This document shows, piece by piece, positions 1-64,000 of a DNA stretch of 64,000 bases. Origin of the DNA: Marchantia polymorpha subsp. ruderalis. Lineage: Eukaryota > Streptophyta > Marchantiopsida > Marchantiales > Marchantiaceae. Position numbers and translations under genes: made by a program. Position 1 is the first letter of the stretch, and each line of letters starts with the position of its first letter. The stretch spans positions 20,500,001-20,564,000 of the forward strand of contig AP031354.1 in the NCBI GenBank assembly GCA_037833965.1. Reading direction: 5' to 3'. The notes under the pieces are model-generated. The model ran no database searches. It saw only the letters and a list, made by a program, of their open reading frames with translations, and was not told where the DNA came from.

Positions 1-3000
1 TGGAGCCTCAGTCGTCATCATCCGAGTGGAGAATTTCAGTCGCCATTGATTGCGTCGGCGATTGACCCGAGTGGGGCTGCACGTCGTCGACGTGTGCTGC
101 CTGCGAAGGCACGGCTGCAGCCTCGCTGCTCTTCGCCAAAATGTCTAAGGCGGTAGGCGAATGTGCCCGTGCGGCATCCCCGCCGCTCGCTTGTTGGTCG
201 TCTACCGTGTCCTCTCTGCCGCCGACGCCCGCCGCCGAAGGCGATCGAGCGGAGGGTGGCTGCGCGGGGTTTGATTGCGCATCGCGCATCGAAATTTCAT
301 CCCGCGGACAGTCACTCCGCTCCTCCGTCTGTTGCTGCTCCCTTGATCGGTCCGCGGGGGCTGTGCTTGGCCTGTGCGCAGGCGCAAATGCCGGCGCCTT
401 GTCCGCCGCAGGCGTAGCGCCGCGGACGTCCATCGCCAAAGGCGACATGGCCGGGGGTCGCTCGCCCGATGTCCCTTGGCCTTGAGGCCCTACCGCCGAA
501 GGCGCATCTACCGGCGGATTACCCGCCGATAGTGTGGCCTCCGCACACTCCCTGCTCGTATCTCCTCGGCTCGAAGGCCCTGGCGCCGAAGGCGCAATTT
601 GCGGCGCGTGGTGCGCCGGAGGGTCTGGCCCCGAGGGCCGGTGTCTCGTAGGCGGCTCTTCCGCCGGCTCCTTCCCCTTTCTACGTTGGAACGGGGGTGA
701 TTCCTGCCTGTGCACAGGCGGCACGTGTGGAGGCGACCTGTGCACAGGCGGACTGCTCCTTCCCACGCGTAAGCGTAGATCTACGTCCACTTGTGATCGT
801 CTGTCCGCGGAGGCTCGTCCGTCCGCGGAGTCTCGTCTGTGCGCAAACGGAACACCTGTCCGCAACGCACGTGGTAACTCCGGAGGCCCTTGGCCCGTAG
901 GCGGCCTCTCGCCCGTCGAGGCTGCAGCGTGGTCCGTTGCTCCTGCGGTCGTCCGCGCTTCCTCATGCTTCTCTGGTGACGCAGTTCCTTTCTCCGTCGC
1001 AATCGTCGCCGTGTCCGCACTGTTGGCTGGTAACACCAGTCTGCGTGCCTTCTGCTTCGGCCGGCTGTATGACTCGTACAACGGCCGCGGTTGAATGGGA
1101 GCAGAGGGTTCTTGATGCTGCTCCTCTTCGGACTCTTCTCTCCATCGCCGCTTCCGCGGCACTCGTGCTGCAGGAGTGTTTCTCCCTTCGTCCCTCCGCC
1201 TTGATGGGGTAGAAGTCGGTGACTCCTCTGCATTAGTGTCGACCTCATTCTCCCGCACATACTTCCCGGGATGGTCGACGGACAACGGCGGAAAATGCTC
1301 AAGCTCCGCCGCTGTCAAACAATTCCGCTGTCGATAAAAATTGATGAGGAAAGGAGAGAGATGGTTTAGAGTCCCCCCCTTCTCCTCAAAAGCGTGCTGT
1401 CGCATCACCCTGTGCAGGATGCTCGCCCAGTGAATTGGAGTTCCCTCGATGACGCACTCCACAAAAGAGACCTGCCACAATGTGATGTAGCAGGCGCGGT
1501 GTGGCTGCAGTAATTGCATCAGCGCCGCGGACAAAGTCCGGCGAAATCGATCCTTGTAATCACGGGTCCTGTACCCATTCTTGGTAGACCTCCCGGTCTT
1601 GAACAGCTCCACAAATTGCGCCTCTTCCTGCTTGGTCACCTTGATGCTCTCACTGTCGAAGAGGAGATGCCCTGGCATGCCGGCACATCTTCCCAATGCC
1701 TGCGCCCAATCTTGGACTGTCCACCGATCAACATGCGGACACAATCCGCGCGAGGGGTCCCTGTGGCTCTAGCCACTCGCGCACCATGTTCGCAAAGATG
1801 TAGTTCCATCCCCATAGCAAGAAATCGAGTTTTCTTGCTATTAAGCGCTCCTCGAAAGCGCGCAGCCCGTTCTGTGGTAGGCGAAGCGGCACCATCCGCA
1901 ATCTGCCCGGTCTCGTCATTGCGTTCCTGGAGTTCGCTCGCCCGCTCATTCTACTTCCGCACCGCTCGAGCTCCTTTCTCTCTCGGCAAACTCTAATCGC
2001 CCTCAATTCCAAATCACGCGCACTCACTTCTCCCTCAATCACCAAGAAATCCCCTGTGCGGCGACGTCGAGAATGTTTAGCAGCCAGCAGATGGACGCGC
2101 GCAACGCGCACAAGAGATTGGAATCGCGAATTCAAGAATGGAACGCTCTCCGCCGCCCGGTCGAAGGTCATGGTCGGCTCTTGCTCGTGGAGGACGTCTC
2201 ACTTGATGGCCGCGCCCGCTCTACGCTGGAACGGTCTCCGCTCTCACGCGCGGCTTCACGCTCCGCCGTCGCCGATTAAACTCTCACGCTCGAATTGGCG
2301 GATTTGAACTCCGCGAGCGTATTACCCCGCGGACATGGGAGCGCAGCGCCGAAGGCGAGTTTTCCGCCTTGCGCGGTACACTTGTTCGTACCGCCCCTCG
2401 GCCAATCCCCTTCTGCCTCGACGCGTGTGTCCGCATGTCGGACAAAAGTTCAACTCCTGCCTGTGCGCAGGCAGACTCCTCGGCGGATTCTCCGCCGGCG
2501 CGGAACTTCATCCTCCTGTGCACAGGCGCTCGCCTGTGCGCAGGCGAATTCCGTCCGCGGCGTCGCGCTGGCGCGGAAGGCGTTGACCGTGGTCAGCCGT
2601 CTCCGTCCAGACTGTCCGTTCCTTGTCTCTTCGTCGGCGCTTCCGCCGCCGCAACTCCGTCCGTCCAAGAGCGCATCCACCCGTCCCGTCCGCATGGTCC
2701 GTACGGATTTGATTACTCTGGCGGCTCCTTGCTCGTCCGCGGTGCCGCGCTGGCGCAGAAGGCGCCGTACACTTTCTACCTCACAAGGCGCATTTCTAGG
2801 GCCCAAGGCGGATTTTCCGCCGACGCCGAAGCGCCTGTGCACAGGCGAACGCCTGTGCGTAGGCGGACTTCGCGCCTCCCCAAACCCTACTTCGCCTGTG
2901 CACAGGCGAACTTCCTTCGTCCGCGCATAGGACAAAACTTGATTCCCCCTTCCGCGTAGGTGGAATTTCCGCCGGTGGCGAACTCCTTCCGCCGAAGGCG

Positions 3001-3418
3001 AACGTCTACGTATCTTCCAATAGTGATAACTCCCTAAGTCCTCATCCGTTCCAAGCGTTCTTGGACTCGTTGGAATCAGTGCGTTGAGCTCTTTCCAACG
3101 AGACCCTAACTCGGTCAAGGCGCCCGAGGGTTGACCTAATTATGAAGGATTTCCCTACCGCCGCGGACGCAACCTCCGAAGGCGGGTTTTGCGCCTTGCG
3201 TCGCAGGGATCCTAACTGCAGAGCTCGCAGGGAGCGTGGTGCCCATCCTTACTGCTGCACCCCAAATCCTAGATTCTACAAGATCCCTCGAGAATCCCCG
3301 CGATCTTCCGGATTCACTCTGTTTTGATGTACCGAAGGCTATTTACAATGCTGCAAGGGTACAGTTTTTTTCAAAAATGTTTTAATTTCCTCAAAATTAC
3401 CAAAAGTGGGGTACCACA
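1..3418 (-). mobile_element. Type B giant LTR, cut by the window edge
   Basis: The minus strand begins with the type B LTR start (TGTGGTACCCCAC, edge at 3418) and reads through the same order seen in the complete B LTRs: GC-rich palindromic repeats, the conserved dyad module (about 3050-3110) and a U3 ORF. The 3' end lies beyond position 1, so it is not known whether this is a solo LTR or part of an element. It is inserted in the pol gene of a plus-strand element; the five bases after the edge (gagca, 3419-3423) should be the target duplication, but its partner is outside the window. Confidence 0.85.
8..2171 (-). pseudogene. U3-encoded accessory ORF of type B LTR, broken
   Basis: This matches the 1045-residue U3 protein read intact at 40711-43848. 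The start at 2171 (MTFDR) is the one shared by all B copies. A 2-base deletion near 1755 (relative to the intact copies) shifts the frame, so the N-terminal 147 codons end and the next 578 codons continue in a second frame. A further in-frame TGA at 8-10 replaces the glycine codon found in the acidic stretch of the intact copies, and the coiled-coil C-terminus lies off the window. The conserved N-terminal domain and the Pro/Arg/Ser-rich middle are recognisable. The function is unknown; it is a decayed copy. Confidence 0.8.
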
Positions 3419-5194
3419 GAGCAACAGCTAGCCTTTGAAACACTCAAAGCTAAACTGACGACTGCTCCGGTTCTGAGAAGTCCGGATTGGAACAGACCTT
3501 TCCATGTCTATGTAGACACGTCGGCATTTGCAATCGGAGTGGTTCTCAGTCAGAAGGACGACAACAAGAAGGACTACCCGATTTACTTCGCGAGCCGTCA
3601 GTTGTCCGTAGTAGAGAAGAAGTACACAACAACTGAGAGGGAGGCGTTGGGAATGGTGTACTCCTGTAAGAAGTTCAGACATTATTTGATCTGCTATGAG
3701 TTCGTGTTTCATGTGGATCATTACGCATTACAGCACCTGGTGAAGAAGTCGGATCTGTCCGGACGAATTGCCAGGTGGGTACTATTGCTGCAGGAATTCA
3801 CCTACACTGTGCAGACTAGGAAGGGCGTTCACCATGAGAACGCGGACTACCTCTCCAGACTATGGACCGAACTCATAGAAGAGGAAGTAGTGGATGATTT
3901 TCCCGACGAACAACTTTTTCAGTTGTCCGCCAGCCATGAGTCCAGGTATGCGGACTTGTACAGGTTTCTGCTCACACTCCAATGTCCGGAAGGATTGGAT
4001 GCGGAGTAGCGCACAGTCTTTGTTCATAAAGCGGGACCTTACCAGCTCCAACAGGGGGTCTTATTCAAGAAAATGGCAGATGAGAGGCTGTGCAGATGCT
4101 TAGAGGAGTCCGAAGTTCCGCGAGTCGTTAAAGCCATGCACACAGAAGACGCAGGTGGTCATTACGCCACCAGGAATACGGTGACCAAAATTGTGAATGC
4201 AGGATACTGGTGGCCGACGATGTTCAAAGATGTACACGACTACGTTTGCAAATGCGATAGCTGCCAAAGGACGGGAAGGCCGACTCCGACCACGAGATGG
4301 CCTCTAACACCGATCATGCCCTTGGCACCATTTGAAAAATGGGGGATCGACTTCGTGGGACCAATACAACCTGTCACTAAAGGCACGCGCAGGCGCTACA
4401 TATTGGTAGCAACGGACTATGCGACCAAGATGGTGGAGGCAGAGGCCACAAGGCACGACGACGCAGCAGCAGTAGCAAGGTTCCTATTCGAATCAATCAT
4501 CACACGCTACGGGTGTCCACTAGAAATAGTCAGTGACAAGGGAACGCACTTTTTGAATCAGGTGATAGAAAGTTTGACGCGGCACTTCCAAATTAAGCAT
4601 CGGAAGACTACTCCATACAACCCCAAGGCGAATGGTCTGACAGAGAAATCCAATGGATTGCTCTGCAAGATACTCCTTAAGGTGACTGTGAACCATGCTC
4701 ACGACTGGGACACCAAGCTACCGGCCGCCTTATGGGCATACAGAACTGCAGAGAAAGTCACCACCGGGCAAACATCTTACTTTCTGGTTTATGGGCAGCA
4801 TCCGATCTTACCTATCAAATTCAAGATACCCACAAAGAGGACCTTAGATCAGAGAAGGCTGGATGCGGAAGAAAGTCAGGCCTATCGACTGCAAGAAGTC
4901 ATGGCACTGGAGGAAAGACGTCAAGAGGCCGAAGATCGAACAAAGCAACTACAGCTCAGGCGGAAGGAGAAGTACGATCGGAGACTCAAACCAGTACTAC
5001 TTGAGAAGGGCGACTTGGCTCTGCTCTATGATAGCAGACATGCTAGATTTCCAGGCAAGCTACACTTGAGATGGATGGGACCATACAAGGTGATTGAAAT
5101 TTTCCCCAATGGCTCAATCCAGCTCGCAGAATTGACAGGAGAATGGCTAGGCACCCGCGTGAACGGGTGGCGTCTGAAGAAATCCCACGTGTAA
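3419..5194 (+). pseudogene. Ty3-type pol fragment (RNase H and integrase), interrupted
   Basis: This is the C-terminal 592 codons of pol from a plus-strand element, nearly identical to the intact pol at 13433-16174. It starts inside the RT-RNase H linker, where the B LTR inserted at 3418, and continues through RNase H (YVDTS aspartate, TTEREAL), the integrase zinc finger (CDSC), the D,D-35-E core and the C-terminal chromatin-side domain ending in HV. An in-frame TAG at 4007-4009 replaces a CAG glutamine codon of the intact copy. The insertion and the stop codon make it non-functional. Confidence 0.9.
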
Positions 5195-5218
5195 ATGTTC
5201 GCGTGGGCGCTCACAATT

Positions 5219-5231
5219 GAGGAGGGGGGCA
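5219..5231 (+). other. Polypurine tract of the plus-strand type A element
   Basis: The run gaggaggggggc ends just before the LTR start TGTGG at 5232. It is the expected primer site for plus-strand DNA synthesis. The same tract precedes the 3' LTRs at 13395 (minus) and 56522 (minus, slightly changed). Confidence 0.85.
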
Positions 5232-5957
5232 TGTGGTAACACACTTTTTGTTTTTTTGCAGAATTTAAACAATTTTAGAAAACAAGTACCGAAGCAGTGT
5301 CTGTAGTTAGAAAAGGGTACGTTAAATAGAGTGGATTGAGGAGATCGTCACGAGGTCACGAAGAATCGCGAAGTCGGATGTACCAGCGCCAAATGTCTTC
5401 GGCGCCTTCGGCAAAAGCTCCTTTTCTGAAGTGTCTCTACTCACGCGCTTCCAGCGTTTAAGGAAGCTACGCTGCCGGCGCAGACACCTCCGGAGGAGAT
5501 TTTGCTAAAGACGTCAGAAGAACGGCACGCACCTCTGAAGGCTTCCGACCATGAGTGCGCCTTCGGCGATGCGCCGCTAGCGCGGAAAGGGAAACCTTCA
5601 TAACAATCGGAATACACGGTAGTTCCAATTGGTTGAAGTTGCATTGGAAAGAGCTCGAAACGCTCGTCCTAACAAGCCCAAGAGCGTCGGAGATGGATCA
5701 GGGACAAAGAAGTTATGAGCATCGGAAAACTCGTAGCCGGACATGCGCCGTTCGCGCTAGGGTTCACAGTCGGAAAGGACTCCCGTACGCCTTCAGCGAT
5801 GCGCCTTTGGCGGAATCACGCGCTCATGGGAGGAAATCAACTCATAGTCGGAAGCGCCTTTGGCGGCTGCGCAACGGAAGAAAAGCGCCGACCGGATGTA
5901 CGCCTCCGACGTGGCGCTGATAGGCGGATGCGCTGGGATGATTTGCGCCGGCGGGAT
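5232..5957 (+). mobile_element. Type A 3' LTR, first part (split by insertion)
   Basis: It starts TGTGGTAACACAC directly after the polypurine tract and aligns base for base with the first 0.73 kb of the LTR that starts at 24057 on the minus strand. It stops inside the GGGAT target duplication (5953-5957). Alignment resumes at 24058, so the rest of this LTR is 24063-28214. It includes one copy of the conserved dyad module near 5635-5700. Together the two parts give about 4.88 kb, the normal A length. Confidence 0.9.
5953..5957. repeat. Target-site duplication GGGAT, left copy
   Basis: The partner is 24058-24062. Removing 5958-24062 restores an alignable type A LTR across the joint, which shows that everything between arrived as one insertion. 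Confidence 0.9.
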
Positions 5958-6411
5958 TGTGGTAACCCACTTTTTGTTTTTCGTCGGAATTAGAACATTT
6001 TTGATTAGTAAGTACCGTGGTAGCAGCTGTAAATAGTAATCGGTACGCAAAGCCAGAGTAAAAAGAGGATCGAGGACAGTCGAGGGGTTTTGGGCTTAGG
6101 CCACAGTGGAACGCTTGGAATGGAACGGGCGGTTCACGCTGCAGGACTCGCTTCGAGCACCTTCGGCGGTAGATCACTCATAACTTCCTAAATTCTTAAC
6201 GCCTTGAGTTACTTAGGGTCTCGTTGGAAAGAGCTCAACGCGCTCGTTCTAACGAGACCAAGAACGCCTGGAACGGATGAGGACTCAGGGAGTTGTGACT
6301 GTCGGAAGATGCGAAGGAGAACGCCTACGGATAGGCGGAAGGAGTTCGTCGTTAGCAGAATATCCACCTTCGGCCCTAGATGTTCGCCTTCGGCGACGGA
6401 CGTCTTCGTGT

Positions 6412-6838
6412 CAACTTCAAGTCGGCAAACTCGGAGTCGGCAAACTTGAGGTCGGCGAACTCGAGGTCGGAGAACTCGAGGTCGGAAAACTCGAGGTCGG
6501 AAAACTTGAGGTCGGCGAACTCGAGGTCAAAGAACTTCAAGTCAGCAAACTCGGAGTCGGCAAACTTGAGGTCGGCGAACTCGAGGTCGAAGAACTCGAG
6601 GTCGGAAAACTCGAGGTCGGAGAACTTGAGGTCGGCAAACTCGAGGTCGGCGAACTTCAAGTCAGCAAACTCGGAGTCGGCAAACTTGAGGTTGGCAAAC
6701 TCGAGGTCAAAGAACTTCAAGTCAGCAAACTCGGAGTCGGCAAACTTGAGGTCGGCGAACTCGAGGTCGGCGAACTTCAAGTCAGCGAACTCGAGGTCGG
6801 CAAACTTGAGGTCAGAGAACTCGGAGTCGGCGAAACAT
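6412..6838 (+). repeat. 15-bp minisatellite in type C U3
   Basis: About 28 tandem copies of a 15-base unit of the form gtcggcaaactcgag. Variants are arranged in a higher-order pattern: a block beginning with an aagtcagcaaactcgga-type unit recurs at about 6540, 6660, 6720 and 6780. The period is a multiple of three, so long ORFs of pentapeptide repeats exist on both strands (VGELE-like forward, FADLE-like reverse). These look like a by-product, not genes. Confidence 0.9.
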
Positions 6839-7091
6839 CGTGCGGGCGCCTTCGGCGATAACAGATAACAAGCCTTTGACAGTGTGCCTTCGGCCAAGGA
6901 TAAAACCGGCATAACTCTTTCAACTCGTAACGGTTTGACTCAATTAGGGTCTCGTTAGAAAGAGCTCGACGCGCTCGTTCCAACGAGCCCAAGAACTCTT
7001 GAAACGGATCAAGGATCTGTGAGTTATGGGTGTCGGGAGTGACTGTTACAAATAGGCAAAGATGCGGAAGTGCGTCTTCGGCGGTCAACGC

Positions 7092-7182
7092 CTTCGGAGA
7101 ACTCGGAGTCGGCGAACTCGAGGTCGGCGAACTTCAAGTCGGCAAACTCGGAGTCGGCGAACTCAAGGTCGGCAAACCGGAT
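7092..7182 (+). repeat. Second short block of the 15-bp minisatellite
   Basis: About six units of the same 15-base repeat as at 6412-6838, separated from it by a copy of the conserved dyad module. Confidence 0.85.
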
Positions 7183-7478
7183 GCGGTTCAGAGATCTTGC
7201 GGAGTCCATATCTTTGCGATGGACGGTCGGATGGATCTGAAATTTGGTGGGACCGTTGATCTCGGTCGGCCACGCATGCCTGCACATATTCAGCCTCAGA
7301 TCTCGGATGTAAAGACGCTGGCGGCTCTGTACAGTAGGCTTAGGATTTAGATTTAGGGTTAGGGTTAGATTTAGGTTGTAAGTTAGAGGGGAAGGTAGCC
7401 GCCGACTTCTCAGGTGTAGGATCTGTTGCGGCTCGCACCCTAGCGGGTAGTGTAGTGTTAGTTAGGATCTTTTGAGAG

Positions 7479-7507
7479 TATAAAGTAGATCAAGGCGTTT
7501 TGCCTTG
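7479..7507 (+). promoter_or_regulatory. LTR TATA box and adjacent hairpin
   Basis: TATAAAG at 7479-7485 is followed six bases later by the hairpin CAAGGCGTTTTGCCTTG (7491-7507). The same pair occurs in every LTR with an intact end and should mark the U3/R border, with transcription starting about 25-30 bases after the TATA box. Confidence 0.6.
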
Positions 7508-8427
7508 GGACTCTTCCAGTTTCGGAAGTGCAGATCAGGAACTCACTTTCTTGGCGTGTTTGTGCATTTTGGTCCTGGCACCACGTAGAGAAGCTGCAGC
7601 ATAGCGAAGTTACCGTATGTTGTAGTTGAAGGCCTTCGGCTGAATGTTCAGAGCTCGCACCCGGTTAGAGACTTGAGTAGTGCGGATCTGCACCTGCGGG
7701 TGATTTCTGATGCTCAGAGCCGGCTGCGAGTTAGAGACTTGAACAGTTCCCCCTTACTCCTTCGAGTGACATATCCTGATTGTACTCCTACGGGAAGTTT
7801 CCCCTGAATGCCAATGTGAAGTTTCATTACTTCGTGTAAACCTTGGTTTGTAATTCAGGTTGTGTGTGTGTTACTGGATCGTGTTTTCAGTAAGTTCTCA
7901 GTCGGGTCTGCACTCCCTGCGTTTTGTGTGATAGTCGAGGGTGACGTCCACGGCGTACGTAGAGGCTTCGTTCCGAAGTGAGAAGTCCAGTCCGGGTACC
8001 CCCGCTAGTTCCTGGCGGAAGGGCAGTAAAAGCCGGAGTGGGAGGCACTTCCTGCAGAACCTCTGAGTGAACTTGCGAGACACTTTCCTCCTGAAATCCG
8101 AAGCGGAGGTCCTGACCGACCTCCGAGTTGTGCTTTTTGCCAGTTTCAGGTGTGTGTGTGTGTGTGTGTTGAGTGACCAAGCTGTACCGTGCATCCTCCG
8201 AGCATCCTCCGAGTTGAGTTCCTCCTCCGAGTCGAGCCTCCGAGTCGAGCACTACAGTATTTCTGGGAGTGACAGTCGCCTAGAATTCAAACTCTACCAA
8301 AAGTCTGTTAAATGTGACACTTTTACTCTGTGTGTTGCCTCTGTCCCTGTGGGTTCGATCTTTTTACCACCATACTGCAGTTTTAGCCTTTGGTGGGTTA
8401 TTACATAAGGAGCCGACAACTTCTTTT

Positions 8428-8444
8428 TGGCGCCGCTGCCGGGG
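8428..8444 (+). other. Primer-binding site (tRNA-Asp type), left arm
   Basis: TGGCGCCGCTGCCGGGG is complementary to the 3' end of plant tRNA-Asp with one difference from the common Athila/Tat PBS. It lies 22 bases after the LTR end. Only four further bases of internal region follow before the palindrome joint. Confidence 0.8.
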
Positions 8445-8489
8445 CTCACTTCGGAACGAAGCCTCTACGTACGCCGTGGACGTAGTGAG

Positions 8490-8506
8490 CCCCGGCAGCG
8501 GCGCCA
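8490..8506 (-). other. Primer-binding site, right arm
   Basis: Reverse-strand copy of the PBS, placed after what is otherwise the 3' LTR of the minus-strand element. A 3' LTR should be followed by target DNA. Here it is followed by the internal leader, as if it were a 5' LTR whose body was lost at the joint. Confidence 0.85.
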
Positions 8507-9448
8507 AAAAGAAGTTGTCGGCTCCTTATGTAATAACCCACCAAAGGCTAAAACTGCAGTATGGTGGTAAAAAGATCGAACCCACAGGGACAGAGGCAAC
8601 ACACAGAGTAAAAGTGTCACATTTAACAGACTTTTGGTAGAGTTTGAATTCTAGGCGACTGTCACTCCCAGAAATACTGTAGTGCTCGACTCGGAGGCTC
8701 GACTCGGAGGAGGAACTCAACTCGGAGGATGCTCGGAGGATGCACGGTACAGCTTGGTCACTCAACACACACACACACACACACCTGAAACTGGCAAAAA
8801 GCACAACTCGGAGGTCGGTCAGGACCTCCGCTTCGGATTTCAGGAGGAAAGTGTCTCGCAAGTTCACTCAGAGGTTCTGCAGGAAGTGCCTCCCACTCCG
8901 GCTTTTACTGCCCTTCCGCCAGGAACTAGCGGGGGTACCCGGACTGGACTTCTCACTTCGGAACGAAGCCTCTACGTACGCCGTGGACGTCACCCTCGAC
9001 TATCACACAAAACGCAGGGAGTGCAGACCCGACTGAGAACTTACTGAAAACACGATCCAGTAACACACACACAACCTGAATTACAAACCAAGGTTTACAC
9101 GAAGTAATGAAACTTCACATTGGCATTCAGGGGAAACTTCCCGTAGGAGTACAATCAGGATATGTCACTCGAAGGAGTAAGGGGGAACTGTTCAAGTCTC
9201 TAACTCGCAGCCGGCTCTGAGCATCAGAAATCACCCGCAGGTGCAGATCCGCACTACTCAAGTCTCTAACCGGGTGCGAGCTCTGAACATTCAGCCGAAG
9301 GCCTTCAACTACAACATACGGTAACTTCGCTATGCTGCAGCTTCTCTACGTGGTGCCAGGACCAAAATGCACAAACACGCCAAGAAAGTGAGTTCCTGAT
9401 CTGCACTTCCGAAACTGGAAGAGTCCCAAGGCAAAACGCCTTGTTCTA

Positions 9449-9455
9449 CTTTATA
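9449..9455 (-). promoter_or_regulatory. TATA box of the 3' LTR
   Basis: TATAAAG on the minus strand, just after the end of the U3 ORF and followed by the CAAGGC/GCCTTG hairpin. In this position it would drive transcription out of the element toward lower coordinates. Confidence 0.55.
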
Positions 9456-9488
9456 CTCTCAAAAGATCCTAACTAGCACTACGCTATC

Positions 9489-12209
9489 CTATCTACCACT
9501 CGCAGCATCTGCGCGAAACCAAACTACTCTACTGCACTCAGCAGATCCGGTGCTGCGCCTCCTGCGCGCCGGACTGCTCCGCGTACTATCTCTACCTTGC
9601 CAGTCTTCCGACCGGCTGCGTAACCCCAGGCGTCGGAGTGCTGCAGTGACTTCCGACTGCAAGTGCGCCATAGTGTCGCGCGCACCCGACAAGAAAGTTT
9701 CTAATTTTCTTGCCACTCGCCGCCGACTCCGACTGTCACCTTCCGTCAATGCCGCCGCCCGAAGCTCGAACTCCCGGAGTGTAACCCTCTCTTGAGCTGC
9801 CACCTCCCAATGGGTGTATCCGTTTAGACAACGAGTCACCCGTGCCGCCAACTCTCCTCGTGCCCTGCAGCTGCTCTCCACCTCTGCCAGTTGCATTTCT
9901 AAATCCGCACGTTGTGTCCTCAAATCCGAGCACTCGGTTTGCAAGTTGCACAACAACTCCTCATCCTCCTTCCGGGCTCTTTGACTTTCCTCTAAGGCGC
10001 GCGTCTGGCGCGCAAGCTCGGCTGCTAGGACTTCGTTCTGTCTCCGCTCCTCCTGCAGTTCCGACTCGATCTTTGCCCGTATTAGTTCGGCCTCCGCCTG
10101 ACTCTTCGTCGCCGCATCCTCCTTCTGCTGCTGCAAGGCTTGGTACAGCTTCTGGGTGACCGCCAGGTGTTGTCGGAGGGCGGTGTTCCTATCCACATAT
10201 ACTCCGCATCTAGAGGCCCACCTTGCCACCTTGCTCCTCGTCCTTCGCCTGATTGTCTCCACATAAGACTGCGGTTTTAAGGCACTTGCGTATTTGGATG
10301 TCTTGCGATCCAGATATCGCAGGAGTGGAACTATCTGTTCGCACAGCACCCCTGTTGGCGTTTTCTGCACCGAATCCTCTTCTTGCTCTTCCGAGCTCGT
10401 CTCATCCTCAGTCTCGAGGATCTCAGTCGCCACTGAATCCCTTGGCGACTCCCTGGAACTGTGGCGCGCAGCAGCTTCTGCTGCGACTGCTGCTCCACTG
10501 CCTGCTAAAATATCCAGGGCAGTGGGAGATCCCACTGCTTGAGCCCCTGTTCCGGCTCGATCTTCGGTTTGTGAAGGGGTCGACGCCGCAGTGACTTTTG
10601 TCACTCTTGCACCGCCCGCTTCTGCTGCCTGTCCTTCCGGCGCAATCTGCGCGGAAGGTGTCCTTGCTGAAGGTGCGTCCGCCGAAGGCGTCCGCACACT
10701 GGTCGTTGGCCCCATCCGTCTCGCAGTCGGCGAATCCGGCTGACTCTCTGTTGTCCGACTCGCAGTCGGCCGACCAGCAGTTGTCCGACTGGGAGTCGGA
10801 TACACCCTGCGCGTCTTGACTCCACTTGGCCTGCTTGTTGGGGGCGTTCTTCCAGAAGTGCCTTCCGCCGAAGACGACCCTCTGAGGATTGTTGGCTCGT
10901 CAGCCAAACTCTCTTCCGTTTCCGGCCTGCTGTCCGGTTCAACGCGCCGTTCAGTTGGCCTTCCTTCCGTCTGTCGACCTTCAGTCATCCGACTCGCAGT
11001 CGGCCGGCTGTCAGTCCGTCCATCTCCTCCCGAAGGCCGTGGTGCCTTCTGTGCAGAGGTTTCTGCCGTCTTCCCTAGAACCTGAGCGATTATCTCTTCC
11101 TGTGTGAGATTCCGCCGGGTCGGAGTTCGCCTGGTCTCCTCAGTAACAGTTGGCATCCTGCGTGCCCTCTGTTTTGGTCGACTATGAGGCTCGGGGGTGG
11201 GCCGACCACGAGTCGGCGCAGCTGGTACTTCCGGCTGCCTGTCCTCAGGTCTCTCATCCCACTTCCGCTTGCGCGGAATGCGCTCACTTCGACGTTCTTC
11301 TGCTGCTCTGGCTGGAGCCGGAGCCGGAGGCGTACTGGCAGGTTCCTCGTCCGGATCCGTGTCTACTTCGGCCTCCCTCGAATATCTACCTGGATAAGAC
11401 CGGCTCAGCTGCGGAAACCGAGTTTTCTCAGCATTCGTCAAACATCCCATCGCCCGGTAAAACACGATTAAGTAAGGCGATAGATGATTGAGCGTTCCTC
11501 CCCTCTCTTCTTGCGCATGTTGGCGCGTCACCTTCCACAGGAGCCGTGCCCAATGCACCGGAGCTCCTGACAACACTAGCTCCACGAACTCTACCTGCCA
11601 ACCATGCATGTAAGCGGTCTTGGTCGGCTGCAATATCTGCAGCAATGCTGTCGCGACATTTCTCCGCAATCGATCCTTGTAATCCCGAGTCCGGAAACCG
11701 TTCTTGGGATGTCTGGCCACTTTGAAGAGCTCATTGTAAGAGACTTCTTCCTCCTGGGACACCTTCACGCTATCGGCCTCGAAGAGGAGATCCCCTTCCT
11801 CGCCGGCACACCTGCCCAACACCTGCGCCCAATTGCAAATTTCCCATCTCTCTGGGTGTGGGCGAAATCCGCGAGAAGGCTTGTGTCTCTCTTGCAGATA
11901 CTCGCGCACCATCTCCGGACACGTCCAATTCCACCCCCAGAGGAGAAAATCGAGCTTCAGCCTCGTCAGCACATCTTGAAATGCGCGTAGACCGATCTGC
12001 GGCACCCTGAGTGGAGACACTCGCAGTTGGGGAACCTTCGACATTGCGTTGCCTGCACACACAAACGTTCTTTCGCTCACTCTCTCACAATCGCCACTGC
12101 GCGTCGGCCACTCAAGCACTGACTGCTCACTCTCTCTGCGCTCGTTCAAGATCGCTACTCCCAATTCTTTCGAGGTCCGCCAAGATCCTTGTGCAACTCG
12201 TCTCCGCAC
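9489..12209 (-). CDS. U3-encoded accessory protein, type A (3' LTR copy)
   Basis: An open frame of 906 codons lies wholly inside U3. The likely start is the Met at residue 56 (codon at 12044-12042, context aacgcaATGtcg), because similarity to type B and to the copy at 24698 is best from there on. Residues about 56-270 form a conserved domain (LDFLLWGW, RCAGE, RTRDYKDR, GGTLNHLSP). Residues 280-620 are low-complexity, rich in Pro, Thr, Arg and Glu. Residues about 640-870 are a charged coiled coil, followed by a basic tail. There is no signal peptide or membrane segment. The N-terminal domain may be related to the plant transposon-protein domain seen in Athila-group proteins, but that is a guess. 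The two LTR copies encode identical proteins. Confidence 0.85.
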   Translation of the reverse strand: MRRRVAQGSWRTSKELGVAILNERRESEQSVLEWPTRSGDCERVSERTFVCAGNAMSKVPQLRVSPLRVPQIGLRAFQDVLTRLKLDFLLWGWNWTCPEMVREYLQERHKPSRGFRPHPERWEICNWAQVLGRCAGEEGDLLFEADSVKVSQEEEVSYNELFKVARHPKNGFRTRDYKDRLRRNVATALLQILQPTKTAYMHGWQVEFVELVLSGAPVHWARLLWKVTRQHAQEERGGTLNHLSPYLIVFYRAMGCLTNAEKTRFPQLSRSYPGRYSREAEVDTDPDEEPASTPPAPAPARAAEERRSERIPRKRKWDERPEDRQPEVPAAPTRGRPTPEPHSRPKQRARRMPTVTEETRRTPTRRNLTQEEIIAQVLGKTAETSAQKAPRPSGGDGRTDSRPTASRMTEGRQTEGRPTERRVEPDSRPETEESLADEPTILRGSSSAEGTSGRTPPTSRPSGVKTRRVYPTPSRTTAGRPTASRTTESQPDSPTARRMGPTTSVRTPSADAPSARTPSAQIAPEGQAAEAGGARVTKVTAASTPSQTEDRAGTGAQAVGSPTALDILAGSGAAVAAEAAARHSSRESPRDSVATEILETEDETSSEEQEEDSVQKTPTGVLCEQIVPLLRYLDRKTSKYASALKPQSYVETIRRRTRSKVARWASRCGVYVDRNTALRQHLAVTQKLYQALQQQKEDAATKSQAEAELIRAKIESELQEERRQNEVLAAELARQTRALEESQRARKEDEELLCNLQTECSDLRTQRADLEMQLAEVESSCRARGELAARVTRCLNGYTHWEVAAQERVTLREFELRAAALTEGDSRSRRRVARKLETFLSGARDTMAHLQSEVTAALRRLGLRSRSEDWQGRDSTRSSPARRRRSTGSAECSRVVWFRADAASGR

Positions 12210-13396
12210 TCTCTACTCTCACTGCAGGTCGCTCCGCCCTTGCGCGTAATCTTGGAACTGGAAATTGCAAAGTCAAGAATGAGAGAATGAGACTGGAGCG
12301 CAGTCTTTTCTTCTCCGATTTCAAGAACGTCCAACGTTCTTACTGGTTGCAACGTACGCAGCCGGCTATACGGCTTAACGGTTCGCCCTTTGCATGCGCG
12401 AATTCACGTCTCCGCCTTGCGCGCATTCGCATGCTTAAACGTTGAATTCTCCCGCCGCCGCCACCTTCCGGACTCGAGTCCGCTGCAGGGTATACGTCGG
12501 CCCTGTTGTCTTTTCCTAACCCGCCCTTCTCCGGAGGCGTGTCGCCGCTGGTGCGTTCATTATCCGTCGGCGCCTTGCTGGAGGCGCACATCCAGCCGGA
12601 GCGAATTACGCCGGCGCGCAGTCGTACCGCCTATTTTGTCCTTTACGCCTCGTCCGTTGCTTCCAGCGCATATCCGTCAGCGCAACTCGTGCCAGCGCAT
12701 CCGGCCGTCAGCGCCACGTCGGAGGCGTACATCCGACCGGCGCTTTCCTTCCATGAACAGCCGCCAAAGGCGCTTCCGACTCTGAGTTGGTTTCCTCCTG
12801 TGAGCGCGTGATTCCGCCGAAGGCGCATCGCCGAGGGCGTACGGGAATCCTTTCCGGCTGTGAACCCTAGCGCGAACGGCGCATGTCCGGCTACGAGTTT
12901 TCCGACGCTCATAACTTCTCCATTCCTGATCCATCTCCGGCGCTCTTGGGCTCGTTAGAACGAGCGTCCCGAGCTCTTTCTAATGCAACTTCAACCAACT
13001 GGATCTACCGTGTATCCCGATTGTTATGAAGGTTTTCCCTTTCCGCGCTAGCGGCGCTTCGCCGAAGGCGCACTCATGGTCGGATGCCTTTAGAGGTCCG
13101 GGCCCTTCTCCTGACGTCTTTAGCAAAACCTCCTCCTGAGGTGTCTGCGCCGGAAGCGTAGCTTCCTTGTACGCTAGAGGCGCGTGAGTAGAGACACCTC
13201 AAAAAGAAGCCTTTGCCGAAGGCGCCGAAGACGTTGGCGTTGGTACATCCGACTACGTGATTCTTTGTGCCCTCGTGACGATCTCATCAATCCACTCTAT
13301 TTAGCGTACCCTTCTCTAGCTACAAACACTGCTTTGGTACTAGTTTTCTAAAATTGTTTAAATTCTGCAAAAAAAACAAAAAGTGTGTTACCACAT

Positions 13397-13408
13397 GCCC
13401 CCCTCCTC
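13397..13408 (-). other. Polypurine tract of the complete element
   Basis: Minus-strand gaggaggggggc directly upstream of the 3' LTR start at 13395, and 24 bases after the pol stop. There is no room for an env-like third ORF in the internal region. Confidence 0.9.
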
Positions 13409-13432
13409 AATTGTGAGCGCCCACGCGAACAT

Positions 13433-16174
13433 TTACACGTGGTATTTCTTCAGACGCCATCCGTTCACGCGGGTGCCTAACCATTCTCCCGTCAGTTCTG
13501 CGAGTTGGATGGATCCATTTGGAAAAACTTCTATCACCTTGTAAGGTCCCATCCACCTCAAGTGGAGCTTGCCTGGAAATCTAGCATGTCTGCTATCGTA
13601 TAGCAGAGCCAAATCGCCCTTCTCCAGCAGTACTGGTTTGAGCCTTCGATCGTACTTCTCCTTCCGCCTGAGTTGTAATTGCTTTGTCCGATCTTCGGCC
13701 TCTTGACGTCTTTCCTCCAGTGCCATTACCTCTTGCAGTCGATATGCCTGACTTTCTTCCGCGTCCAGCCTTCTCTGATCTAAGGTCCTCTTGGTAGGTA
13801 TCTCGAATTCGATGGGTAAGATCGGATGCTGCCCATAAACTAGGAAGTAAGGTGTTTGCCTGGTGGTGACTTTTTCTGCCGTTCTATATGCCCATAAGGC
13901 GGCCGGTAGCTTGGTATCCCAGTCATGAGCATGGTTTACAGTCACTTTGAGGAGTATCTTACAGAGTAATCCATTGGACTTCTCTGTCAGACCATTTGCC
14001 TTGGGGTTGTATGGAGTAGTCTTCCGATGCTTAATCTGGAAGTGCCGCGTCAAACTTTCTATCACCTGATTCAGAAAGTGCGTTCCTCTGTCACTGACTA
14101 TTTCTAGTGGGCACCCGTAGCGGGTGATGATGGATTCGAATAGGAACCGTGCTACTGCGGCTGCGTCGTCGTGCCTTGTGGCTTCTGCCTCCACCATCTT
14201 GGTCGCATAGTCTGTTGCTACCAATATGTAGCGCCTGCGCGTGCCTTTAGTGACAGGTTGTATTGGTCCCACGAAGTCGATCCCCCACTTTTCAAATGGT
14301 GCCAATGGCATTATTGGTGTAAGAGGCCATCTCGTGGTCGGAGTCGGCCTTCCCGTCCTCTGGCAGCTGTCGCATTTGCGAACGTAGTCGTGTACATCTT
14401 TGAACACCGTCGGCCACCAGTATCCTGCATTCACAATTTTGGTCACTGTGTTTCTGGTGGCGTAGTGACCACCAGCGTCTTCTGTGTGCATGGCTTTGAC
14501 AACTCGCGGTACTTCAGACTCCTCTAGACATCTGCACAACCTCTCGTCTGCCATTTTCTTGAACAAGACCCCTTGTTGGAGCTGGTAAGGTCCCGCTTTA
14601 TGAACGAAGACTGTGCGCTGCTCCGCATCCAATCCTTCCGGACATTGGAGTGTGAGCAGAAACCTGTATAAGTCCGCGTACCTGGACTCGTGGCTGGCGG
14701 ACAACTGAAAAAGTTGTTCGTCGGGAAAATCATCCACTACTTCCTCCTCTATGGGTTCGGTCCATAGTCGGGAGAGGTAGTCCGCGTTCTCATGGTGAAC
14801 GCCTTTCCGTGTCTGTACAGTGTAGGTGAATTCCTGCAGCAGTAGTACCCACCTGGCAATTCGTCCGGACAGATCCGCCTTCTTCACTAGGTGCTGTAAG
14901 GCGTAATGATCTACATGAAACACGAACTCATAGCAGATCAAATAATGTCGGAACTTCTTACAGGAGTACACCATTCCCAACGCCTCCCTCTCAGTTGTCG
15001 TGTACTTCTTCTCTGCTGCTGACAACTGACGACTCGCGAAGTAAATCGGGTAGTCTTTCTTGTTGTCGTCCTTCTGACTGAGAACCACCCCGATTGCAAA
15101 CGCCGACGTGTCTACATAGACATGGAAAGGTCTGTTCCAATCCGGACTTCTCAGAACCGGAGCAGTCGTCAGTTTGGCTTTGAGCGTTTCAAAGGCCAGC
15201 TGTTGCTCCTTGCCCCACACATAGGGTTCATCCTTCTTAAGCAGCTTCGTCAGATCGGCTGCCAAGATGGCGTACATATTTATGAACCTTCTGTAATAAC
15301 CTACATGGCCAAGGAAGGCCCTCAACTCACGCAGATTCGTTGGCGGCTGCAGTTCGAGAATAATCTTCACCTTCTCTACATCCACTGCAATGCCATCGGA
15401 CGAAACTCGGTGCCCCAGCAGGATTCCGCTGGTCATGAAGAAAAAACATTTCTCAGGGTGTAAGGACAAGCTGCTTTCCCTACACCTGTCGAACGTTTGC
15501 CGAAGATGGTTAAGGTGCTCCGACCTCTTACCGAAGACACAAAAGTCGTCGATGAAAATTTCTAGGAACTTCCTCAGGTGCTCTTGGAAGATGTCTGTCA
15601 TCATCCGCTGGAACGTCGCTGGCGCGTTGCACAGACCGAACGGCATCTTGTGATAAGCATAGGTTCCCCAGTCGGTTGTGAAGGTTGTTTTGTCCTTGTC
15701 CTGTTCCCTGATGGACACCTGGTTGTAGCCGGAAAATCCGTCTAGGAAACTGTAGCATTCATGCCCTGCTACATGGTCTAAAATAGAGTCCGTGAAAGGA
15801 AGAGGGTGATGGTCCTTCCTCGTTGCTGCGTTCAGCTTTCGAAAGTCCTGGCACACCCGGATCTTACCCGTCAGTTTCTTGGGCACGATCACGATAGGCG
15901 ACACCCACTCGCTACTAAGTACCGGGTAGATGATTCCTGCGCTCAGGTACTTATCGATTTCGTCCTTCACCAATAATGAATATTTTGGGTTGAGCCTGTA
16001 TTGGCGTTGGCGAACCGGAACTGCCTCGTCCAACAAGTCGATCCTGTGCTCTCCATACCTTGCAGGTATGCCTTTCATGTCTTCAATCTTCCATGCGAAG
16101 ACATCCTCATACTGGCGAAGAAACGCCTGTACCGTGTTCAACTCTTCGCCTTGTACCTGGCTTGACACCTTCAA
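13433..16174 (-). CDS. Pol: reverse transcriptase, RNase H, integrase
   Basis: About 913 residues from the first start-like codon (a TTG). The frame is open from the UAG at 16276-16274, so the natural product is a Gag-Pol readthrough fusion. RT holds the catalytic FIDDF (Asp at about 209 and 210), close to the FMDDF of the Athila group. RNase H begins near 350 (VYVDTS). The integrase zinc finger has its cysteines at 601 and 604. The D,D-35-E triad is at about 633, 695 and 731, and a C-terminal domain with GPYKVIE follows. All catalytic residues seen are intact. This would copy RNA to DNA and integrate it. It stops just before the polypurine tract. Confidence 0.95.
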   Translation of the reverse strand: MKVSSQVQGEELNTVQAFLRQYEDVFAWKIEDMKGIPARYGEHRIDLLDEAVPVRQRQYRLNPKYSLLVKDEIDKYLSAGIIYPVLSSEWVSPIVIVPKKLTGKIRVCQDFRKLNAATRKDHHPLPFTDSILDHVAGHECYSFLDGFSGYNQVSIREQDKDKTTFTTDWGTYAYHKMPFGLCNAPATFQRMMTDIFQEHLRKFLEIFIDDFCVFGKRSEHLNHLRQTFDRCRESSLSLHPEKCFFFMTSGILLGHRVSSDGIAVDVEKVKIILELQPPTNLRELRAFLGHVGYYRRFINMYAILAADLTKLLKKDEPYVWGKEQQLAFETLKAKLTTAPVLRSPDWNRPFHVYVDTSAFAIGVVLSQKDDNKKDYPIYFASRQLSAAEKKYTTTEREALGMVYSCKKFRHYLICYEFVFHVDHYALQHLVKKADLSGRIARWVLLLQEFTYTVQTRKGVHHENADYLSRLWTEPIEEEVVDDFPDEQLFQLSASHESRYADLYRFLLTLQCPEGLDAEQRTVFVHKAGPYQLQQGVLFKKMADERLCRCLEESEVPRVVKAMHTEDAGGHYATRNTVTKIVNAGYWWPTVFKDVHDYVRKCDSCQRTGRPTPTTRWPLTPIMPLAPFEKWGIDFVGPIQPVTKGTRRRYILVATDYATKMVEAEATRHDDAAAVARFLFESIITRYGCPLEIVSDRGTHFLNQVIESLTRHFQIKHRKTTPYNPKANGLTEKSNGLLCKILLKVTVNHAHDWDTKLPAALWAYRTAEKVTTRQTPYFLVYGQHPILPIEFEIPTKRTLDQRRLDAEESQAYRLQEVMALEERRQEAEDRTKQLQLRRKEKYDRRLKPVLLEKGDLALLYDSRHARFPGKLHLRWMGPYKVIEVFPNGSIQLAELTGEWLGTRVNGWRLKKYHV

Positions 16175-16267
16175 GCCTTTACCTGGACTGAGCTGCAGTT
16201 CGCAGCAATCACTCGGGTCAACAATCCCCTCTGTGTGACTGATTTCGCTTCTGCCCAGTCCGGCTGC

Positions 16268-16276
16268 TAGTTGCTA
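16268..16276 (-). promoter_or_regulatory. Leaky stop UAG-CAA-CUA between gag and pol
   Basis: The gag-protease ORF ends in TAG and is followed in the same frame by CAA CTA and about 33 more sense codons up to the nominal pol start. This fits the CAR-YYA context that promotes stop-codon readthrough in tobamovirus-type plant viruses. Gag-Pol would be made by occasional readthrough, not by frameshifting. Confidence 0.75.
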
Positions 16277-19111
16277 TTCCTCATCCGGATACACCTCGTC
16301 TCTTTCCTCCTCAATGGAGCAGCAAGTGACGTAGCCCACAAAGTCTTCCGACGTTTCGGTCTCTGAAGTGCATGTTGAGCTGGTCTCCCCTCCGGTTGTG
16401 TAACCGGAGGTGGTGGAAGGTGTTTCGCCCTCATGGGGTACCTTGGTCCACGGTACGGTAATGACAGTCGGAGGGTCCGCAGGGCTACGGAACTGTAATC
16501 TCTTCCTACTCCAGTCACACCTTGCTTTGGCTTCGTATAGCCACGGTCTGCCAAGCAGCACATCATAACCTTTCTTCATCAGAGGTTGCAGTATTATGTA
16601 GGACAGTTGAAAGTCCACTCCTCCAATGTTGGTTCTCACATTGCTCAACATTCCTAGTGGCATTCTGCGTGTTTGATCGGCCAGTCGCAATACTCGGGAT
16701 GTAGGCTCGAAGGTCTGGAACCCCAAGGAGTTCGCTGTCTCCTCGGTCATGATATTCACGCCCGAGCCGGAGTCCACTGGTACCTTCTGAATGACGCAGC
16801 CTCCGATCTCTACTTCGATCTCTGGAGGTCCCAGGTCTCCTCCTTCCACTCTGTACACAGCCGGAAGTTTCTCTTTTCGGGGTTTGCGTGGTCGGCGCAA
16901 CGAAAGCATCAGCATCCTCCTGTACGTCTTATTGTCTTCCAACAACTGGTGGAAGGAAATATTTGCCCTCTGGCTCCCCATGTCTTTCACTATGTCGTAG
17001 GGAGTGCTGGAAGTCACGGCCGGAAGTTTCCCTGTACTCGCGGTCGGAAGGGGTGTAGGGGGCCTAACTGCCTTCCGGTCGTCGGATGTCATTCCGGCGC
17101 CCAGTGCTTCCTTGATGAGGTGACTCACCTCATCTTTGATGTCCGGAAGGTAATCTCGAGTCCGGAACTCTTCTGAATACCTGTCCGCCTTTTCTGAGTT
17201 CTGCTCCGGCTGGGTGTTTCTCATAGCCGGAGGTGTACTTGGCGTTCTCCTTTGGCCTTCTCTAACTTCTTTAGACTTCCTCCTCTCTTCCCTACGCTCG
17301 AGGCGGCGAGTGTCCTCATGGCCTTCTCCTCTCCTCTTCGAACTTCGGGTTTCTACCCGGCCGCACATTACTTCTTCCTCTGGCCATACTTCGTCTCTTT
17401 CAGCTGGGTCCAGACTCAGTTCTACCTGGTTGACCTGCACCTCTTCCTTGCCAGGTGTTGATACGAAACGCACGGCTGGCCTAGGGATTTGGGGCTGGTC
17501 ACATTCAGCTGCTGTATGTCCGGACTTCTTGCAATTGCTGCACAATGGTGCATACCCCATTGGCTTCCTCGGGTGGGGACAACTTGGCGCGTAATGCCCC
17601 ATGTCTCCGCAGTTGTAGCAACCATCGAATTGTGGTCGAGGTCGGTGATTTCCTGTGTGATTTCCTGGAGGTGCCATGCGCCTTGGTGGGAGTGTACCCG
17701 CCATTTCCCTCGGAACAAAGCGCGGTATATGCACCGGTGGGTTCGGAGTTGTAGCTGGAGCTGTCTGTACCGAGTAGGCGGTGTCCTCCACCTGCTCAGC
17801 ATAATACATAGGCGGCTCAGCATAATACATGGGGTTCTCCCACTGTGGTGCCCATTCGACCGCATTCACTGGGTAAGATGGCCTCGCGGACATGCACTCC
17901 GTGTTGGCATGTCCCACCTGTCCGCACGTAGTACACCAGAGATTCGCTCGTTGTCTTGCAGGTGATTTACGTCGGTCTTGGCCTCCCACTACATGAACTT
18001 TCAGGTCCGCAAAATTCTTCACCAGGTTGTCTACCTTGGCTGCGATGTCCCCTTGAGTCTTCACTGGGATTCCCTTACCTCGATCCTTCTTCTTGATCGC
18101 ACTGCGTTTCTTCTTCCGTCTTTCTTCTTCTGAAGATGACGAGTCCTCTTCCTCTTCCGAGGAAGAACTTGATTCGGAGGAGCTTGATTCTTCTGTCGAG
18201 GAAGGCGAGTTCCTTCTCTTCCGACGTCCGCCTTGCGACTTCTTCTTCGTCGACCGTCGGTCGCGTCTTCGAGTGTCAAGGGTTGACGTCTCAAAGGTCT
18301 CCGCGGAAGCTATCACATCTTGGATTGTGTCAGTCTTGCCTCTCCTACAGAAGGTCTCCATTTCTCTTGGGAGCCCTGTCACATACCAATCCACTGCCTG
18401 TTGTACCGAATACGGTTCTCCCGGGCCTGTCTTCGGAATTCGATCTAGGAGGTCTTGGAATCTCTCAGTGTAGTCTCGAAGATTCTCCTTCCGCTCGCGT
18501 CGAAGATTTCGAAGCCGGGTCAGAACTCGACTGTCATATCCGAGTTCGCGGAACCGCTTCAGAAACTTTTCCTTGAGCTGAGCCCAGGTCCGGATGCCAG
18601 TGGGGTCGGTGCTCTCATGGTTGTACCAGCTACGCGCTCGTTTGCGTAGCAGGCTAGGAAAGATTCGTAATCTGTCTTCATCACTGGTCTCACGATTGGC
18701 GATGGAGACAGACTCGAAGAGCTTTATGTATGAATCTGCATCATCGTCGTCGCCCGTTCCCGTGTATCTTGGATACGAATGTTTGGTGGTAGGTTGGGAA
18801 AACACCTGGCGGAGATTGGCTTGATGTTCTGCCATCGGTGATCCTGTCGACGGACTGATCCTAGGTTGGCCAAACTCAGGAAGAGTTCCTGTCGGAGGGA
18901 TGTCCAATAGAATCGTTAGCTCAATGCTCTCGGTAGGTGAACTGGAACACCTTTGTCTTCCAGTAGTCGGTGATGGCGATCTTTCTGCAGAGTCCTCACC
19001 GGGAGTCTTCTTTTTAGTTCGCCGTTTTGTTTCCACGGCTTTTTCTGAATCTCGACGGAGTTTCCGTGTGGCTCTCGCACTCAGGTTTCCCACACTATCG
19101 CTCGTCGACAT
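16274..19111 (-). CDS. Gag with aspartic protease
   Basis: 945 codons, starting 44 bases after the PBS. Residues about 120-255 form the capsid-like gag domain (ARSWYNH, LKRFRELGY). An Arg/Ser/Glu-rich linker follows. Three CX2CX4HX4C zinc knuckles lie at about 393-406, 498-511 and 524-537. A retropepsin active site, VDSGS, lies near 780. The protein should form the particle, bind the RNA and cleave itself. Three knuckles are more than the one usually found in plant Ty3 elements. The C-terminus is acidic and ends at the leaky UAG. The ORF is intact, in keeping with a young element. Confidence 0.93.
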   Translation of the reverse strand: MSTSDSVGNLSARATRKLRRDSEKAVETKRRTKKKTPGEDSAERSPSPTTGRQRCSSSPTESIELTILLDIPPTGTLPEFGQPRISPSTGSPMAEHQANLRQVFSQPTTKHSYPRYTGTGDDDDADSYIKLFESVSIANRETSDEDRLRIFPSLLRKRARSWYNHESTDPTGIRTWAQLKEKFLKRFRELGYDSRVLTRLRNLRRERKENLRDYTERFQDLLDRIPKTGPGEPYSVQQAVDWYVTGLPREMETFCRRGKTDTIQDVIASAETFETSTLDTRRRDRRSTKKKSQGGRRKRRNSPSSTEESSSSESSSSSEEEEDSSSSEEERRKKKRSAIKKKDRGKGIPVKTQGDIAAKVDNLVKNFADLKVHVVGGQDRRKSPARQRANLWCTTCGQVGHANTECMSARPSYPVNAVEWAPQWENPMYYAEPPMYYAEQVEDTAYSVQTAPATTPNPPVHIPRFVPREMAGTLPPRRMAPPGNHTGNHRPRPQFDGCYNCGDMGHYAPSCPHPRKPMGYAPLCSNCKKSGHTAAECDQPQIPRPAVRFVSTPGKEEVQVNQVELSLDPAERDEVWPEEEVMCGRVETRSSKRRGEGHEDTRRLERREERRKSKEVREGQRRTPSTPPAMRNTQPEQNSEKADRYSEEFRTRDYLPDIKDEVSHLIKEALGAGMTSDDRKAVRPPTPLPTASTGKLPAVTSSTPYDIVKDMGSQRANISFHQLLEDNKTYRRMLMLSLRRPRKPRKEKLPAVYRVEGGDLGPPEIEVEIGGCVIQKVPVDSGSGVNIMTEETANSLGFQTFEPTSRVLRLADQTRRMPLGMLSNVRTNIGGVDFQLSYIILQPLMKKGYDVLLGRPWLYEAKARCDWSRKRLQFRSPADPPTVITVPWTKVPHEGETPSTTSGYTTGGETSSTCTSETETSEDFVGYVTCCSIEEERDEVYPDEE

Positions 19112-19155
19112 TCACCGAGCATTGCTGCTCAAGGTTTCTGGTGTTGACGCACTGT

Positions 19156-19172
19156 CCCCGGCAGCGGCGCCA
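19156..19172 (-). other. Primer-binding site of the complete element
   Basis: TGGCGCCGCTGCCGGGG on the minus strand, 22 bases after the 5' LTR end at 19195 and 44 bases before the gag start. The match to the plant tRNA-Asp 3' end places the family near Athila/Tat. The LTR-PBS gap is unusually long. Confidence 0.85.
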
Positions 19173-20088
19173 AAAAGAAGTTGTCGGCTCCTTATGTAAT
19201 AACCCACCAAAGGCTAAAACTGCAGTATGGTGGTAAAAAGATCGAACCCACAGGGACAGAGGCAACACACAGAGTAAAAGTGTCACATTGAACAGACTTT
19301 TGGTAGAGTTTGAATTCTAGGCGACTGTCACTCCCAGAAATACTGCAGTGCTCGACTCGGAGGCTCGACTCGGAGGAGGATCTCAACTCGGAGGATGCTC
19401 GGAGGATGCACGGTACAGCTTGGTCACTCAACACACACACACACACCTGAAACTGGCAAAAAGCACAACTCGGAGGTCGGTCAGGACCTCCGCTTCGGAT
19501 TTCAGGAGGAAAGTGTCTCGCAAGTTCACTCAGAGGTTCTGCAGGAAGTGCCTCCCACTCCGGCTTTTACTGCCCTTCCGCCAGGAACTAGCGGGGGTAC
19601 CCGGACTGGACTTCTCACTTCGGAACGAAGCCTCTACGTACGCCGTGGACGTCACCCTCGACTATCACACAAAACGCAGGGAGTGCAGACCCGACTGAGA
19701 ACTTACTGAAAACACGATCCAGTAACACACACACAACCTGAATTACAAACCAAGGTTTACACGAAGTAATGAAACTTCACATTGGCATTCAGGGGAAACT
19801 TCCCGTAGGAGTACAATCAGGATATGTCACTCGAAGGAGTAAGGGGGAACTGTTCAAGTCTCTAACTCGCAGCCGGCTCTGAGCATCAGAAATCACCCGC
19901 AGGTGCAGATCCGCACTACTCAAGTCTCTAACCGGGTGCGAGCTCTGAACATTCAGCCGAAGGCCTTCAACTACAACATACGGTAACTTCGCTATGCTGC
20001 AGCTTCTCTACGTGGTGCCAGGACCAAAATGCACAAACACGCCAAGAAAGTGAGTTCCTGATCTGCACTTCCGAAACTGGAAGAGTCC

Positions 20089-20117
20089 CAAGGCAAAACG
20101 CCTTGTTCTACTTTATA
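20089..20117 (-). promoter_or_regulatory. 5' LTR core promoter: TATA box and hairpin
   Basis: TATAAAG (20117-20111) is followed by the hairpin CAAGGCGTTTTGCCTTG (20105-20089). It is expected to start the genomic RNA near 20090, giving R plus U5 of about 0.9 kb before gag. The U3 ORF lies upstream of this promoter. It can therefore be present in genomic RNA only through the 3' LTR copy, or be expressed from a separate promoter near the LTR start. Confidence 0.6.
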
Positions 20118-20150
20118 CTCTCAAAAGATCCTAACTAGCACTACGCTATC

Positions 20151-22871
20151 CTATCTACCACTCGCAGCATCTGCGCGAAACCAAACTACTCTACTGCACT
20201 CAGCAGATCCGGTGCTGCGCCTCCTGCGCGCCGGACTGCTCCGCGTACTATCTCTACCTTGCCAGTCTTCCGACCGGCTGCGTAACCCCAGGCGTCGGAG
20301 TGCTGCAGTGACTTCCGACTGCAAGTGCGCCATAGTGTCGCGCGCACCCGACAAGAAAGTTTCTAATTTTCTTGCCACTCGCCGCCGACTCCGACTGTCA
20401 CCTTCCGTCAATGCCGCCGCCCGAAGCTCGAACTCCCGGAGTGTAACCCTCTCTTGAGCTGCCACCTCCCAATGGGTGTATCCGTTTAGACAACGAGTCA
20501 CCCGTGCCGCCAACTCTCCTCGTGCCCTGCAGCTGCTCTCCACCTCTGCCAGTTGCATTTCTAAATCCGCACGTTGTGTCCTCAAATCCGAGCACTCGGT
20601 TTGCAAGTTGCACAACAACTCCTCATCCTCCTTCCGGGCTCTTTGACTTTCCTCTAAGGCGCGCGTCTGGCGCGCAAGCTCGGCTGCTAGGACTTCGTTC
20701 TGTCTCCGCTCCTCCTGCAGTTCCGACTCGATCTTTGCCCGTATTAGTTCGGCCTCCGCCTGACTCTTCGTCGCCGCATCCTCCTTCTGCTGCTGCAAGG
20801 CTTGGTACAGCTTCTGGGTGACCGCCAGGTGTTGTCGGAGGGCGGTGTTCCTATCCACATATACTCCGCATCTAGAGGCCCACCTTGCCACCTTGCTCCT
20901 CGTCCTTCGCCTGATTGTCTCCACATAAGACTGCGGTTTTAAGGCACTTGCGTATTTGGATGTCTTGCGATCCAGATATCGCAGGAGTGGAACTATCTGT
21001 TCGCACAGCACCCCTGTTGGCGTTTTCTGCACCGAATCCTCTTCTTGCTCTTCCGAGCTCGTCTCATCCTCAGTCTCGAGGATCTCAGTCGCCACTGAAT
21101 CCCTTGGCGACTCCCTGGAACTGTGGCGCGCAGCAGCTTCTGCTGCGACTGCTGCTCCACTGCCTGCTAAAATATCCAGGGCAGTGGGAGATCCCACTGC
21201 TTGAGCCCCTGTTCCGGCTCGATCTTCGGTTTGTGAAGGGGTCGACGCCGCAGTGACTTTTGTCACTCTTGCACCGCCCGCTTCTGCTGCCTGTCCTTCC
21301 GGCGCAATCTGCGCGGAAGGTGTCCTTGCTGAAGGTGCGTCCGCCGAAGGCGTCCGCACACTGGTCGTTGGCCCCATCCGTCTCGCAGTCGGCGAATCCG
21401 GCTGACTCTCTGTTGTCCGACTCGCAGTCGGCCGACCAGCAGTTGTCCGACTGGGAGTCGGATACACCCTGCGCGTCTTGACTCCACTTGGCCTGCTTGT
21501 TGGGGGCGTTCTTCCAGAAGTGCCTTCCGCCGAAGACGACCCTCTGAGGATTGTTGGCTCGTCAGCCAAACTCTCTTCCGTTTCCGGCCTGCTGTCCGGT
21601 TCAACGCGCCGTTCAGTTGGCCTTCCTTCCGTCTGTCGACCTTCAGTCATCCGACTCGCAGTCGGCCGGCTGTCAGTCCGTCCATCTCCTCCCGAAGGCC
21701 GTGGTGCCTTCTGTGCAGAGGTTTCTGCCGTCTTCCCTAGAACCTGAGCGATTATCTCTTCCTGTGTGAGATTCCGCCGGGTCGGAGTTCGCCTGGTCTC
21801 CTCAGTAACAGTTGGCATCCTGCGTGCCCTCTGTTTTGGTCGACTATGAGGCTCGGGGGTGGGCCGACCACGAGTCGGCGCAGCTGGTACTTCCGGCTGC
21901 CTGTCCTCAGGTCTCTCATCCCACTTCCGCTTGCGCGGAATGCGCTCACTTCGACGTTCTTCTGCTGCTCTGGCTGGAGCCGGAGCCGGAGGCGTACTGG
22001 CAGGTTCCTCGTCCGGATCCGTGTCTACTTCGGCCTCCCTCGAATATCTACCTGGATAAGACCGGCTCAGCTGCGGAAACCGAGTTTTCTCAGCATTCGT
22101 CAAACATCCCATCGCCCGGTAAAACACGATTAAGTAAGGCGATAGATGATTGAGCGTTCCTCCCCTCTCTTCTTGCGCATGTTGGCGCGTCACCTTCCAC
22201 AGGAGCCGTGCCCAATGCACCGGAGCTCCTGACAACACTAGCTCCACGAACTCTACCTGCCAACCATGCATGTAAGCGGTCTTGGTCGGCTGCAATATCT
22301 GCAGCAATGCTGTCGCGACATTTCTCCGCAATCGATCCTTGTAATCCCGAGTCCGGAAACCGTTCTTGGGATGTCTGGCCACTTTGAAGAGCTCATTGTA
22401 AGAGACTTCTTCCTCCTGGGACACCTTCACGCTATCGGCCTCGAAGAGGAGATCCCCTTCCTCGCCGGCACACCTGCCCAACACCTGCGCCCAATTGCAA
22501 ATTTCCCATCTCTCTGGGTGTGGGCGAAATCCGCGAGAAGGCTTGTGTCTCTCTTGCAGATACTCGCGCACCATCTCCGGACACGTCCAATTCCACCCCC
22601 AGAGGAGAAAATCGAGCTTCAGCCTCGTCAGCACATCTTGAAATGCGCGTAGACCGATCTGCGGCACCCTGAGTGGAGACACTCGCAGTTGGGGAACCTT
22701 CGACATTGCGTTGCCTGCACACACAAACGTTCTTTCGCTCACTCTCTCACAATCGCCACTGCGCGTCGGCCACTCAAGCACTGACTGCTCACTCTCTCTG
22801 CGCTCGTTCAAGATCGCTACTCCCAATTCTTTCGAGGTCCGCCAAGATCCTTGTGCAACTCGTCTCCGCAC
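20151..22871 (-). CDS. U3-encoded accessory protein, type A (5' LTR copy)
   Basis: The frame and the 906-residue product are identical to those at 9489-12209. The likely start is again the internal Met (codon at 22706-22704). It lies upstream of the element's own promoter. Two intact identical copies in a young element fit recent duplication by reverse transcription. Conservation of the N-terminal domain and C-terminal coiled coil between types A and B, while the middle diverges freely, argues that the protein is under selection. The function is unknown. Confidence 0.85.
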   Translation of the reverse strand: MRRRVAQGSWRTSKELGVAILNERRESEQSVLEWPTRSGDCERVSERTFVCAGNAMSKVPQLRVSPLRVPQIGLRAFQDVLTRLKLDFLLWGWNWTCPEMVREYLQERHKPSRGFRPHPERWEICNWAQVLGRCAGEEGDLLFEADSVKVSQEEEVSYNELFKVARHPKNGFRTRDYKDRLRRNVATALLQILQPTKTAYMHGWQVEFVELVLSGAPVHWARLLWKVTRQHAQEERGGTLNHLSPYLIVFYRAMGCLTNAEKTRFPQLSRSYPGRYSREAEVDTDPDEEPASTPPAPAPARAAEERRSERIPRKRKWDERPEDRQPEVPAAPTRGRPTPEPHSRPKQRARRMPTVTEETRRTPTRRNLTQEEIIAQVLGKTAETSAQKAPRPSGGDGRTDSRPTASRMTEGRQTEGRPTERRVEPDSRPETEESLADEPTILRGSSSAEGTSGRTPPTSRPSGVKTRRVYPTPSRTTAGRPTASRTTESQPDSPTARRMGPTTSVRTPSADAPSARTPSAQIAPEGQAAEAGGARVTKVTAASTPSQTEDRAGTGAQAVGSPTALDILAGSGAAVAAEAAARHSSRESPRDSVATEILETEDETSSEEQEEDSVQKTPTGVLCEQIVPLLRYLDRKTSKYASALKPQSYVETIRRRTRSKVARWASRCGVYVDRNTALRQHLAVTQKLYQALQQQKEDAATKSQAEAELIRAKIESELQEERRQNEVLAAELARQTRALEESQRARKEDEELLCNLQTECSDLRTQRADLEMQLAEVESSCRARGELAARVTRCLNGYTHWEVAAQERVTLREFELRAAALTEGDSRSRRRVARKLETFLSGARDTMAHLQSEVTAALRRLGLRSRSEDWQGRDSTRSSPARRRRSTGSAECSRVVWFRADAASGR

Positions 22872-24062
22872 TCTCTACTCTCACTGCAGGTCGCTCCGCC
22901 CTTGCGCGTAATCTTGGAACTGGAAATTGCAAAGTCAAGAATGAGAGAATGAGACTGGAGCGCAGTCTTTTCTTCTCCGATTTCAAGAACGTCCAACGTT
23001 CTTACTGGTTGCAACGTACGCAGCCGGCTATACGGCTTAACGGTTCGCCCTTTGCATGCGCGAATTCACGTCTCCGCCTTGCGCGCATTCGCATGCTTAA
23101 ACGTTGAATTCTCCCGCCGCCGCCACCTTCCGGACTCGAGTCCGCTGCAGGGTATACGTCGGCCCTGTTGTCTTTTCCTAACCCGCCCTTCTCCGGAGGC
23201 GTGTCGCCGCTGGTGCGTTCATTATCCGTCGGCGCCTTGCTGGAGGCGCACATCCAGCCGGAGCGAATTACGCCGGCGCGCAGTCGTACCGCCTATTTTG
23301 TCCTTTACGCCTCGTCCGTTGCTGCCGGCGCATATCCGTCAGCGCAACTCGTGCCAGCGCATCCGGCCGTCAGCGCCACGTCGGAGGCGTACATCCGACC
23401 GGCGCTTTCCTTCCATGAACAGCCGCCAAAGGCGCTTCCGACTCTGAGTTGGTTTCCTCCTGTGAGCGCGTGATTCCGCCGAAGGCGCATCGCCGAGGGC
23501 GTACGGGAATCCTTTCCGGCTGTGAACCCTAGCGCGAACGGCGCATGTCCGGCTACGAGTTTTCCGACGCTCATAACTTCTCCATTCCTGATCCATCTCC
23601 GGCGCTCTTGGGCTCGTTAGAACGAGCGTCCCGAGCTCTTTCTAATGCAACTTCAACCAACTGGATCTACCGTGTATCCCGATTGTTATGAAGGTTTTCC
23701 CTTTCCGCGCTAGCGGCGCTTCGCCGAAGGCGCACTCATGGTCGGATGCCTTTAGAGGTCCGGGCCCTTCTCCTGACGTCTTTAGCAAAACCTCCTCCTG
23801 AGGTGTCTGCGCCGGAAGCGTAGCTTCCTTGTACGCTAGAGGCGCGTGAGTAGAGACACCTCAAAAAGAAGCCTTTGCCGAAGGCGCCGAAGACGTTGGC
23901 GTTGGTACATCCGACTACGTGATTCTTTGTGCCCTCGTGACGATCTCATCAATCCACTCTATTTAGCGTACCCTTCTCTAGCTACAAACACTGCTTTGGT
24001 ACTAGTTTTCTAAAATTGTTTAAATTCTGCAAAAAAAACAAAAAGTGTGTTACCACAGGGAT

Positions 24063-27000
24063 ATGCGCCGTCAGCAATAGACGAGGCAGAACGGACAAAA
24101 CAAGCGGTACGAATACGCGCCGGCGTAATTCGCGCCGACTGGATGTGCGCCTCCAGCAAGGCGCCGACGGATAAGGAACACGCCAGCGGCGACACGCCTC
24201 CGGTGATGGTCGGGTTAGGAAAAGACAACATAGCCGACGTATACACTGCGGCGAACTCGGGTCCGGAAGACGGTGGCGGCGGGAGAATTCAACATTCACG
24301 CATGCGAATGCGCGCAGTGCGGAGACGTGAATTCGAGCATGCAAGGGCGAACCGTTAGGCCGTATAGCCGGCTGCGTAAATTGTAACCAGTAAGAACGTT
24401 GGACGATCTTGAATTCGGAGAAGAAAAGACTGCTCTCCAGTCTCATTCTCTCATTCTTGATTTTGCGATTTCCAGCTTCCAAGATTACGCGCAAGGGCGG
24501 AGAGACCTGCAGTGAGAGGAGAGAGTGCGGAGACGAGTTGCGCAAGGATCTTGACAGACCTTGGAGAGAATTTGCGAGTAGCGAACTTGAGCGCAAGAAG
24601 AGAGAGTGATTGCAGTCAGTGCTGGAGCGGCCGACGCGCAGCGGCGATTGTGAGAGAGCGAGCGGAGGGGAGAACGTCTGTGTGTGCAGGAAACGCAATG
24701 TCGAAGGTCCCCCAGCTGCGAGTGTCTCCACTCAGGGTGCCGCAGATCGGCCTACGCGCATTCCAAGATGTGCTGACAGGGCTGAAGCTCGATTTCCTCC
24801 TGTGGGGATGGAACTGGACATGTCCGGAGATGGTGCGCGAGTATCTGCAGGAGAGACACAAGCCCTCACGCGGATTCCGTCCACATCCAGAGAGGTGGGA
24901 CATTTGTGACTGGGCGCAGGTGTTGGGCAGGTGTGCCGGCGAGGAAGGGTATCTCCTCTTCGAGGCCGATAGCGTGAAGGTGTCCAAAGAGGAAGAAATC
25001 TCCTACAATGAGCTTTTCAAAGTTGCCAGGCATCCCAAGAACGGTTTCCGGACACGGGATTACAAAGATCGATTGCGGAGAAATGTCGCGACTGCATTGC
25101 TGCAGATATTACAGCCGACCAAGACCGCTTACATGCATGGTTGGCAAGTAGGATTTGTGGAGCTAGTGTTGTCAGGAGCTCCAGTGCATTGGGCACGGCT
25201 CCTGTGGAAGGTGACACGCCAACATGCGCAAGAAGAGAGAGGAGGAACCCTCAATCATCTTTCGCCTTACCTGATTGTGTTTTATCAGGCGATGGGATGT
25301 TTGACAAATTCAGAGCGGACACGGTTTCCGCTGCTGACCCGGAGCTATCCAGGTAGATACTCGCGGGAGGCCAAAGTAGACACGGATCCGGACGAGGCAC
25401 CTGCCAGTCCGCCTCTGGCTCCGCCCCAAGCAAGAGCAGCAGAAGAACGTCGAAGTGAGCGCGCTCCGCGAAAGCGGAAGTGGGATGAGAGACCTGAGGA
25501 CAGGCAGCCGGAAGTGCCAGCTGCGCCGACTCGTAGTCGGCCAACCAACGAGCCTCACAGCCGACCGAAACAGAGGGCACGCAAAGTGCCAACTAGTACT
25601 GAGGAGACCGGGCATACTCCGGTCCGGCGGAGTATCCTGCCCACGCAGGAGGAGATAATCGCGCAGATTTTGGGGAAGTCGGCAAATACCTCTGCGCTGA
25701 AGGCACCAATGCCTTCGGAAGAAGACATACGGACTGACAGTCGGCCGACTACGAGTCGGGCGACTAAAGGTCGACAAACGGAAGGAAGGCTGACGGAGCG
25801 GCGCGTTGAACCGGACAGTAGGCCGGAAGCAGAAGGGAGTTTGGCTGACGAGCCAACAACCCTCAGAGGGTCGTCTTCGGCGGAAGGCACTTCTGGGAAA
25901 ACGCCGCCAGCAAGCAGGCCAAGTGGAGTGAAGACGCGCAGGGTGCATCCGACTGCCAGTTGGACAACTGCTAGTCGGCCGATTGCGAGTCGGTCAACAG
26001 AGAGTCGGCCAGATTCGCCGACTGCGAGACGGACAGGGCCGGCGACCATTGTGCGGACGCCTTCGGCGGACGCACCTCCAGCGAAGACACCTTCCGTGCA
26101 GATCGCGCCGGAAGGGCAGGCAGCAGAAGCGGGCGGTGCAAAGGTGACAAAAGTCACTGCGGCGTCGACCCCTTCGGAAACCGAAGATCGAGCCGGAACA
26201 GGGGCTCAAGCAGTGGGATCCCCCACTGCCTTGGATATTGTAGCAGGGAGTGGAGCGGCAGTCGCGGCGGAAGCTGCTGCGCGCCACTGTTCCAGGGAGT
26301 CGCCAAGGGATTCGGTGGCGACTGAAATCCTCGAAACGGAGGATGAGACGAGCTCGGAAGAGCAGGAAGCGGACTCTGTGCAGAAAACGCCAACAGGGGT
26401 GTTGTGCGAGCAGATAGTTCCACTCCTGCGATATCTGGATCGCAAGACATCCAAGTACTCGGGTACCGGAAAACTGCAGTCTTACGTGGAGACTGTCAAG
26501 CGCAGGACGAGGAGCAAGGTGGCCACTTGGGCCTCTAGGTGCCAAACATTGCAGGATAGGAACGCTACCCTCCAACAGCACCTGGCGGTCACGCAGAAGC
26601 TATACCAAACCTTGCAACAGCAGAGGGAGGATGCGGTGACGAAAAACCAGGCGGATGCCGAGCTAATACGGGCAAAGATCGAGTCGGAATTGCAGGAAGA
26701 GCGGAGACAAAACCGCATCTTAGCAGAAGAGCTTGCGCGCCAGAAGCGCGCCTTAGAAGAAAGTCAAAGTACACGCACGGAGGATGAGGAATTGTTGCGC
26801 AACTTGCAATCCAAGTGCGCGGATTTGAGGACGCAGCGCACAAATGCGGAAATGCAGCTAGCAGAGGTGGAAGGCAGCTGCCGGGCGCGAGAAGAGTTGG
26901 CGACGCGGGTGCTCACTGTCTAAAAGGATACGCCCATTGGGAGGTGGCAGCTCAAGAGAAGATCACACTCAGGGAGTTCGAGCTTCGGGCGGCGGCATTG

Positions 27001-28214
27001 ACGGAGGGTGACAGTCGGAGTCGGCGGCGAGTAGCAAGGAAATTAGATTCCTTCTTGTCGGGTGCGCGCGACACTATGGCGCACTTGGAGTCGGAAGTGA
27101 CTGCAGCCCTCCGGCGTCTGGGGTTGAGCAGCCGGTCGGAAGATTGGCAAGGTAGAGATAGAGAGCGAGGCAGTCCGGCGCAAAGGAGGCGCAGCACCGG
27201 ATCTGCAGAGTGCAGTAGCATAGTTTGGTTTCGTGCAAGTGTTGCGAGTAGTAGATAGGATAGCGTAGTGTTAGTTAGGACCTTTGAGGGTATAAAGTAG
27301 ATCAAGGCGTTTTGCCTTGGGACTCTTCCAGTTGCGGAAGTGCAGATCAGGAATCCACTTTCTTGGCGTGTTTGTGCATTTTGGTCCTGGCACCACGTAG
27401 AGAAGCTGCAGCATAGCGAAGTTACCGTATGTTGTAGTTGAAGGCCTTCGGCTGAATGTTCAGAGCTAGCACCCGGTTAGAGACTTGAGTAGTGCGGATC
27501 TGCACCTGCGGGTGATTTCTGATGCTCAGAGCCGGCTGCGAGTTAGAGACTTGAACAGTTCCCCCTTACTCCTTCGAGTGACATATCCTGATTGTACTCC
27601 TACGGGAAGTTTCCCCTGAATGCCAAAGTGAAGTTTTATTACTTCGTGTAAGCCTTGGTTTGCAATTCAGGTTGTGTGTGTGTTACTGGATTGTGTCTCA
27701 GTTAAGTTCTCAGTCGGGCCTGTACCCCTTGCGTTTGGTGTGAGTCGAGGGTGACGTCCACGGCGTATGAAGGGGCTTCGTTCCGAAGTGGGAAGTCCAG
27801 TCCGGGTTCCCTACGCTAGTTCCTGGCGGAAGGGCAGTAAAAGCCGGAGTGGGAGTCACTACCTGCAGAGTCTCTGAGTGAACTTGTGAAACATTTTCCC
27901 CCTGAAATCCGAAGCGGAGGTCCTGACCGACCTCCGAGTTGTGCTTTTGCCAGTTTCAGGTGTGTGTGTGTGTGTGTTGAGTGACTACGCTGTACTGTGC
28001 ATCCTCCGAGCATCCTCCGAGTCGAGTATCATCCTTCGAGTCGAGCCTCCGAGTCGAGCACTGCAGTATTTCTGGGAGTGACAGTCGCCTGAGAATTCAA
28101 ACTCTACAAAGTCTGTTAAACGTGACACTTTTTACTCTGTGTGTTGCCTCTGTCCCTGTGGGTTCGATCTTTTTACCACCATACTGCAGTTATAGCCTTT
28201 GGTGGGTTATTACA
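24063..28214 (+). mobile_element. Type A 3' LTR, second part
   Basis: It continues the LTR begun at 5232 after the GGGAT duplication (24058-24062) and ends GGGTTATTACA at 28214. It has more differences from the 19195-24057 LTR than the two young LTRs have from each other, so it is an older copy. TATA lies at 27291-27297 and its hairpin at 27303-27319. A GT microsatellite lies near 27960-27976. The five bases after the end (agtcc) are the presumed target duplication of the outer element. Confidence 0.9.
24512..27258 (+). pseudogene. U3-encoded accessory ORF, type A, frameshifted
   Basis: 803 codons are open from 24512, with the conserved start Met at 24698. The frame then ends at 26923 because one base is missing near 26911 relative to the intact copies. 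The remaining C-terminal part, about 115 residues, continues in the +1 frame to 27258. The N-terminal domain, Pro/Thr/Arg-rich middle and coiled coil are otherwise well kept. If translated, the product would lack the conserved C-terminal block. Confidence 0.85.
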
Positions 28215-31165
28215 AGTCCGGTTACCGAGGATTCGAGTGGGAGGAGGAAGGACAGACTTGATTCCTGGCACAGTCTTTTCTCCTCCTGGCTGGAGATGGA
28301 TTGCGCACTAAACACAGGGCACTGGTTTCTTCAAACTCAGCGTTCGTGATCGGCAAGCTGCTCGCTAGTCTTGGACACATCCTCGCAGCGGTTTCTTCTC
28401 GGGTGCCCGGAGCACATTGCCCTCAAAACCTCCCAATCTCCAATCGGGTAGCTCTAATCGGGTGACCCGACCGCAGCAGCATGCATAAAAGAGTGGCCAT
28501 AGGCGGGTTTATCGCAATCTGGGAAATCGCACTGCAGGTAGACCTTCACGACAATGCTCCGTCCTCTCTTTCACTAACCATCAATCAAACTTGCTAGAAA
28601 TTCACGAGACTCCACCGATTTAGAAGTAGACTAGTCCACCTTCCATCCTGGATTCGATGGAAGGTGGCAACCTAGATTCGTTTGGTGCCGTAATTCGATC
28701 TCGTCTTTTGGATCGGTGTTTACGTATCTATTTATTTCTTTATTAGAAAAATATAAATAAATAGAATGTAGAAATTACCATCGGGTGTAGATAGCTATAG
28801 ATAATAAGAAAATTGATTATATCAAATTGAACGGAATAAAAAGAAAAAAGAAAAAATTTATTTAAGATAAATTTGTTGCATGCACTACATTAGTGTATTC
28901 TGCATCAGATGAAGGATTGAATTCCACTTTCATGTGTTTTCTAAATAGATTTTAAATTTAAATGATTTAATGAGAGAACGGTTTTCTCAGATTTTGATAA
29001 TCACGAAAAAATCACATCTATCACATTACTTAATGTTATACATAAAATTTATAGACACTAGATTTCTAAAATTTGAAGAAATTAATTCTCCGGAATAGTT
29101 AGTACTTACTAGATTTATTTCTTCATGCTTATTGCATATTTATCTTTGTTGTAAATAAATTTAACCAACATTGATCATAAATTGATTTTCACACATAACT
29201 TGTAATTATATTTTATATTTATTTTGATTGGTTCATAAACCTCATCCTTCTGTGAATATTCATGATAATTTTACAAACTAAGTTATACAATGACATTACA
29301 TATTTGGTAAACAGCCTTTGAAAATTATCCAATATCTAGGTAAATATAAATTTGGTATATAACTTATTCAATAATATCGAATAATTCTATGCCATGAGCT
29401 GTCCCTACGCTAGTGCATGATTGCAGAAATTGAATTCTAATATGGTAGCAAATGACTCGTCCATGGTTTGCACGTTCATGACTGCTTTAGTGTTGATTAC
29501 GAGAGACCTCGCTTTAGAAACGATGACATCAACTGCAGATGTCATTAGACTTTCATTATAGTTGGTCCATTTTATTGCTGGGAGCTTTGATCGTCAAGGC
29601 AGCAAAGATTAGGTTGCGCTTGCATGAAAAGCTTTGCCATTAATTTGGACTTTCTGAATTAGCACAAACCCCCATGAATTAAATGGAACCGTCAATCCTA
29701 CAATTTTGTTAACCTCGTTTCTCGGAAGTGGCCGATGGGAAGAGGATTCTGGTCTTAGTGTAGTGTGGTCTCAAACTCAGGAGACGTCAGCGTACCTTCA
29801 TTCAAGAAAATATGTAATGGCTATAACTTTTGTAACTCGTTTCTTAATGATTTCGCGTACAGCGCGAGCTTTGCATAGTCTACCTTTCAAATCTTGATTC
29901 ATCTTTGTGGAATTTCTCCATCTGAATCCCTTCTCATCACGAAAACTTCTCGGCAAAACTTCATTGGACCACATTTCATAGGTCAGACGTAAAACCTGGC
30001 AATTGAACTTGGAGAGGTAAGATTGCAATAGCCAGTTTTAGATCACCGATGTTGATTTTGATGATCCTTTTTATGGATGTCACTGAAGGCTTTGATATGC
30101 ACTGCACCATCCTGCTACACACTAATGTCTGAGAAGATTCCCTCGATATCCGCATTAGATCTTAAGATCTATCTACTCCTAACAGTCTAAGTCCTTTCTC
30201 AACTAAACAAAACAGCAGTGCCCGCAAGATGCCCGCAAAACCGTGTTCAGGGGAGCATCTTGCTCCCCTAAACACGGTTTTCCTGGACCCCTCAGGCAGC
30301 TTCCCCGGACAAACCTAAGTCGAAGCATTAGCAGTTAATTCTGAAATATTTCAAACGCAGGATTTTCCAGCTAAAGCCGCTGTGCATTCTTTCACTTTCT
30401 GATTGTTTTGCATTACAATGAAAGAGGCAGTTTCCGATGGGTGTCGTTCCAGATACGAATCTATCCGGTCTACAAGAGAAGACACTTCTCTGAAAAAGTC
30501 AAACAATCATCTGCCAGTAAATACCACTACCGTCGTGGACGATTGCAGTGGAAAATAAAATCATGTGACTGAACTTCGATCTGGATTAAACAGTTTGTGA
30601 CAGTTGTTATCAGTTAAGTTCCTGCCTTTCAATCAGTGCAGATGGAAGCCTGGAGCCCTGCATGGAAAACTTGGAGGAAGACGCACACCTTGGAATGCTT
30701 GCCAATCACTAGGCTTCCTGGACATACCTGGACAGTGAGAAAGAGGATGATGATGATACTTTAGAAGTTGATACTTGAACCTAGCTCTCTCCAATCAGCA
30801 AGGTAGTTGTCATTATTTATAGGTTAGGGTGAGAAGGTTAAGGGAATTGGCTAGTCATGTTGATGAATGGCAACGTATGCTGCACCTCCTGTACAGACAA
30901 GATCATGATGTTGAAAAAAAACGATACTTTAATTCTAAGATTTTTCAATAAGGTCGGGTTATCCATGTCTGCCGAATGAACGTCTAATTTACGACCATCA
31001 AGTTAGGGTGCTAGCAATTATTTGTCTCATGCATACAGCAGGACCTAACCACGGGACAGTTAAGCTTGTTCCCTAAATATATCACTAGTGGCCTGACTAT
31101 GTTCGTTGAGACTCCTGCTGGACGTCTCGCTTTCGGTGAATCTCCTCTTTTCCTTGGTCAAGCAT
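28215..31165. other. Host DNA without a recognised gene
   Basis: 28215-28780 has mixed composition. It contains a 12-bp perfect stem hairpin at 28636-28667 and a lone TATA-like run near 28484. From 28740 onward it is strongly AT-rich. Short ORFs (for example 29798-30028 minus, 76 codons) have no recognisable family. A 45-base hairpin lies at 30237-30281. A short stretch near 30780-30825 is repeated at about 59560-59600. Confidence 0.6.
30237..30281. repeat. Compact foldback, 21-bp stem
   Basis: The arms 30237-30257 and 30261-30281 pair at 20 of 21 positions around a 3-base loop. On the minus-strand transcript the odd pair would be a G-U wobble. The loop is too short for a normal microRNA precursor. 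It may be a miniature foldback element. Confidence 0.6.
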
Positions 31166-31169
31166 GGTC

Positions 31170-32340
31170 GTCAACTACCCCTCTCAAATCACATCATTAT
31201 GCGTTAGGAATTTTGCGAATCCAGTGTACTTCCTCTCTAAAATTCACTATGAACTTATTTTTAACATCTTTTCTCATTAGTCAAATATCACACGATGCAA
31301 TATTGGTGCTAGTGACTCTTGAGGAGTGTGGTGCCTAGTTTTTTCATCTGAATATCCTTTGCTCATCAGTCTAATATCACCTGATGTGAAACTTATGTCA
31401 GTAACTAATTAGGAGTTTTGCTTATCCAGTCTACTACCTGTTTACAAGTCACCATAAATTGTATCTGAACATCCTTTTTTCCTCATTCACATATCACATG
31501 ATGTGATACTTTTGTCAGTGACTATCTAGGAGTTTTGCTAATCCAGTCTACTATCTGTCTACAAGTCATCATAAAATAAAATCTAATTATGCTTTTCTCA
31601 ATACTGACTTATCTGACTACAATACACATTTGAGACTTGTTCAAGTGTCTAAGTTGGTAGGCTTGATGTGATGGTATCTTCTTCTCCACAATGTGTAAAA
31701 AAGAAGATAATCATCTGCACATATTGAAGTTGCTACATGTTTAAGGTTTGCTTTGTCTCATGCTCAGACCCATCCTTGACATTCTAAGAAAGGTCTTGCG
31801 AAGGCAAAACTCTTCCTACTTCTGCGTTCCGTTTGGAGTTTAAAGTTTTTCTAATCCAGTCTACAACTTGTCTACAAGTCACGATAAAAATCATTCTGAA
31901 TATCCTTTTTCATCAATTAAATATCTCCAGATGTGATATTCAAGTCAGTAACTTTTTAGGAGTTTTGCTACTTTAGTCTACTACATTTCAACAAGCCACC
32001 ATAAAAATTATTTCTGAATATCCATTTTTCATCAGTTAAATATAAAATGATGCGATATTGATGTAAGTAACTCTTGACAGGTTTTGCTACTACAGTCTAC
32101 AACATGTCTACAAGTCACCATGAAAATTATTCAGAATATTCTTTTTTATCAATCAAATATCACTCGTGTGATATTGATGTCAGTGACTCTTTAGTAGTTG
32201 TTCTAATCCAGTCTACTACCTCTCTTAAAGTCACCAAAAGTTTAATCATAAGTCATATATTACCTGGTGGGATACTGATGGTAGTGACTATTAAGAGTTT
32301 CGCTATTCCAATCTACTCTCTCTGTATTAATGACCATGAA
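31170..32340. repeat. 118-bp tandem repeat array, copy 1 (interrupted)
   Basis: Degenerate units of about 118 bp share the phrases tgatgtgatattgatgtcag, aggagttttgctaatccag and tctacctgtctacaagtcac. The array is interrupted at about 31605-31840 by a block that recurs at 58050-58260. The same unit forms the array at 59840-61190. Confidence 0.8.
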
Positions 32341-33100
32341 TCTATGGTTTACACATTTCTTCGTGGCTAGGTGGAGTTTGGAAAGAAGATGTTTCATTCC
32401 ACTGGTTGGAAAACCGGCAAGCATTCAATCGCTGATGAAAAAAAAATTGAGATGATCGAAGCTAAATTGGAATTTATTTACAATATACAACACCCATTTT
32501 GTACAGGATGTAGATTTGTTTGGAACTTGAACTGGGCAGCAATTTCCATGTTCTCAACTGAGCAGAAAAAAATGAAGACTTTCAAGGTAAGAGCTGTATT
32601 CACTTATACGGCTCCAAGCACGGTGATTTGCAAAATAGAATTTATCAGATCTACAGCCGAGGGATGATTGACAAAAAGCTAGACTGAAGAATGTTCGGCA
32701 CCAACTATGCTTCATAGAGATTTTGAAATGGAGGTAGAAAATGGTTATACTTCGAATGGACAATATGCTGTATCTGATGTGTTTCTAGTGTCAAGAGAAT
32801 TTTGTGAAAAGTCTACCTAAGGATATAAAGGGGATCTGTCAGGTCCCTACAATAATTGTGGGTGGAGGATTTTGATCAAGCAAGTTACTGTTCTTTGCAA
32901 GAACAAAGCAGCCATGGAGTTAAGAAGTGTGAATTCATTCATTCATCATTTGTCAATAGCAGGTGAACCAACGTGAGGTAGTGTGCAAAATATACTTACT
33001 TCAGGTATTTACAAAAATCTGAAATGTAGTTTATAAATCCAAGAGCTTTCTAAACAACACCTCCTCGATAATCATCTCCTATCAAGTGATTAGCAAACAA
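31605..33100. repeat. Segmental duplication of host DNA, copy 1
   Basis: 31605-31830 matches about 58050-58255, and 32345-33100 matches about 58470-59215, both with high identity and small indels. Neither copy has a convincing conserved reading frame. The sequence between the blocks differs: 118-bp repeats here, unique sequence there. Confidence 0.75.
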
Positions 33101-33105
33101 ATTGT

Positions 33106-35504
33106 GTAATAACCCACTAAAGGCTAAATCTGCAATATAGTGGTAGAAAGGTCGAATCCCACAGGGACAGAGGAACACACAGGGTACAAAGTGTCACGTT
33201 TAACAGACTATTATTGAGGAGTGTGAATTCTCATGCGACTGTCACTCCCAGAAATACTGCAAGTGTCCAATCGGAGCGCACTCGGAGGTCGCACAGTGCA
33301 GCGTAACACACACACACACACACACACACACCTGAAACTACAGAAACACAACCCAGAGATCCGTTAGGACCTCTACTCAAGATTTCAGGGGGAAAGTCTC
33401 TCGCGAGCACACTCAGCAAAGCTGCGGGTAGTGACTTCCAACTCCGGCTTTTACAACACTTCCACTAGCTTGCTGCTAGCGTAGGAAACCCGGTTTGGAC
33501 TGCCTACTTCGGATTGAAGTCACTCATACGCGGTGAACAACACTCTCAACTCACAAAACGCGCAGAGAACACAGGTCCGCACTGAAGGACTCACTGAGGA
33601 TCATTCCAGTAACACACCATAACAGTCTATTGAAGAGTTTGAATTCTCAGGCACTTGTCATTCCCAGAATTACTACATGGGTTACCCCAAAGGCACCTGC
33701 TGCAGCTTAACCTGAATTTGCAACCAAGGCTTACACGAAGTAGCAAAACTTCACTTCGGCATTCAGGGGAAAAATCCCGAAGGAGTACAATCAGGAACAA
33801 ACACTCGAAGGTGTCGGGGCGAAACTATTCAAGTATCTAACTAGTCACTGGCTCTGAGCATCGGCAATCACCCGCAGGTGTAATTCCGAACTACTCAAGT
33901 CTCTAACCAATGTACGAGCTCTGAACATTCGGCCGAAGGCCTTCAGCTACACAATGCGGATCGCTAAGGTGTAGCTTCTCTTGTGTGGTGACAGAGCTAA
34001 GGACACAAACACGCAGAGAAAATGAGTTCCTGATCTGCACTTCTGATGTTGGGAAAGATCCCAAGGCAAGACGCCTTGAACTACTTTATACCTTCTAAGT
34101 CCTAACTAGCACTACACTGCACTACGCTACACGCCTGCACGGAACCACGCTACACTACACTCCGTAGAACCTGTGCTTCGCCTCCTGCGCGACGGACTGC
34201 CGCGCACTAACTCCCTACCCTGCCAGTCTTCCGCTCCACTGCGCAGTCCCAAACGTTGCAACGCCCCGTACACCTCCATCTCGAGGGTGAACATGGTATC
34301 CCGCGCCTTCGACAGAAAAGAGTCTAACTTCTTCGCCACCTTCCGCCGACTCCTACTGTCACCTGTCAACAACCCGGCTGCACGAAGCTCTAACTCACGC
34401 AGTGTGAGTTTCTCCTGCGCTGCCACTTCCCAGTGGGCGTAGCCCTTGAGACAGTGGGCGACAGGCCTCGCCATCTCCTCCTTCGTGCGATCTGCCTCTC
34501 GCCTGCGATCATCTTCAATTACCACCAACTGCGATTCGGCCTCCGCACGCTGCGCTCTCAATTCCCTGCACTCCGACTGTAGCCTGCGGATTAAATCCTC
34601 ATCCGCCTGTCGTGTGAGCTGACACTCCGCCAACAACCGCGTCTGTCGCACGAGCTCCTCTGACAGAATATGATTCTGAGTTTTCTCAGAAATCAATTCT
34701 GTCCTGGTCTTCACCACATCCCTGGTGAGCTCTTCCAGTCTCTCCTTCTTCATCTTGTCGAGGGTGTGCGATTTCCGCACAAGGTTGTACTGACCCCATA
34801 AACAGTCATGCTTCTCCCTCAATTCCTTCAGCTCCCGGTCCACCCTAGCTAGTAGCTTGCTGGTGTGGACTTTAGTGCGAGTCCGCCTGCGCACTAATTC
34901 CATGTAGGATCCCGGCTGGAGTGGATCGGCGTATTTATCAAATTTGCGATCCAAGTACTTCAGCAACGGTATTACCTGCTCAGAGAGCGCCGCCGCCGGC
35001 GCTCCAACAATTTCCTCCTCCTCCTCCTCCGTATCTCTTGACCCCGACATTGCTTCTGTGGAGCCTCCGTCGTCATCATCAGAGGGAAGGATTTCAGTCG
35101 CCATTGATTGCGTTGGCGACTAACCCGAGTGGGGCTGCACGTCGTCTACGTGTACTGCCTCCGAAGGCACTCCTGCAGCTTCGCTGTTCCCCGCTAAAAT
35201 GTCCAAGGCGGTGGGTGAATGTGGTTGTGCTACATCTCCATCCCTCGCGTGTCGATCGTCGACTGTGTTCTCTTCGCCGCCAACGTCCGCCGCCGAAGGC
35301 GATCGAGCGGAGTGTGTCTGCGCGGGGTGTAATTGCGCATCGCGCACCCGAATTTCGTCCAGCGGACAGACAGTCCGCTACTCCGTTAGGTCCTGCTCCC
35401 TCGATCGGTCCTGCGCGAGGGCTGTGTCTGGCTTGTGCGCAGGCGCAAATACCGGCGCCTTGTCCGCCGCAGGCGCAGCGCGAAAGGCGTCTATCGCCGA
35501 AGGC
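33106..35504 (-). mobile_element. Truncated type B LTR (3' part only)
   Basis: On the minus strand it ends TTATTACA at 33106. It contains R/U5 with a CA microsatellite (33307-33330), TATA (34090-34084) and the C-terminal half of the U3 ORF. Similarity to B LTRs stops abruptly near 35504, so the first half of U3 is missing. The left junction falls at the end of the duplicated host block, whose paralogue continues uninterrupted at 59215. Confidence 0.85.
34127..35504 (-). pseudogene. U3-encoded accessory ORF, C-terminal remnant
   Basis: It matches the acidic segment, coiled coil and conserved tail of the B protein. The last 325 codons (from 35104) are open, but an in-frame TAG at 35120-35122 replaces a glutamine codon, and further damage lies upstream. 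The N-terminal domain is deleted with the rest of U3. Confidence 0.8.
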
Positions 35505-36453
35505 TGTGATCACAAAACTGTGCTCACATGTCTTTTTAACCTTATGAGAGTTAAAAGTTTAGATTTAAGCTCTTGCAAAGTTGAGCTTGGAGTTTTCTGG
35601 AAGTTTTGGCAAGATTAAGAGTTGGTGTAATAGTTAGTAGACAAAGGTGCGGAAGGGGGCCTTCAGGGCAGGGTCTCCGGCGAAGTGCCTTCGGTGAAGT
35701 TCCTTCGGGGAAAGGCCTTTGGCGAAACAGTGAAACCCTCATAACGTTTTCAATGTGTGACACCTCGACTCAGTTAGTGTCTTGTTGGAAAGAACTCGCG
35801 ACGCTTGTTCCAACGAGACCAAAAAGTCTTGAAACGGATAAGGCATCACTGAGTTGTGAGTGTCGGAAGTTACTGATGGGAAGGGTTGAGGCGAGTTCGG
35901 CTTCGGACGTCTTCGGCTCCGGACGCCTTCGGCTTCGGACGTCTTCGGCACCGAATGTCTCCGGCTTCGGACGCCTTCACGACAACTGCGAGCAGGCCTT
36001 CGGCAATACGAGGTCGGCGAACTCAGAGTCGGCTAACTCCGAATCGGCGAACTCGGGATCGGCAAACTCGGGGTCGGCGAACTCCGAGCCGGTGAACATT
36101 GTGCAGGGGCCTTCGGCGATACCAGATAAGGGGCCCTCGGGGGAAGGGCCATCGGCGAAACAGTAAAATTGGCATATCGTTTTCATTTGTTAACGGTTTG
36201 ACTTGATTAGGGTCTCGTTGGCAAGAGCTCGCGACGCTCGTTCCAACGAGACCAAGAACTCTTCAAACGGATAAGGCGTCACTAAGTTATGAGCGTCGAA
36301 AGCGGAGGATAGGGTAGAACAACATCGAACCGGAGGATATCAAACCGGAAGACATCCAACCGGCGAACATCGTGCGGGCGCCTTCGGCGATAACAGATGA
36401 CAGGCCTTCGGCGGTGTGCCTTCGGGCGAGTGGTAAAACCGGCATAACTTTCG
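35505..36453 (+). mobile_element. Type C LTR-like material, left part
   Basis: From about 35620 it resembles the U3 of the hybrid LTR at 5958-7440. It has dyad modules near 35780-35825 and 36211-36253, gcc-ttcgg-rich stretches and a short 15-bp minisatellite at about 36012-36095. It resumes at 47141 after the solo LTR insertion; the target duplication TTTCG is at 36449-36453. 35505-35620 is not assigned. No LTR terminus is visible, so the ends are uncertain. Confidence 0.65.
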
Positions 36454-37672
36454 TGTAATAACCCACTAAAGGCTAAAACTGCAATATAGTGGTAGAAAGG
36501 TCGAACCCACAGGGACAGAGGAACACACAGGGTACAAAGTGTCACGTTTAATAGACTATTGAGGAGTTTGAATTCTCAGGCGACTGTCACTCCCAGAAAT
36601 ACTGCAAGTGTCCACTCGGAGCGCACTCGGAGGTCGCACAGTGCAGCGTAACATACACACACACACACACCTGAAACTACAGAAACACAACCCAGAGATC
36701 CGTTAGGACCTCTACTCAAGATTTCAGGGGGAAAGTCTCTCGCGAGCACACTCAGCGAAGCTGCGGGTAGTGACTCCCAACTCCGGCTTTTACAACACTT
36801 CCACTAGCTTGCTGCTAGTGTAGGAAACCCGGTTTGGACTACCTACTTCGGATCGAAGTCACTCATACGCGGTGAACAACACTCTCGACTCACAAAATGA
36901 GCAGAGAACATAGGTCCGCACTGAAGGGCTCACTGAGAATCATTCCAGTAACACATCAACAGTCTATTGAAGAGTTTGAATTCTCAGGCACTTGTCATTC
37001 CCAGAAATACTACAGGGGTTACCCTAAAGGCACCTGCTACAGCGTAACCTGAATTTACAACCAAGGCTTACACGAAGTAACAAAACTTCACTTTGGCATT
37101 CAGGGGAAAAATCCCAAAGGAGTACAATCAAGAACAGACACTCGAAGGTGTAGGGGCGAAACTATTCAAGTATCTAACTAGTCACTGGCTCTAAGCATCG
37201 GCGATCACCCGCAGGTGTAGATCCGAACTACTCAAGTCTCTAACCAATGTACTAGCTCTGAACATTCGGCCGAAGGCCTTCAGCTACAAAATGCGGAACG
37301 CCAAGTGGTAGCTCCTCTTGCGTGGTGACAGATTTAAGGACACAAACACGCAGAGAAAATGAGTTCCTGATCTGCACTTCCGAAATTGGGAAAGAACCCA
37401 AGGCAAAACGCCTTGAACTATTTTATACCTTCTAAATCCTAACTAGCACTACACTGCACTACGCTACACGCCTGCACGGAACCACGCTACACTACACTCC
37501 GCGGAACCGGTGCTACGTCTCCTGCGCGACGGATTGCCGCGCACTAACTCCCTACCCTGCCAGTCTTCCGCTCGACTGCGTAGTCCCAACCGCTGCAACG
37601 CCGCGGACACCTCCACTTCGAGGGTGGACATGGTATCCCGCGCCTTGGACAGAAAAGCGTCGAGCTTCTTCG

Positions 37673-39464
37673 CTACCTTCCGCCGAATCTTGCTGTCGCC
37701 ACTACCCAGTGGGCGTAGCCCTTGAGACAGTGGGCGACACGCCTTGCCGTCTCCACCTTCGTGCGATCTGCCTCTCGCCTGCGATCCTCTTCAATTACCA
37801 CTAACTGCGATTCGGCCTCCGCACGCTGTGCTCTCAATTCGCCACACTCTAACTGTAGCCTGCGGATTAAATCCTCATCCGCCTGCCGTGCGAGCTGACA
37901 CTCCGCCAACAAACGCGTCTGTCGCACGAGCTCTTCTGACAGAATCTGATTCTGAGTTTTCTCAGACATCAAATCCTGCGTGGTCTGCACCACATCCCTG
38001 GTGAGCTCTTCCACTCTATCCTTCCGCATCTTATCGAGGGCGTGCGATTTCCTCTCAAGGTTGTACTGCCCCCATAAACAGGCATGCCTCTCCTTCAATT
38101 CCTTCAACTCCTGGTTCACCCTAGCTAGTAGCTTGCTAGTGTGGACTTTAGTGCGAGTCCGCCTGCGCACTAATTCGATGTAAGATCCCGGCTGAAGTGG
38201 ATCGGCGTATTTATCGAATTTGCGATCCAAGTACTTCAGCAACGGAATCACCTGCTCAGAGAGCGCCGCCGCCGGCGCTCCAACAATTTCCTCCTCCTCC
38301 TCCTCGGTATCCCCTGCTCCCGACATTGCTTCGGTGGAGCCTCCGTCGTCATCATCCGAGTTGAGGATTTCAGTCGCCATTGATTGCGTTGGCGACTGAC
38401 CCGAGTGGGGCTGCACGTCGTCGACATGTGCTGCCTGCGAAGGCACCGCTGCAGCCTCGCTGCTCTTCGCCAAAATGTCTAAGGCGGTGGGCGAATGTGG
38501 CCGTGCAACATCCCTGTCGCCCGCTTGTTGGTCTTCTACCGTATCCTCTCTGCCGCCGACGTCCGTCGCCGAAGGCGATCGAGCGGAGGGTGTCTGCGCG
38601 GGATTTGATTGCGCATCGCGCACCAAAATTTCGTCCCGCGGACAGTCAATCCGCTCCGCCGTCAGGGGATGCTCCCTCGATCGGTCTTGCGCGAGGGCTA
38701 TGTCCGGCCTGTGCACAGGCGCAAATGCCGGCGCCTTGTTCGCCGCAGGCGCAGCGCCGAAGGCGTCCATCGCCAAAGGCGATATAGCCGGGGGCCGCTT
38801 GCCCGATGTCCCTTGGCCCGTAGGCCCTACCGCCGAAGGCGCATCTACCGGCGGATTACCCGCCGATGGTGTAGCCTCCGGACGCTCCCTGCTCGCATCT
38901 CCTCGGCCCGAAGGCCCTGGCGCCGAAGGCGCAAATCGCGGCGCGTTGTGCGCCGGAGGATCTGGCCCCGAAGGCCTGTGTCCCGTAGGCGGATCTTCCG
39001 CCGGTTCCTTCCCCTTCCTACGTTGGAACGGGGGTGATTTCTGCCTGTGCACAGGCGGCACGTGTGGAGGTGACCTGTGCACAGGCGACCTATGCACAAG
39101 CGAGCGCCTGTGCACAGGCGGACTGTTTCTTCCCACGCGTAGGCGTAGGTCCACGTCCGCTTGTGGTCGTCTGTCCGTCGAGGCTCGCCTGTGCGCAGGC
39201 GGAACACCTGTCCGCAACGCACGTGGTAACTCCGGAGGCCCTTGGCCCGTAGGCGGCCTCTCGTCCGTCGAGGGTGCAGCGTGATCCGTTGGTCCTGCAG
39301 ACGTCCGCGCTCCCTCGTTCTTCTCTGGCGACGCACTTCCTTTCTCCGTCGCAATCGTCGCCGTGTCCGCGCTGCTGGCTGGTAACACAAGCCTGCGCGC
39401 CTTCTGCTTCGGCCGGCTGTACGATTCGTACAACGGCCGCGGTCGAATGGGAGCCGTGGGTTCT
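37673..39464 (-). pseudogene. U3 accessory ORF of the outer solo LTR, 3' part
   Basis: It covers the Pro/Arg-rich middle, acidic block and coiled coil, open for 586 codons from 39433. It is severed from its N-terminus by the LTR inserted at 39464/44859. Near 37700 a deletion of roughly 80 bases removes the conserved KLTLREFELRA segment and shifts the frame, so the normal C-terminus is lost. Confidence 0.85.
39460..39464. repeat. Target-site duplication GTTCT, left copy
   Basis: The partner is 44859-44863. The two halves of the outer LTR's ORF join in frame across a single GTTCT, which confirms a clean nested insertion. Confidence 0.95.
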
Positions 39465-40710
39465 TGTGGTACCCCACTTTTGGCAATTTTGAGGAAATTA
39501 AAACATTTTTGGAAAACTGTACCCTGGCAGCATTGTAAATAGCCTTCGGTACATCAAAACAGAGTGAATCCGGAAGATCGCGGGGATTCTCGAGGGATCT
39601 TGTAGAATCTGGGATTTGGGGTGCCGCAGCACGCACAGGCACCACCCTCCCTGCGAGCTCCGCAGTTAGGATCTCTACGGCGCAAGGCGCAAAACCCGCC
39701 TTCGGAGGTTGCGTCCGCGGCTGTAGGGAAACCCCCGTAATTAGGTCAACCCTCGGGCGCCTTGACCAAGTTAGGGTCCTGTTGGACAGAGCTCGACGCG
39801 CTGATTCTAACGAGCCCAAGAACGCTTGGAACGGACGAGGACTTAGGGAGTTATCGCTACTGGAAGAAACGGAGGCGGTCGCCTACGGCGGAAGGAGTTC
39901 GCCACCGGCGCGAATTCCGCCTACGCGGAAGGGGGATTCAAGTTTTGTCCTATGCACAGACGAAGGCGTTTGCCTGTGCACAGGCGAAGTAGGGTTAGGG
40001 AAGGCGCGAAGTCCGCCTACGCACAGGCGTTCGCCTGTGCACAGGCACTTCGGCGTCGGCGGAAAATCCGCCTTGGGCCCTAGAAATGCGCCTTGTGAGG
40101 TAGAAAGTGTACGGCGCCTTCCGCGCCAGCGCAGCGCAGCGTACGTCGGAGGAGCCGCCAGAGTAATCCAATAGGTACGGACCGTGCGGACGGCACGGGT
40201 GGATGCGCTCTTGGACGGACGGAGTTGCGGCGGCGGAAGCGCCGACGGAGAGACAAGGAACGGACAGACTGGACGGAGACGGCTGACCACGGTCAACGCC
40301 TTCCGCGCCGGCGCAGCGCCGCGGACGGAATTCGCCTGCGCACAGGCGAACGCCTGTGCACAGGAGGATGTTCAAGTTCCGCGCCGGCGGAGAATCCGCC
40401 GAAGCCCCTGCCTGCGCACAGGCAGGAGTTGAATTTTTGTCCGACATGCGGACGCACGCGTCAAGGCAGAAGGAGATTGGCCGAAGGGCGGTACGAACAA
40501 GTGTACCGCGCAAGGCGGAAAACTCGCCTTCGGCGCTACGCCCCCATGTCCGCAGGGTGACACGCTCGCGGAGTTCAAATCCGCCAATTCGAGCGTGAGA
40601 GTTTAATCGACGACGGCGGAGCGTGAAGCCGCGCGTGAGAGCGAAGACCGTTCCAGCGTACAGCCGGCGCGGCCATCAAGTGAGACGTTCTTCACGACCA
40701 AGAGACGACC

Positions 40711-43700
40711 ATGACCTTCGACCGGGCGGCGGAGAGCGTCCCATTCTTGAATTCGCGATTCCAATCTCTTGTGCGCGCTGCGCGCATCCATCTGCTGGCT
40801 GCGGACCATTCCCGACGTCGTCACACAGGAGATTTCTTGTTGATTGAGGGAGAAGTGAGTGCGCGTGATTTGGAATTGAGAGCGATTAGAGTTTGCCGAG
40901 AGAGAAAGAAACGCGGACAGTGCGGAAGTAGAATGAGCGGGCGAGCGAACCCCAGGAACGCAATGACGAGACCGAGCAGATTGCAGATGGTGCCACTTCG
41001 CCTGCCGCAGAACGGGCTGCGCGCTTTCGAAGAGCGCTTAATAGCAAGAAAGCTCGATTTCTTGCTATGGGGATGGAATTACATCTGCGCGAATATGGTG
41101 CGCGAGTGGCTAGAGCCACAGGGACCACCCTCGCGCGGATTGCGTCCGCATGTGGACCGGTGGACAGTCCAAGATTGGGCGCAGGCGTTGGGAAGATGTG
41201 CTGGCATGCCAGGGCATCTCCTTTTCGACAGCGAGAGCATCAAGGTGACCAAGCAAGAAGAGGCGCAATTTGTGGAGCTGTTCAAGACCGGGAGGTCTAC
41301 CAAGAATGGGTACAGGACCCGTGATTACAAAGATCGATTTCGCCGGACTCTGTCCGCGGCGCTGATGCAATTACTGCAGCCGCACCGCGCCTGCTACATC
41401 ACATTGTGGCAGGTCTCTTTTGTGGAGTGCGTCATCGAGGGAACTCCAATTCACTGGGCGAGCATCCTGCACAGGGTGATGCGACAGCACGCGTTTGAGG
41501 AGAAGGGGGGAACTCTAAACCATCTTTCTCCTTTCCTCATCAATTTTTATCGACAGCGGAATTGTTTAACAGCGGCGGAGCTTGAACATTTTCCGCCATT
41601 GTCCATCGACCATCCCGGGAAGTATGTGCGGGAGAACGAGGTCGATACTGACGCAGAGGAGTCACCGACTTCTACCCCATCAAGACGGAGAGACGAAGGG
41701 AGACACACCCCTGCGGCGCGAGTGCCGCCGAAGCGGCGATGGAGGGAAGAGTCCGAAGAGGAGCAGCATCAAGAACTCTCTGCTCCCATTCGACCGCGGC
41801 CGCTGTGCGAGCCATACAGCCGGCCGAAGCAGAAGGCACGCAGACTGGTGTTGCCAGCTGACAGTGCAGACACGGCGACGATTGCGACGGAGATAGGAAG
41901 TGCGTCGCCAGAGAGGCGAGAGGAAGCGCGGACGACCGCAGGAGCGACGGGCCACGCTGCAACCTCGTCGGGAGAGAGGCCGCCTACGGGCCAAGGGCCT
42001 CCGGAGTTACCACGTGCGATGCGGACAGAGGTTCCGTTTGCGCACAGGCGAACCTCCGCGGACGGACGAGCCTCCGCGGACCGGCGAACACAAGTGGACG
42101 TGGATCTACGCTTACGCGTGGGAAGGAGCAGTCCGCCTGTGCACAGGCTCTCACCTATGCACAGGTCACCTGTGCACAGAACACCTCCGCACGTGCCGCC
42201 TGTGCACAGGCAAGAATCACCCCCGTTCCAACGTAGGAAGGGGAAGGAGCCGGCGGAAGAACCGCCTACGAGACACCGGCCCTCGGGGCCAGACCCTCCG
42301 GCGCACCACGCGCCGCAATTCGCGCCTTCGGCGCCAGGGCCTTCGAGCCGAGGAGATACGAGCAGAGAGCGTGCGGAGGCCGCACCGTCGGCGGGAAGTC
42401 CGCCGATAGATGCGCCTTCGGCGGTAGGGCCTATAGGCCAAGGAACATCGGGCGTGCGGCCCCCGGCCATGTCGCCTTCGGCGATAGATGTCCGCGGCGC
42501 TACGCCTGCAGCGGACCAGGCGCCGGCAAATGCGCCTGCGCACGGGCCGGGCACAGCCCCCACGGACCGATCAAGGGAGCAGCAGACGGAGGAGCGGAGT
42601 GACTGTCAGCGGGATGAAATCTCGATACGCGATGCGCAATCCAACCCCGCGCAGCCACCTTCCGCTCAATCGCCCTCGGCGACGGACGACGGCGACAGAG
42701 AGAATGCGGTAGGCAATCAACCAGCGAGAGACGGGGATGCCGCTCGGATACATTCGCCTTCCGCCTTAGACATTTTGGCGACGAGCAGCGAGGCTGCAGC
42801 CGTGCCTTCGCAGGCAGCACACGTCGAGGACGTGCAGCCCCACTCGGGGCAGTCGCCGACGCAATCAATGGCGACTGAAATTCTCCACTCGGATGATGAC
42901 GTCGGAGGCTCCACGGAAGAAATGTCAGGAGCAGAAGACACCGAGGAGGAGGAGGAGGAAATTGTTGGAGCGCCGGCGGCGGCGCTCTCTGAGCAGGTGA
43001 TTCCGTTGCTGCGGTACTTGGATCGCAAGGTCGATAAATACGCCGACCCACTTCAGCCGGGATCTTACATCGAGTTAGTGCGCAGGCGGACTCGCACTAA
43101 AGTCCACACCAGCAAGCTATTAGCTAGAGTGGACCAGGAGTTGAGGGACTTGAAGGAGAAGCATGAGTGCTTGTGGGGACAGTACAAGCTTAATCAGAAA
43201 TTCTACAAGCACTCCGAGAAGATGAAGGATGAGAAACTGGGCGAGCTCACCAAGGAGCAGGTGAAGGTCAAGGAAGCACTCAACTCCGAGCAGGCCCAGA
43301 ATCGGATTTTGTCAGAGGAGCTCGTGCGACAGACGCGGTTGTTGGAACAATGTCAGCTCGCACGGCAGGCGGATGAAGAATTAATCCGCAGGTTACAGTC
43401 AGAGTGTGGCGAATTGAGAGCGCAACGTGCCGAAGCCGAATCGCAATTAGTGACGATTGAAGAGGATCGCAGGAAGGAGGCGGATCGCACGAAGGTGGAG
43501 ACGGCGAGGCGAGTCGCCCACTGTCTCAAGGGCTACGCCCACTGGGAAGTGAAGGCGCAGGAGAAACTCACACTGCGTGAGTTTGAATTGCGCGCAGCCG
43601 GGTTGTTGTCAGGCGACAGTAGGAGTCGGCGGAAGGTAGCGAAGAAGCTCGAGGCCTTTCTGTCGAAGGCACAGGATACCATGTCCGCCCTCGAGGGGGA

Positions 43701-43848
43701 GGTGTCCGCGGCGTTGCAGCGGTTGGGACTGCGTAGTCGAGCGGAAGAGTGGCAGGGTAGGGAGTTAGTGCGCGGCAGTCGGCCGCGCAGGAGACGTAGT
43801 ACAGGTTCCGCGGAGTGTAGTGTAGCGTGGTTCCGTGCAGGCGTGTAG
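40711..43848 (+). CDS. U3-encoded accessory protein, type B (intact, in solo LTR)
   Basis: 1045 codons. The ATG at 40711 (MTFDR) is conserved in five B copies; a second conserved Met at about residue 85 aligns with the likely type A start. Residues 85-300 are the conserved domain (LDFLLWGW, HVDRWTVQDW, RTRDYKDRFRR, GGTLNHLSPF). Residues 300-700 are low-complexity, with repeated VHR and PSA motifs produced by the GC palindromes. An acidic EEEEEE stretch near 755 precedes a coiled coil (about 770-960) and a conserved tail with GYAHWE and an Arg-rich stretch. There is no membrane segment. The function is unknown; it is intact although the LTR has no gag or pol. Confidence 0.85.
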   Translation: MTFDRAAESVPFLNSRFQSLVRAARIHLLAADHSRRRHTGDFLLIEGEVSARDLELRAIRVCRERKKRGQCGSRMSGRANPRNAMTRPSRLQMVPLRLPQNGLRAFEERLIARKLDFLLWGWNYICANMVREWLEPQGPPSRGLRPHVDRWTVQDWAQALGRCAGMPGHLLFDSESIKVTKQEEAQFVELFKTGRSTKNGYRTRDYKDRFRRTLSAALMQLLQPHRACYITLWQVSFVECVIEGTPIHWASILHRVMRQHAFEEKGGTLNHLSPFLINFYRQRNCLTAAELEHFPPLSIDHPGKYVRENEVDTDAEESPTSTPSRRRDEGRHTPAARVPPKRRWREESEEEQHQELSAPIRPRPLCEPYSRPKQKARRLVLPADSADTATIATEIGSASPERREEARTTAGATGHAATSSGERPPTGQGPPELPRAMRTEVPFAHRRTSADGRASADRRTQVDVDLRLRVGRSSPPVHRLSPMHRSPVHRTPPHVPPVHRQESPPFQRRKGKEPAEEPPTRHRPSGPDPPAHHAPQFAPSAPGPSSRGDTSRERAEAAPSAGSPPIDAPSAVGPIGQGTSGVRPPAMSPSAIDVRGATPAADQAPANAPAHGPGTAPTDRSREQQTEERSDCQRDEISIRDAQSNPAQPPSAQSPSATDDGDRENAVGNQPARDGDAARIHSPSALDILATSSEAAAVPSQAAHVEDVQPHSGQSPTQSMATEILHSDDDVGGSTEEMSGAEDTEEEEEEIVGAPAAALSEQVIPLLRYLDRKVDKYADPLQPGSYIELVRRRTRTKVHTSKLLARVDQELRDLKEKHECLWGQYKLNQKFYKHSEKMKDEKLGELTKEQVKVKEALNSEQAQNRILSEELVRQTRLLEQCQLARQADEELIRRLQSECGELRAQRAEAESQLVTIEEDRRKEADRTKVETARRVAHCLKGYAHWEVKAQEKLTLREFELRAAGLLSGDSRSRRKVAKKLEAFLSKAQDTMSALEGEVSAALQRLGLRSRAEEWQGRELVRGSRPRRRRSTGSAECSVAWFRAGV

Positions 43849-43884
43849 CGTAGTGCAGTGTAGTGTTAGTTAGGACTTAGAAGG

Positions 43885-43913
43885 TATAAAATAGTTCCAG
43901 GCGTTTTGCCTGG
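43885..43913 (+). promoter_or_regulatory. TATA box and compensated hairpin of the inner solo LTR
   Basis: TATAAAA (43885-43891) is followed by CCAGGCGTTTTGCCTGG (43897-43913). Relative to type A, the second stem pair has changed from A-T to C-G on both sides. Confidence 0.6.
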
Positions 43914-44858
43914 GGTTCTTTCCCATCAGAAGTGCAGATCAGGAACCCATTTCCTTTGCGTGTTTGTGTCCTTGAGTTCTGTCACCACGCACGAGGAGTT
44001 ACAACTTAGCGTTCCGCATTTTGTAGCTGAAGGCCTTCGGCCGAATGTTCAGAGCTAGTACAGTGGTTAGAGACTTGAGTAGTTCGGATCTGCACCTGCG
44101 GGTGACTGCCGATGCTCAGAGCCAGTGACTAGTTAGATACTTGAACAGTTTCGCCCCTACACCTTCGAGTGTTTCTTTCTGATTGTACTCCTTGGGATTT
44201 TTCCCCTGAATGCCAAAGTGAAGTTTTGCTACTTCGTGTAAGCCTTGGTTGTAAATTCAGGTTACGCTGCAGCAGGTGCCTTGAGGGTAACCCCTGTAGT
44301 ATTTCTGGGAATGACAAGTGCCTGAGAATTCAAACTCTTCAATAGACTGTTGTTGTGTTACTGGAATGTTTCTCAGTGAGTCCTTCAGTGCGGACCTGTG
44401 TTCTCTGCGCGTTTTGTGAGTTGAGAGTGTTGTTCACCGCGTATGAGTGACTTCGATCCGAAGTAGGCAGTCCAAACCGGGTTTCCTACACTAGCAGCAA
44501 GCTAGTGGAAGTGTTGTAAAAGCCGGAGTTGGAAGTCACTGCCCGCAGCTTCGCTGAGTGTACTCTTGAGAGACTTCCCCCCTGAAATCTTGAGTAGAGG
44601 TCCTAACGGATCTCTGGGTTGTGTTTCTGTAGTTTCAGGTGTGTGTGTGTGTGTGTGTGTGTACGCTGCACTGTGCGACCTCCGAGTGCGCTCCGAGTGG
44701 ACACTTGCAGTATTTCTGGGAGTGACAGTCGCCTGAGAATTCAAACTCATCAATAGTCTGTTAAACGTGACACTTTGTACCCTGTGTGTTCCTCTGTCCC
44801 TGTGGGTTCGACCTTTCTACCACTATATTGCAGTTTTAGCCTTTAGTGGGTTATTACA

Positions 44859-45924
44859 GTTCTCGATGCTGCTCCTCTTCGGACTCTTCTCTCCATCGCC
44901 GCTTCCGCGGCACTCTTGCAGCAGGAGTATTTCTCCCTTCGTCCCTCCGCCTTGACGGAGTAGAAGTCGGCGACTCCTCTGCATCAGTGTCGACCTCATT
45001 CTCCCGCACATACCTCTCGGGATGGTCGACGGACAACGGCGGAAAACGAGCAAGCTCCGCCGCGGTCAAACAATTTCGCTGTCGATAAAAATTGATGAGG
45101 AAAGGAGAGAGATGATTTAGAGTTCCCCCCTTCTCCTCAAAAGCGTGCTGTCGCATCACCCTGTGCAGGATGCTCGCCCAGTGAATTGGAGTTCCCTTGA
45201 TGATGCACTCCACAAAAGAGACCTGCCACAATGTGATGTAGCAGGCGCGGTGTGGCTACAGTAATTGCAGCAGCGCCGTAGCCAAAGTTCGGCGGAATCA
45301 ATCCTTGTAATCGCGGGTCTTGTACCCATTCTTGGTAGACTTCCCCTTCTTGAACAGCTCCACAAATTGCGCCTCTTCCTGCTTGGTCACCTTGACGCTC
45401 TCACTATCGAAGAGGAGGTGCCCTTGGATGCCGGCACATCTCCCCAATGCCTGCGCCCAATCTTGGACCGTCCACCGATCGACATGCGGACGCAATCCGC
45501 GCGAAGGTGGACCCTGTGGCTCTAGCCACTCGCGCACCATATCCACACAGATGTAGTTCCATCCCCATAGCAAGAAATCGAGCTTTCTTGCTATCAGCCG
45601 CTCCTCAAAAGCGCGCAGCCCGTTCTGTGGTAGTAGGAGCGGCAGCATCCGCAATCGGCCCAGTCTCGTCATTGCGTTCTTGGAGTTCGCCTGCTTGCTA
45701 ATTCTCCTTCCGCTCCGCTCGAGCTCCTTCCTGCCTCGGCAAACTCTAATCTCCCTCAATTCCAAATCACGCGCACTCACTTCTCCCTCAATCACCAAGA
45801 AATCCTCTACGCGACGATGTCGAGAATGCTTAGCAGCCAGCAGATGGACGCGCGCAGCTCGCACTAGAGAATGGAATCGTGAATTCAAGAATGGGACGCT
45901 CTCCACCTCCCGGTCGAAGGTCAT
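44859..45924 (-). pseudogene. U3 accessory ORF of the outer solo LTR, 5' part
   Basis: It starts at the conserved MTFDR (45924). 208 codons are open up to a TGA at 45298-45300, which replaces an arginine codon (CGA) in the RTRDYKDR motif. A second stop (TAG for CAG) lies near 45257. The frame then reopens to the insertion point. With two stops and a severed C-terminus this copy is dead. Confidence 0.85.
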
Positions 45925-47140
45925 GGTCGGCTCTTGCTCGTGAAGGACGACTCAATTGATGGCCGCGCCGGCTCTACGCTAAAACGGTCTCCGCTCTCAC
46001 GCGCGGTTTCACGCTCCGCCGACGCCGATTTAACTCTCACGCTCGAATTGGCAAATTTGAACTCCGCGAACGTACTACGCCGCGGACATGGGTGCGCAGC
46101 GCCGAAGGCGGATTTTCCGCCTTGCGCGGTACACTCGTACGTACCGCTCCTCAGCCAATCCTCCTCTGCCTCGGCGCATGTGTCCGCATGTTGGACAAAA
46201 GTTCAACTCCCGCTCCGCTCGCAGGCGGACTCCTCGGCGGATTCTCCGCCGGCGCGGAACTTCACCCGCCTGTGCACAGGCGCTCGCCTTTGCGCAGGCG
46301 AAGTCCGTCCGCGTCGATGCGCTGGCGCAGAAGGCGTTGACCGCGGTCAACCGACTCCGTCTAGACTGTCCGATCCTTGTCTCTCCGTCGGCGCTCTCGC
46401 CGCCGCAACTCCGTCCGTCCAAGAGCGCATCCACCTGCCTGCCCGTACAGTCCGTACGGTCCGTACGGATTTTACTATTCTGGCGGCTCCTTGCTCGTCC
46501 GCGGCGTTGCGCTGGCGCAGAAGGCGCCGTACAATGTCTACCTCACAAGGCGCATTTCTAGGACCCAAGGCGAATTTCCCGCCGACGCCGAAGCGCCTGT
46601 GCACAAGCGCACACCTGTGCGTAGGCAAACTTCGCGCCTACATCAAAACCCTATGTCGCCTGTGCGCAGGCGAACTTCCTTCGTCCACGCATAGGACAAA
46701 ACTTCTCCGCCTGTGCACGGGCGAAGAGATGAGTATCTTACAACCTTCATAACTCCCGGAGTCCTCATCCGTTGTTGGCGTTCTTGGGCTCGTTGGAATC
46801 AGCGCGTCGAGCTCTTTCCAACGGGACCCTAACTAAGTCAAGACGTTTGGGGTGACCTAAATATGAAGGATTTCCCTACCGCCGCGGACGCAGCGCCGAA
46901 GGCGGATTTTGCGCCTTGCGCTGTAGGGATCCTAACTGCAAAGCTCGCAGGGAGGGTGGTGCCCTTCCTTACCGCTGCACCCAACTCCTAGATTCTACGA
47001 GGTCCCTCGAGAATCTCTGCGATCTTCCGAATTCACTCTGTTTTGATGCACCGAAGGCCATTTGCATTGCTGCCGTGGTACAGTTTTCCAAAAATGTTTT
47101 AATTTCCTCAAAATTACCAAAAGTGGGGTACCACATTTCG

Positions 47141-48244
47141 CAATTTTTAACGGTTTGACTCAGTTAGGGTTTCGTTGAAAAGACCTTGATCTGCTCGTTC
47201 CAACGAGACCAAGAACTATTGAAACGGAGCTAGGATCTGTGAGTTATGGGTGTCGGGAGTGACTGTTATGGATAGGCAAGGGTGCGGTCGTGCGTCTTCG
47301 GCGGGTGGATGCCTTCGGCGGTGCGCGGAAGAAGATCCCCTCCGGCGGAGATCGGGTGGTCAGGATGTAGAATGTACAGATGTGGTGGTGGCGGCGGCGT
47401 GAAGTCGCGCAGGGGGAGTAGGCAGCTACCCATCATTGCGGGTGGGGCATGCAGGCGGGCTGTGGATGTCTCGGCCTTATTTTTTTTACGAAGTGGTGTG
47501 TTCGGCCTTGGAGCTGAGACCTGGTGGTGTGTTCGGCCTGGGAGCGGAGAGTTGGGAGTGTACCAGTGTGCGAGAGCTTGTGGTGTGCGTGTGTGGAGAC
47601 GGAAGTGGTATCGGTCGTAGGATAGAGTGTGGTGTGAGCGATTTTTTGCAGGGAAGTGGTGAGAGTTAGGAGGGGAGTGTGGAGAGTTCGAAGTAGGAGG
47701 AAGCAAACTCTCGTGGGTGGAGAGTTGTATATGAGAGTGAAATTTAAGTGTGATTTGAGATTGAAGTGTAAAATCTGTGAGTGGGATCTGAGATCAGAGT
47801 GGAAGATCTGAGAATGGGAGCTGAGAGTGAAGTGAAATCTGAGACTGAAATCTGACAGTCGGAATCTGAATTTGAAACTGGAAAGGGAGAGTTGAATCTG
47901 AGAGAGGAATCTGGTGGGGTCTGAAGGTGGAAGCTGAGAAATCGATGCTGAAATCTGAGTAGGAATTGGGAGTGGGACTGGGATCTAGGAAAGCCCACAG
48001 CGGCTGTAGTATTGAGGAAGTCACCTAGAGTTGGGTTAGATCTTTATGTAACAAAGAGCTTGTCTGATGCTCTTGTGGAAATAGTAGGCAGCAGGTGTTA
48101 GTTTCAGTTTTGGACAATTTGTCTATGGAAGAGCAAGTGTTTATCATCTCATTGTCTTGAATACACTGTGAGAACATGGCTTGTGATAAGATAAGTTAGA
48201 TTATGGGAGTTCAAACCCCCACCTGGACTACAAACGCTGAAGGG
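47141..48244 (+). mobile_element. Type C LTR-like material, right part, and GA-rich tail
   Basis: 47141-47330 continues the type C U3 after the TTTCG duplication, with a dyad module at 47163-47205, and aligns with 6920-7085. Beyond that, 47344-47640 is G/T-rich. About 47640-47995 is a purine-rich degenerate repeat with ctgaga and gaatctga phrases. 48000-48244 looks like unique host sequence. No terminus is recognised. Confidence 0.5.
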
Positions 48245-48391
48245 TGGGAAGGTTCGGCTCACAAAGGCGACATAGCCAAAGGCCGCTCGCGCGATGTCCC
48301 TGGCCCCGAAGGCGCATCTATCGGCGGATTACCTGCCGAAGGTGTGGTCTCCGCACGCTCCCTGCTCACATCTCGTTGACCCGAAGGCCCT
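48245..48391 (-). mobile_element. Fragment of the decayed minus-strand 3' LTR, far side
   Basis: This short piece of the B-type U3 ORF region (gcc-gaagg-rich) is contiguous with 53768 once the solo LTR 48392-53762 and one GCCCT duplication are removed. Similarity ends near 48250, so the remaining U3, R and U5 of this 3' LTR are deleted. Confidence 0.75.
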
Positions 48392-49659
48392 TGTGGTACC
48401 CCACTTTTGGTAATTGTGAGGAAATTAAAACATTTTTGGAAAAACTGTACCCTGGCAGCAATGTAAATAGCCTTCGGTGCATCAAAACAGAGTGAATCCG
48501 GAAGATCGCGGGGATTCTCGAGGGATCTTGTAGAATCTAGGATTTGGGGTGCAGCAGTAAGGATGGGCACCACCCTCCCTGCGAGCTCTGCAGTTAGGAT
48601 CCCTACGGCGCAAGGCGCAAAACCCGCCTTCGGAAGTTGCGTCCGCGGCGGTAGGGAAATCCTTCATATTTAGGTCAACCCTCGGGCGCCTTGACCGAGT
48701 TAGGGTCTCGTTGGAAAGAGCTTGACGCACTGATTCCAACGAGTCCAAGAACGCTTGGAACGGATGAGGACTTAGGGAGTTATCACTATTGGAAGATACG
48801 TAGACGTTCGCCTTCGGCGGAAGGAGTTCGCCACCGGCGGGAATTCCGCCTACGCGGAAGGGGGATCAAGTTTTGCCCTATGCGCGGACGAAGGAAGTTC
48901 GCCTGTGCACAGGCAAAGTAGGGTTTGAGGAGGCGCGAAGTCCGCCTACGCACAGGAGGTCACCTGTGCACAGGCGCTTCGGCGTCGGCGGGAAATCCGC
49001 CTTGGGCCCTAGAAATGCGCCTTGTGAGGTAGAAAGTGTACGGCGCCTTCTGCGCCAGCGCAGCGCCGCGGACGGCCAGGTCAGCGCCGCGGACGAGCAA
49101 GCAAGCCGCCAGAATAATCAAATCCGTACGGACCATGCGGACGGGACGGGTGGATGCGCTCTTGGACGGACGGAGTTGCGGCGGCGGAAGCGCCGACGAA
49201 GAGACAAGGAACGGACAGTCTGGACGGAGACGGCTGACCACGGTCAACGCCTTCCGTGCCAGCGCGTCGCCGCGGACGGAATTCGCCTGCGCACAGGCGA
49301 GCGCCTGTGCACAGGAGGATGAAGTTCCGCGCCGGCGGAGAATCCGCCGAGGAGTCTGCCTGCGCACAGGCAGGAGTTGAACTTTTGTCCGACAGTGCGG
49401 ACACACGCGTCGAGGCAGAAGGGGATTGGCTGAGGAGCGGTACGAACAAGTGTACCGCGCAAGGCGGAAAACTCGCCTTCGGCGCTGCGCTCCCATGTCC
49501 GCGGGGTAGTACGCTCGCGGAGTTCAAATCCGCCAATTCGAGCGTGAGAGTTTAATCGGCGACGGCGGAGCGTGAAGCCGCGCGTGAGAGCGGAGACCGT
49601 TCCAGCGTAGAGCCGGCGCGGCCATCAAGTGAGACGTCCTCCACGAGCAAGAGCCGACC

Positions 49660-52638
49660 ATGACCTTCGACCGGGCGGCGGAGAGCGTCCCATTCTTGAA
49701 TTCGCAATTCCACTCTCTTGTGCGAGCTGCGCGCGTCCATCTGCTGGCTGCTAAGCATTCTCGACGTCGCGGCACAGAGGATTTCTTGGTGATTGAGGGA
49801 GAAGTGAGTGCGCGTGATTTGGAATTGAGGGCGATTAGAGTTTGCCGAGAGAGAAAGGAGCTCGAGCGGTGCGGAAGTAGAATGAGCGGGCGAGCGAACT
49901 CCAGGAACGCAATGACGAGACCGGGCAGATTGCGGATGCTGCCGCTTCGTCTACCACAGAACGGGCTGCGCGCTTTCGAGGAGCGCTTGATAGCAAGAAA
50001 GCTCGATTTCTTGCTATGGGGATGGAACTACATCTGTGCGGATATGGTGCGCGAGTGGCTAGAGCCACAGGGACCACCCTCGCGCGGATTGCGTCCGCAT
50101 GTTGATCGGTGGACAGTCCAAGATTGGGCGCAGGCATTGGGAAGATGTGCCGGCATGCCAGGGCATCTCCTCTTCGACAGTGAGAGCATCAAGGTGACCA
50201 AGCAGGAAGAGGCGCAATTTGTGGAGCTGTTCAAGACCGGGAGGTCTACCAAGAATGGGTACAGGACCCGTGATTACAAGGATCGATTTCGCCGGACTTT
50301 GTCCGCGGCGCTGATGCAATTACTACAGCCACACCGCGCCTGCTACATCACATTGTGGCAGGTCTCTTTTGTGGAGTGCGTCATCGAGGGAACTCCAATT
50401 CACTGGGCTAGCATCCTGCACAGGGTGATGCGACAGCACGCTTTTGAGGAGAAGGGGGGAACTCTAAATCATCTCTCTCCTTTCCTCATCAATTTTTATC
50501 GACAGCGGAATTGTTTGACAGCGGCGGAGCTTGAGCGTTTTCCGCCGTTGTCCGTCGACCATCCCGGGAAGTATGTGCGGGAGAATGAGGTCGACACTGA
50601 TGCAGAGGAGTCACCGACTTCTACTCCATCAAGGCGGAGGGACGAAGGGAGAAACACTCCTGCAGCACGAGTGCCGCGGAAGCGGCGATGGAGAGAAGAG
50701 TCCGAAGAGGAGCAGCATCAAGAACCCTCTGCTCCCATTCGACCGCGGCCGTTGTACGAGTCATACAGCAGGCCGAAGCAGAAGGCACGCAGACTGGTGT
50801 TACCAGCCAACAGTGCGGACACGGCGACGATTGCGACGGAGAAAGGAAGTGCATCGCCAGAGAAGCATGAGGAAGCGCGGACGTCCGCAGGAGCAACGGA
50901 CCACGCTGCAGCCTCGACGGGCGAGAGGCCGCCTACGGGCCAAGGGCCTCCGGAGTTACCACGTGCGTTGCGGACAGGTGTTCCGTTTGCGCACAGACGA
51001 GACTCCGCAAACGGACGAGCCTCCGCGGACAGACGATCACAAGCGGACGTAGATCTACGCTTACGCGTGGAAAGGAGCAGTCCGCCTGTGCACAGGCGCT
51101 CACCTGTGCACAGGTCACCTCCACACGTGCCGCCTGTGCACAGGCAGGAATCACCCCCGTTCCAACGTAGGAAGGGGAAGGAGCCGGCGGAAGAGCCGCC
51201 TACGAGACACCGGCCTTCGGGGCCAGACCCTCCGGCGCACCACGCGCCGCGATTTGCGCCTTCGGCGCCAGGGCCTTCGAGCCGAGGAGATACGAGCAGG
51301 GAGTGTGCGGAGGCCACACCATCGGCGGGTAATCCGCCGGTAGATGCGCCTTCGGCGGTAGGGCCTCAGGGCCAAGGGACATCAGGCGAGCGGCCCCCAA
51401 CCATGTCGCCTTTGGCGATGGATGTCCGCGGCGCTACGCCTGCGGCGGACAAGGCGCCGGCATTTGCGCCTGCGCACAGACCAAGCACAGCCCCCGCGGG
51501 CCGATCAAGGGAGCAGCAACTGGCGGAGGAGCGGAGTGACTGTCCGCGGGATGAATTTTCGGTGCGCGATGCGCAATCAAACCCCGCGCAGCCACCCTCA
51601 GCTCGATCGCCTTCGGCGGCGGACGTCGGCGGTAGGGAGGATACGGTAGACGATCAACAAGCGGGCGGCGGGGATGCAGCACGGGCACATTCGCCTACCG
51701 CCTTAGACATTTTGGCGAAGAGCAGCGAGGCTGCAGCCGTGCCTTCGCAGGCAGCACACGTCGACGACGTGCAGCCCCACTCGGGTCAGTCGCCAACGCA
51801 ATCAATGGCGACTGAAATTCTCCACTCGGATGATGACGACGGAGGCTCCACCGAAGAAATGTCAGGAGCAGGGGACACCGAGGAGGAGGAGGAGGAAATT
51901 GTTGGAGCGCCGGCGGCGGCGCTCTCTGAGCAGGTGATTCCGTTGCTGAGGTACTTGGATCGCAAAGTCGATAAATACGCCGACCCACTTCAGCCGGGAT
52001 CCTACATCGAGTTAGTGCGTAGGCGGACTCGCACTAAAGTCCACACCAGCAAGCTACTAGCTAGAGTGGACCAGGAGTTGAGGGAATTGAAGGAGAAGCA
52101 TGAATGCTTGTGGGGTCAGTATAAACTCAATCAGAAATTCTACAAGTACTCCGAGAAGGTGAGGGATGGGAAACTGGAAGAGCTCACCAAGGAGCAGGTG
52201 AAGGTCACGGAAGCACTAATTTCTGAGCAGGCCCAGAATCGGATTTTGTCAGAGGAGCTCGTGCGACAGACGCGGTTGTTAGAACAGTGTCAGCTCGCAC
52301 GACAGGCGGATGAGGAGGTAATCCGCAGGCTACAGTCAGAGTGTGGCGAATTGAGAACGCAACGTGCTGAGGCCGAATCGCAATTAGTGGTAATTGAAGA
52401 GGATCGCAGGAAGGAGGCAGATCGCACAAAGGTGGAGACGGCGAGGCGTGTCGCCCACTGTCTCAAGGGCTACGCCCACTGGGAAGTGGCGGCGCAGGAG
52501 AAACTCACACTGCGTGAGTTTGAACTTCGCGCAGCTGGGTTGTTGTCAGGCGACAGTAGGAGTCGGCGGAAGGTAGCAAAGAAGCTCGATGCTTTTCTGT
52601 CGAAGGCGCAGGATACCATGTCCGCCCTCGAAGTGTAG
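49660..52638 (+). CDS. U3-encoded accessory protein, type B, C-terminally shortened
   Basis: 992 codons from the conserved MTFDR start. The product matches the 1045-residue copy throughout, with the conserved N-terminal domain, low-complexity middle, acidic stretch and coiled coil. It ends early at a TAG (52636-52638) that replaces a glutamic acid codon, removing about 53 residues of the conserved basic tail. It is otherwise intact, so a nearly full-length protein could still be made; whether the tail is needed is unknown. Confidence 0.8.
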   Translation: MTFDRAAESVPFLNSQFHSLVRAARVHLLAAKHSRRRGTEDFLVIEGEVSARDLELRAIRVCRERKELERCGSRMSGRANSRNAMTRPGRLRMLPLRLPQNGLRAFEERLIARKLDFLLWGWNYICADMVREWLEPQGPPSRGLRPHVDRWTVQDWAQALGRCAGMPGHLLFDSESIKVTKQEEAQFVELFKTGRSTKNGYRTRDYKDRFRRTLSAALMQLLQPHRACYITLWQVSFVECVIEGTPIHWASILHRVMRQHAFEEKGGTLNHLSPFLINFYRQRNCLTAAELERFPPLSVDHPGKYVRENEVDTDAEESPTSTPSRRRDEGRNTPAARVPRKRRWREESEEEQHQEPSAPIRPRPLYESYSRPKQKARRLVLPANSADTATIATEKGSASPEKHEEARTSAGATDHAAASTGERPPTGQGPPELPRALRTGVPFAHRRDSANGRASADRRSQADVDLRLRVERSSPPVHRRSPVHRSPPHVPPVHRQESPPFQRRKGKEPAEEPPTRHRPSGPDPPAHHAPRFAPSAPGPSSRGDTSRECAEATPSAGNPPVDAPSAVGPQGQGTSGERPPTMSPLAMDVRGATPAADKAPAFAPAHRPSTAPAGRSREQQLAEERSDCPRDEFSVRDAQSNPAQPPSARSPSAADVGGREDTVDDQQAGGGDAARAHSPTALDILAKSSEAAAVPSQAAHVDDVQPHSGQSPTQSMATEILHSDDDDGGSTEEMSGAGDTEEEEEEIVGAPAAALSEQVIPLLRYLDRKVDKYADPLQPGSYIELVRRRTRTKVHTSKLLARVDQELRELKEKHECLWGQYKLNQKFYKYSEKVRDGKLEELTKEQVKVTEALISEQAQNRILSEELVRQTRLLEQCQLARQADEEVIRRLQSECGELRTQRAEAESQLVVIEEDRRKEADRTKVETARRVAHCLKGYAHWEVAAQEKLTLREFELRAAGLLSGDSRSRRKVAKKLDAFLSKAQDTMSALEV

Positions 52639-52778
52639 GTGTCCGCGGCTTTGCAGCGATTGGGACTGCGCAGTCGAGCAGAAGACTGGCAGGGTAGGGA
52701 GTTAGTGCGCGGCAGTCCGTCGCGCAGGAGACGTAGCATAGGTTCCGCGGAGTGTAGTGTTAGGTAGGACTTAGAAGG

Positions 52779-52807
52779 TATAAAATAGTTCCAGGCGTTT
52801 TGCCTGG
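52779..52807 (+). promoter_or_regulatory. TATA box and hairpin of the GCCCT solo LTR
   Basis: TATAAAA at 52779-52785, then CCAGGCGTTTTGCCTGG at 52791-52807, as in the inner solo LTR at 43885. Confidence 0.55.
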
Positions 52808-53533
52808 GGTTCTTTCCCAAATTCAGAAGTGCAAATCAAGAGCTCATTTTCTCTGCGTGTTTGTGTCCTTAGTTCTGTCACCACGCAAGAGGAGCTACAA
52901 CTTGGCGTTCCGCATTTTGTAGCTGAAGGTCTTCGGCCGAATGTTCAGAGCTAGTACATTGGTTAGAGACTTGAGTAGTTCGGATCTACACCTGCGGGTG
53001 ATTGCCGATGCTCAGAGCTAGTGACTAGTTAGATACTTGAATAGTTTCGCCCCTACACCTTCGAGTGTCTGTTCCTGATTGTACTCCTTTGGGATTTTTC
53101 CCCTAAATGCCAAAGTGAAGTTTTGCTACTTCGTGTAAGCCTTGGTTGTAAATTCAGGTTACGCTGCAGCAGGTGCCTTGAGGGTAACCCCTGTAGTATT
53201 TCTGGGAATGACAAGTGCCTGAGAATTCAAACTCTTCAATAGACTGTTGTTGTGTTACTGGAATGTTTCACAGTGAGTCCTTCAGTGCGGACCTGTGTTC
53301 TCTGCGCGTTTTGTGAGTTGAGAGTGTTGTTCACCGCGTAGGAGTGACTTCGATCCGAAGTAGGCAGTCCAACCCGGGTTTCCTACGCTAGCAGCAAGCT
53401 AGTGGAAGTGTTGTAAAAGCCGGAGTTGGAAGTCACTACCCGCAGCTTCGCTGAGTGTACTCTTGAGAGACTTCCCCCCTGAAATCTTGAGTAGAGGTCC
53501 TAACGGATCTCTGGGTTGTGTTTCTGTAGTTTC

Positions 53534-53568
<35 letters not shown>

Positions 53569-53762
53569 GCTGCACTGTGCGACCTCCGAGCGCGCTCCGA
53601 GTGGACACTTGCAATATTTCTGGGAGTGACAGTCGCCTGAGAATTCAAACTCCTCAATAGTCTGTTAAATGTGACACTTTGTACCCTGTGTGTTCCTCTG
53701 TCCCTGTGGGTTCGACCTTTCTACCACTATATTGCAGTTTTAGCCTTTAGTGGGTTATTACA

Positions 53763-56522
53763 GCCCTTGACCCGAAGACGGATCTTCCGCCGGCTTCTTC
53801 CCCTTCCTACGTTGGACCGGGGGTGAATCCTCCCTGTGCGTAGGCGGCCTGTGCGCAGGCGAACGCCTGTGCGTAGGCGAACTTTCTCTGCCTACACGTA
53901 GGCGGAGGTCCACGTCCACCTGAGGTCGCCTTTCCGCTGAAGCTCGCTTGTGTGCAGGCGGAACACTCGTCCGCATCGCACGTGGTAACTCCGGAGGCCC
54001 TTGGCCCGAAGGCCGCCTCTCGTCCGTCGGAGGTGCAGCGTGGTCCGTCGCTCCTGCAGACGTCCGCGCTCCCTCGTTTCTCTCCGGCGACGCACTTCCT
54101 TTCTCCGTGGCGATCGTCGCCGTGTCCGCGCTGCTGGCTAGTAACACAAGCCTGCGCGCCTTCTGCTACGGCCGGCTGCACACTTCGTGCAATGGCCGCT
54201 GTCGAATGGGAGCAGTGGGTTCTCGATGCTGCTCCTCCTCAGACTCCTCTCTCCATCAACGCTTCCGCGGCACTCTTGATGCGGGTGTGTTTCTTCCCTC
54301 GTCCCTCCGCCTTGGTGGGATAGAAGCTGATGACTCCTCTGCGTCGCTGTCGACCTCGTTATCCCGCACATACTTCCCGGGATGGTCGACGGACAATGGC
54401 GGAAAGCGAGCAAGCTCCGCCACGGTCAAACAATTTCGCTGTCGATAAAAATTGATCAAGAAAGGGGAGAGGTGATTGAGAGTTCCCCCCTCCTCCTCAA
54501 ACGCGTGCTGCCGCATCACTCTGTGCAGGATGCTCGCCCAGTGAATTGGAGCTCCCTCGATGATGAGCTCCACAAAAGAAACCTGCCACAAGGTGATGTA
54601 GCAGGCGCGGTGTGGCTGCAGTAATTGCAGCAGCGCCGTCGCCAAAGTTCGGCGGAAGCGATCTTTGTAGTCGCGGGTCTTGTACCCATTCTTGGTAGAC
54701 CTCTCCCGCTTGAACAACTCCACAAATTGCGCCTCGTCCTGCTTCGACACCTTGACGCTCTCACTATCAAAGAGGAGGTGCCCTTCGATGCCGGCACACC
54801 TCCCCAATGCTTTCGCCCAATCTTGGATGGTCCACCGATCGACATGCGGACGCAATCCGCGCGAAGGTGGTCGCTGTGGCTTCAGCCACTCGCGCACCAT
54901 ATCCACACAAATGTAGTTCCATCCCCACAGCAAGAAATCGAGCTTTCTTGCAATCAGCCGTTGCTCGTAGGTGCGCAACCCGTTCTGTGGAAGCCGGAGC
55001 GGCAGCATCCGCAATCGGTTCAGCTTCGACATTGCGTTCTTGGAATTCGCTTGCTCGCTAATTCTCTCTCTGCTCCGCTCGAGCTCCTTGCTCCCTCTGC
55101 AAACTCTAATCTCACTCAATTCCAAATTGCACGCACTCAATTCTCTCTCAATCAAAAAGTTATCCTCTGTGCGGCGATGTCTGGAATGCTTAGCAGCTAG
55201 CAGGTGGACTTGCGCAGCTCGCACTAGAAAATGAAATTGCGAATTCAAGAATGGGACGCTCTCCGTCTCCCGGTCGAAGGTCATGGTCGGCTGTTGATCG
55301 TGAGGGTCGAATCACTTGATGGCCGCGCCGGCTCTACGCTAAAACGGTCTCCGCTCTCACGCGCGGCTTCACGCTCGGCCGACGCCGATTTAACTCACAC
55401 GCTCGAATTGGCGAATTTGAACTCCGCGAGCGTACTACGCCGCGGACATGGGTGCGCAGCGCCGAAGGCGTCTTTTCCGCCTTGCGCGGTACACTCGTTC
55501 GTACCGCTCCTCGGCCAATCCTCCTCCGCCTAAGGCGATCGTCCGCGCATCGGACAAAAGTTAAACTCCCGCCTGTGCGTAGGCGGAATCCCCGGCGGAA
55601 TCTCCGCCGGCGCGGAACTTCAGCTGCCTGTGCGTAGGCGCTCGCCTGCGCGTAGGCGAATTCCGTCCGCGCTGCTGCGCTGTCGCGAAACAGCGACAAC
55701 GACCGCGGTCAACAGGCTCCGTCCCGTTCTCGTCTCTCCGTCGGCGCTCTCGCCGCCGCAACTCCGTCCGACCGAAGGCGCATCCATCCGTTCCGTCCGT
55801 TCAGTCCGTACGGTCTGTACGGATTTTACTACTCCGGCGGTTCCTCGCCCGTCCGCGCTGTTGCGGTGGCGCGGAAGGCGCCGTACAATTTCTACCTCCG
55901 AAGGCGTCTTTCTAGGGCCCAAGGCGGATTTCCCGCCGACGCCTTAGCGCCTGTGCGCAAGCGAACTTCGCTCGTCCGCCTGGGCAGAGGTTTCCTCGCA
56001 TGTGCGTAGGCGACATTCGCGCCTACGTCAAACCCTATTTCGCCTATGCGTAGGCGAACTGCCTTCGTCCGCGCATAGGACAAAACTTTCCTCGCATGTG
56101 CGTAGGCGGAAAGCTGAGTATCTCGCGACCTTCATAACTCCCGGAGTCCTAATCTGTTTGTGGCGTTCTTGGGCTCGTTGGAATCAGCGCGTTGAGCTCT
56201 TTCTAACAAGTTCCTAAGCAAGTCGAGGCGTTCGGAGATTGACCCAATTCTGAAGGATTCCTCTAGCGCCGAAGTCGCAGCGCCGAAGGCAGATTTTGCG
56301 CCTTGCGCCGAAGGGATTATACCTTCAGAGCCCGCATGGAGGGTGGTGTCCGTCCCTGACGTTGCACCCTACTCCTGGATTCTACGAGTTCTCTCGAGAA
56401 TCTCTGTGATTTTCCGAATTCACTCTGTTTTGATGCACCGAAGGCTATTTACACTGCTGCCGCGGTACAGTTTTCCAAAAATGTTTTAATTTCCTCAAAA
56501 ATACCAAAAGTGGGGTACCACA
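53763..56522 (-). mobile_element. Decayed B-type 3' LTR, first part
   Basis: It starts TGTGGTACCCCAC at 56522, next to a polypurine tract (minus strand, about 56536-56525) and downstream of a pol remnant, so it is a true 3' LTR. It has more differences than other B copies; its palindromic repeats are mostly gcctgtgcgtaggc-like. It is interrupted at 53767 by the solo LTR and continues at 48391. Confidence 0.85.
53768..55284 (-). pseudogene. U3 accessory ORF of the decayed 3' LTR
   Basis: 342 codons are open from MTFDR at 55284 through the whole N-terminal conserved domain to a TGA at 54256-54258, which replaces CGA in the VPRKRRW motif. A second stop replaces a lysine codon near 54170. The frame then reopens into the middle region and is cut by the GCCCT solo LTR. 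It is an old, broken copy that shows the most divergent N-terminal domain among the B copies. Confidence 0.85.
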
Positions 56523-56559
56523 TGCTCCCCTCCTCAATTGTGAGCGCCCACGCAAACAC

Positions 56560-57503
56560 TCATACGTGATATTTCTTCAACCGCCACCCGTTCACTCGGG
56601 TGCCTAATAAATCGCCGGTTAAGTCCGCAAGTTGGATGGATCCATTCGAAAAGACTTCGACGACCTTGTATGGTCCCATCCATCTTAGGTGCAGTTTGCC
56701 TGGGAATCTGGCATGCCTGCTGTTGTAGAGCAGCGCCAAATCGCCCTTCTGTAGGAGTACAGGTTTGATCTTCTTATCGTATCTCTCCTTCCGGCGGAAC
56801 TGAATTCTCTTGGTGCGCTCCTCGGCTTTTCGTCTCCTTTCTTCCAGTAGCATGACTTCCTGTAATCTGTAGAGCTGACTCTCCTCCGCACTCACCCTCT
56901 GTAAGTCCAACGTTCATTGCGTGGGTACTTCGAATTCGATCGGGAGGATCGGGTGCTGACCATACACCAGAAAGTATGGTGTCTGTTTGGTCGTAATTTT
57001 CTCAGCTGTCCGGTACGCCCACAGAGCGGCTGCTAACTTTGTATCCTAGTCGTAAGCGTGGTTTACCATGACTTTGAGCAGTATTTTACACAACAGACCA
57101 TTGGATTTCTCCGTCAATCCATTCGCCTTGGGGTTGTATGGGGTAGTCTTCCGGTGCTTGATGTGGAAATGCCGTGTCAGATCTTCGATTATCTGGTTCA
57201 GAAAGTGTGTGCCTCGGTCGCTGACTAGCTCTAAAGGACACCCGTAGCGCGTGATGATTGACTCGAACAAAAAGGCTGCTACTGTGGCTGCATCATCTCT
57301 TCTCGTGGCCTTGGCCTCCACCATCTTGGTGGCGTAGTCCGAAGCTACCAGAATGTAGCGCCTTCGTGTGTTCCTAGTCACTGGTTGTATCGGCCCTACA
57401 AAGTCGATGCCCCACTTCTCGAAGGGTGCTAGAGGCATGATGGGAGTCAGGGGCCACCGTGTTGTAGGCGTTGGCCTCCCCGTCCTCTGGCAACTATCGC
57501 ATA
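56560..57503 (-). pseudogene. Pol remnant (integrase C-terminal two thirds)
   Basis: It matches pol from the integrase zinc finger (CQRTGRPTP) to the C-terminus HV. The D,D-35-E residues are recognisable at GIDF, VSDRG and TEKSN. Two in-frame stops (near 57046 and 56913) split it into 130- and 116-codon open parts. The 5' side ends abruptly at about 57503 against unrelated host DNA. Confidence 0.9.
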
Positions 57504-59838
57504 GTTTCTCAAAGCTAGATAAGAAGTAATAGCTCTGTAATTTGCTTCATTTGTCAATTATTTTTGACCGCACTGAAAAATGCGAGGTGTCTTGAGCAGA
57601 TCATTTGGAACCAATGCGTAAACGGTGTCTTATTCCTCTTTGCTGCTGCAAGCCCAATTCTTGGTGGTGCTCCTTCAAGGACACGTGTTGCTGCTAATAA
57701 AGACCTTCAAGAAGACGTCCACAAGTCGACAATAAGATCCATATCATGTCAATGTCCACGTACTGATCTGCTACTTATAGGATAACTACAATAAACTGCA
57801 AACGTAGATAATGATCTTGACAGCTGGACAAGATCACCACTACACCGAGTAGTATATACTTGAAGTAACAGTGGATATGATCGATATAAATTGATTTGAT
57901 GTTCAGATGATGTAAGGTTGAAATGAAGTGAGATTGTAGGACAGTCTCCTGTGCTAGTGTGAATAAACTGCACACTGTGCACTTTATTCGACGTCTGTGC
58001 AATGCACAAACGTCGCCACGTCTCCACGCCTTACATCAGAGCTTGACAGCAATACAAATTTGAGACTTGTTCAAGTGTCTAATTTGATAGGCTTGATGTG
58101 ATTGTATCTTCTTCTCCGCAATGTGTAAAAAAGAAGATAATCATCTGCACATATTGAAGTTGCTACATGTTTAAGGTTTGATTTGCCTCATGCTCAGACC
58201 CATCCTTGACATTCTAAGAAAGGTCTTGCGAATGCATAACTCTTCCTATTTCCGCCTTCCGTTTGTGCCCTACTGCCTGATCATTGAAATGTTTACCAGA
58301 GAACCTCCTAGCACGTTCGATTACCATCGATCATGAGCATCATTGTCGTACTGTGAGTAACAAGCTCGAGACAGAGAAATAACCCGTAGCAAGGAGCTAG
58401 GTGTGACCAATCCGTTTGATTATTCTTGGATCAAAGTGTTCTGCATCTTGGTGATTCATTGTTTTACACATTTCTTAGTGGCGAGGTGGAATTTGCAAAG
58501 AAGAAGGCTCATTTGACTGATACATAACGGTCAACCTTTCAATCGCTGATGAAAACAGTAATTAGATGATCGAAGCTAATTTGAAACTAATTTACAATAT
58601 ATTACACCCATTTGTACAGGTTGTAGATTTGTCTTGAACTTGAACTGGGCAGCAATCTCCATGTTCTCAGCTGACCAGAAAAAATGAAGACTTTCGAAGT
58701 AAGAGCTGTATTCAGTTACAAAGCTCCAAGCACTGTGATTTGTATAAAATAAATTATCAGATCCACAATCGAGAGATGATTGACAAAAAGGTAGACTGAA
58801 GAATATTGGGCACCAACTATGCTTCATATAGATTTTTATATAGAGGAAGAAGATGATGATACTTCGACTGGAATATGCCATGTATCTGATGACTTTCCAG
58901 TGTCAAGAGAATTTCGTGAAAAGTCTACATAACGATATGAAGGGCATCGGTCAGGACCCTCCAATGATTGTGGGTGGAGGATTTTGGTCATGCAAGTTAC
59001 TGTTCTTTGCAGAGAACAGTAACAGCGTCGGAGTATACAATTTTTATTTCATTCATTCATCATTTGTCAATGGCAGGAGAACCAACTTGAGGTGGTGTTT
59101 AGAAATATACCTACTTCAGGTATTTCAAAAACTTTTAGAATGTATATTGTAACTCCATGAGTTTTCTACTCAGCACCTCATCGTGAGTCATCTGCTATCG
59201 AGTGATTAGCAAACAAGCTGACAGATATGGCATTGAAAAAGAATCACCAAGGACTGTCCCTGAAATATACTTCGGTTTCAGAAGCTGCTGGGCAAAGAAA
59301 TGTCAAAAGTGAATAGATAATTTCTACGTTATCGAAGAAGTCCTATAAAGAAAGCAAAGATTCAAACATATGCACCGATCTGAGGTCACAAACACAGGCA
59401 GGTCTGTGTTAAATTGTTTTGTAAGGGCACTATTTGAACTTCTTGTTTTGTAATGTGTGTCGATTTCGTAGAGTTTCATGATGTTGGCTTCATGTTCTCA
59501 CCATGACTGGATTTCCACATGTGACTTCTATTACTGAGGATAGTCAATCGTGATTTTTACCTAGCTCTCTCCAATCAGCAAGGCAATTGTCATTATTTAG
59601 AAATTCAATGTCCATATTACTTACTCCCTTTTCTATTCAAAATTTCACTTAGTTGTTCCTTGGCATGAAAACAAACATGTGCAAACGGTCTTGGAGTGAC
59701 GTTTCGAGAAACTGCTTTATCGAGTATAATTTCTGTGACGAAAAGTTATTTAGCAGTTGGATCCTTCATGCAATTTTTCTTGTATCCCATAAAACTTGGG
59801 TTGAAAGGATGACAGGATGTAACTTGTAAAAGAATGAC
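57504..59838. other. Host DNA with duplicated blocks, no recognised gene
   Basis: 57504-58045 is unique. A 73-codon ORF at 57564-57785 has no recognisable family. 58050-58255 and 58470-59215 are the second copies of blocks at 31605-31830 and 32345-33100. 59215-59560 is unique. 59560-59600 repeats the sequence near 30785. Confidence 0.6.
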
Positions 59839-61190
59839 AGGAAGTTAGATATAAGTCTCACAGCAAGGGCTAAAATCGCTGTTTCGCTCATCCATTCTAC
59901 AACCTCTCTACAAGTCACCAAAAATTTAATCTGAATAACCTTTATTCATCAGTCAAATACCTCCTGATGTGATATTGATGTCAGCAACTCTTTAGGAGTT
60001 TTTCTACTCCAGTCTACAACCTGTCTACAAGTCAACATAGAAATTATTCTAATTATCCTTTTATTATCAGTCAAATTTCTCCTCATGAGAGATTCATGTC
60101 AGTTACTCTTAAGCAGTTTTGCTACTCCAGTTTACAGGAAGTTAGATATAAGTCTCACAGCAAGGGCTAAAATCGCTGTTTCGCTCATCCATTCTACAAC
60201 CTCTCTACAAGTCACCAAAAATTTAATCTGAATAACCTTTATTCATCAGTCAAATACCTCCTGATGTGATATTGATGTCAGTAACTCTTTAGGAGTTTTC
60301 CTACTCCAGTCTACGACCTGTCTGCAAGTCACCATAAAAACTATTATGAATATCCTTTTTTCATCAGTCAAATATCTCCTGATGTGATATACATGTCAAT
60401 GACTCTTTTGGAGTGTTGCGGATCCAGTCTACTACCTGTCTACAAGTCACCATCAAAATTATTCTGAATATTCTTTTTCATCAGTCAAATATCTTCTGAT
60501 GTGATATTGATGTCAGTAACTCCTGAGGAGTTTTGCTACTCCAGTCTACTACCTGTCTCCAAGTCACCATCAAAATTATTCTCAATATTCGTTTTTCATC
60601 AGTCACATATCTCCTTATGTAATATTGTTGTCAATAAATCTTTTGGAGTGTTGCGAATACAGTCTTCTATCTGTCTACAAGTCACTATAAAAATGAATCT
60701 GAATATGCTTTTTTCATCAGTCAAATCCCTCTTGATGTGATTATGATGTAAGCAACTCTTTAAGAGTTTTTCTTATCCAGTCTCGTACCTGTCTACAAGT
60801 CACTATTAAAACTATTCTGAATATCCTTTATTGATCAGTCACATATTCCTAATATGATATTGATGTCAGTCACTCTTTTGGAGTGTTGCTAATCCAGTCT
60901 ACTATCTGTCAACAAGTCACTATACAAACTATTCTGAATATTCTTTTTTCATCAGTCAAATATCTCCTGATGTGATATTGATGTCAGTAACTCTTGAGGA
61001 GTTTTGCTTATCCAGTCTACTACCTGTCTACAAGTCACCATATATTTATCATGGAAACCCTTTCTTCATCAGTCAGATAACACCTGATGTGATATTGATG
61101 TTAGTGATTCTTTGGAGTTTCGCTATTCCAATCTACTATCTTTCTATAGATCACCATGAATCTATTTTGAATATATGAAATTATCCATCA
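59839..61190. repeat. 118-bp tandem repeat array, copy 2
   Basis: About eleven degenerate units. Successive tctacctgtctacaagtc phrases lie near 60307, 60425, 60543, 60661, 60779, 60895 and 61014, giving a 117-118 bp period. The first part contains a larger direct repeat: 59839-59990 is repeated at 60133-60285, offset about 295 bp. The unit is shared with 31170-32340. Confidence 0.85.
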
Positions 61191-61423
61191 GTGGAGTATC
61201 GCCTGATGTGATTTTTCAACATCACAATCATGATCATAGATAAACACTCACAACACTATTTCAGGGAGAAAAATCTTGCAGGGAGCCTAAATTCAAGAAT
61301 TTTCTCGGCCTTGTGTGATTGTAAGTGAGTGAGAGCTACTTTAAGAAGGCATATCGTCCATCTTGGAAAGCTGATTTACTCAGGTCGAACTCTTTTCTTC
61401 GATTCAACTGAAGAAGAAAAGTT

Positions 61424-61582
61424 ATGGAGTGGAAAAAGCTGCTCCTCCTCTGTGCATGTCTCCTCCTTCTTCAGTTTGCCATGGGCAAATATGCCAACGT
61501 TTACCACAAGAAGAAAGTCTATGGGGTAATGGTTTTCTCTGCGCTTTTAATTTTCGATTTCCTCAAAACTAGACAAGACTAG
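61424..61582 (+). CDS. Possible small secreted peptide, first exon
   Basis: The ATG at 61424 opens a 52-codon frame that begins with a textbook signal peptide: MEWKK, then a Leu/Cys-rich core of about 14 residues, then a small-residue region (FAMG). A Lys/Tyr-rich stretch (NVYHKKKVYG) follows. A GT donor after that (exon end 61525, then gtaatg) suggests splicing before the TAG at 61580. A candidate acceptor ends at 61666, which would give a 38-residue product. Another possible exon with good splice sites is 62020-62067 (16 codons, in phase). I do not recognise the family, and real expression is unproven. Confidence 0.4.
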   Translation: MEWKKLLLLCACLLLLQFAMGKYANVYHKKKVYGVMVFSALLIFDFLKTRQD

Positions 61583-62514
61583 AAGAACTGGCTCAGCAAG
61601 AAGGCAAGGAAGTTGTGCTTGTCTAGCTTTAAATTTAGTATCGAGCATATCTGAATTTCTCAACAGAGGTACGAAAAATGAAACAGTAAAGAGTATATAT
61701 GATGTTTTTCCAACACACATGTATCCATTGCAATGTAGTCCAAAAAGATCAATTTGAAAATTTATATTACAACATATATCACTTGAAATGTAGTATCTCT
61801 GAAGATAAACTCTTTGTTTTACAAATGCTAAGATGTTGGAAAGACTAATGATACTTAATGAACATTTGCAACTAAATTTTCTTCATAAAGTTTGTACATC
61901 AGATGAATGAATTTAAGGATATCATGTTTATTCAACATGTAGTTTTGAAGAAAAATATATAGCCTAACTACTCTCACTTGTTGACGAGTTCAGGTTAATT
62001 ATCAGGTGTCCCCTGTCAGGTTCAACTTCATGATCAGGTGCGAACTGCAACCGACAATTCTCTGAAGGTAAGATATACGCAAGCAGGACAGATTGCAGGT
62101 CTATAAGAAAGTTGTAACTCATATAATACTATTTAATGAACAAGACAAAAAACCATCAACCTCGATTCTGCTTACCGTATTCTGTCAATTCGGTCGGGAA
62201 CAAAACGAGTGCCACGTGGCATGAACCAAGCCCTAGCCAAGAACTTGAAGCCATGACCTGAAGTGCAGGCTTCCTTGTACCTGCAGAATTGGACGGTATC
62301 GACCGTTTCCCTATATTCGACAACTCAAATATAGGATTTGTGACCTAAAGGTATTCACAACAAAAGAAAGATGTTTTTCTTAATTTAGACCTTGGTTCAA
62401 CTCCTAAATTAGGCGCTATCTACAGTCTGATCTTAGTGTTAGTGCTGATAGCTCATTTCAGGGTAAGGGGACTGGTAGCAAGCTATGACAAATCCAAGAA
62501 AATCAACAGGAGGA
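61583..62514. other. Host intergenic or intronic DNA
   Basis: AT-rich. It holds the candidate downstream exon 62020-62067 (acceptor gtcag, donor gtaaga) of the possible secreted-peptide gene and otherwise no open frame of note. Confidence 0.5.
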
Positions 62515-64000
62515 TCAGACACGGCTGGAAATACATCTCAAGGATATCATAAACAACTGTAGCGACAGAAAAATAATAAGTTATGGAATACAAGAAAGGT
62601 AAAACAGTTGAAATATTTACCCAATCAATTTCTTCTACCTTGCGACTTTCCCTTTCAGCAGCGGGAGAAAACTTTGATGCATACTCTGCCTTGTAGATCT
62701 CGGCTTGTTTGCTTTCTACACTTCCTTGCACACGCTTCAGCTCATCAACAACTCCTTTTGACTGTTGACGTAGTTCTCTGAACTTGTTAACAGTTGTACT
62801 TCGCTTGTTCACGGCTTTTGTACGAGAAGCTTCCAAAGCTTTCAAAGCAGACGGTTTCTGCTGAACTACCTCCTGTAGACCTTGGACCTGTTTGGAGAGT
62901 TCTTCAGCTTGCTGTTTAACCCCGCTCAATTTTCGCAACAGCGCATCCAACTCTGAAATGCGCATCTGACTTCTCTGAAGATAAACTTCCACTTCTGCGG
63001 CTCGATGCTGATTCCTTGGATGCTGATTCCGTTGGAGCTCCAGTTAGACGTCATCCATTCGTCCTTGATACTTGACACCATAGACTCTTTACTGGCCAGT
63101 TCTTCCTTGACATCCTGCTCAAAATATAACTGTTTCAGGGAGTCTCGCTGTTGCACAACGTCCTTGCCTTTCTTCACAGCAAGACTCAGCTTCTCTCTGG
63201 TATTTGCTGTTCTTTGCTCAGCAAGTACAACCTCGTTTTTCAAAGCATATCTTTCCCCATTTGCGTTTGCAAGCTCCCCTCTCAGCTTGTTTACCTGCAT
63301 TATTAAGCCTAGGACATCGTCTTCTTGCTGAGCCAGTTCTTCCTTACACTTCGCTAGTAGGACATCCTGCTCAGAATATAACTGTTTCAAGGAGTCTCGT
63401 TGTTGCACACCGTCCTTGCCTTTCTTCACAGCAAGACTCAGCTTCTCCCTGGTATTGGCTGTTCTTTGCTCAGCAAGTACAAGCTCGTTTTTCAAAGCAT
63501 CTCTTTCCTCGTTTCCGTTCGCAAGCTCCCCTCTCAGCTTGTTTACCTGCATTATTAAGCCTTGGACAACGTCTTCTTGCTGAGCCAGTTCTTCCTTACA
63601 CTTCGCTAGTAGGACATCCTGCTCAGAATATAACTGTTTCAAGGAGTCTCGTTGTTGCACAACTTCCTTGCCTTTCTTCACAGCAAGACTCAGCTTCTCC
63701 CTGGTATTGGTTGTTTTTTGCTCAGCAAGTACAAGCTCGTTTTTCAAAGCATCTCTTTCCCCATTTGCGTTTGCAAGCTCCCCTCTCAGCTTGTTTACCT
63801 GCATTATTAAGCCTTGGACAACGTCTTCTTGCTGAGCCAGTTCTTCCTTACACTTCGCTAGTAGGACATCCTGCTCAGAATATAACTGTTTCAAGGAGTC
63901 TCGTTGTTGCACAACTTCCTTGCCTTTCTTCACAGCAAGACTCAGCTTCTCCCTGGTATTGGTTGTTTTTTGCTCAGCAAGTACAAGCTCGTTTTTCAAA
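62515..64000 (-). CDS. Long coiled-coil protein, TNO1-like, C-terminal part
   Basis: The frame runs from the window's right edge to about 63050. It holds tandem 84-residue coiled-coil repeats with the phrase REKLSLAVKKGK and QQRDSLKQ. Such phrases are typical of plant Golgi/TGN coiled-coil proteins related to Arabidopsis TNO1, probably membrane-tethering factors. Near 63000-63050 the frame shifts, with no plausible intron in between. The second frame (VYLQRSQMRISELD onward, still coiled coil) runs to a GT donor at 62620-62619. A 64-base GT-AG intron (62620-62557) would join a short last exon ending at 62515. Without splicing the frame ends at 62483 with a hydrophobic tail that could be a membrane anchor. 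The N-terminus lies off the window. Confidence 0.65.
63000..64000 (-). repeat. 252-bp tandem repeat inside the coiled-coil exon
   Basis: Units of 252 bases (84 codons) recur head to tail: the KNEL/VLAEQ phrase lies near 63240, 63490, 63742 and 63994. The units are nearly identical at the DNA level, the last (C-terminal) one being shortened by a deletion. At least four copies are visible and the array continues beyond the window. Confidence 0.9.

What the first reader, a model, noticed from the sequence alone, without database searches (positions are those of the whole stretch)
8529..24057. Giant LTRs that carry a 900+ codon gene in U3
Both LTRs of an intact gag-pol element are about 4.87 kb and each encodes the same 906-residue protein upstream of the LTR promoter. 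The internal region has no accessory or env-like ORF. A related ORF sits at the same place in every type B LTR here (five copies). N-terminal domain and C-terminal coiled coil are conserved between types A and B while the middle is not, which points to selection on the protein. A gene placed in U3 is rare: the mouse mammary tumour virus sag gene is the familiar parallel. I know of no plant Ty3 group defined by this layout.
Basis: partly seen in the sequence, partly recalled or inferred. Interest (0 to 1): 0.88.

Follow-up and report, generated by a model that had tools for sequence, protein, structure and literature searches.

The report
Gene inside liverwort retrotransposon LTRs
In the liverwort Marchantia polymorpha a large family of jumping elements keeps a third protein gene inside its long terminal repeats, next to the element's own promoter, so that a repeat left alone in the genome can still carry the gene; the familiar parallel is a mouse retrovirus.

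Summary
By its protein matches the window is Marchantia polymorpha. A Ty3/gypsy element (minus strand, 8529-24057) has LTRs of 4863 and 4867 bp, each with the same open frame (906 codons; likely start at codon 56, giving 851 aa). Five type B LTRs carry a related gene; two are solo LTRs with 5-bp target duplications, and two type B elements fetched from elsewhere have their own gag-pol. The only TATAAA of the A LTR starts 34 bases behind the gene, so the gene lies in U3. It is under purifying selection: between type B copies dN/dS is 0.00-0.06 (N domain), 0.05-0.16 (C domain), 0.14-0.39 (middle); pol gives 0.07. ATG is depleted for about 400 bases before the start codon, as in a real 5' leader. 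A non-autonomous 3.08-kb derivative keeps core promoter, R-U5, PBS, leader and PPT but lacks gag-pol and the U3 gene; its match to the A LTR begins at the gene's last base. So the gene is not needed in cis. The protein has no known homologue, no membrane segment, basic motifs and a heptad-rich C part. My best guess is a nuclear trans-acting regulator; that is inferred. No RNA data were available and no structure prediction came back.

The parts
19195..24057 (-). 5' LTR of element A (4863 bp)
8529..13395 (-). 3' LTR of element A (4867 bp)
20151..22706 (-). U3 gene in the 5' LTR, 851 codons from the conserved ATG (frame open from 22871)
9489..12044 (-). identical U3 gene in the 3' LTR (frame open from 12209)
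20112..20117 (-). TATAAA core promoter starting 34 bases behind the gene's last base, followed by the palindrome CAAGGC-GTTTT-GCCTTG; same place in the 3' LTR at 9450-9455
19155..19172 (-). Primer binding site, 18 of 18 bases complementary to the 3' end (with added CCA) of a Marchantia tRNA-Asp(GTC); 22 bases after the LTR end
16274..19111 (-). gag (Retrotrans_gag, zinc knuckles) and aspartic protease
13433..16273 (-). pol: RT, RNase H, integrase; same frame as gag-pro, behind TAG-CAA-CTA
13396..13408 (-). Polypurine tract GAGGAGGGGGGCA directly before the 3' LTR and so upstream of the U3 gene
5958..8405 (+). ORF-less LTR (2448 bp) of the non-autonomous partner, joined head to head with element A in one insertion (target duplication GGGAT at 5953-5957 and 24058-24062)
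24698..27255 (+). U3 gene of the A' LTR (frameshifted); LTR pieces 5232-5957 and 24058-28214
39465..44858 (+). Type B solo LTR B1 (5394 bp, target duplication GTTCT); intact gene 40963-43848
48392..53762 (+). Type B solo LTR B2 (target duplication GCCCT); gene from 49912, premature stop at 52636-52638
36454..39466 (-). Type B LTR, 3' part (rest at 44859-47135, inferred from alignment); gene remains
33105..35504 (-). Type B LTR, 3' part (rest probably at 53773-56522); gene remains
1..3418 (-). Type B LTR cut by the window edge; gene remains 2-1919

Best explanation
It is a third, selected gene of a Marchantia Ty3/gypsy family that sits in U3 because the polypurine tract lies upstream of it. In genomic RNA (R-U5-PBS-gag-pro-pol-PPT-U3-R) the gene would be present once, behind pol, where other plant elements can have an extra sense ORF; reverse transcription copies everything behind the PPT into both LTRs, so each provirus has two copies and each solo LTR keeps one. 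Step by step: gene under selection, shown (about 0.95). Gene in U3, upstream of the genomic-RNA promoter, inferred from the conserved TATA (about 0.9). Translated from its own capped mRNA that begins about 400 bases upstream inside U3, inferred from ATG depletion (about 0.6). Acts in trans, because an abundant non-autonomous partner lacks it (about 0.65). Nuclear coiled-coil regulator of the element's transcription, silencing or RNA export, rather than a structural or envelope-like protein, inferred from sequence features only (about 0.4).
For: LTR pair and identical frames. Solo LTRs with target duplications. Type B LTRs beside their own gag-pol in the two elements fetched. dN/dS N/mid/C: B1-L009 0.025/0.30/0.045; B1-B2 0.05/0.39/0.14; A-A' 0.09/0.39/0.35; pol between two type B copies 0.066. 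TATAAA with palindrome just behind the gene in A, A', the four type B LTRs of the window not cut by its edge, L009, L011 and 11 of 16 divergent loci; no other TATAAA in the A LTR. 2734 exact genome matches to the core-promoter motif against 0 for the reversed control; 19 of 20 such sites have gene remains upstream. ATG: 12 observed against 25.6 expected in the 200 bases before the start codon, 17 against 30.7 in the 200 before that, no depletion further out. The non-autonomous element lacks the gene and gag-pol. No membrane segment, basic clusters, heptad-rich C part.
Against: No transcript, 5'-end or protein evidence. Transitions dominate the third-position excess; transversions in the N and C domains point the same way but are few, and those of the middle show no bias. 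The 5' flank of the LTR diverges more slowly (2.5%) than dS (6.4%) in B1-L009, so ratios of dN to the flank are milder: N 0.07, C 0.16, middle 0.56. The shuffles for ATG depletion ignore the relatedness of the 12 families. TATAAA is missing behind the gene in 5 of 16 divergent loci (two of these have the LTR end but no TATAAA, three are interrupted or end early). Most sampled copies are broken: 2 of 20 sampled sites have the whole frame open. The function is not supported by any homologue or structure, and no coiled-coil predictor was run, only a count of hydrophobic heptad positions.
Confidence: 0.6

Rival explanations
1. Same gene, but made only from spliced genomic RNA that reads into the 3' LTR, as MMTV Sag is; the copy in the 5' LTR and those in solo LTRs are then silent passengers.
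For: The closest precedent works by splicing (PMC3840357, passages). No TATA upstream of the gene in the A LTR. A and A' have an acceptor-like TGTGTGTGCAG 8 bases before the ATG.
Against: An acceptor beside the ATG would not explain ATG depletion over about 400 bases. The type B sequences do not have that string at that place, and the other families vary.
Confidence: 0.3
2. The protein is a structural or particle-associated factor (a capsid or nucleocapsid partner, or an envelope-like or movement protein) supplied in trans.
For: It diverges between A and B about as fast as gag (N domain 58%, gag 63%, pol 90% amino-acid identity). A coiled coil would suit assembly.
Against: No hydrophobic segment (highest 19-residue mean 1.22 in A, 1.14 in B1), no usable Pfam, NCBIfam, PHROG or PDB match, basic clusters of nuclear type.
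Confidence: 0.25
3. A captured or fossil frame without function; the LTR is simply large and GC-rich, and the frame is open because copies are young.
For: Type A copies are nearly identical, so open frames in them alone prove little. GC-rich sequence gives long open frames on both strands.
Against: Third-position excess and dN/dS by domain in type B pairs, the same gene in loci about 65-80% alike in DNA, start codon and TATA largely conserved.
Confidence: 0.03

Closest known systems
MMTV superantigen gene (sag) in the betaretrovirus LTR (PMC3840357, passages read)
   Same: An accessory protein encoded inside the LTR (the paper names the 3' LTR; that sag lies in U3 is recalled).
   Different: Sag is a type 2 transmembrane glycoprotein made from spliced RNA; this protein is about three times longer (size of Sag recalled), has no membrane segment, and sits in a plant Ty3 element without env. 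Sequence relation to Sag was not tested directly; Pfam showed none.
Plant LTR retrotransposons with a sense extra ORF between pol and the 3' LTR, such as Athila and Bagy2 (PMC7264820, part 1 of 3 read)
   Same: Third sense gene behind pol in the genomic RNA.
   Different: There the gene is described in the internal region; here it is downstream of the PPT and so inside both LTRs.
Rice Retrosat2, RIRE3, RIRE8 with ORF0 and LTRs of about 3 kb (PMC3485330, passages read)
   Same: Long LTRs and an extra, fast-evolving ORF of unknown function.
   Different: ORF0 is described as upstream of the gag-pol ORF and treated apart from the LTR.
Cer1 CERV protein of C. elegans (PMC10309623, abstract and outline read)
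   Same: Accessory nuclear protein of an LTR retrotransposon; a functional model for the regulator reading.
   Different: Encoded by a spliced mRNA of the element; sequence relation was not tested; the abstract does not state an LTR position.
LARD and TRIM type non-autonomous LTR elements (recalled)
   Same: The 3.08-kb partner keeps LTR, PBS, leader and PPT without coding genes.
   Different: Its autonomous partner also has a gene in U3, and the partner lacks that gene as well.

Membership tests
Ty3/gypsy LTR retrotransposon | LTRs TG..CA, PBS, PPT, gag-protease-RT-RNaseH-integrase order | tested here: met
Ty3/gypsy LTR retrotransposon | 5-bp target site duplication | tested here: met
   GTTCT and GCCCT at two solo LTRs, GGGAT at the composite insertion
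Chromovirus clade | chromodomain at the integrase C-terminus | tested here: not met
   no chromodomain model matches pol at E up to 0.1
Tat/Ogre/Retand clade | second RNase H domain in pol | tested here: not met
   RNase H models match one region only, residues 320-449
Any named plant Ty3 clade | placement in a reverse transcriptase tree | not tested
   no reference set was at hand
MMTV-type LTR gene | complete ORF inside both LTRs, upstream of the genomic promoter | tested here: met
   promoter inferred from TATA
MMTV-type LTR gene | type 2 transmembrane glycoprotein | tested here: not met
   no hydrophobic segment
MMTV-type LTR gene | expressed from spliced subgenomic RNA | not testable with these tools
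   no RNA data
Plant envelope-like extra ORF | ORF between pol and the 3' LTR with membrane segment | tested here: not met
   internal region has gag-pro and pol only; no hydrophobic segment in the LTR protein

The most novel reading that the evidence does not exclude
Each LTR of this family is a self-contained gene cassette: an upstream promoter in U3 drives a trans-acting factor gene, and the genomic-RNA promoter sits directly behind its stop codon. Because recombination deletes internal regions but leaves solo LTRs, the element's regulator persists after gag-pol is gone, and non-autonomous elements that shed the gene live on the factor made by others.
Probability: 0.35. Interest if true: 0.88.

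Novelty: new variant of a known kind. Interest (0 to 1): 0.74.

Why it matters
LTRs are normally thought of as control sequence. Here a large group of plant elements, with 2734 exact copies of its core-promoter motif in the genome, keeps a selected protein gene in U3. That changes what a solo LTR can do and gives an independent parallel to MMTV sag in a model plant where RNA mapping and tagging are routine. It also offers a clean three-way comparison (autonomous element, solo LTR, derivative without the gene) for asking what an accessory protein gives a retrotransposon. Many Marchantia proteins named 'hypothetical' match this gene and appear to be copies or fragments of it.

Tried and rejected
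Chance open frame, decaying capture and envelope-like protein were considered and rejected or lowered (see rivals). A relation to known domains was looked for by Pfam with 14 family members at E up to 10: only weak, mutually inconsistent hits. PDB, NCBIfam and PHROGs gave nothing usable. The structure job was still unfinished at the last poll, so there is no fold and no fold search. The deep lineage around P0015 and P0068 was looked at in two loci: one copy lies between two A-type LTR starts, the other was not resolved, so whether that lineage also sits in LTRs is open. A first pattern for the tRNA end was wrong by one base and found nothing; the corrected one found four places, one of which was fetched and is tRNA-Asp. 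Counting covariation in the core-promoter palindrome was dropped: among the 33 distinct sites one pair changes on both sides (B1 and B2) and the rest vary little. In one search the type B gene start was set 6 bases too early; this does not change the result. ATG depletion used 12 loci: of 22 LTR sequences a start codon was located by pattern in 16, and 4 near-duplicates (A', B2, L009, L011) were left out.
Full report
Source. Protein matches to the 906-residue frame are named Marchantia polymorpha in 13 of 13 cases, and the window is a stretch of contig 5 of a 241-Mb genome in nine contigs.

Anatomy. Element A runs on the minus strand. Its LTRs, 24057-19195 and 13395-8529, differ by five substitutions and one 4-bp indel, so the insertion is recent. 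The internal region has gag-pro and pol only. The primer binding site is 22 bases behind the LTR end and is complementary over 18 of 18 bases to the 3' end of a Marchantia tRNA-Asp(GTC) once CCA is added. A polypurine tract, GAGGAGGGGGGCA, is directly upstream of the 3' LTR. gag-pro and pol share one frame and are divided by TAG-CAA-CTA; in the two type B elements fetched it is TAG-CAA-TTA, the readthrough context known from tobamoviruses (recalled).

The gene in the LTR. The open frame is 906 codons, identical in both LTRs. DNA similarity to other families starts within about 45 bases of codon 56, whose surroundings (AACGCAATG or similar) recur, and four annotated Marchantia proteins begin at that methionine. 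TATAAA starts 34 bases behind the last base of the gene in both LTRs. This TATA with a palindrome (CAAGGC-GTTTT-GCCTTG, or CCAGGC..GCCTGG in B1 and B2) is at the same place in A, A' and the four type B LTRs of the window that are not cut by its edge, and it is the only TATAAA in the A LTR. The genomic RNA should therefore begin behind the gene, which puts the gene in U3. This is inferred from sequence; no transcript was available.

Genome-wide. The core-promoter motif has 2734 exact matches, and 0 when read backwards; the pattern excludes the type B1/B2 form. The tool listed places on contig 1 only. I fetched 20 of the first 21 listed sites (the one at 1097248 was left out), without regard to the gene. 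19 of 20 have gene-derived sequence upstream, 15 of 20 have a match to the N domain, in 15 of 20 the best C-part match ends 24-56 bases before the TATA, and 2 of 20 have the whole frame open; those two are probably the LTRs of one element. The site without any gene remains is in L046. Among the best-scoring copies 48 of 50 type A and 39 of 44 type B frames have no stop, but these lists are capped and biased to close copies. I also picked 16 divergent loci by hand for long or unbroken frames (L013-L028). They match the gene by choice; 11 of 16 run on to the LTR 3' end in the same orientation and 11 of 16 have TATAAA behind the gene (not the same 11: L013 and L014 have the end without TATAAA, L018 and L023 the TATAAA without the end); L019, L024 and L025 are interrupted or end early.

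Selection. Differences by codon position between type B genes are 8/8/44 (B1-L009) and 8/4/41 (L009-L011). dN/dS by domain (N, middle, C): B1-B2 0.054, 0.389, 0.144; B1-L009 0.025, 0.300, 0.045; B1-L011 0.028, 0.246, 0.143; L009-L011 0, 0.14, 0.16; B2-L009 0.055, 0.364, 0.133; A-A' 0.086, 0.385, 0.346, A' being a broken copy. pol between two type B copies gives 0.066. A to B comparisons are saturated at synonymous sites. Two cautions. Third-position changes are mostly transitions, although in the N domain of B1-B2 transitions are 4, 2, 25 by codon position, and CpG decay alone should hit positions 1 and 3 alike; transversions are few in the N and C domains and show no position bias in the middle. 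And the LTR 5' flank diverges less than dS (2.5% against 6.4% in B1-L009), which gives milder ratios of dN to flank, N 0.07, C 0.16, middle 0.56. All versions agree that the N and C domains are more constrained than the middle.

Expression hint. In 12 loci standing for different families the 200 bases before the start codon hold 12 ATG against 25.6 in dinucleotide shuffles, and the 200 before that 17 against 30.7 (1 of 1000 shuffles as low in each). The next two windows show no depletion, 24 against 20.9 and 36 against 20.6. Counted against the other five orders of the same three letters, ATG is also the rarest in the nearest 200 bases (12 against 19-92). This is what a scanned 5' leader of about 400 bases would leave. 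It favours a capped mRNA that begins inside U3. Relatedness of the families makes the shuffle counts optimistic.

Non-autonomous partner. Left of element A, 5958-8405 is an LTR of 2448 bp without the gene. Of the 40 genome matches scored for its distinctive part, 39 are 98-100% identical (one of them partial) and one 93%; several lie in tandem at steps of about 3080, for example four on contig 5 and six on contig 9. One unit (L049) has an LTR whose match to the A LTR begins at position 3907, the last base of the gene's stop codon, and runs to the LTR end at 98.6% identity; before that only short pieces of the A LTR match (1-46 and around 413-496). The arm of the palindrome in the window also ends at that base (9489). 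Its internal part of 637 bp is made of the PBS, leader and first part of gag, and the last 39 bases before the 3' LTR with the PPT. So the core promoter, R, U5 and replication sites appear to be enough in cis, and the U3 gene like gag-pol can be supplied in trans or done without. In this window such an LTR and element A are joined head to head through their PBS regions within one insertion flanked by GGGAT.

The protein. No named relative outside M. polymorpha was found: 13 of 13 hits, 13 of 13 for the N domain and, for a profile, 78 hits of which 73 are named M. polymorpha and 5 are unnamed (searches scored only the best 8000 candidates). Of the five I placed one, P0068, which is 94% identical to a copy in this genome. 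Other liverworts may simply not be in the database. Pfam, NCBIfam, PHROGs and PDB sequence searches found nothing usable. It has no membrane segment, a basic N and C domain, clusters RKRK and RRRR, and a 42-residue stretch with 75% hydrophobic residues at heptad a and d positions.

Reading. The simplest account of the layout is that a third sense gene behind pol, a known place for extra ORFs in plant elements (PMC7264820), lies downstream of the PPT instead of upstream. Everything downstream of the PPT becomes U3 and is copied to both ends. The gene then stays in solo LTRs. The likeliest role is a nuclear trans-acting regulator, by analogy with accessory proteins such as Rem of MMTV (PMC3840357) and CERV of Cer1 (PMC10309623); this is inference.

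Literature. In the listings (titles and starts of abstracts), and in what I read of seven papers (passages, abstract or part of the text), I saw no plant element with a gene inside the LTR; one search returned one paper, on MMTV. The library holds open-licence papers only. The review of extra ORFs in plant LTR retrotransposons (part 1 of 3 read) places them upstream or downstream of gag-pol in the internal region.

Noticed in passing
16274-16276; L010 and L012: gag-pro and pol are in one frame, divided by TAG-CAA-CTA (A) or TAG-CAA-TTA (two type B elements), the context of known stop-codon readthrough (recalled).
   Followed up: partly
5958-24057: One insertion (GGGAT at both ends) made of a non-autonomous LTR and a complete element A joined head to head, with a perfect palindrome of 1009-base arms (7445-8453 and 8481-9489) and 27 bases between; it may come from template switching between co-packaged RNAs.
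   Followed up: partly
G000 contig 6, 10769932-10815300: Five copies of the A LTR gene at exactly 10662-base steps, i.e. a tandem array in which neighbouring elements share LTRs; type B shows three at 11188-base steps on contig 6 (8282776-8308286).
   Followed up: no
19173-19194: 22 bases lie between the LTR end and the PBS, more than end processing normally removes (recalled); the solo LTRs with target duplications do not include them.
   Followed up: no
59837-61165 and 31346-32236: AT-rich tandem repeat of about 118 bases on both sides of the nested GC-rich elements.
   Followed up: no
63109-64000: 252-base tandem repeat, 96% matches, inside a 357-codon open frame on the minus strand.
   Followed up: no
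35505-36453 and 47136-48391: Stretches between type B LTRs resemble sequence behind a copy of the deep P0015/P0068 lineage of the gene (L051), perhaps part of another family.
   Followed up: partly
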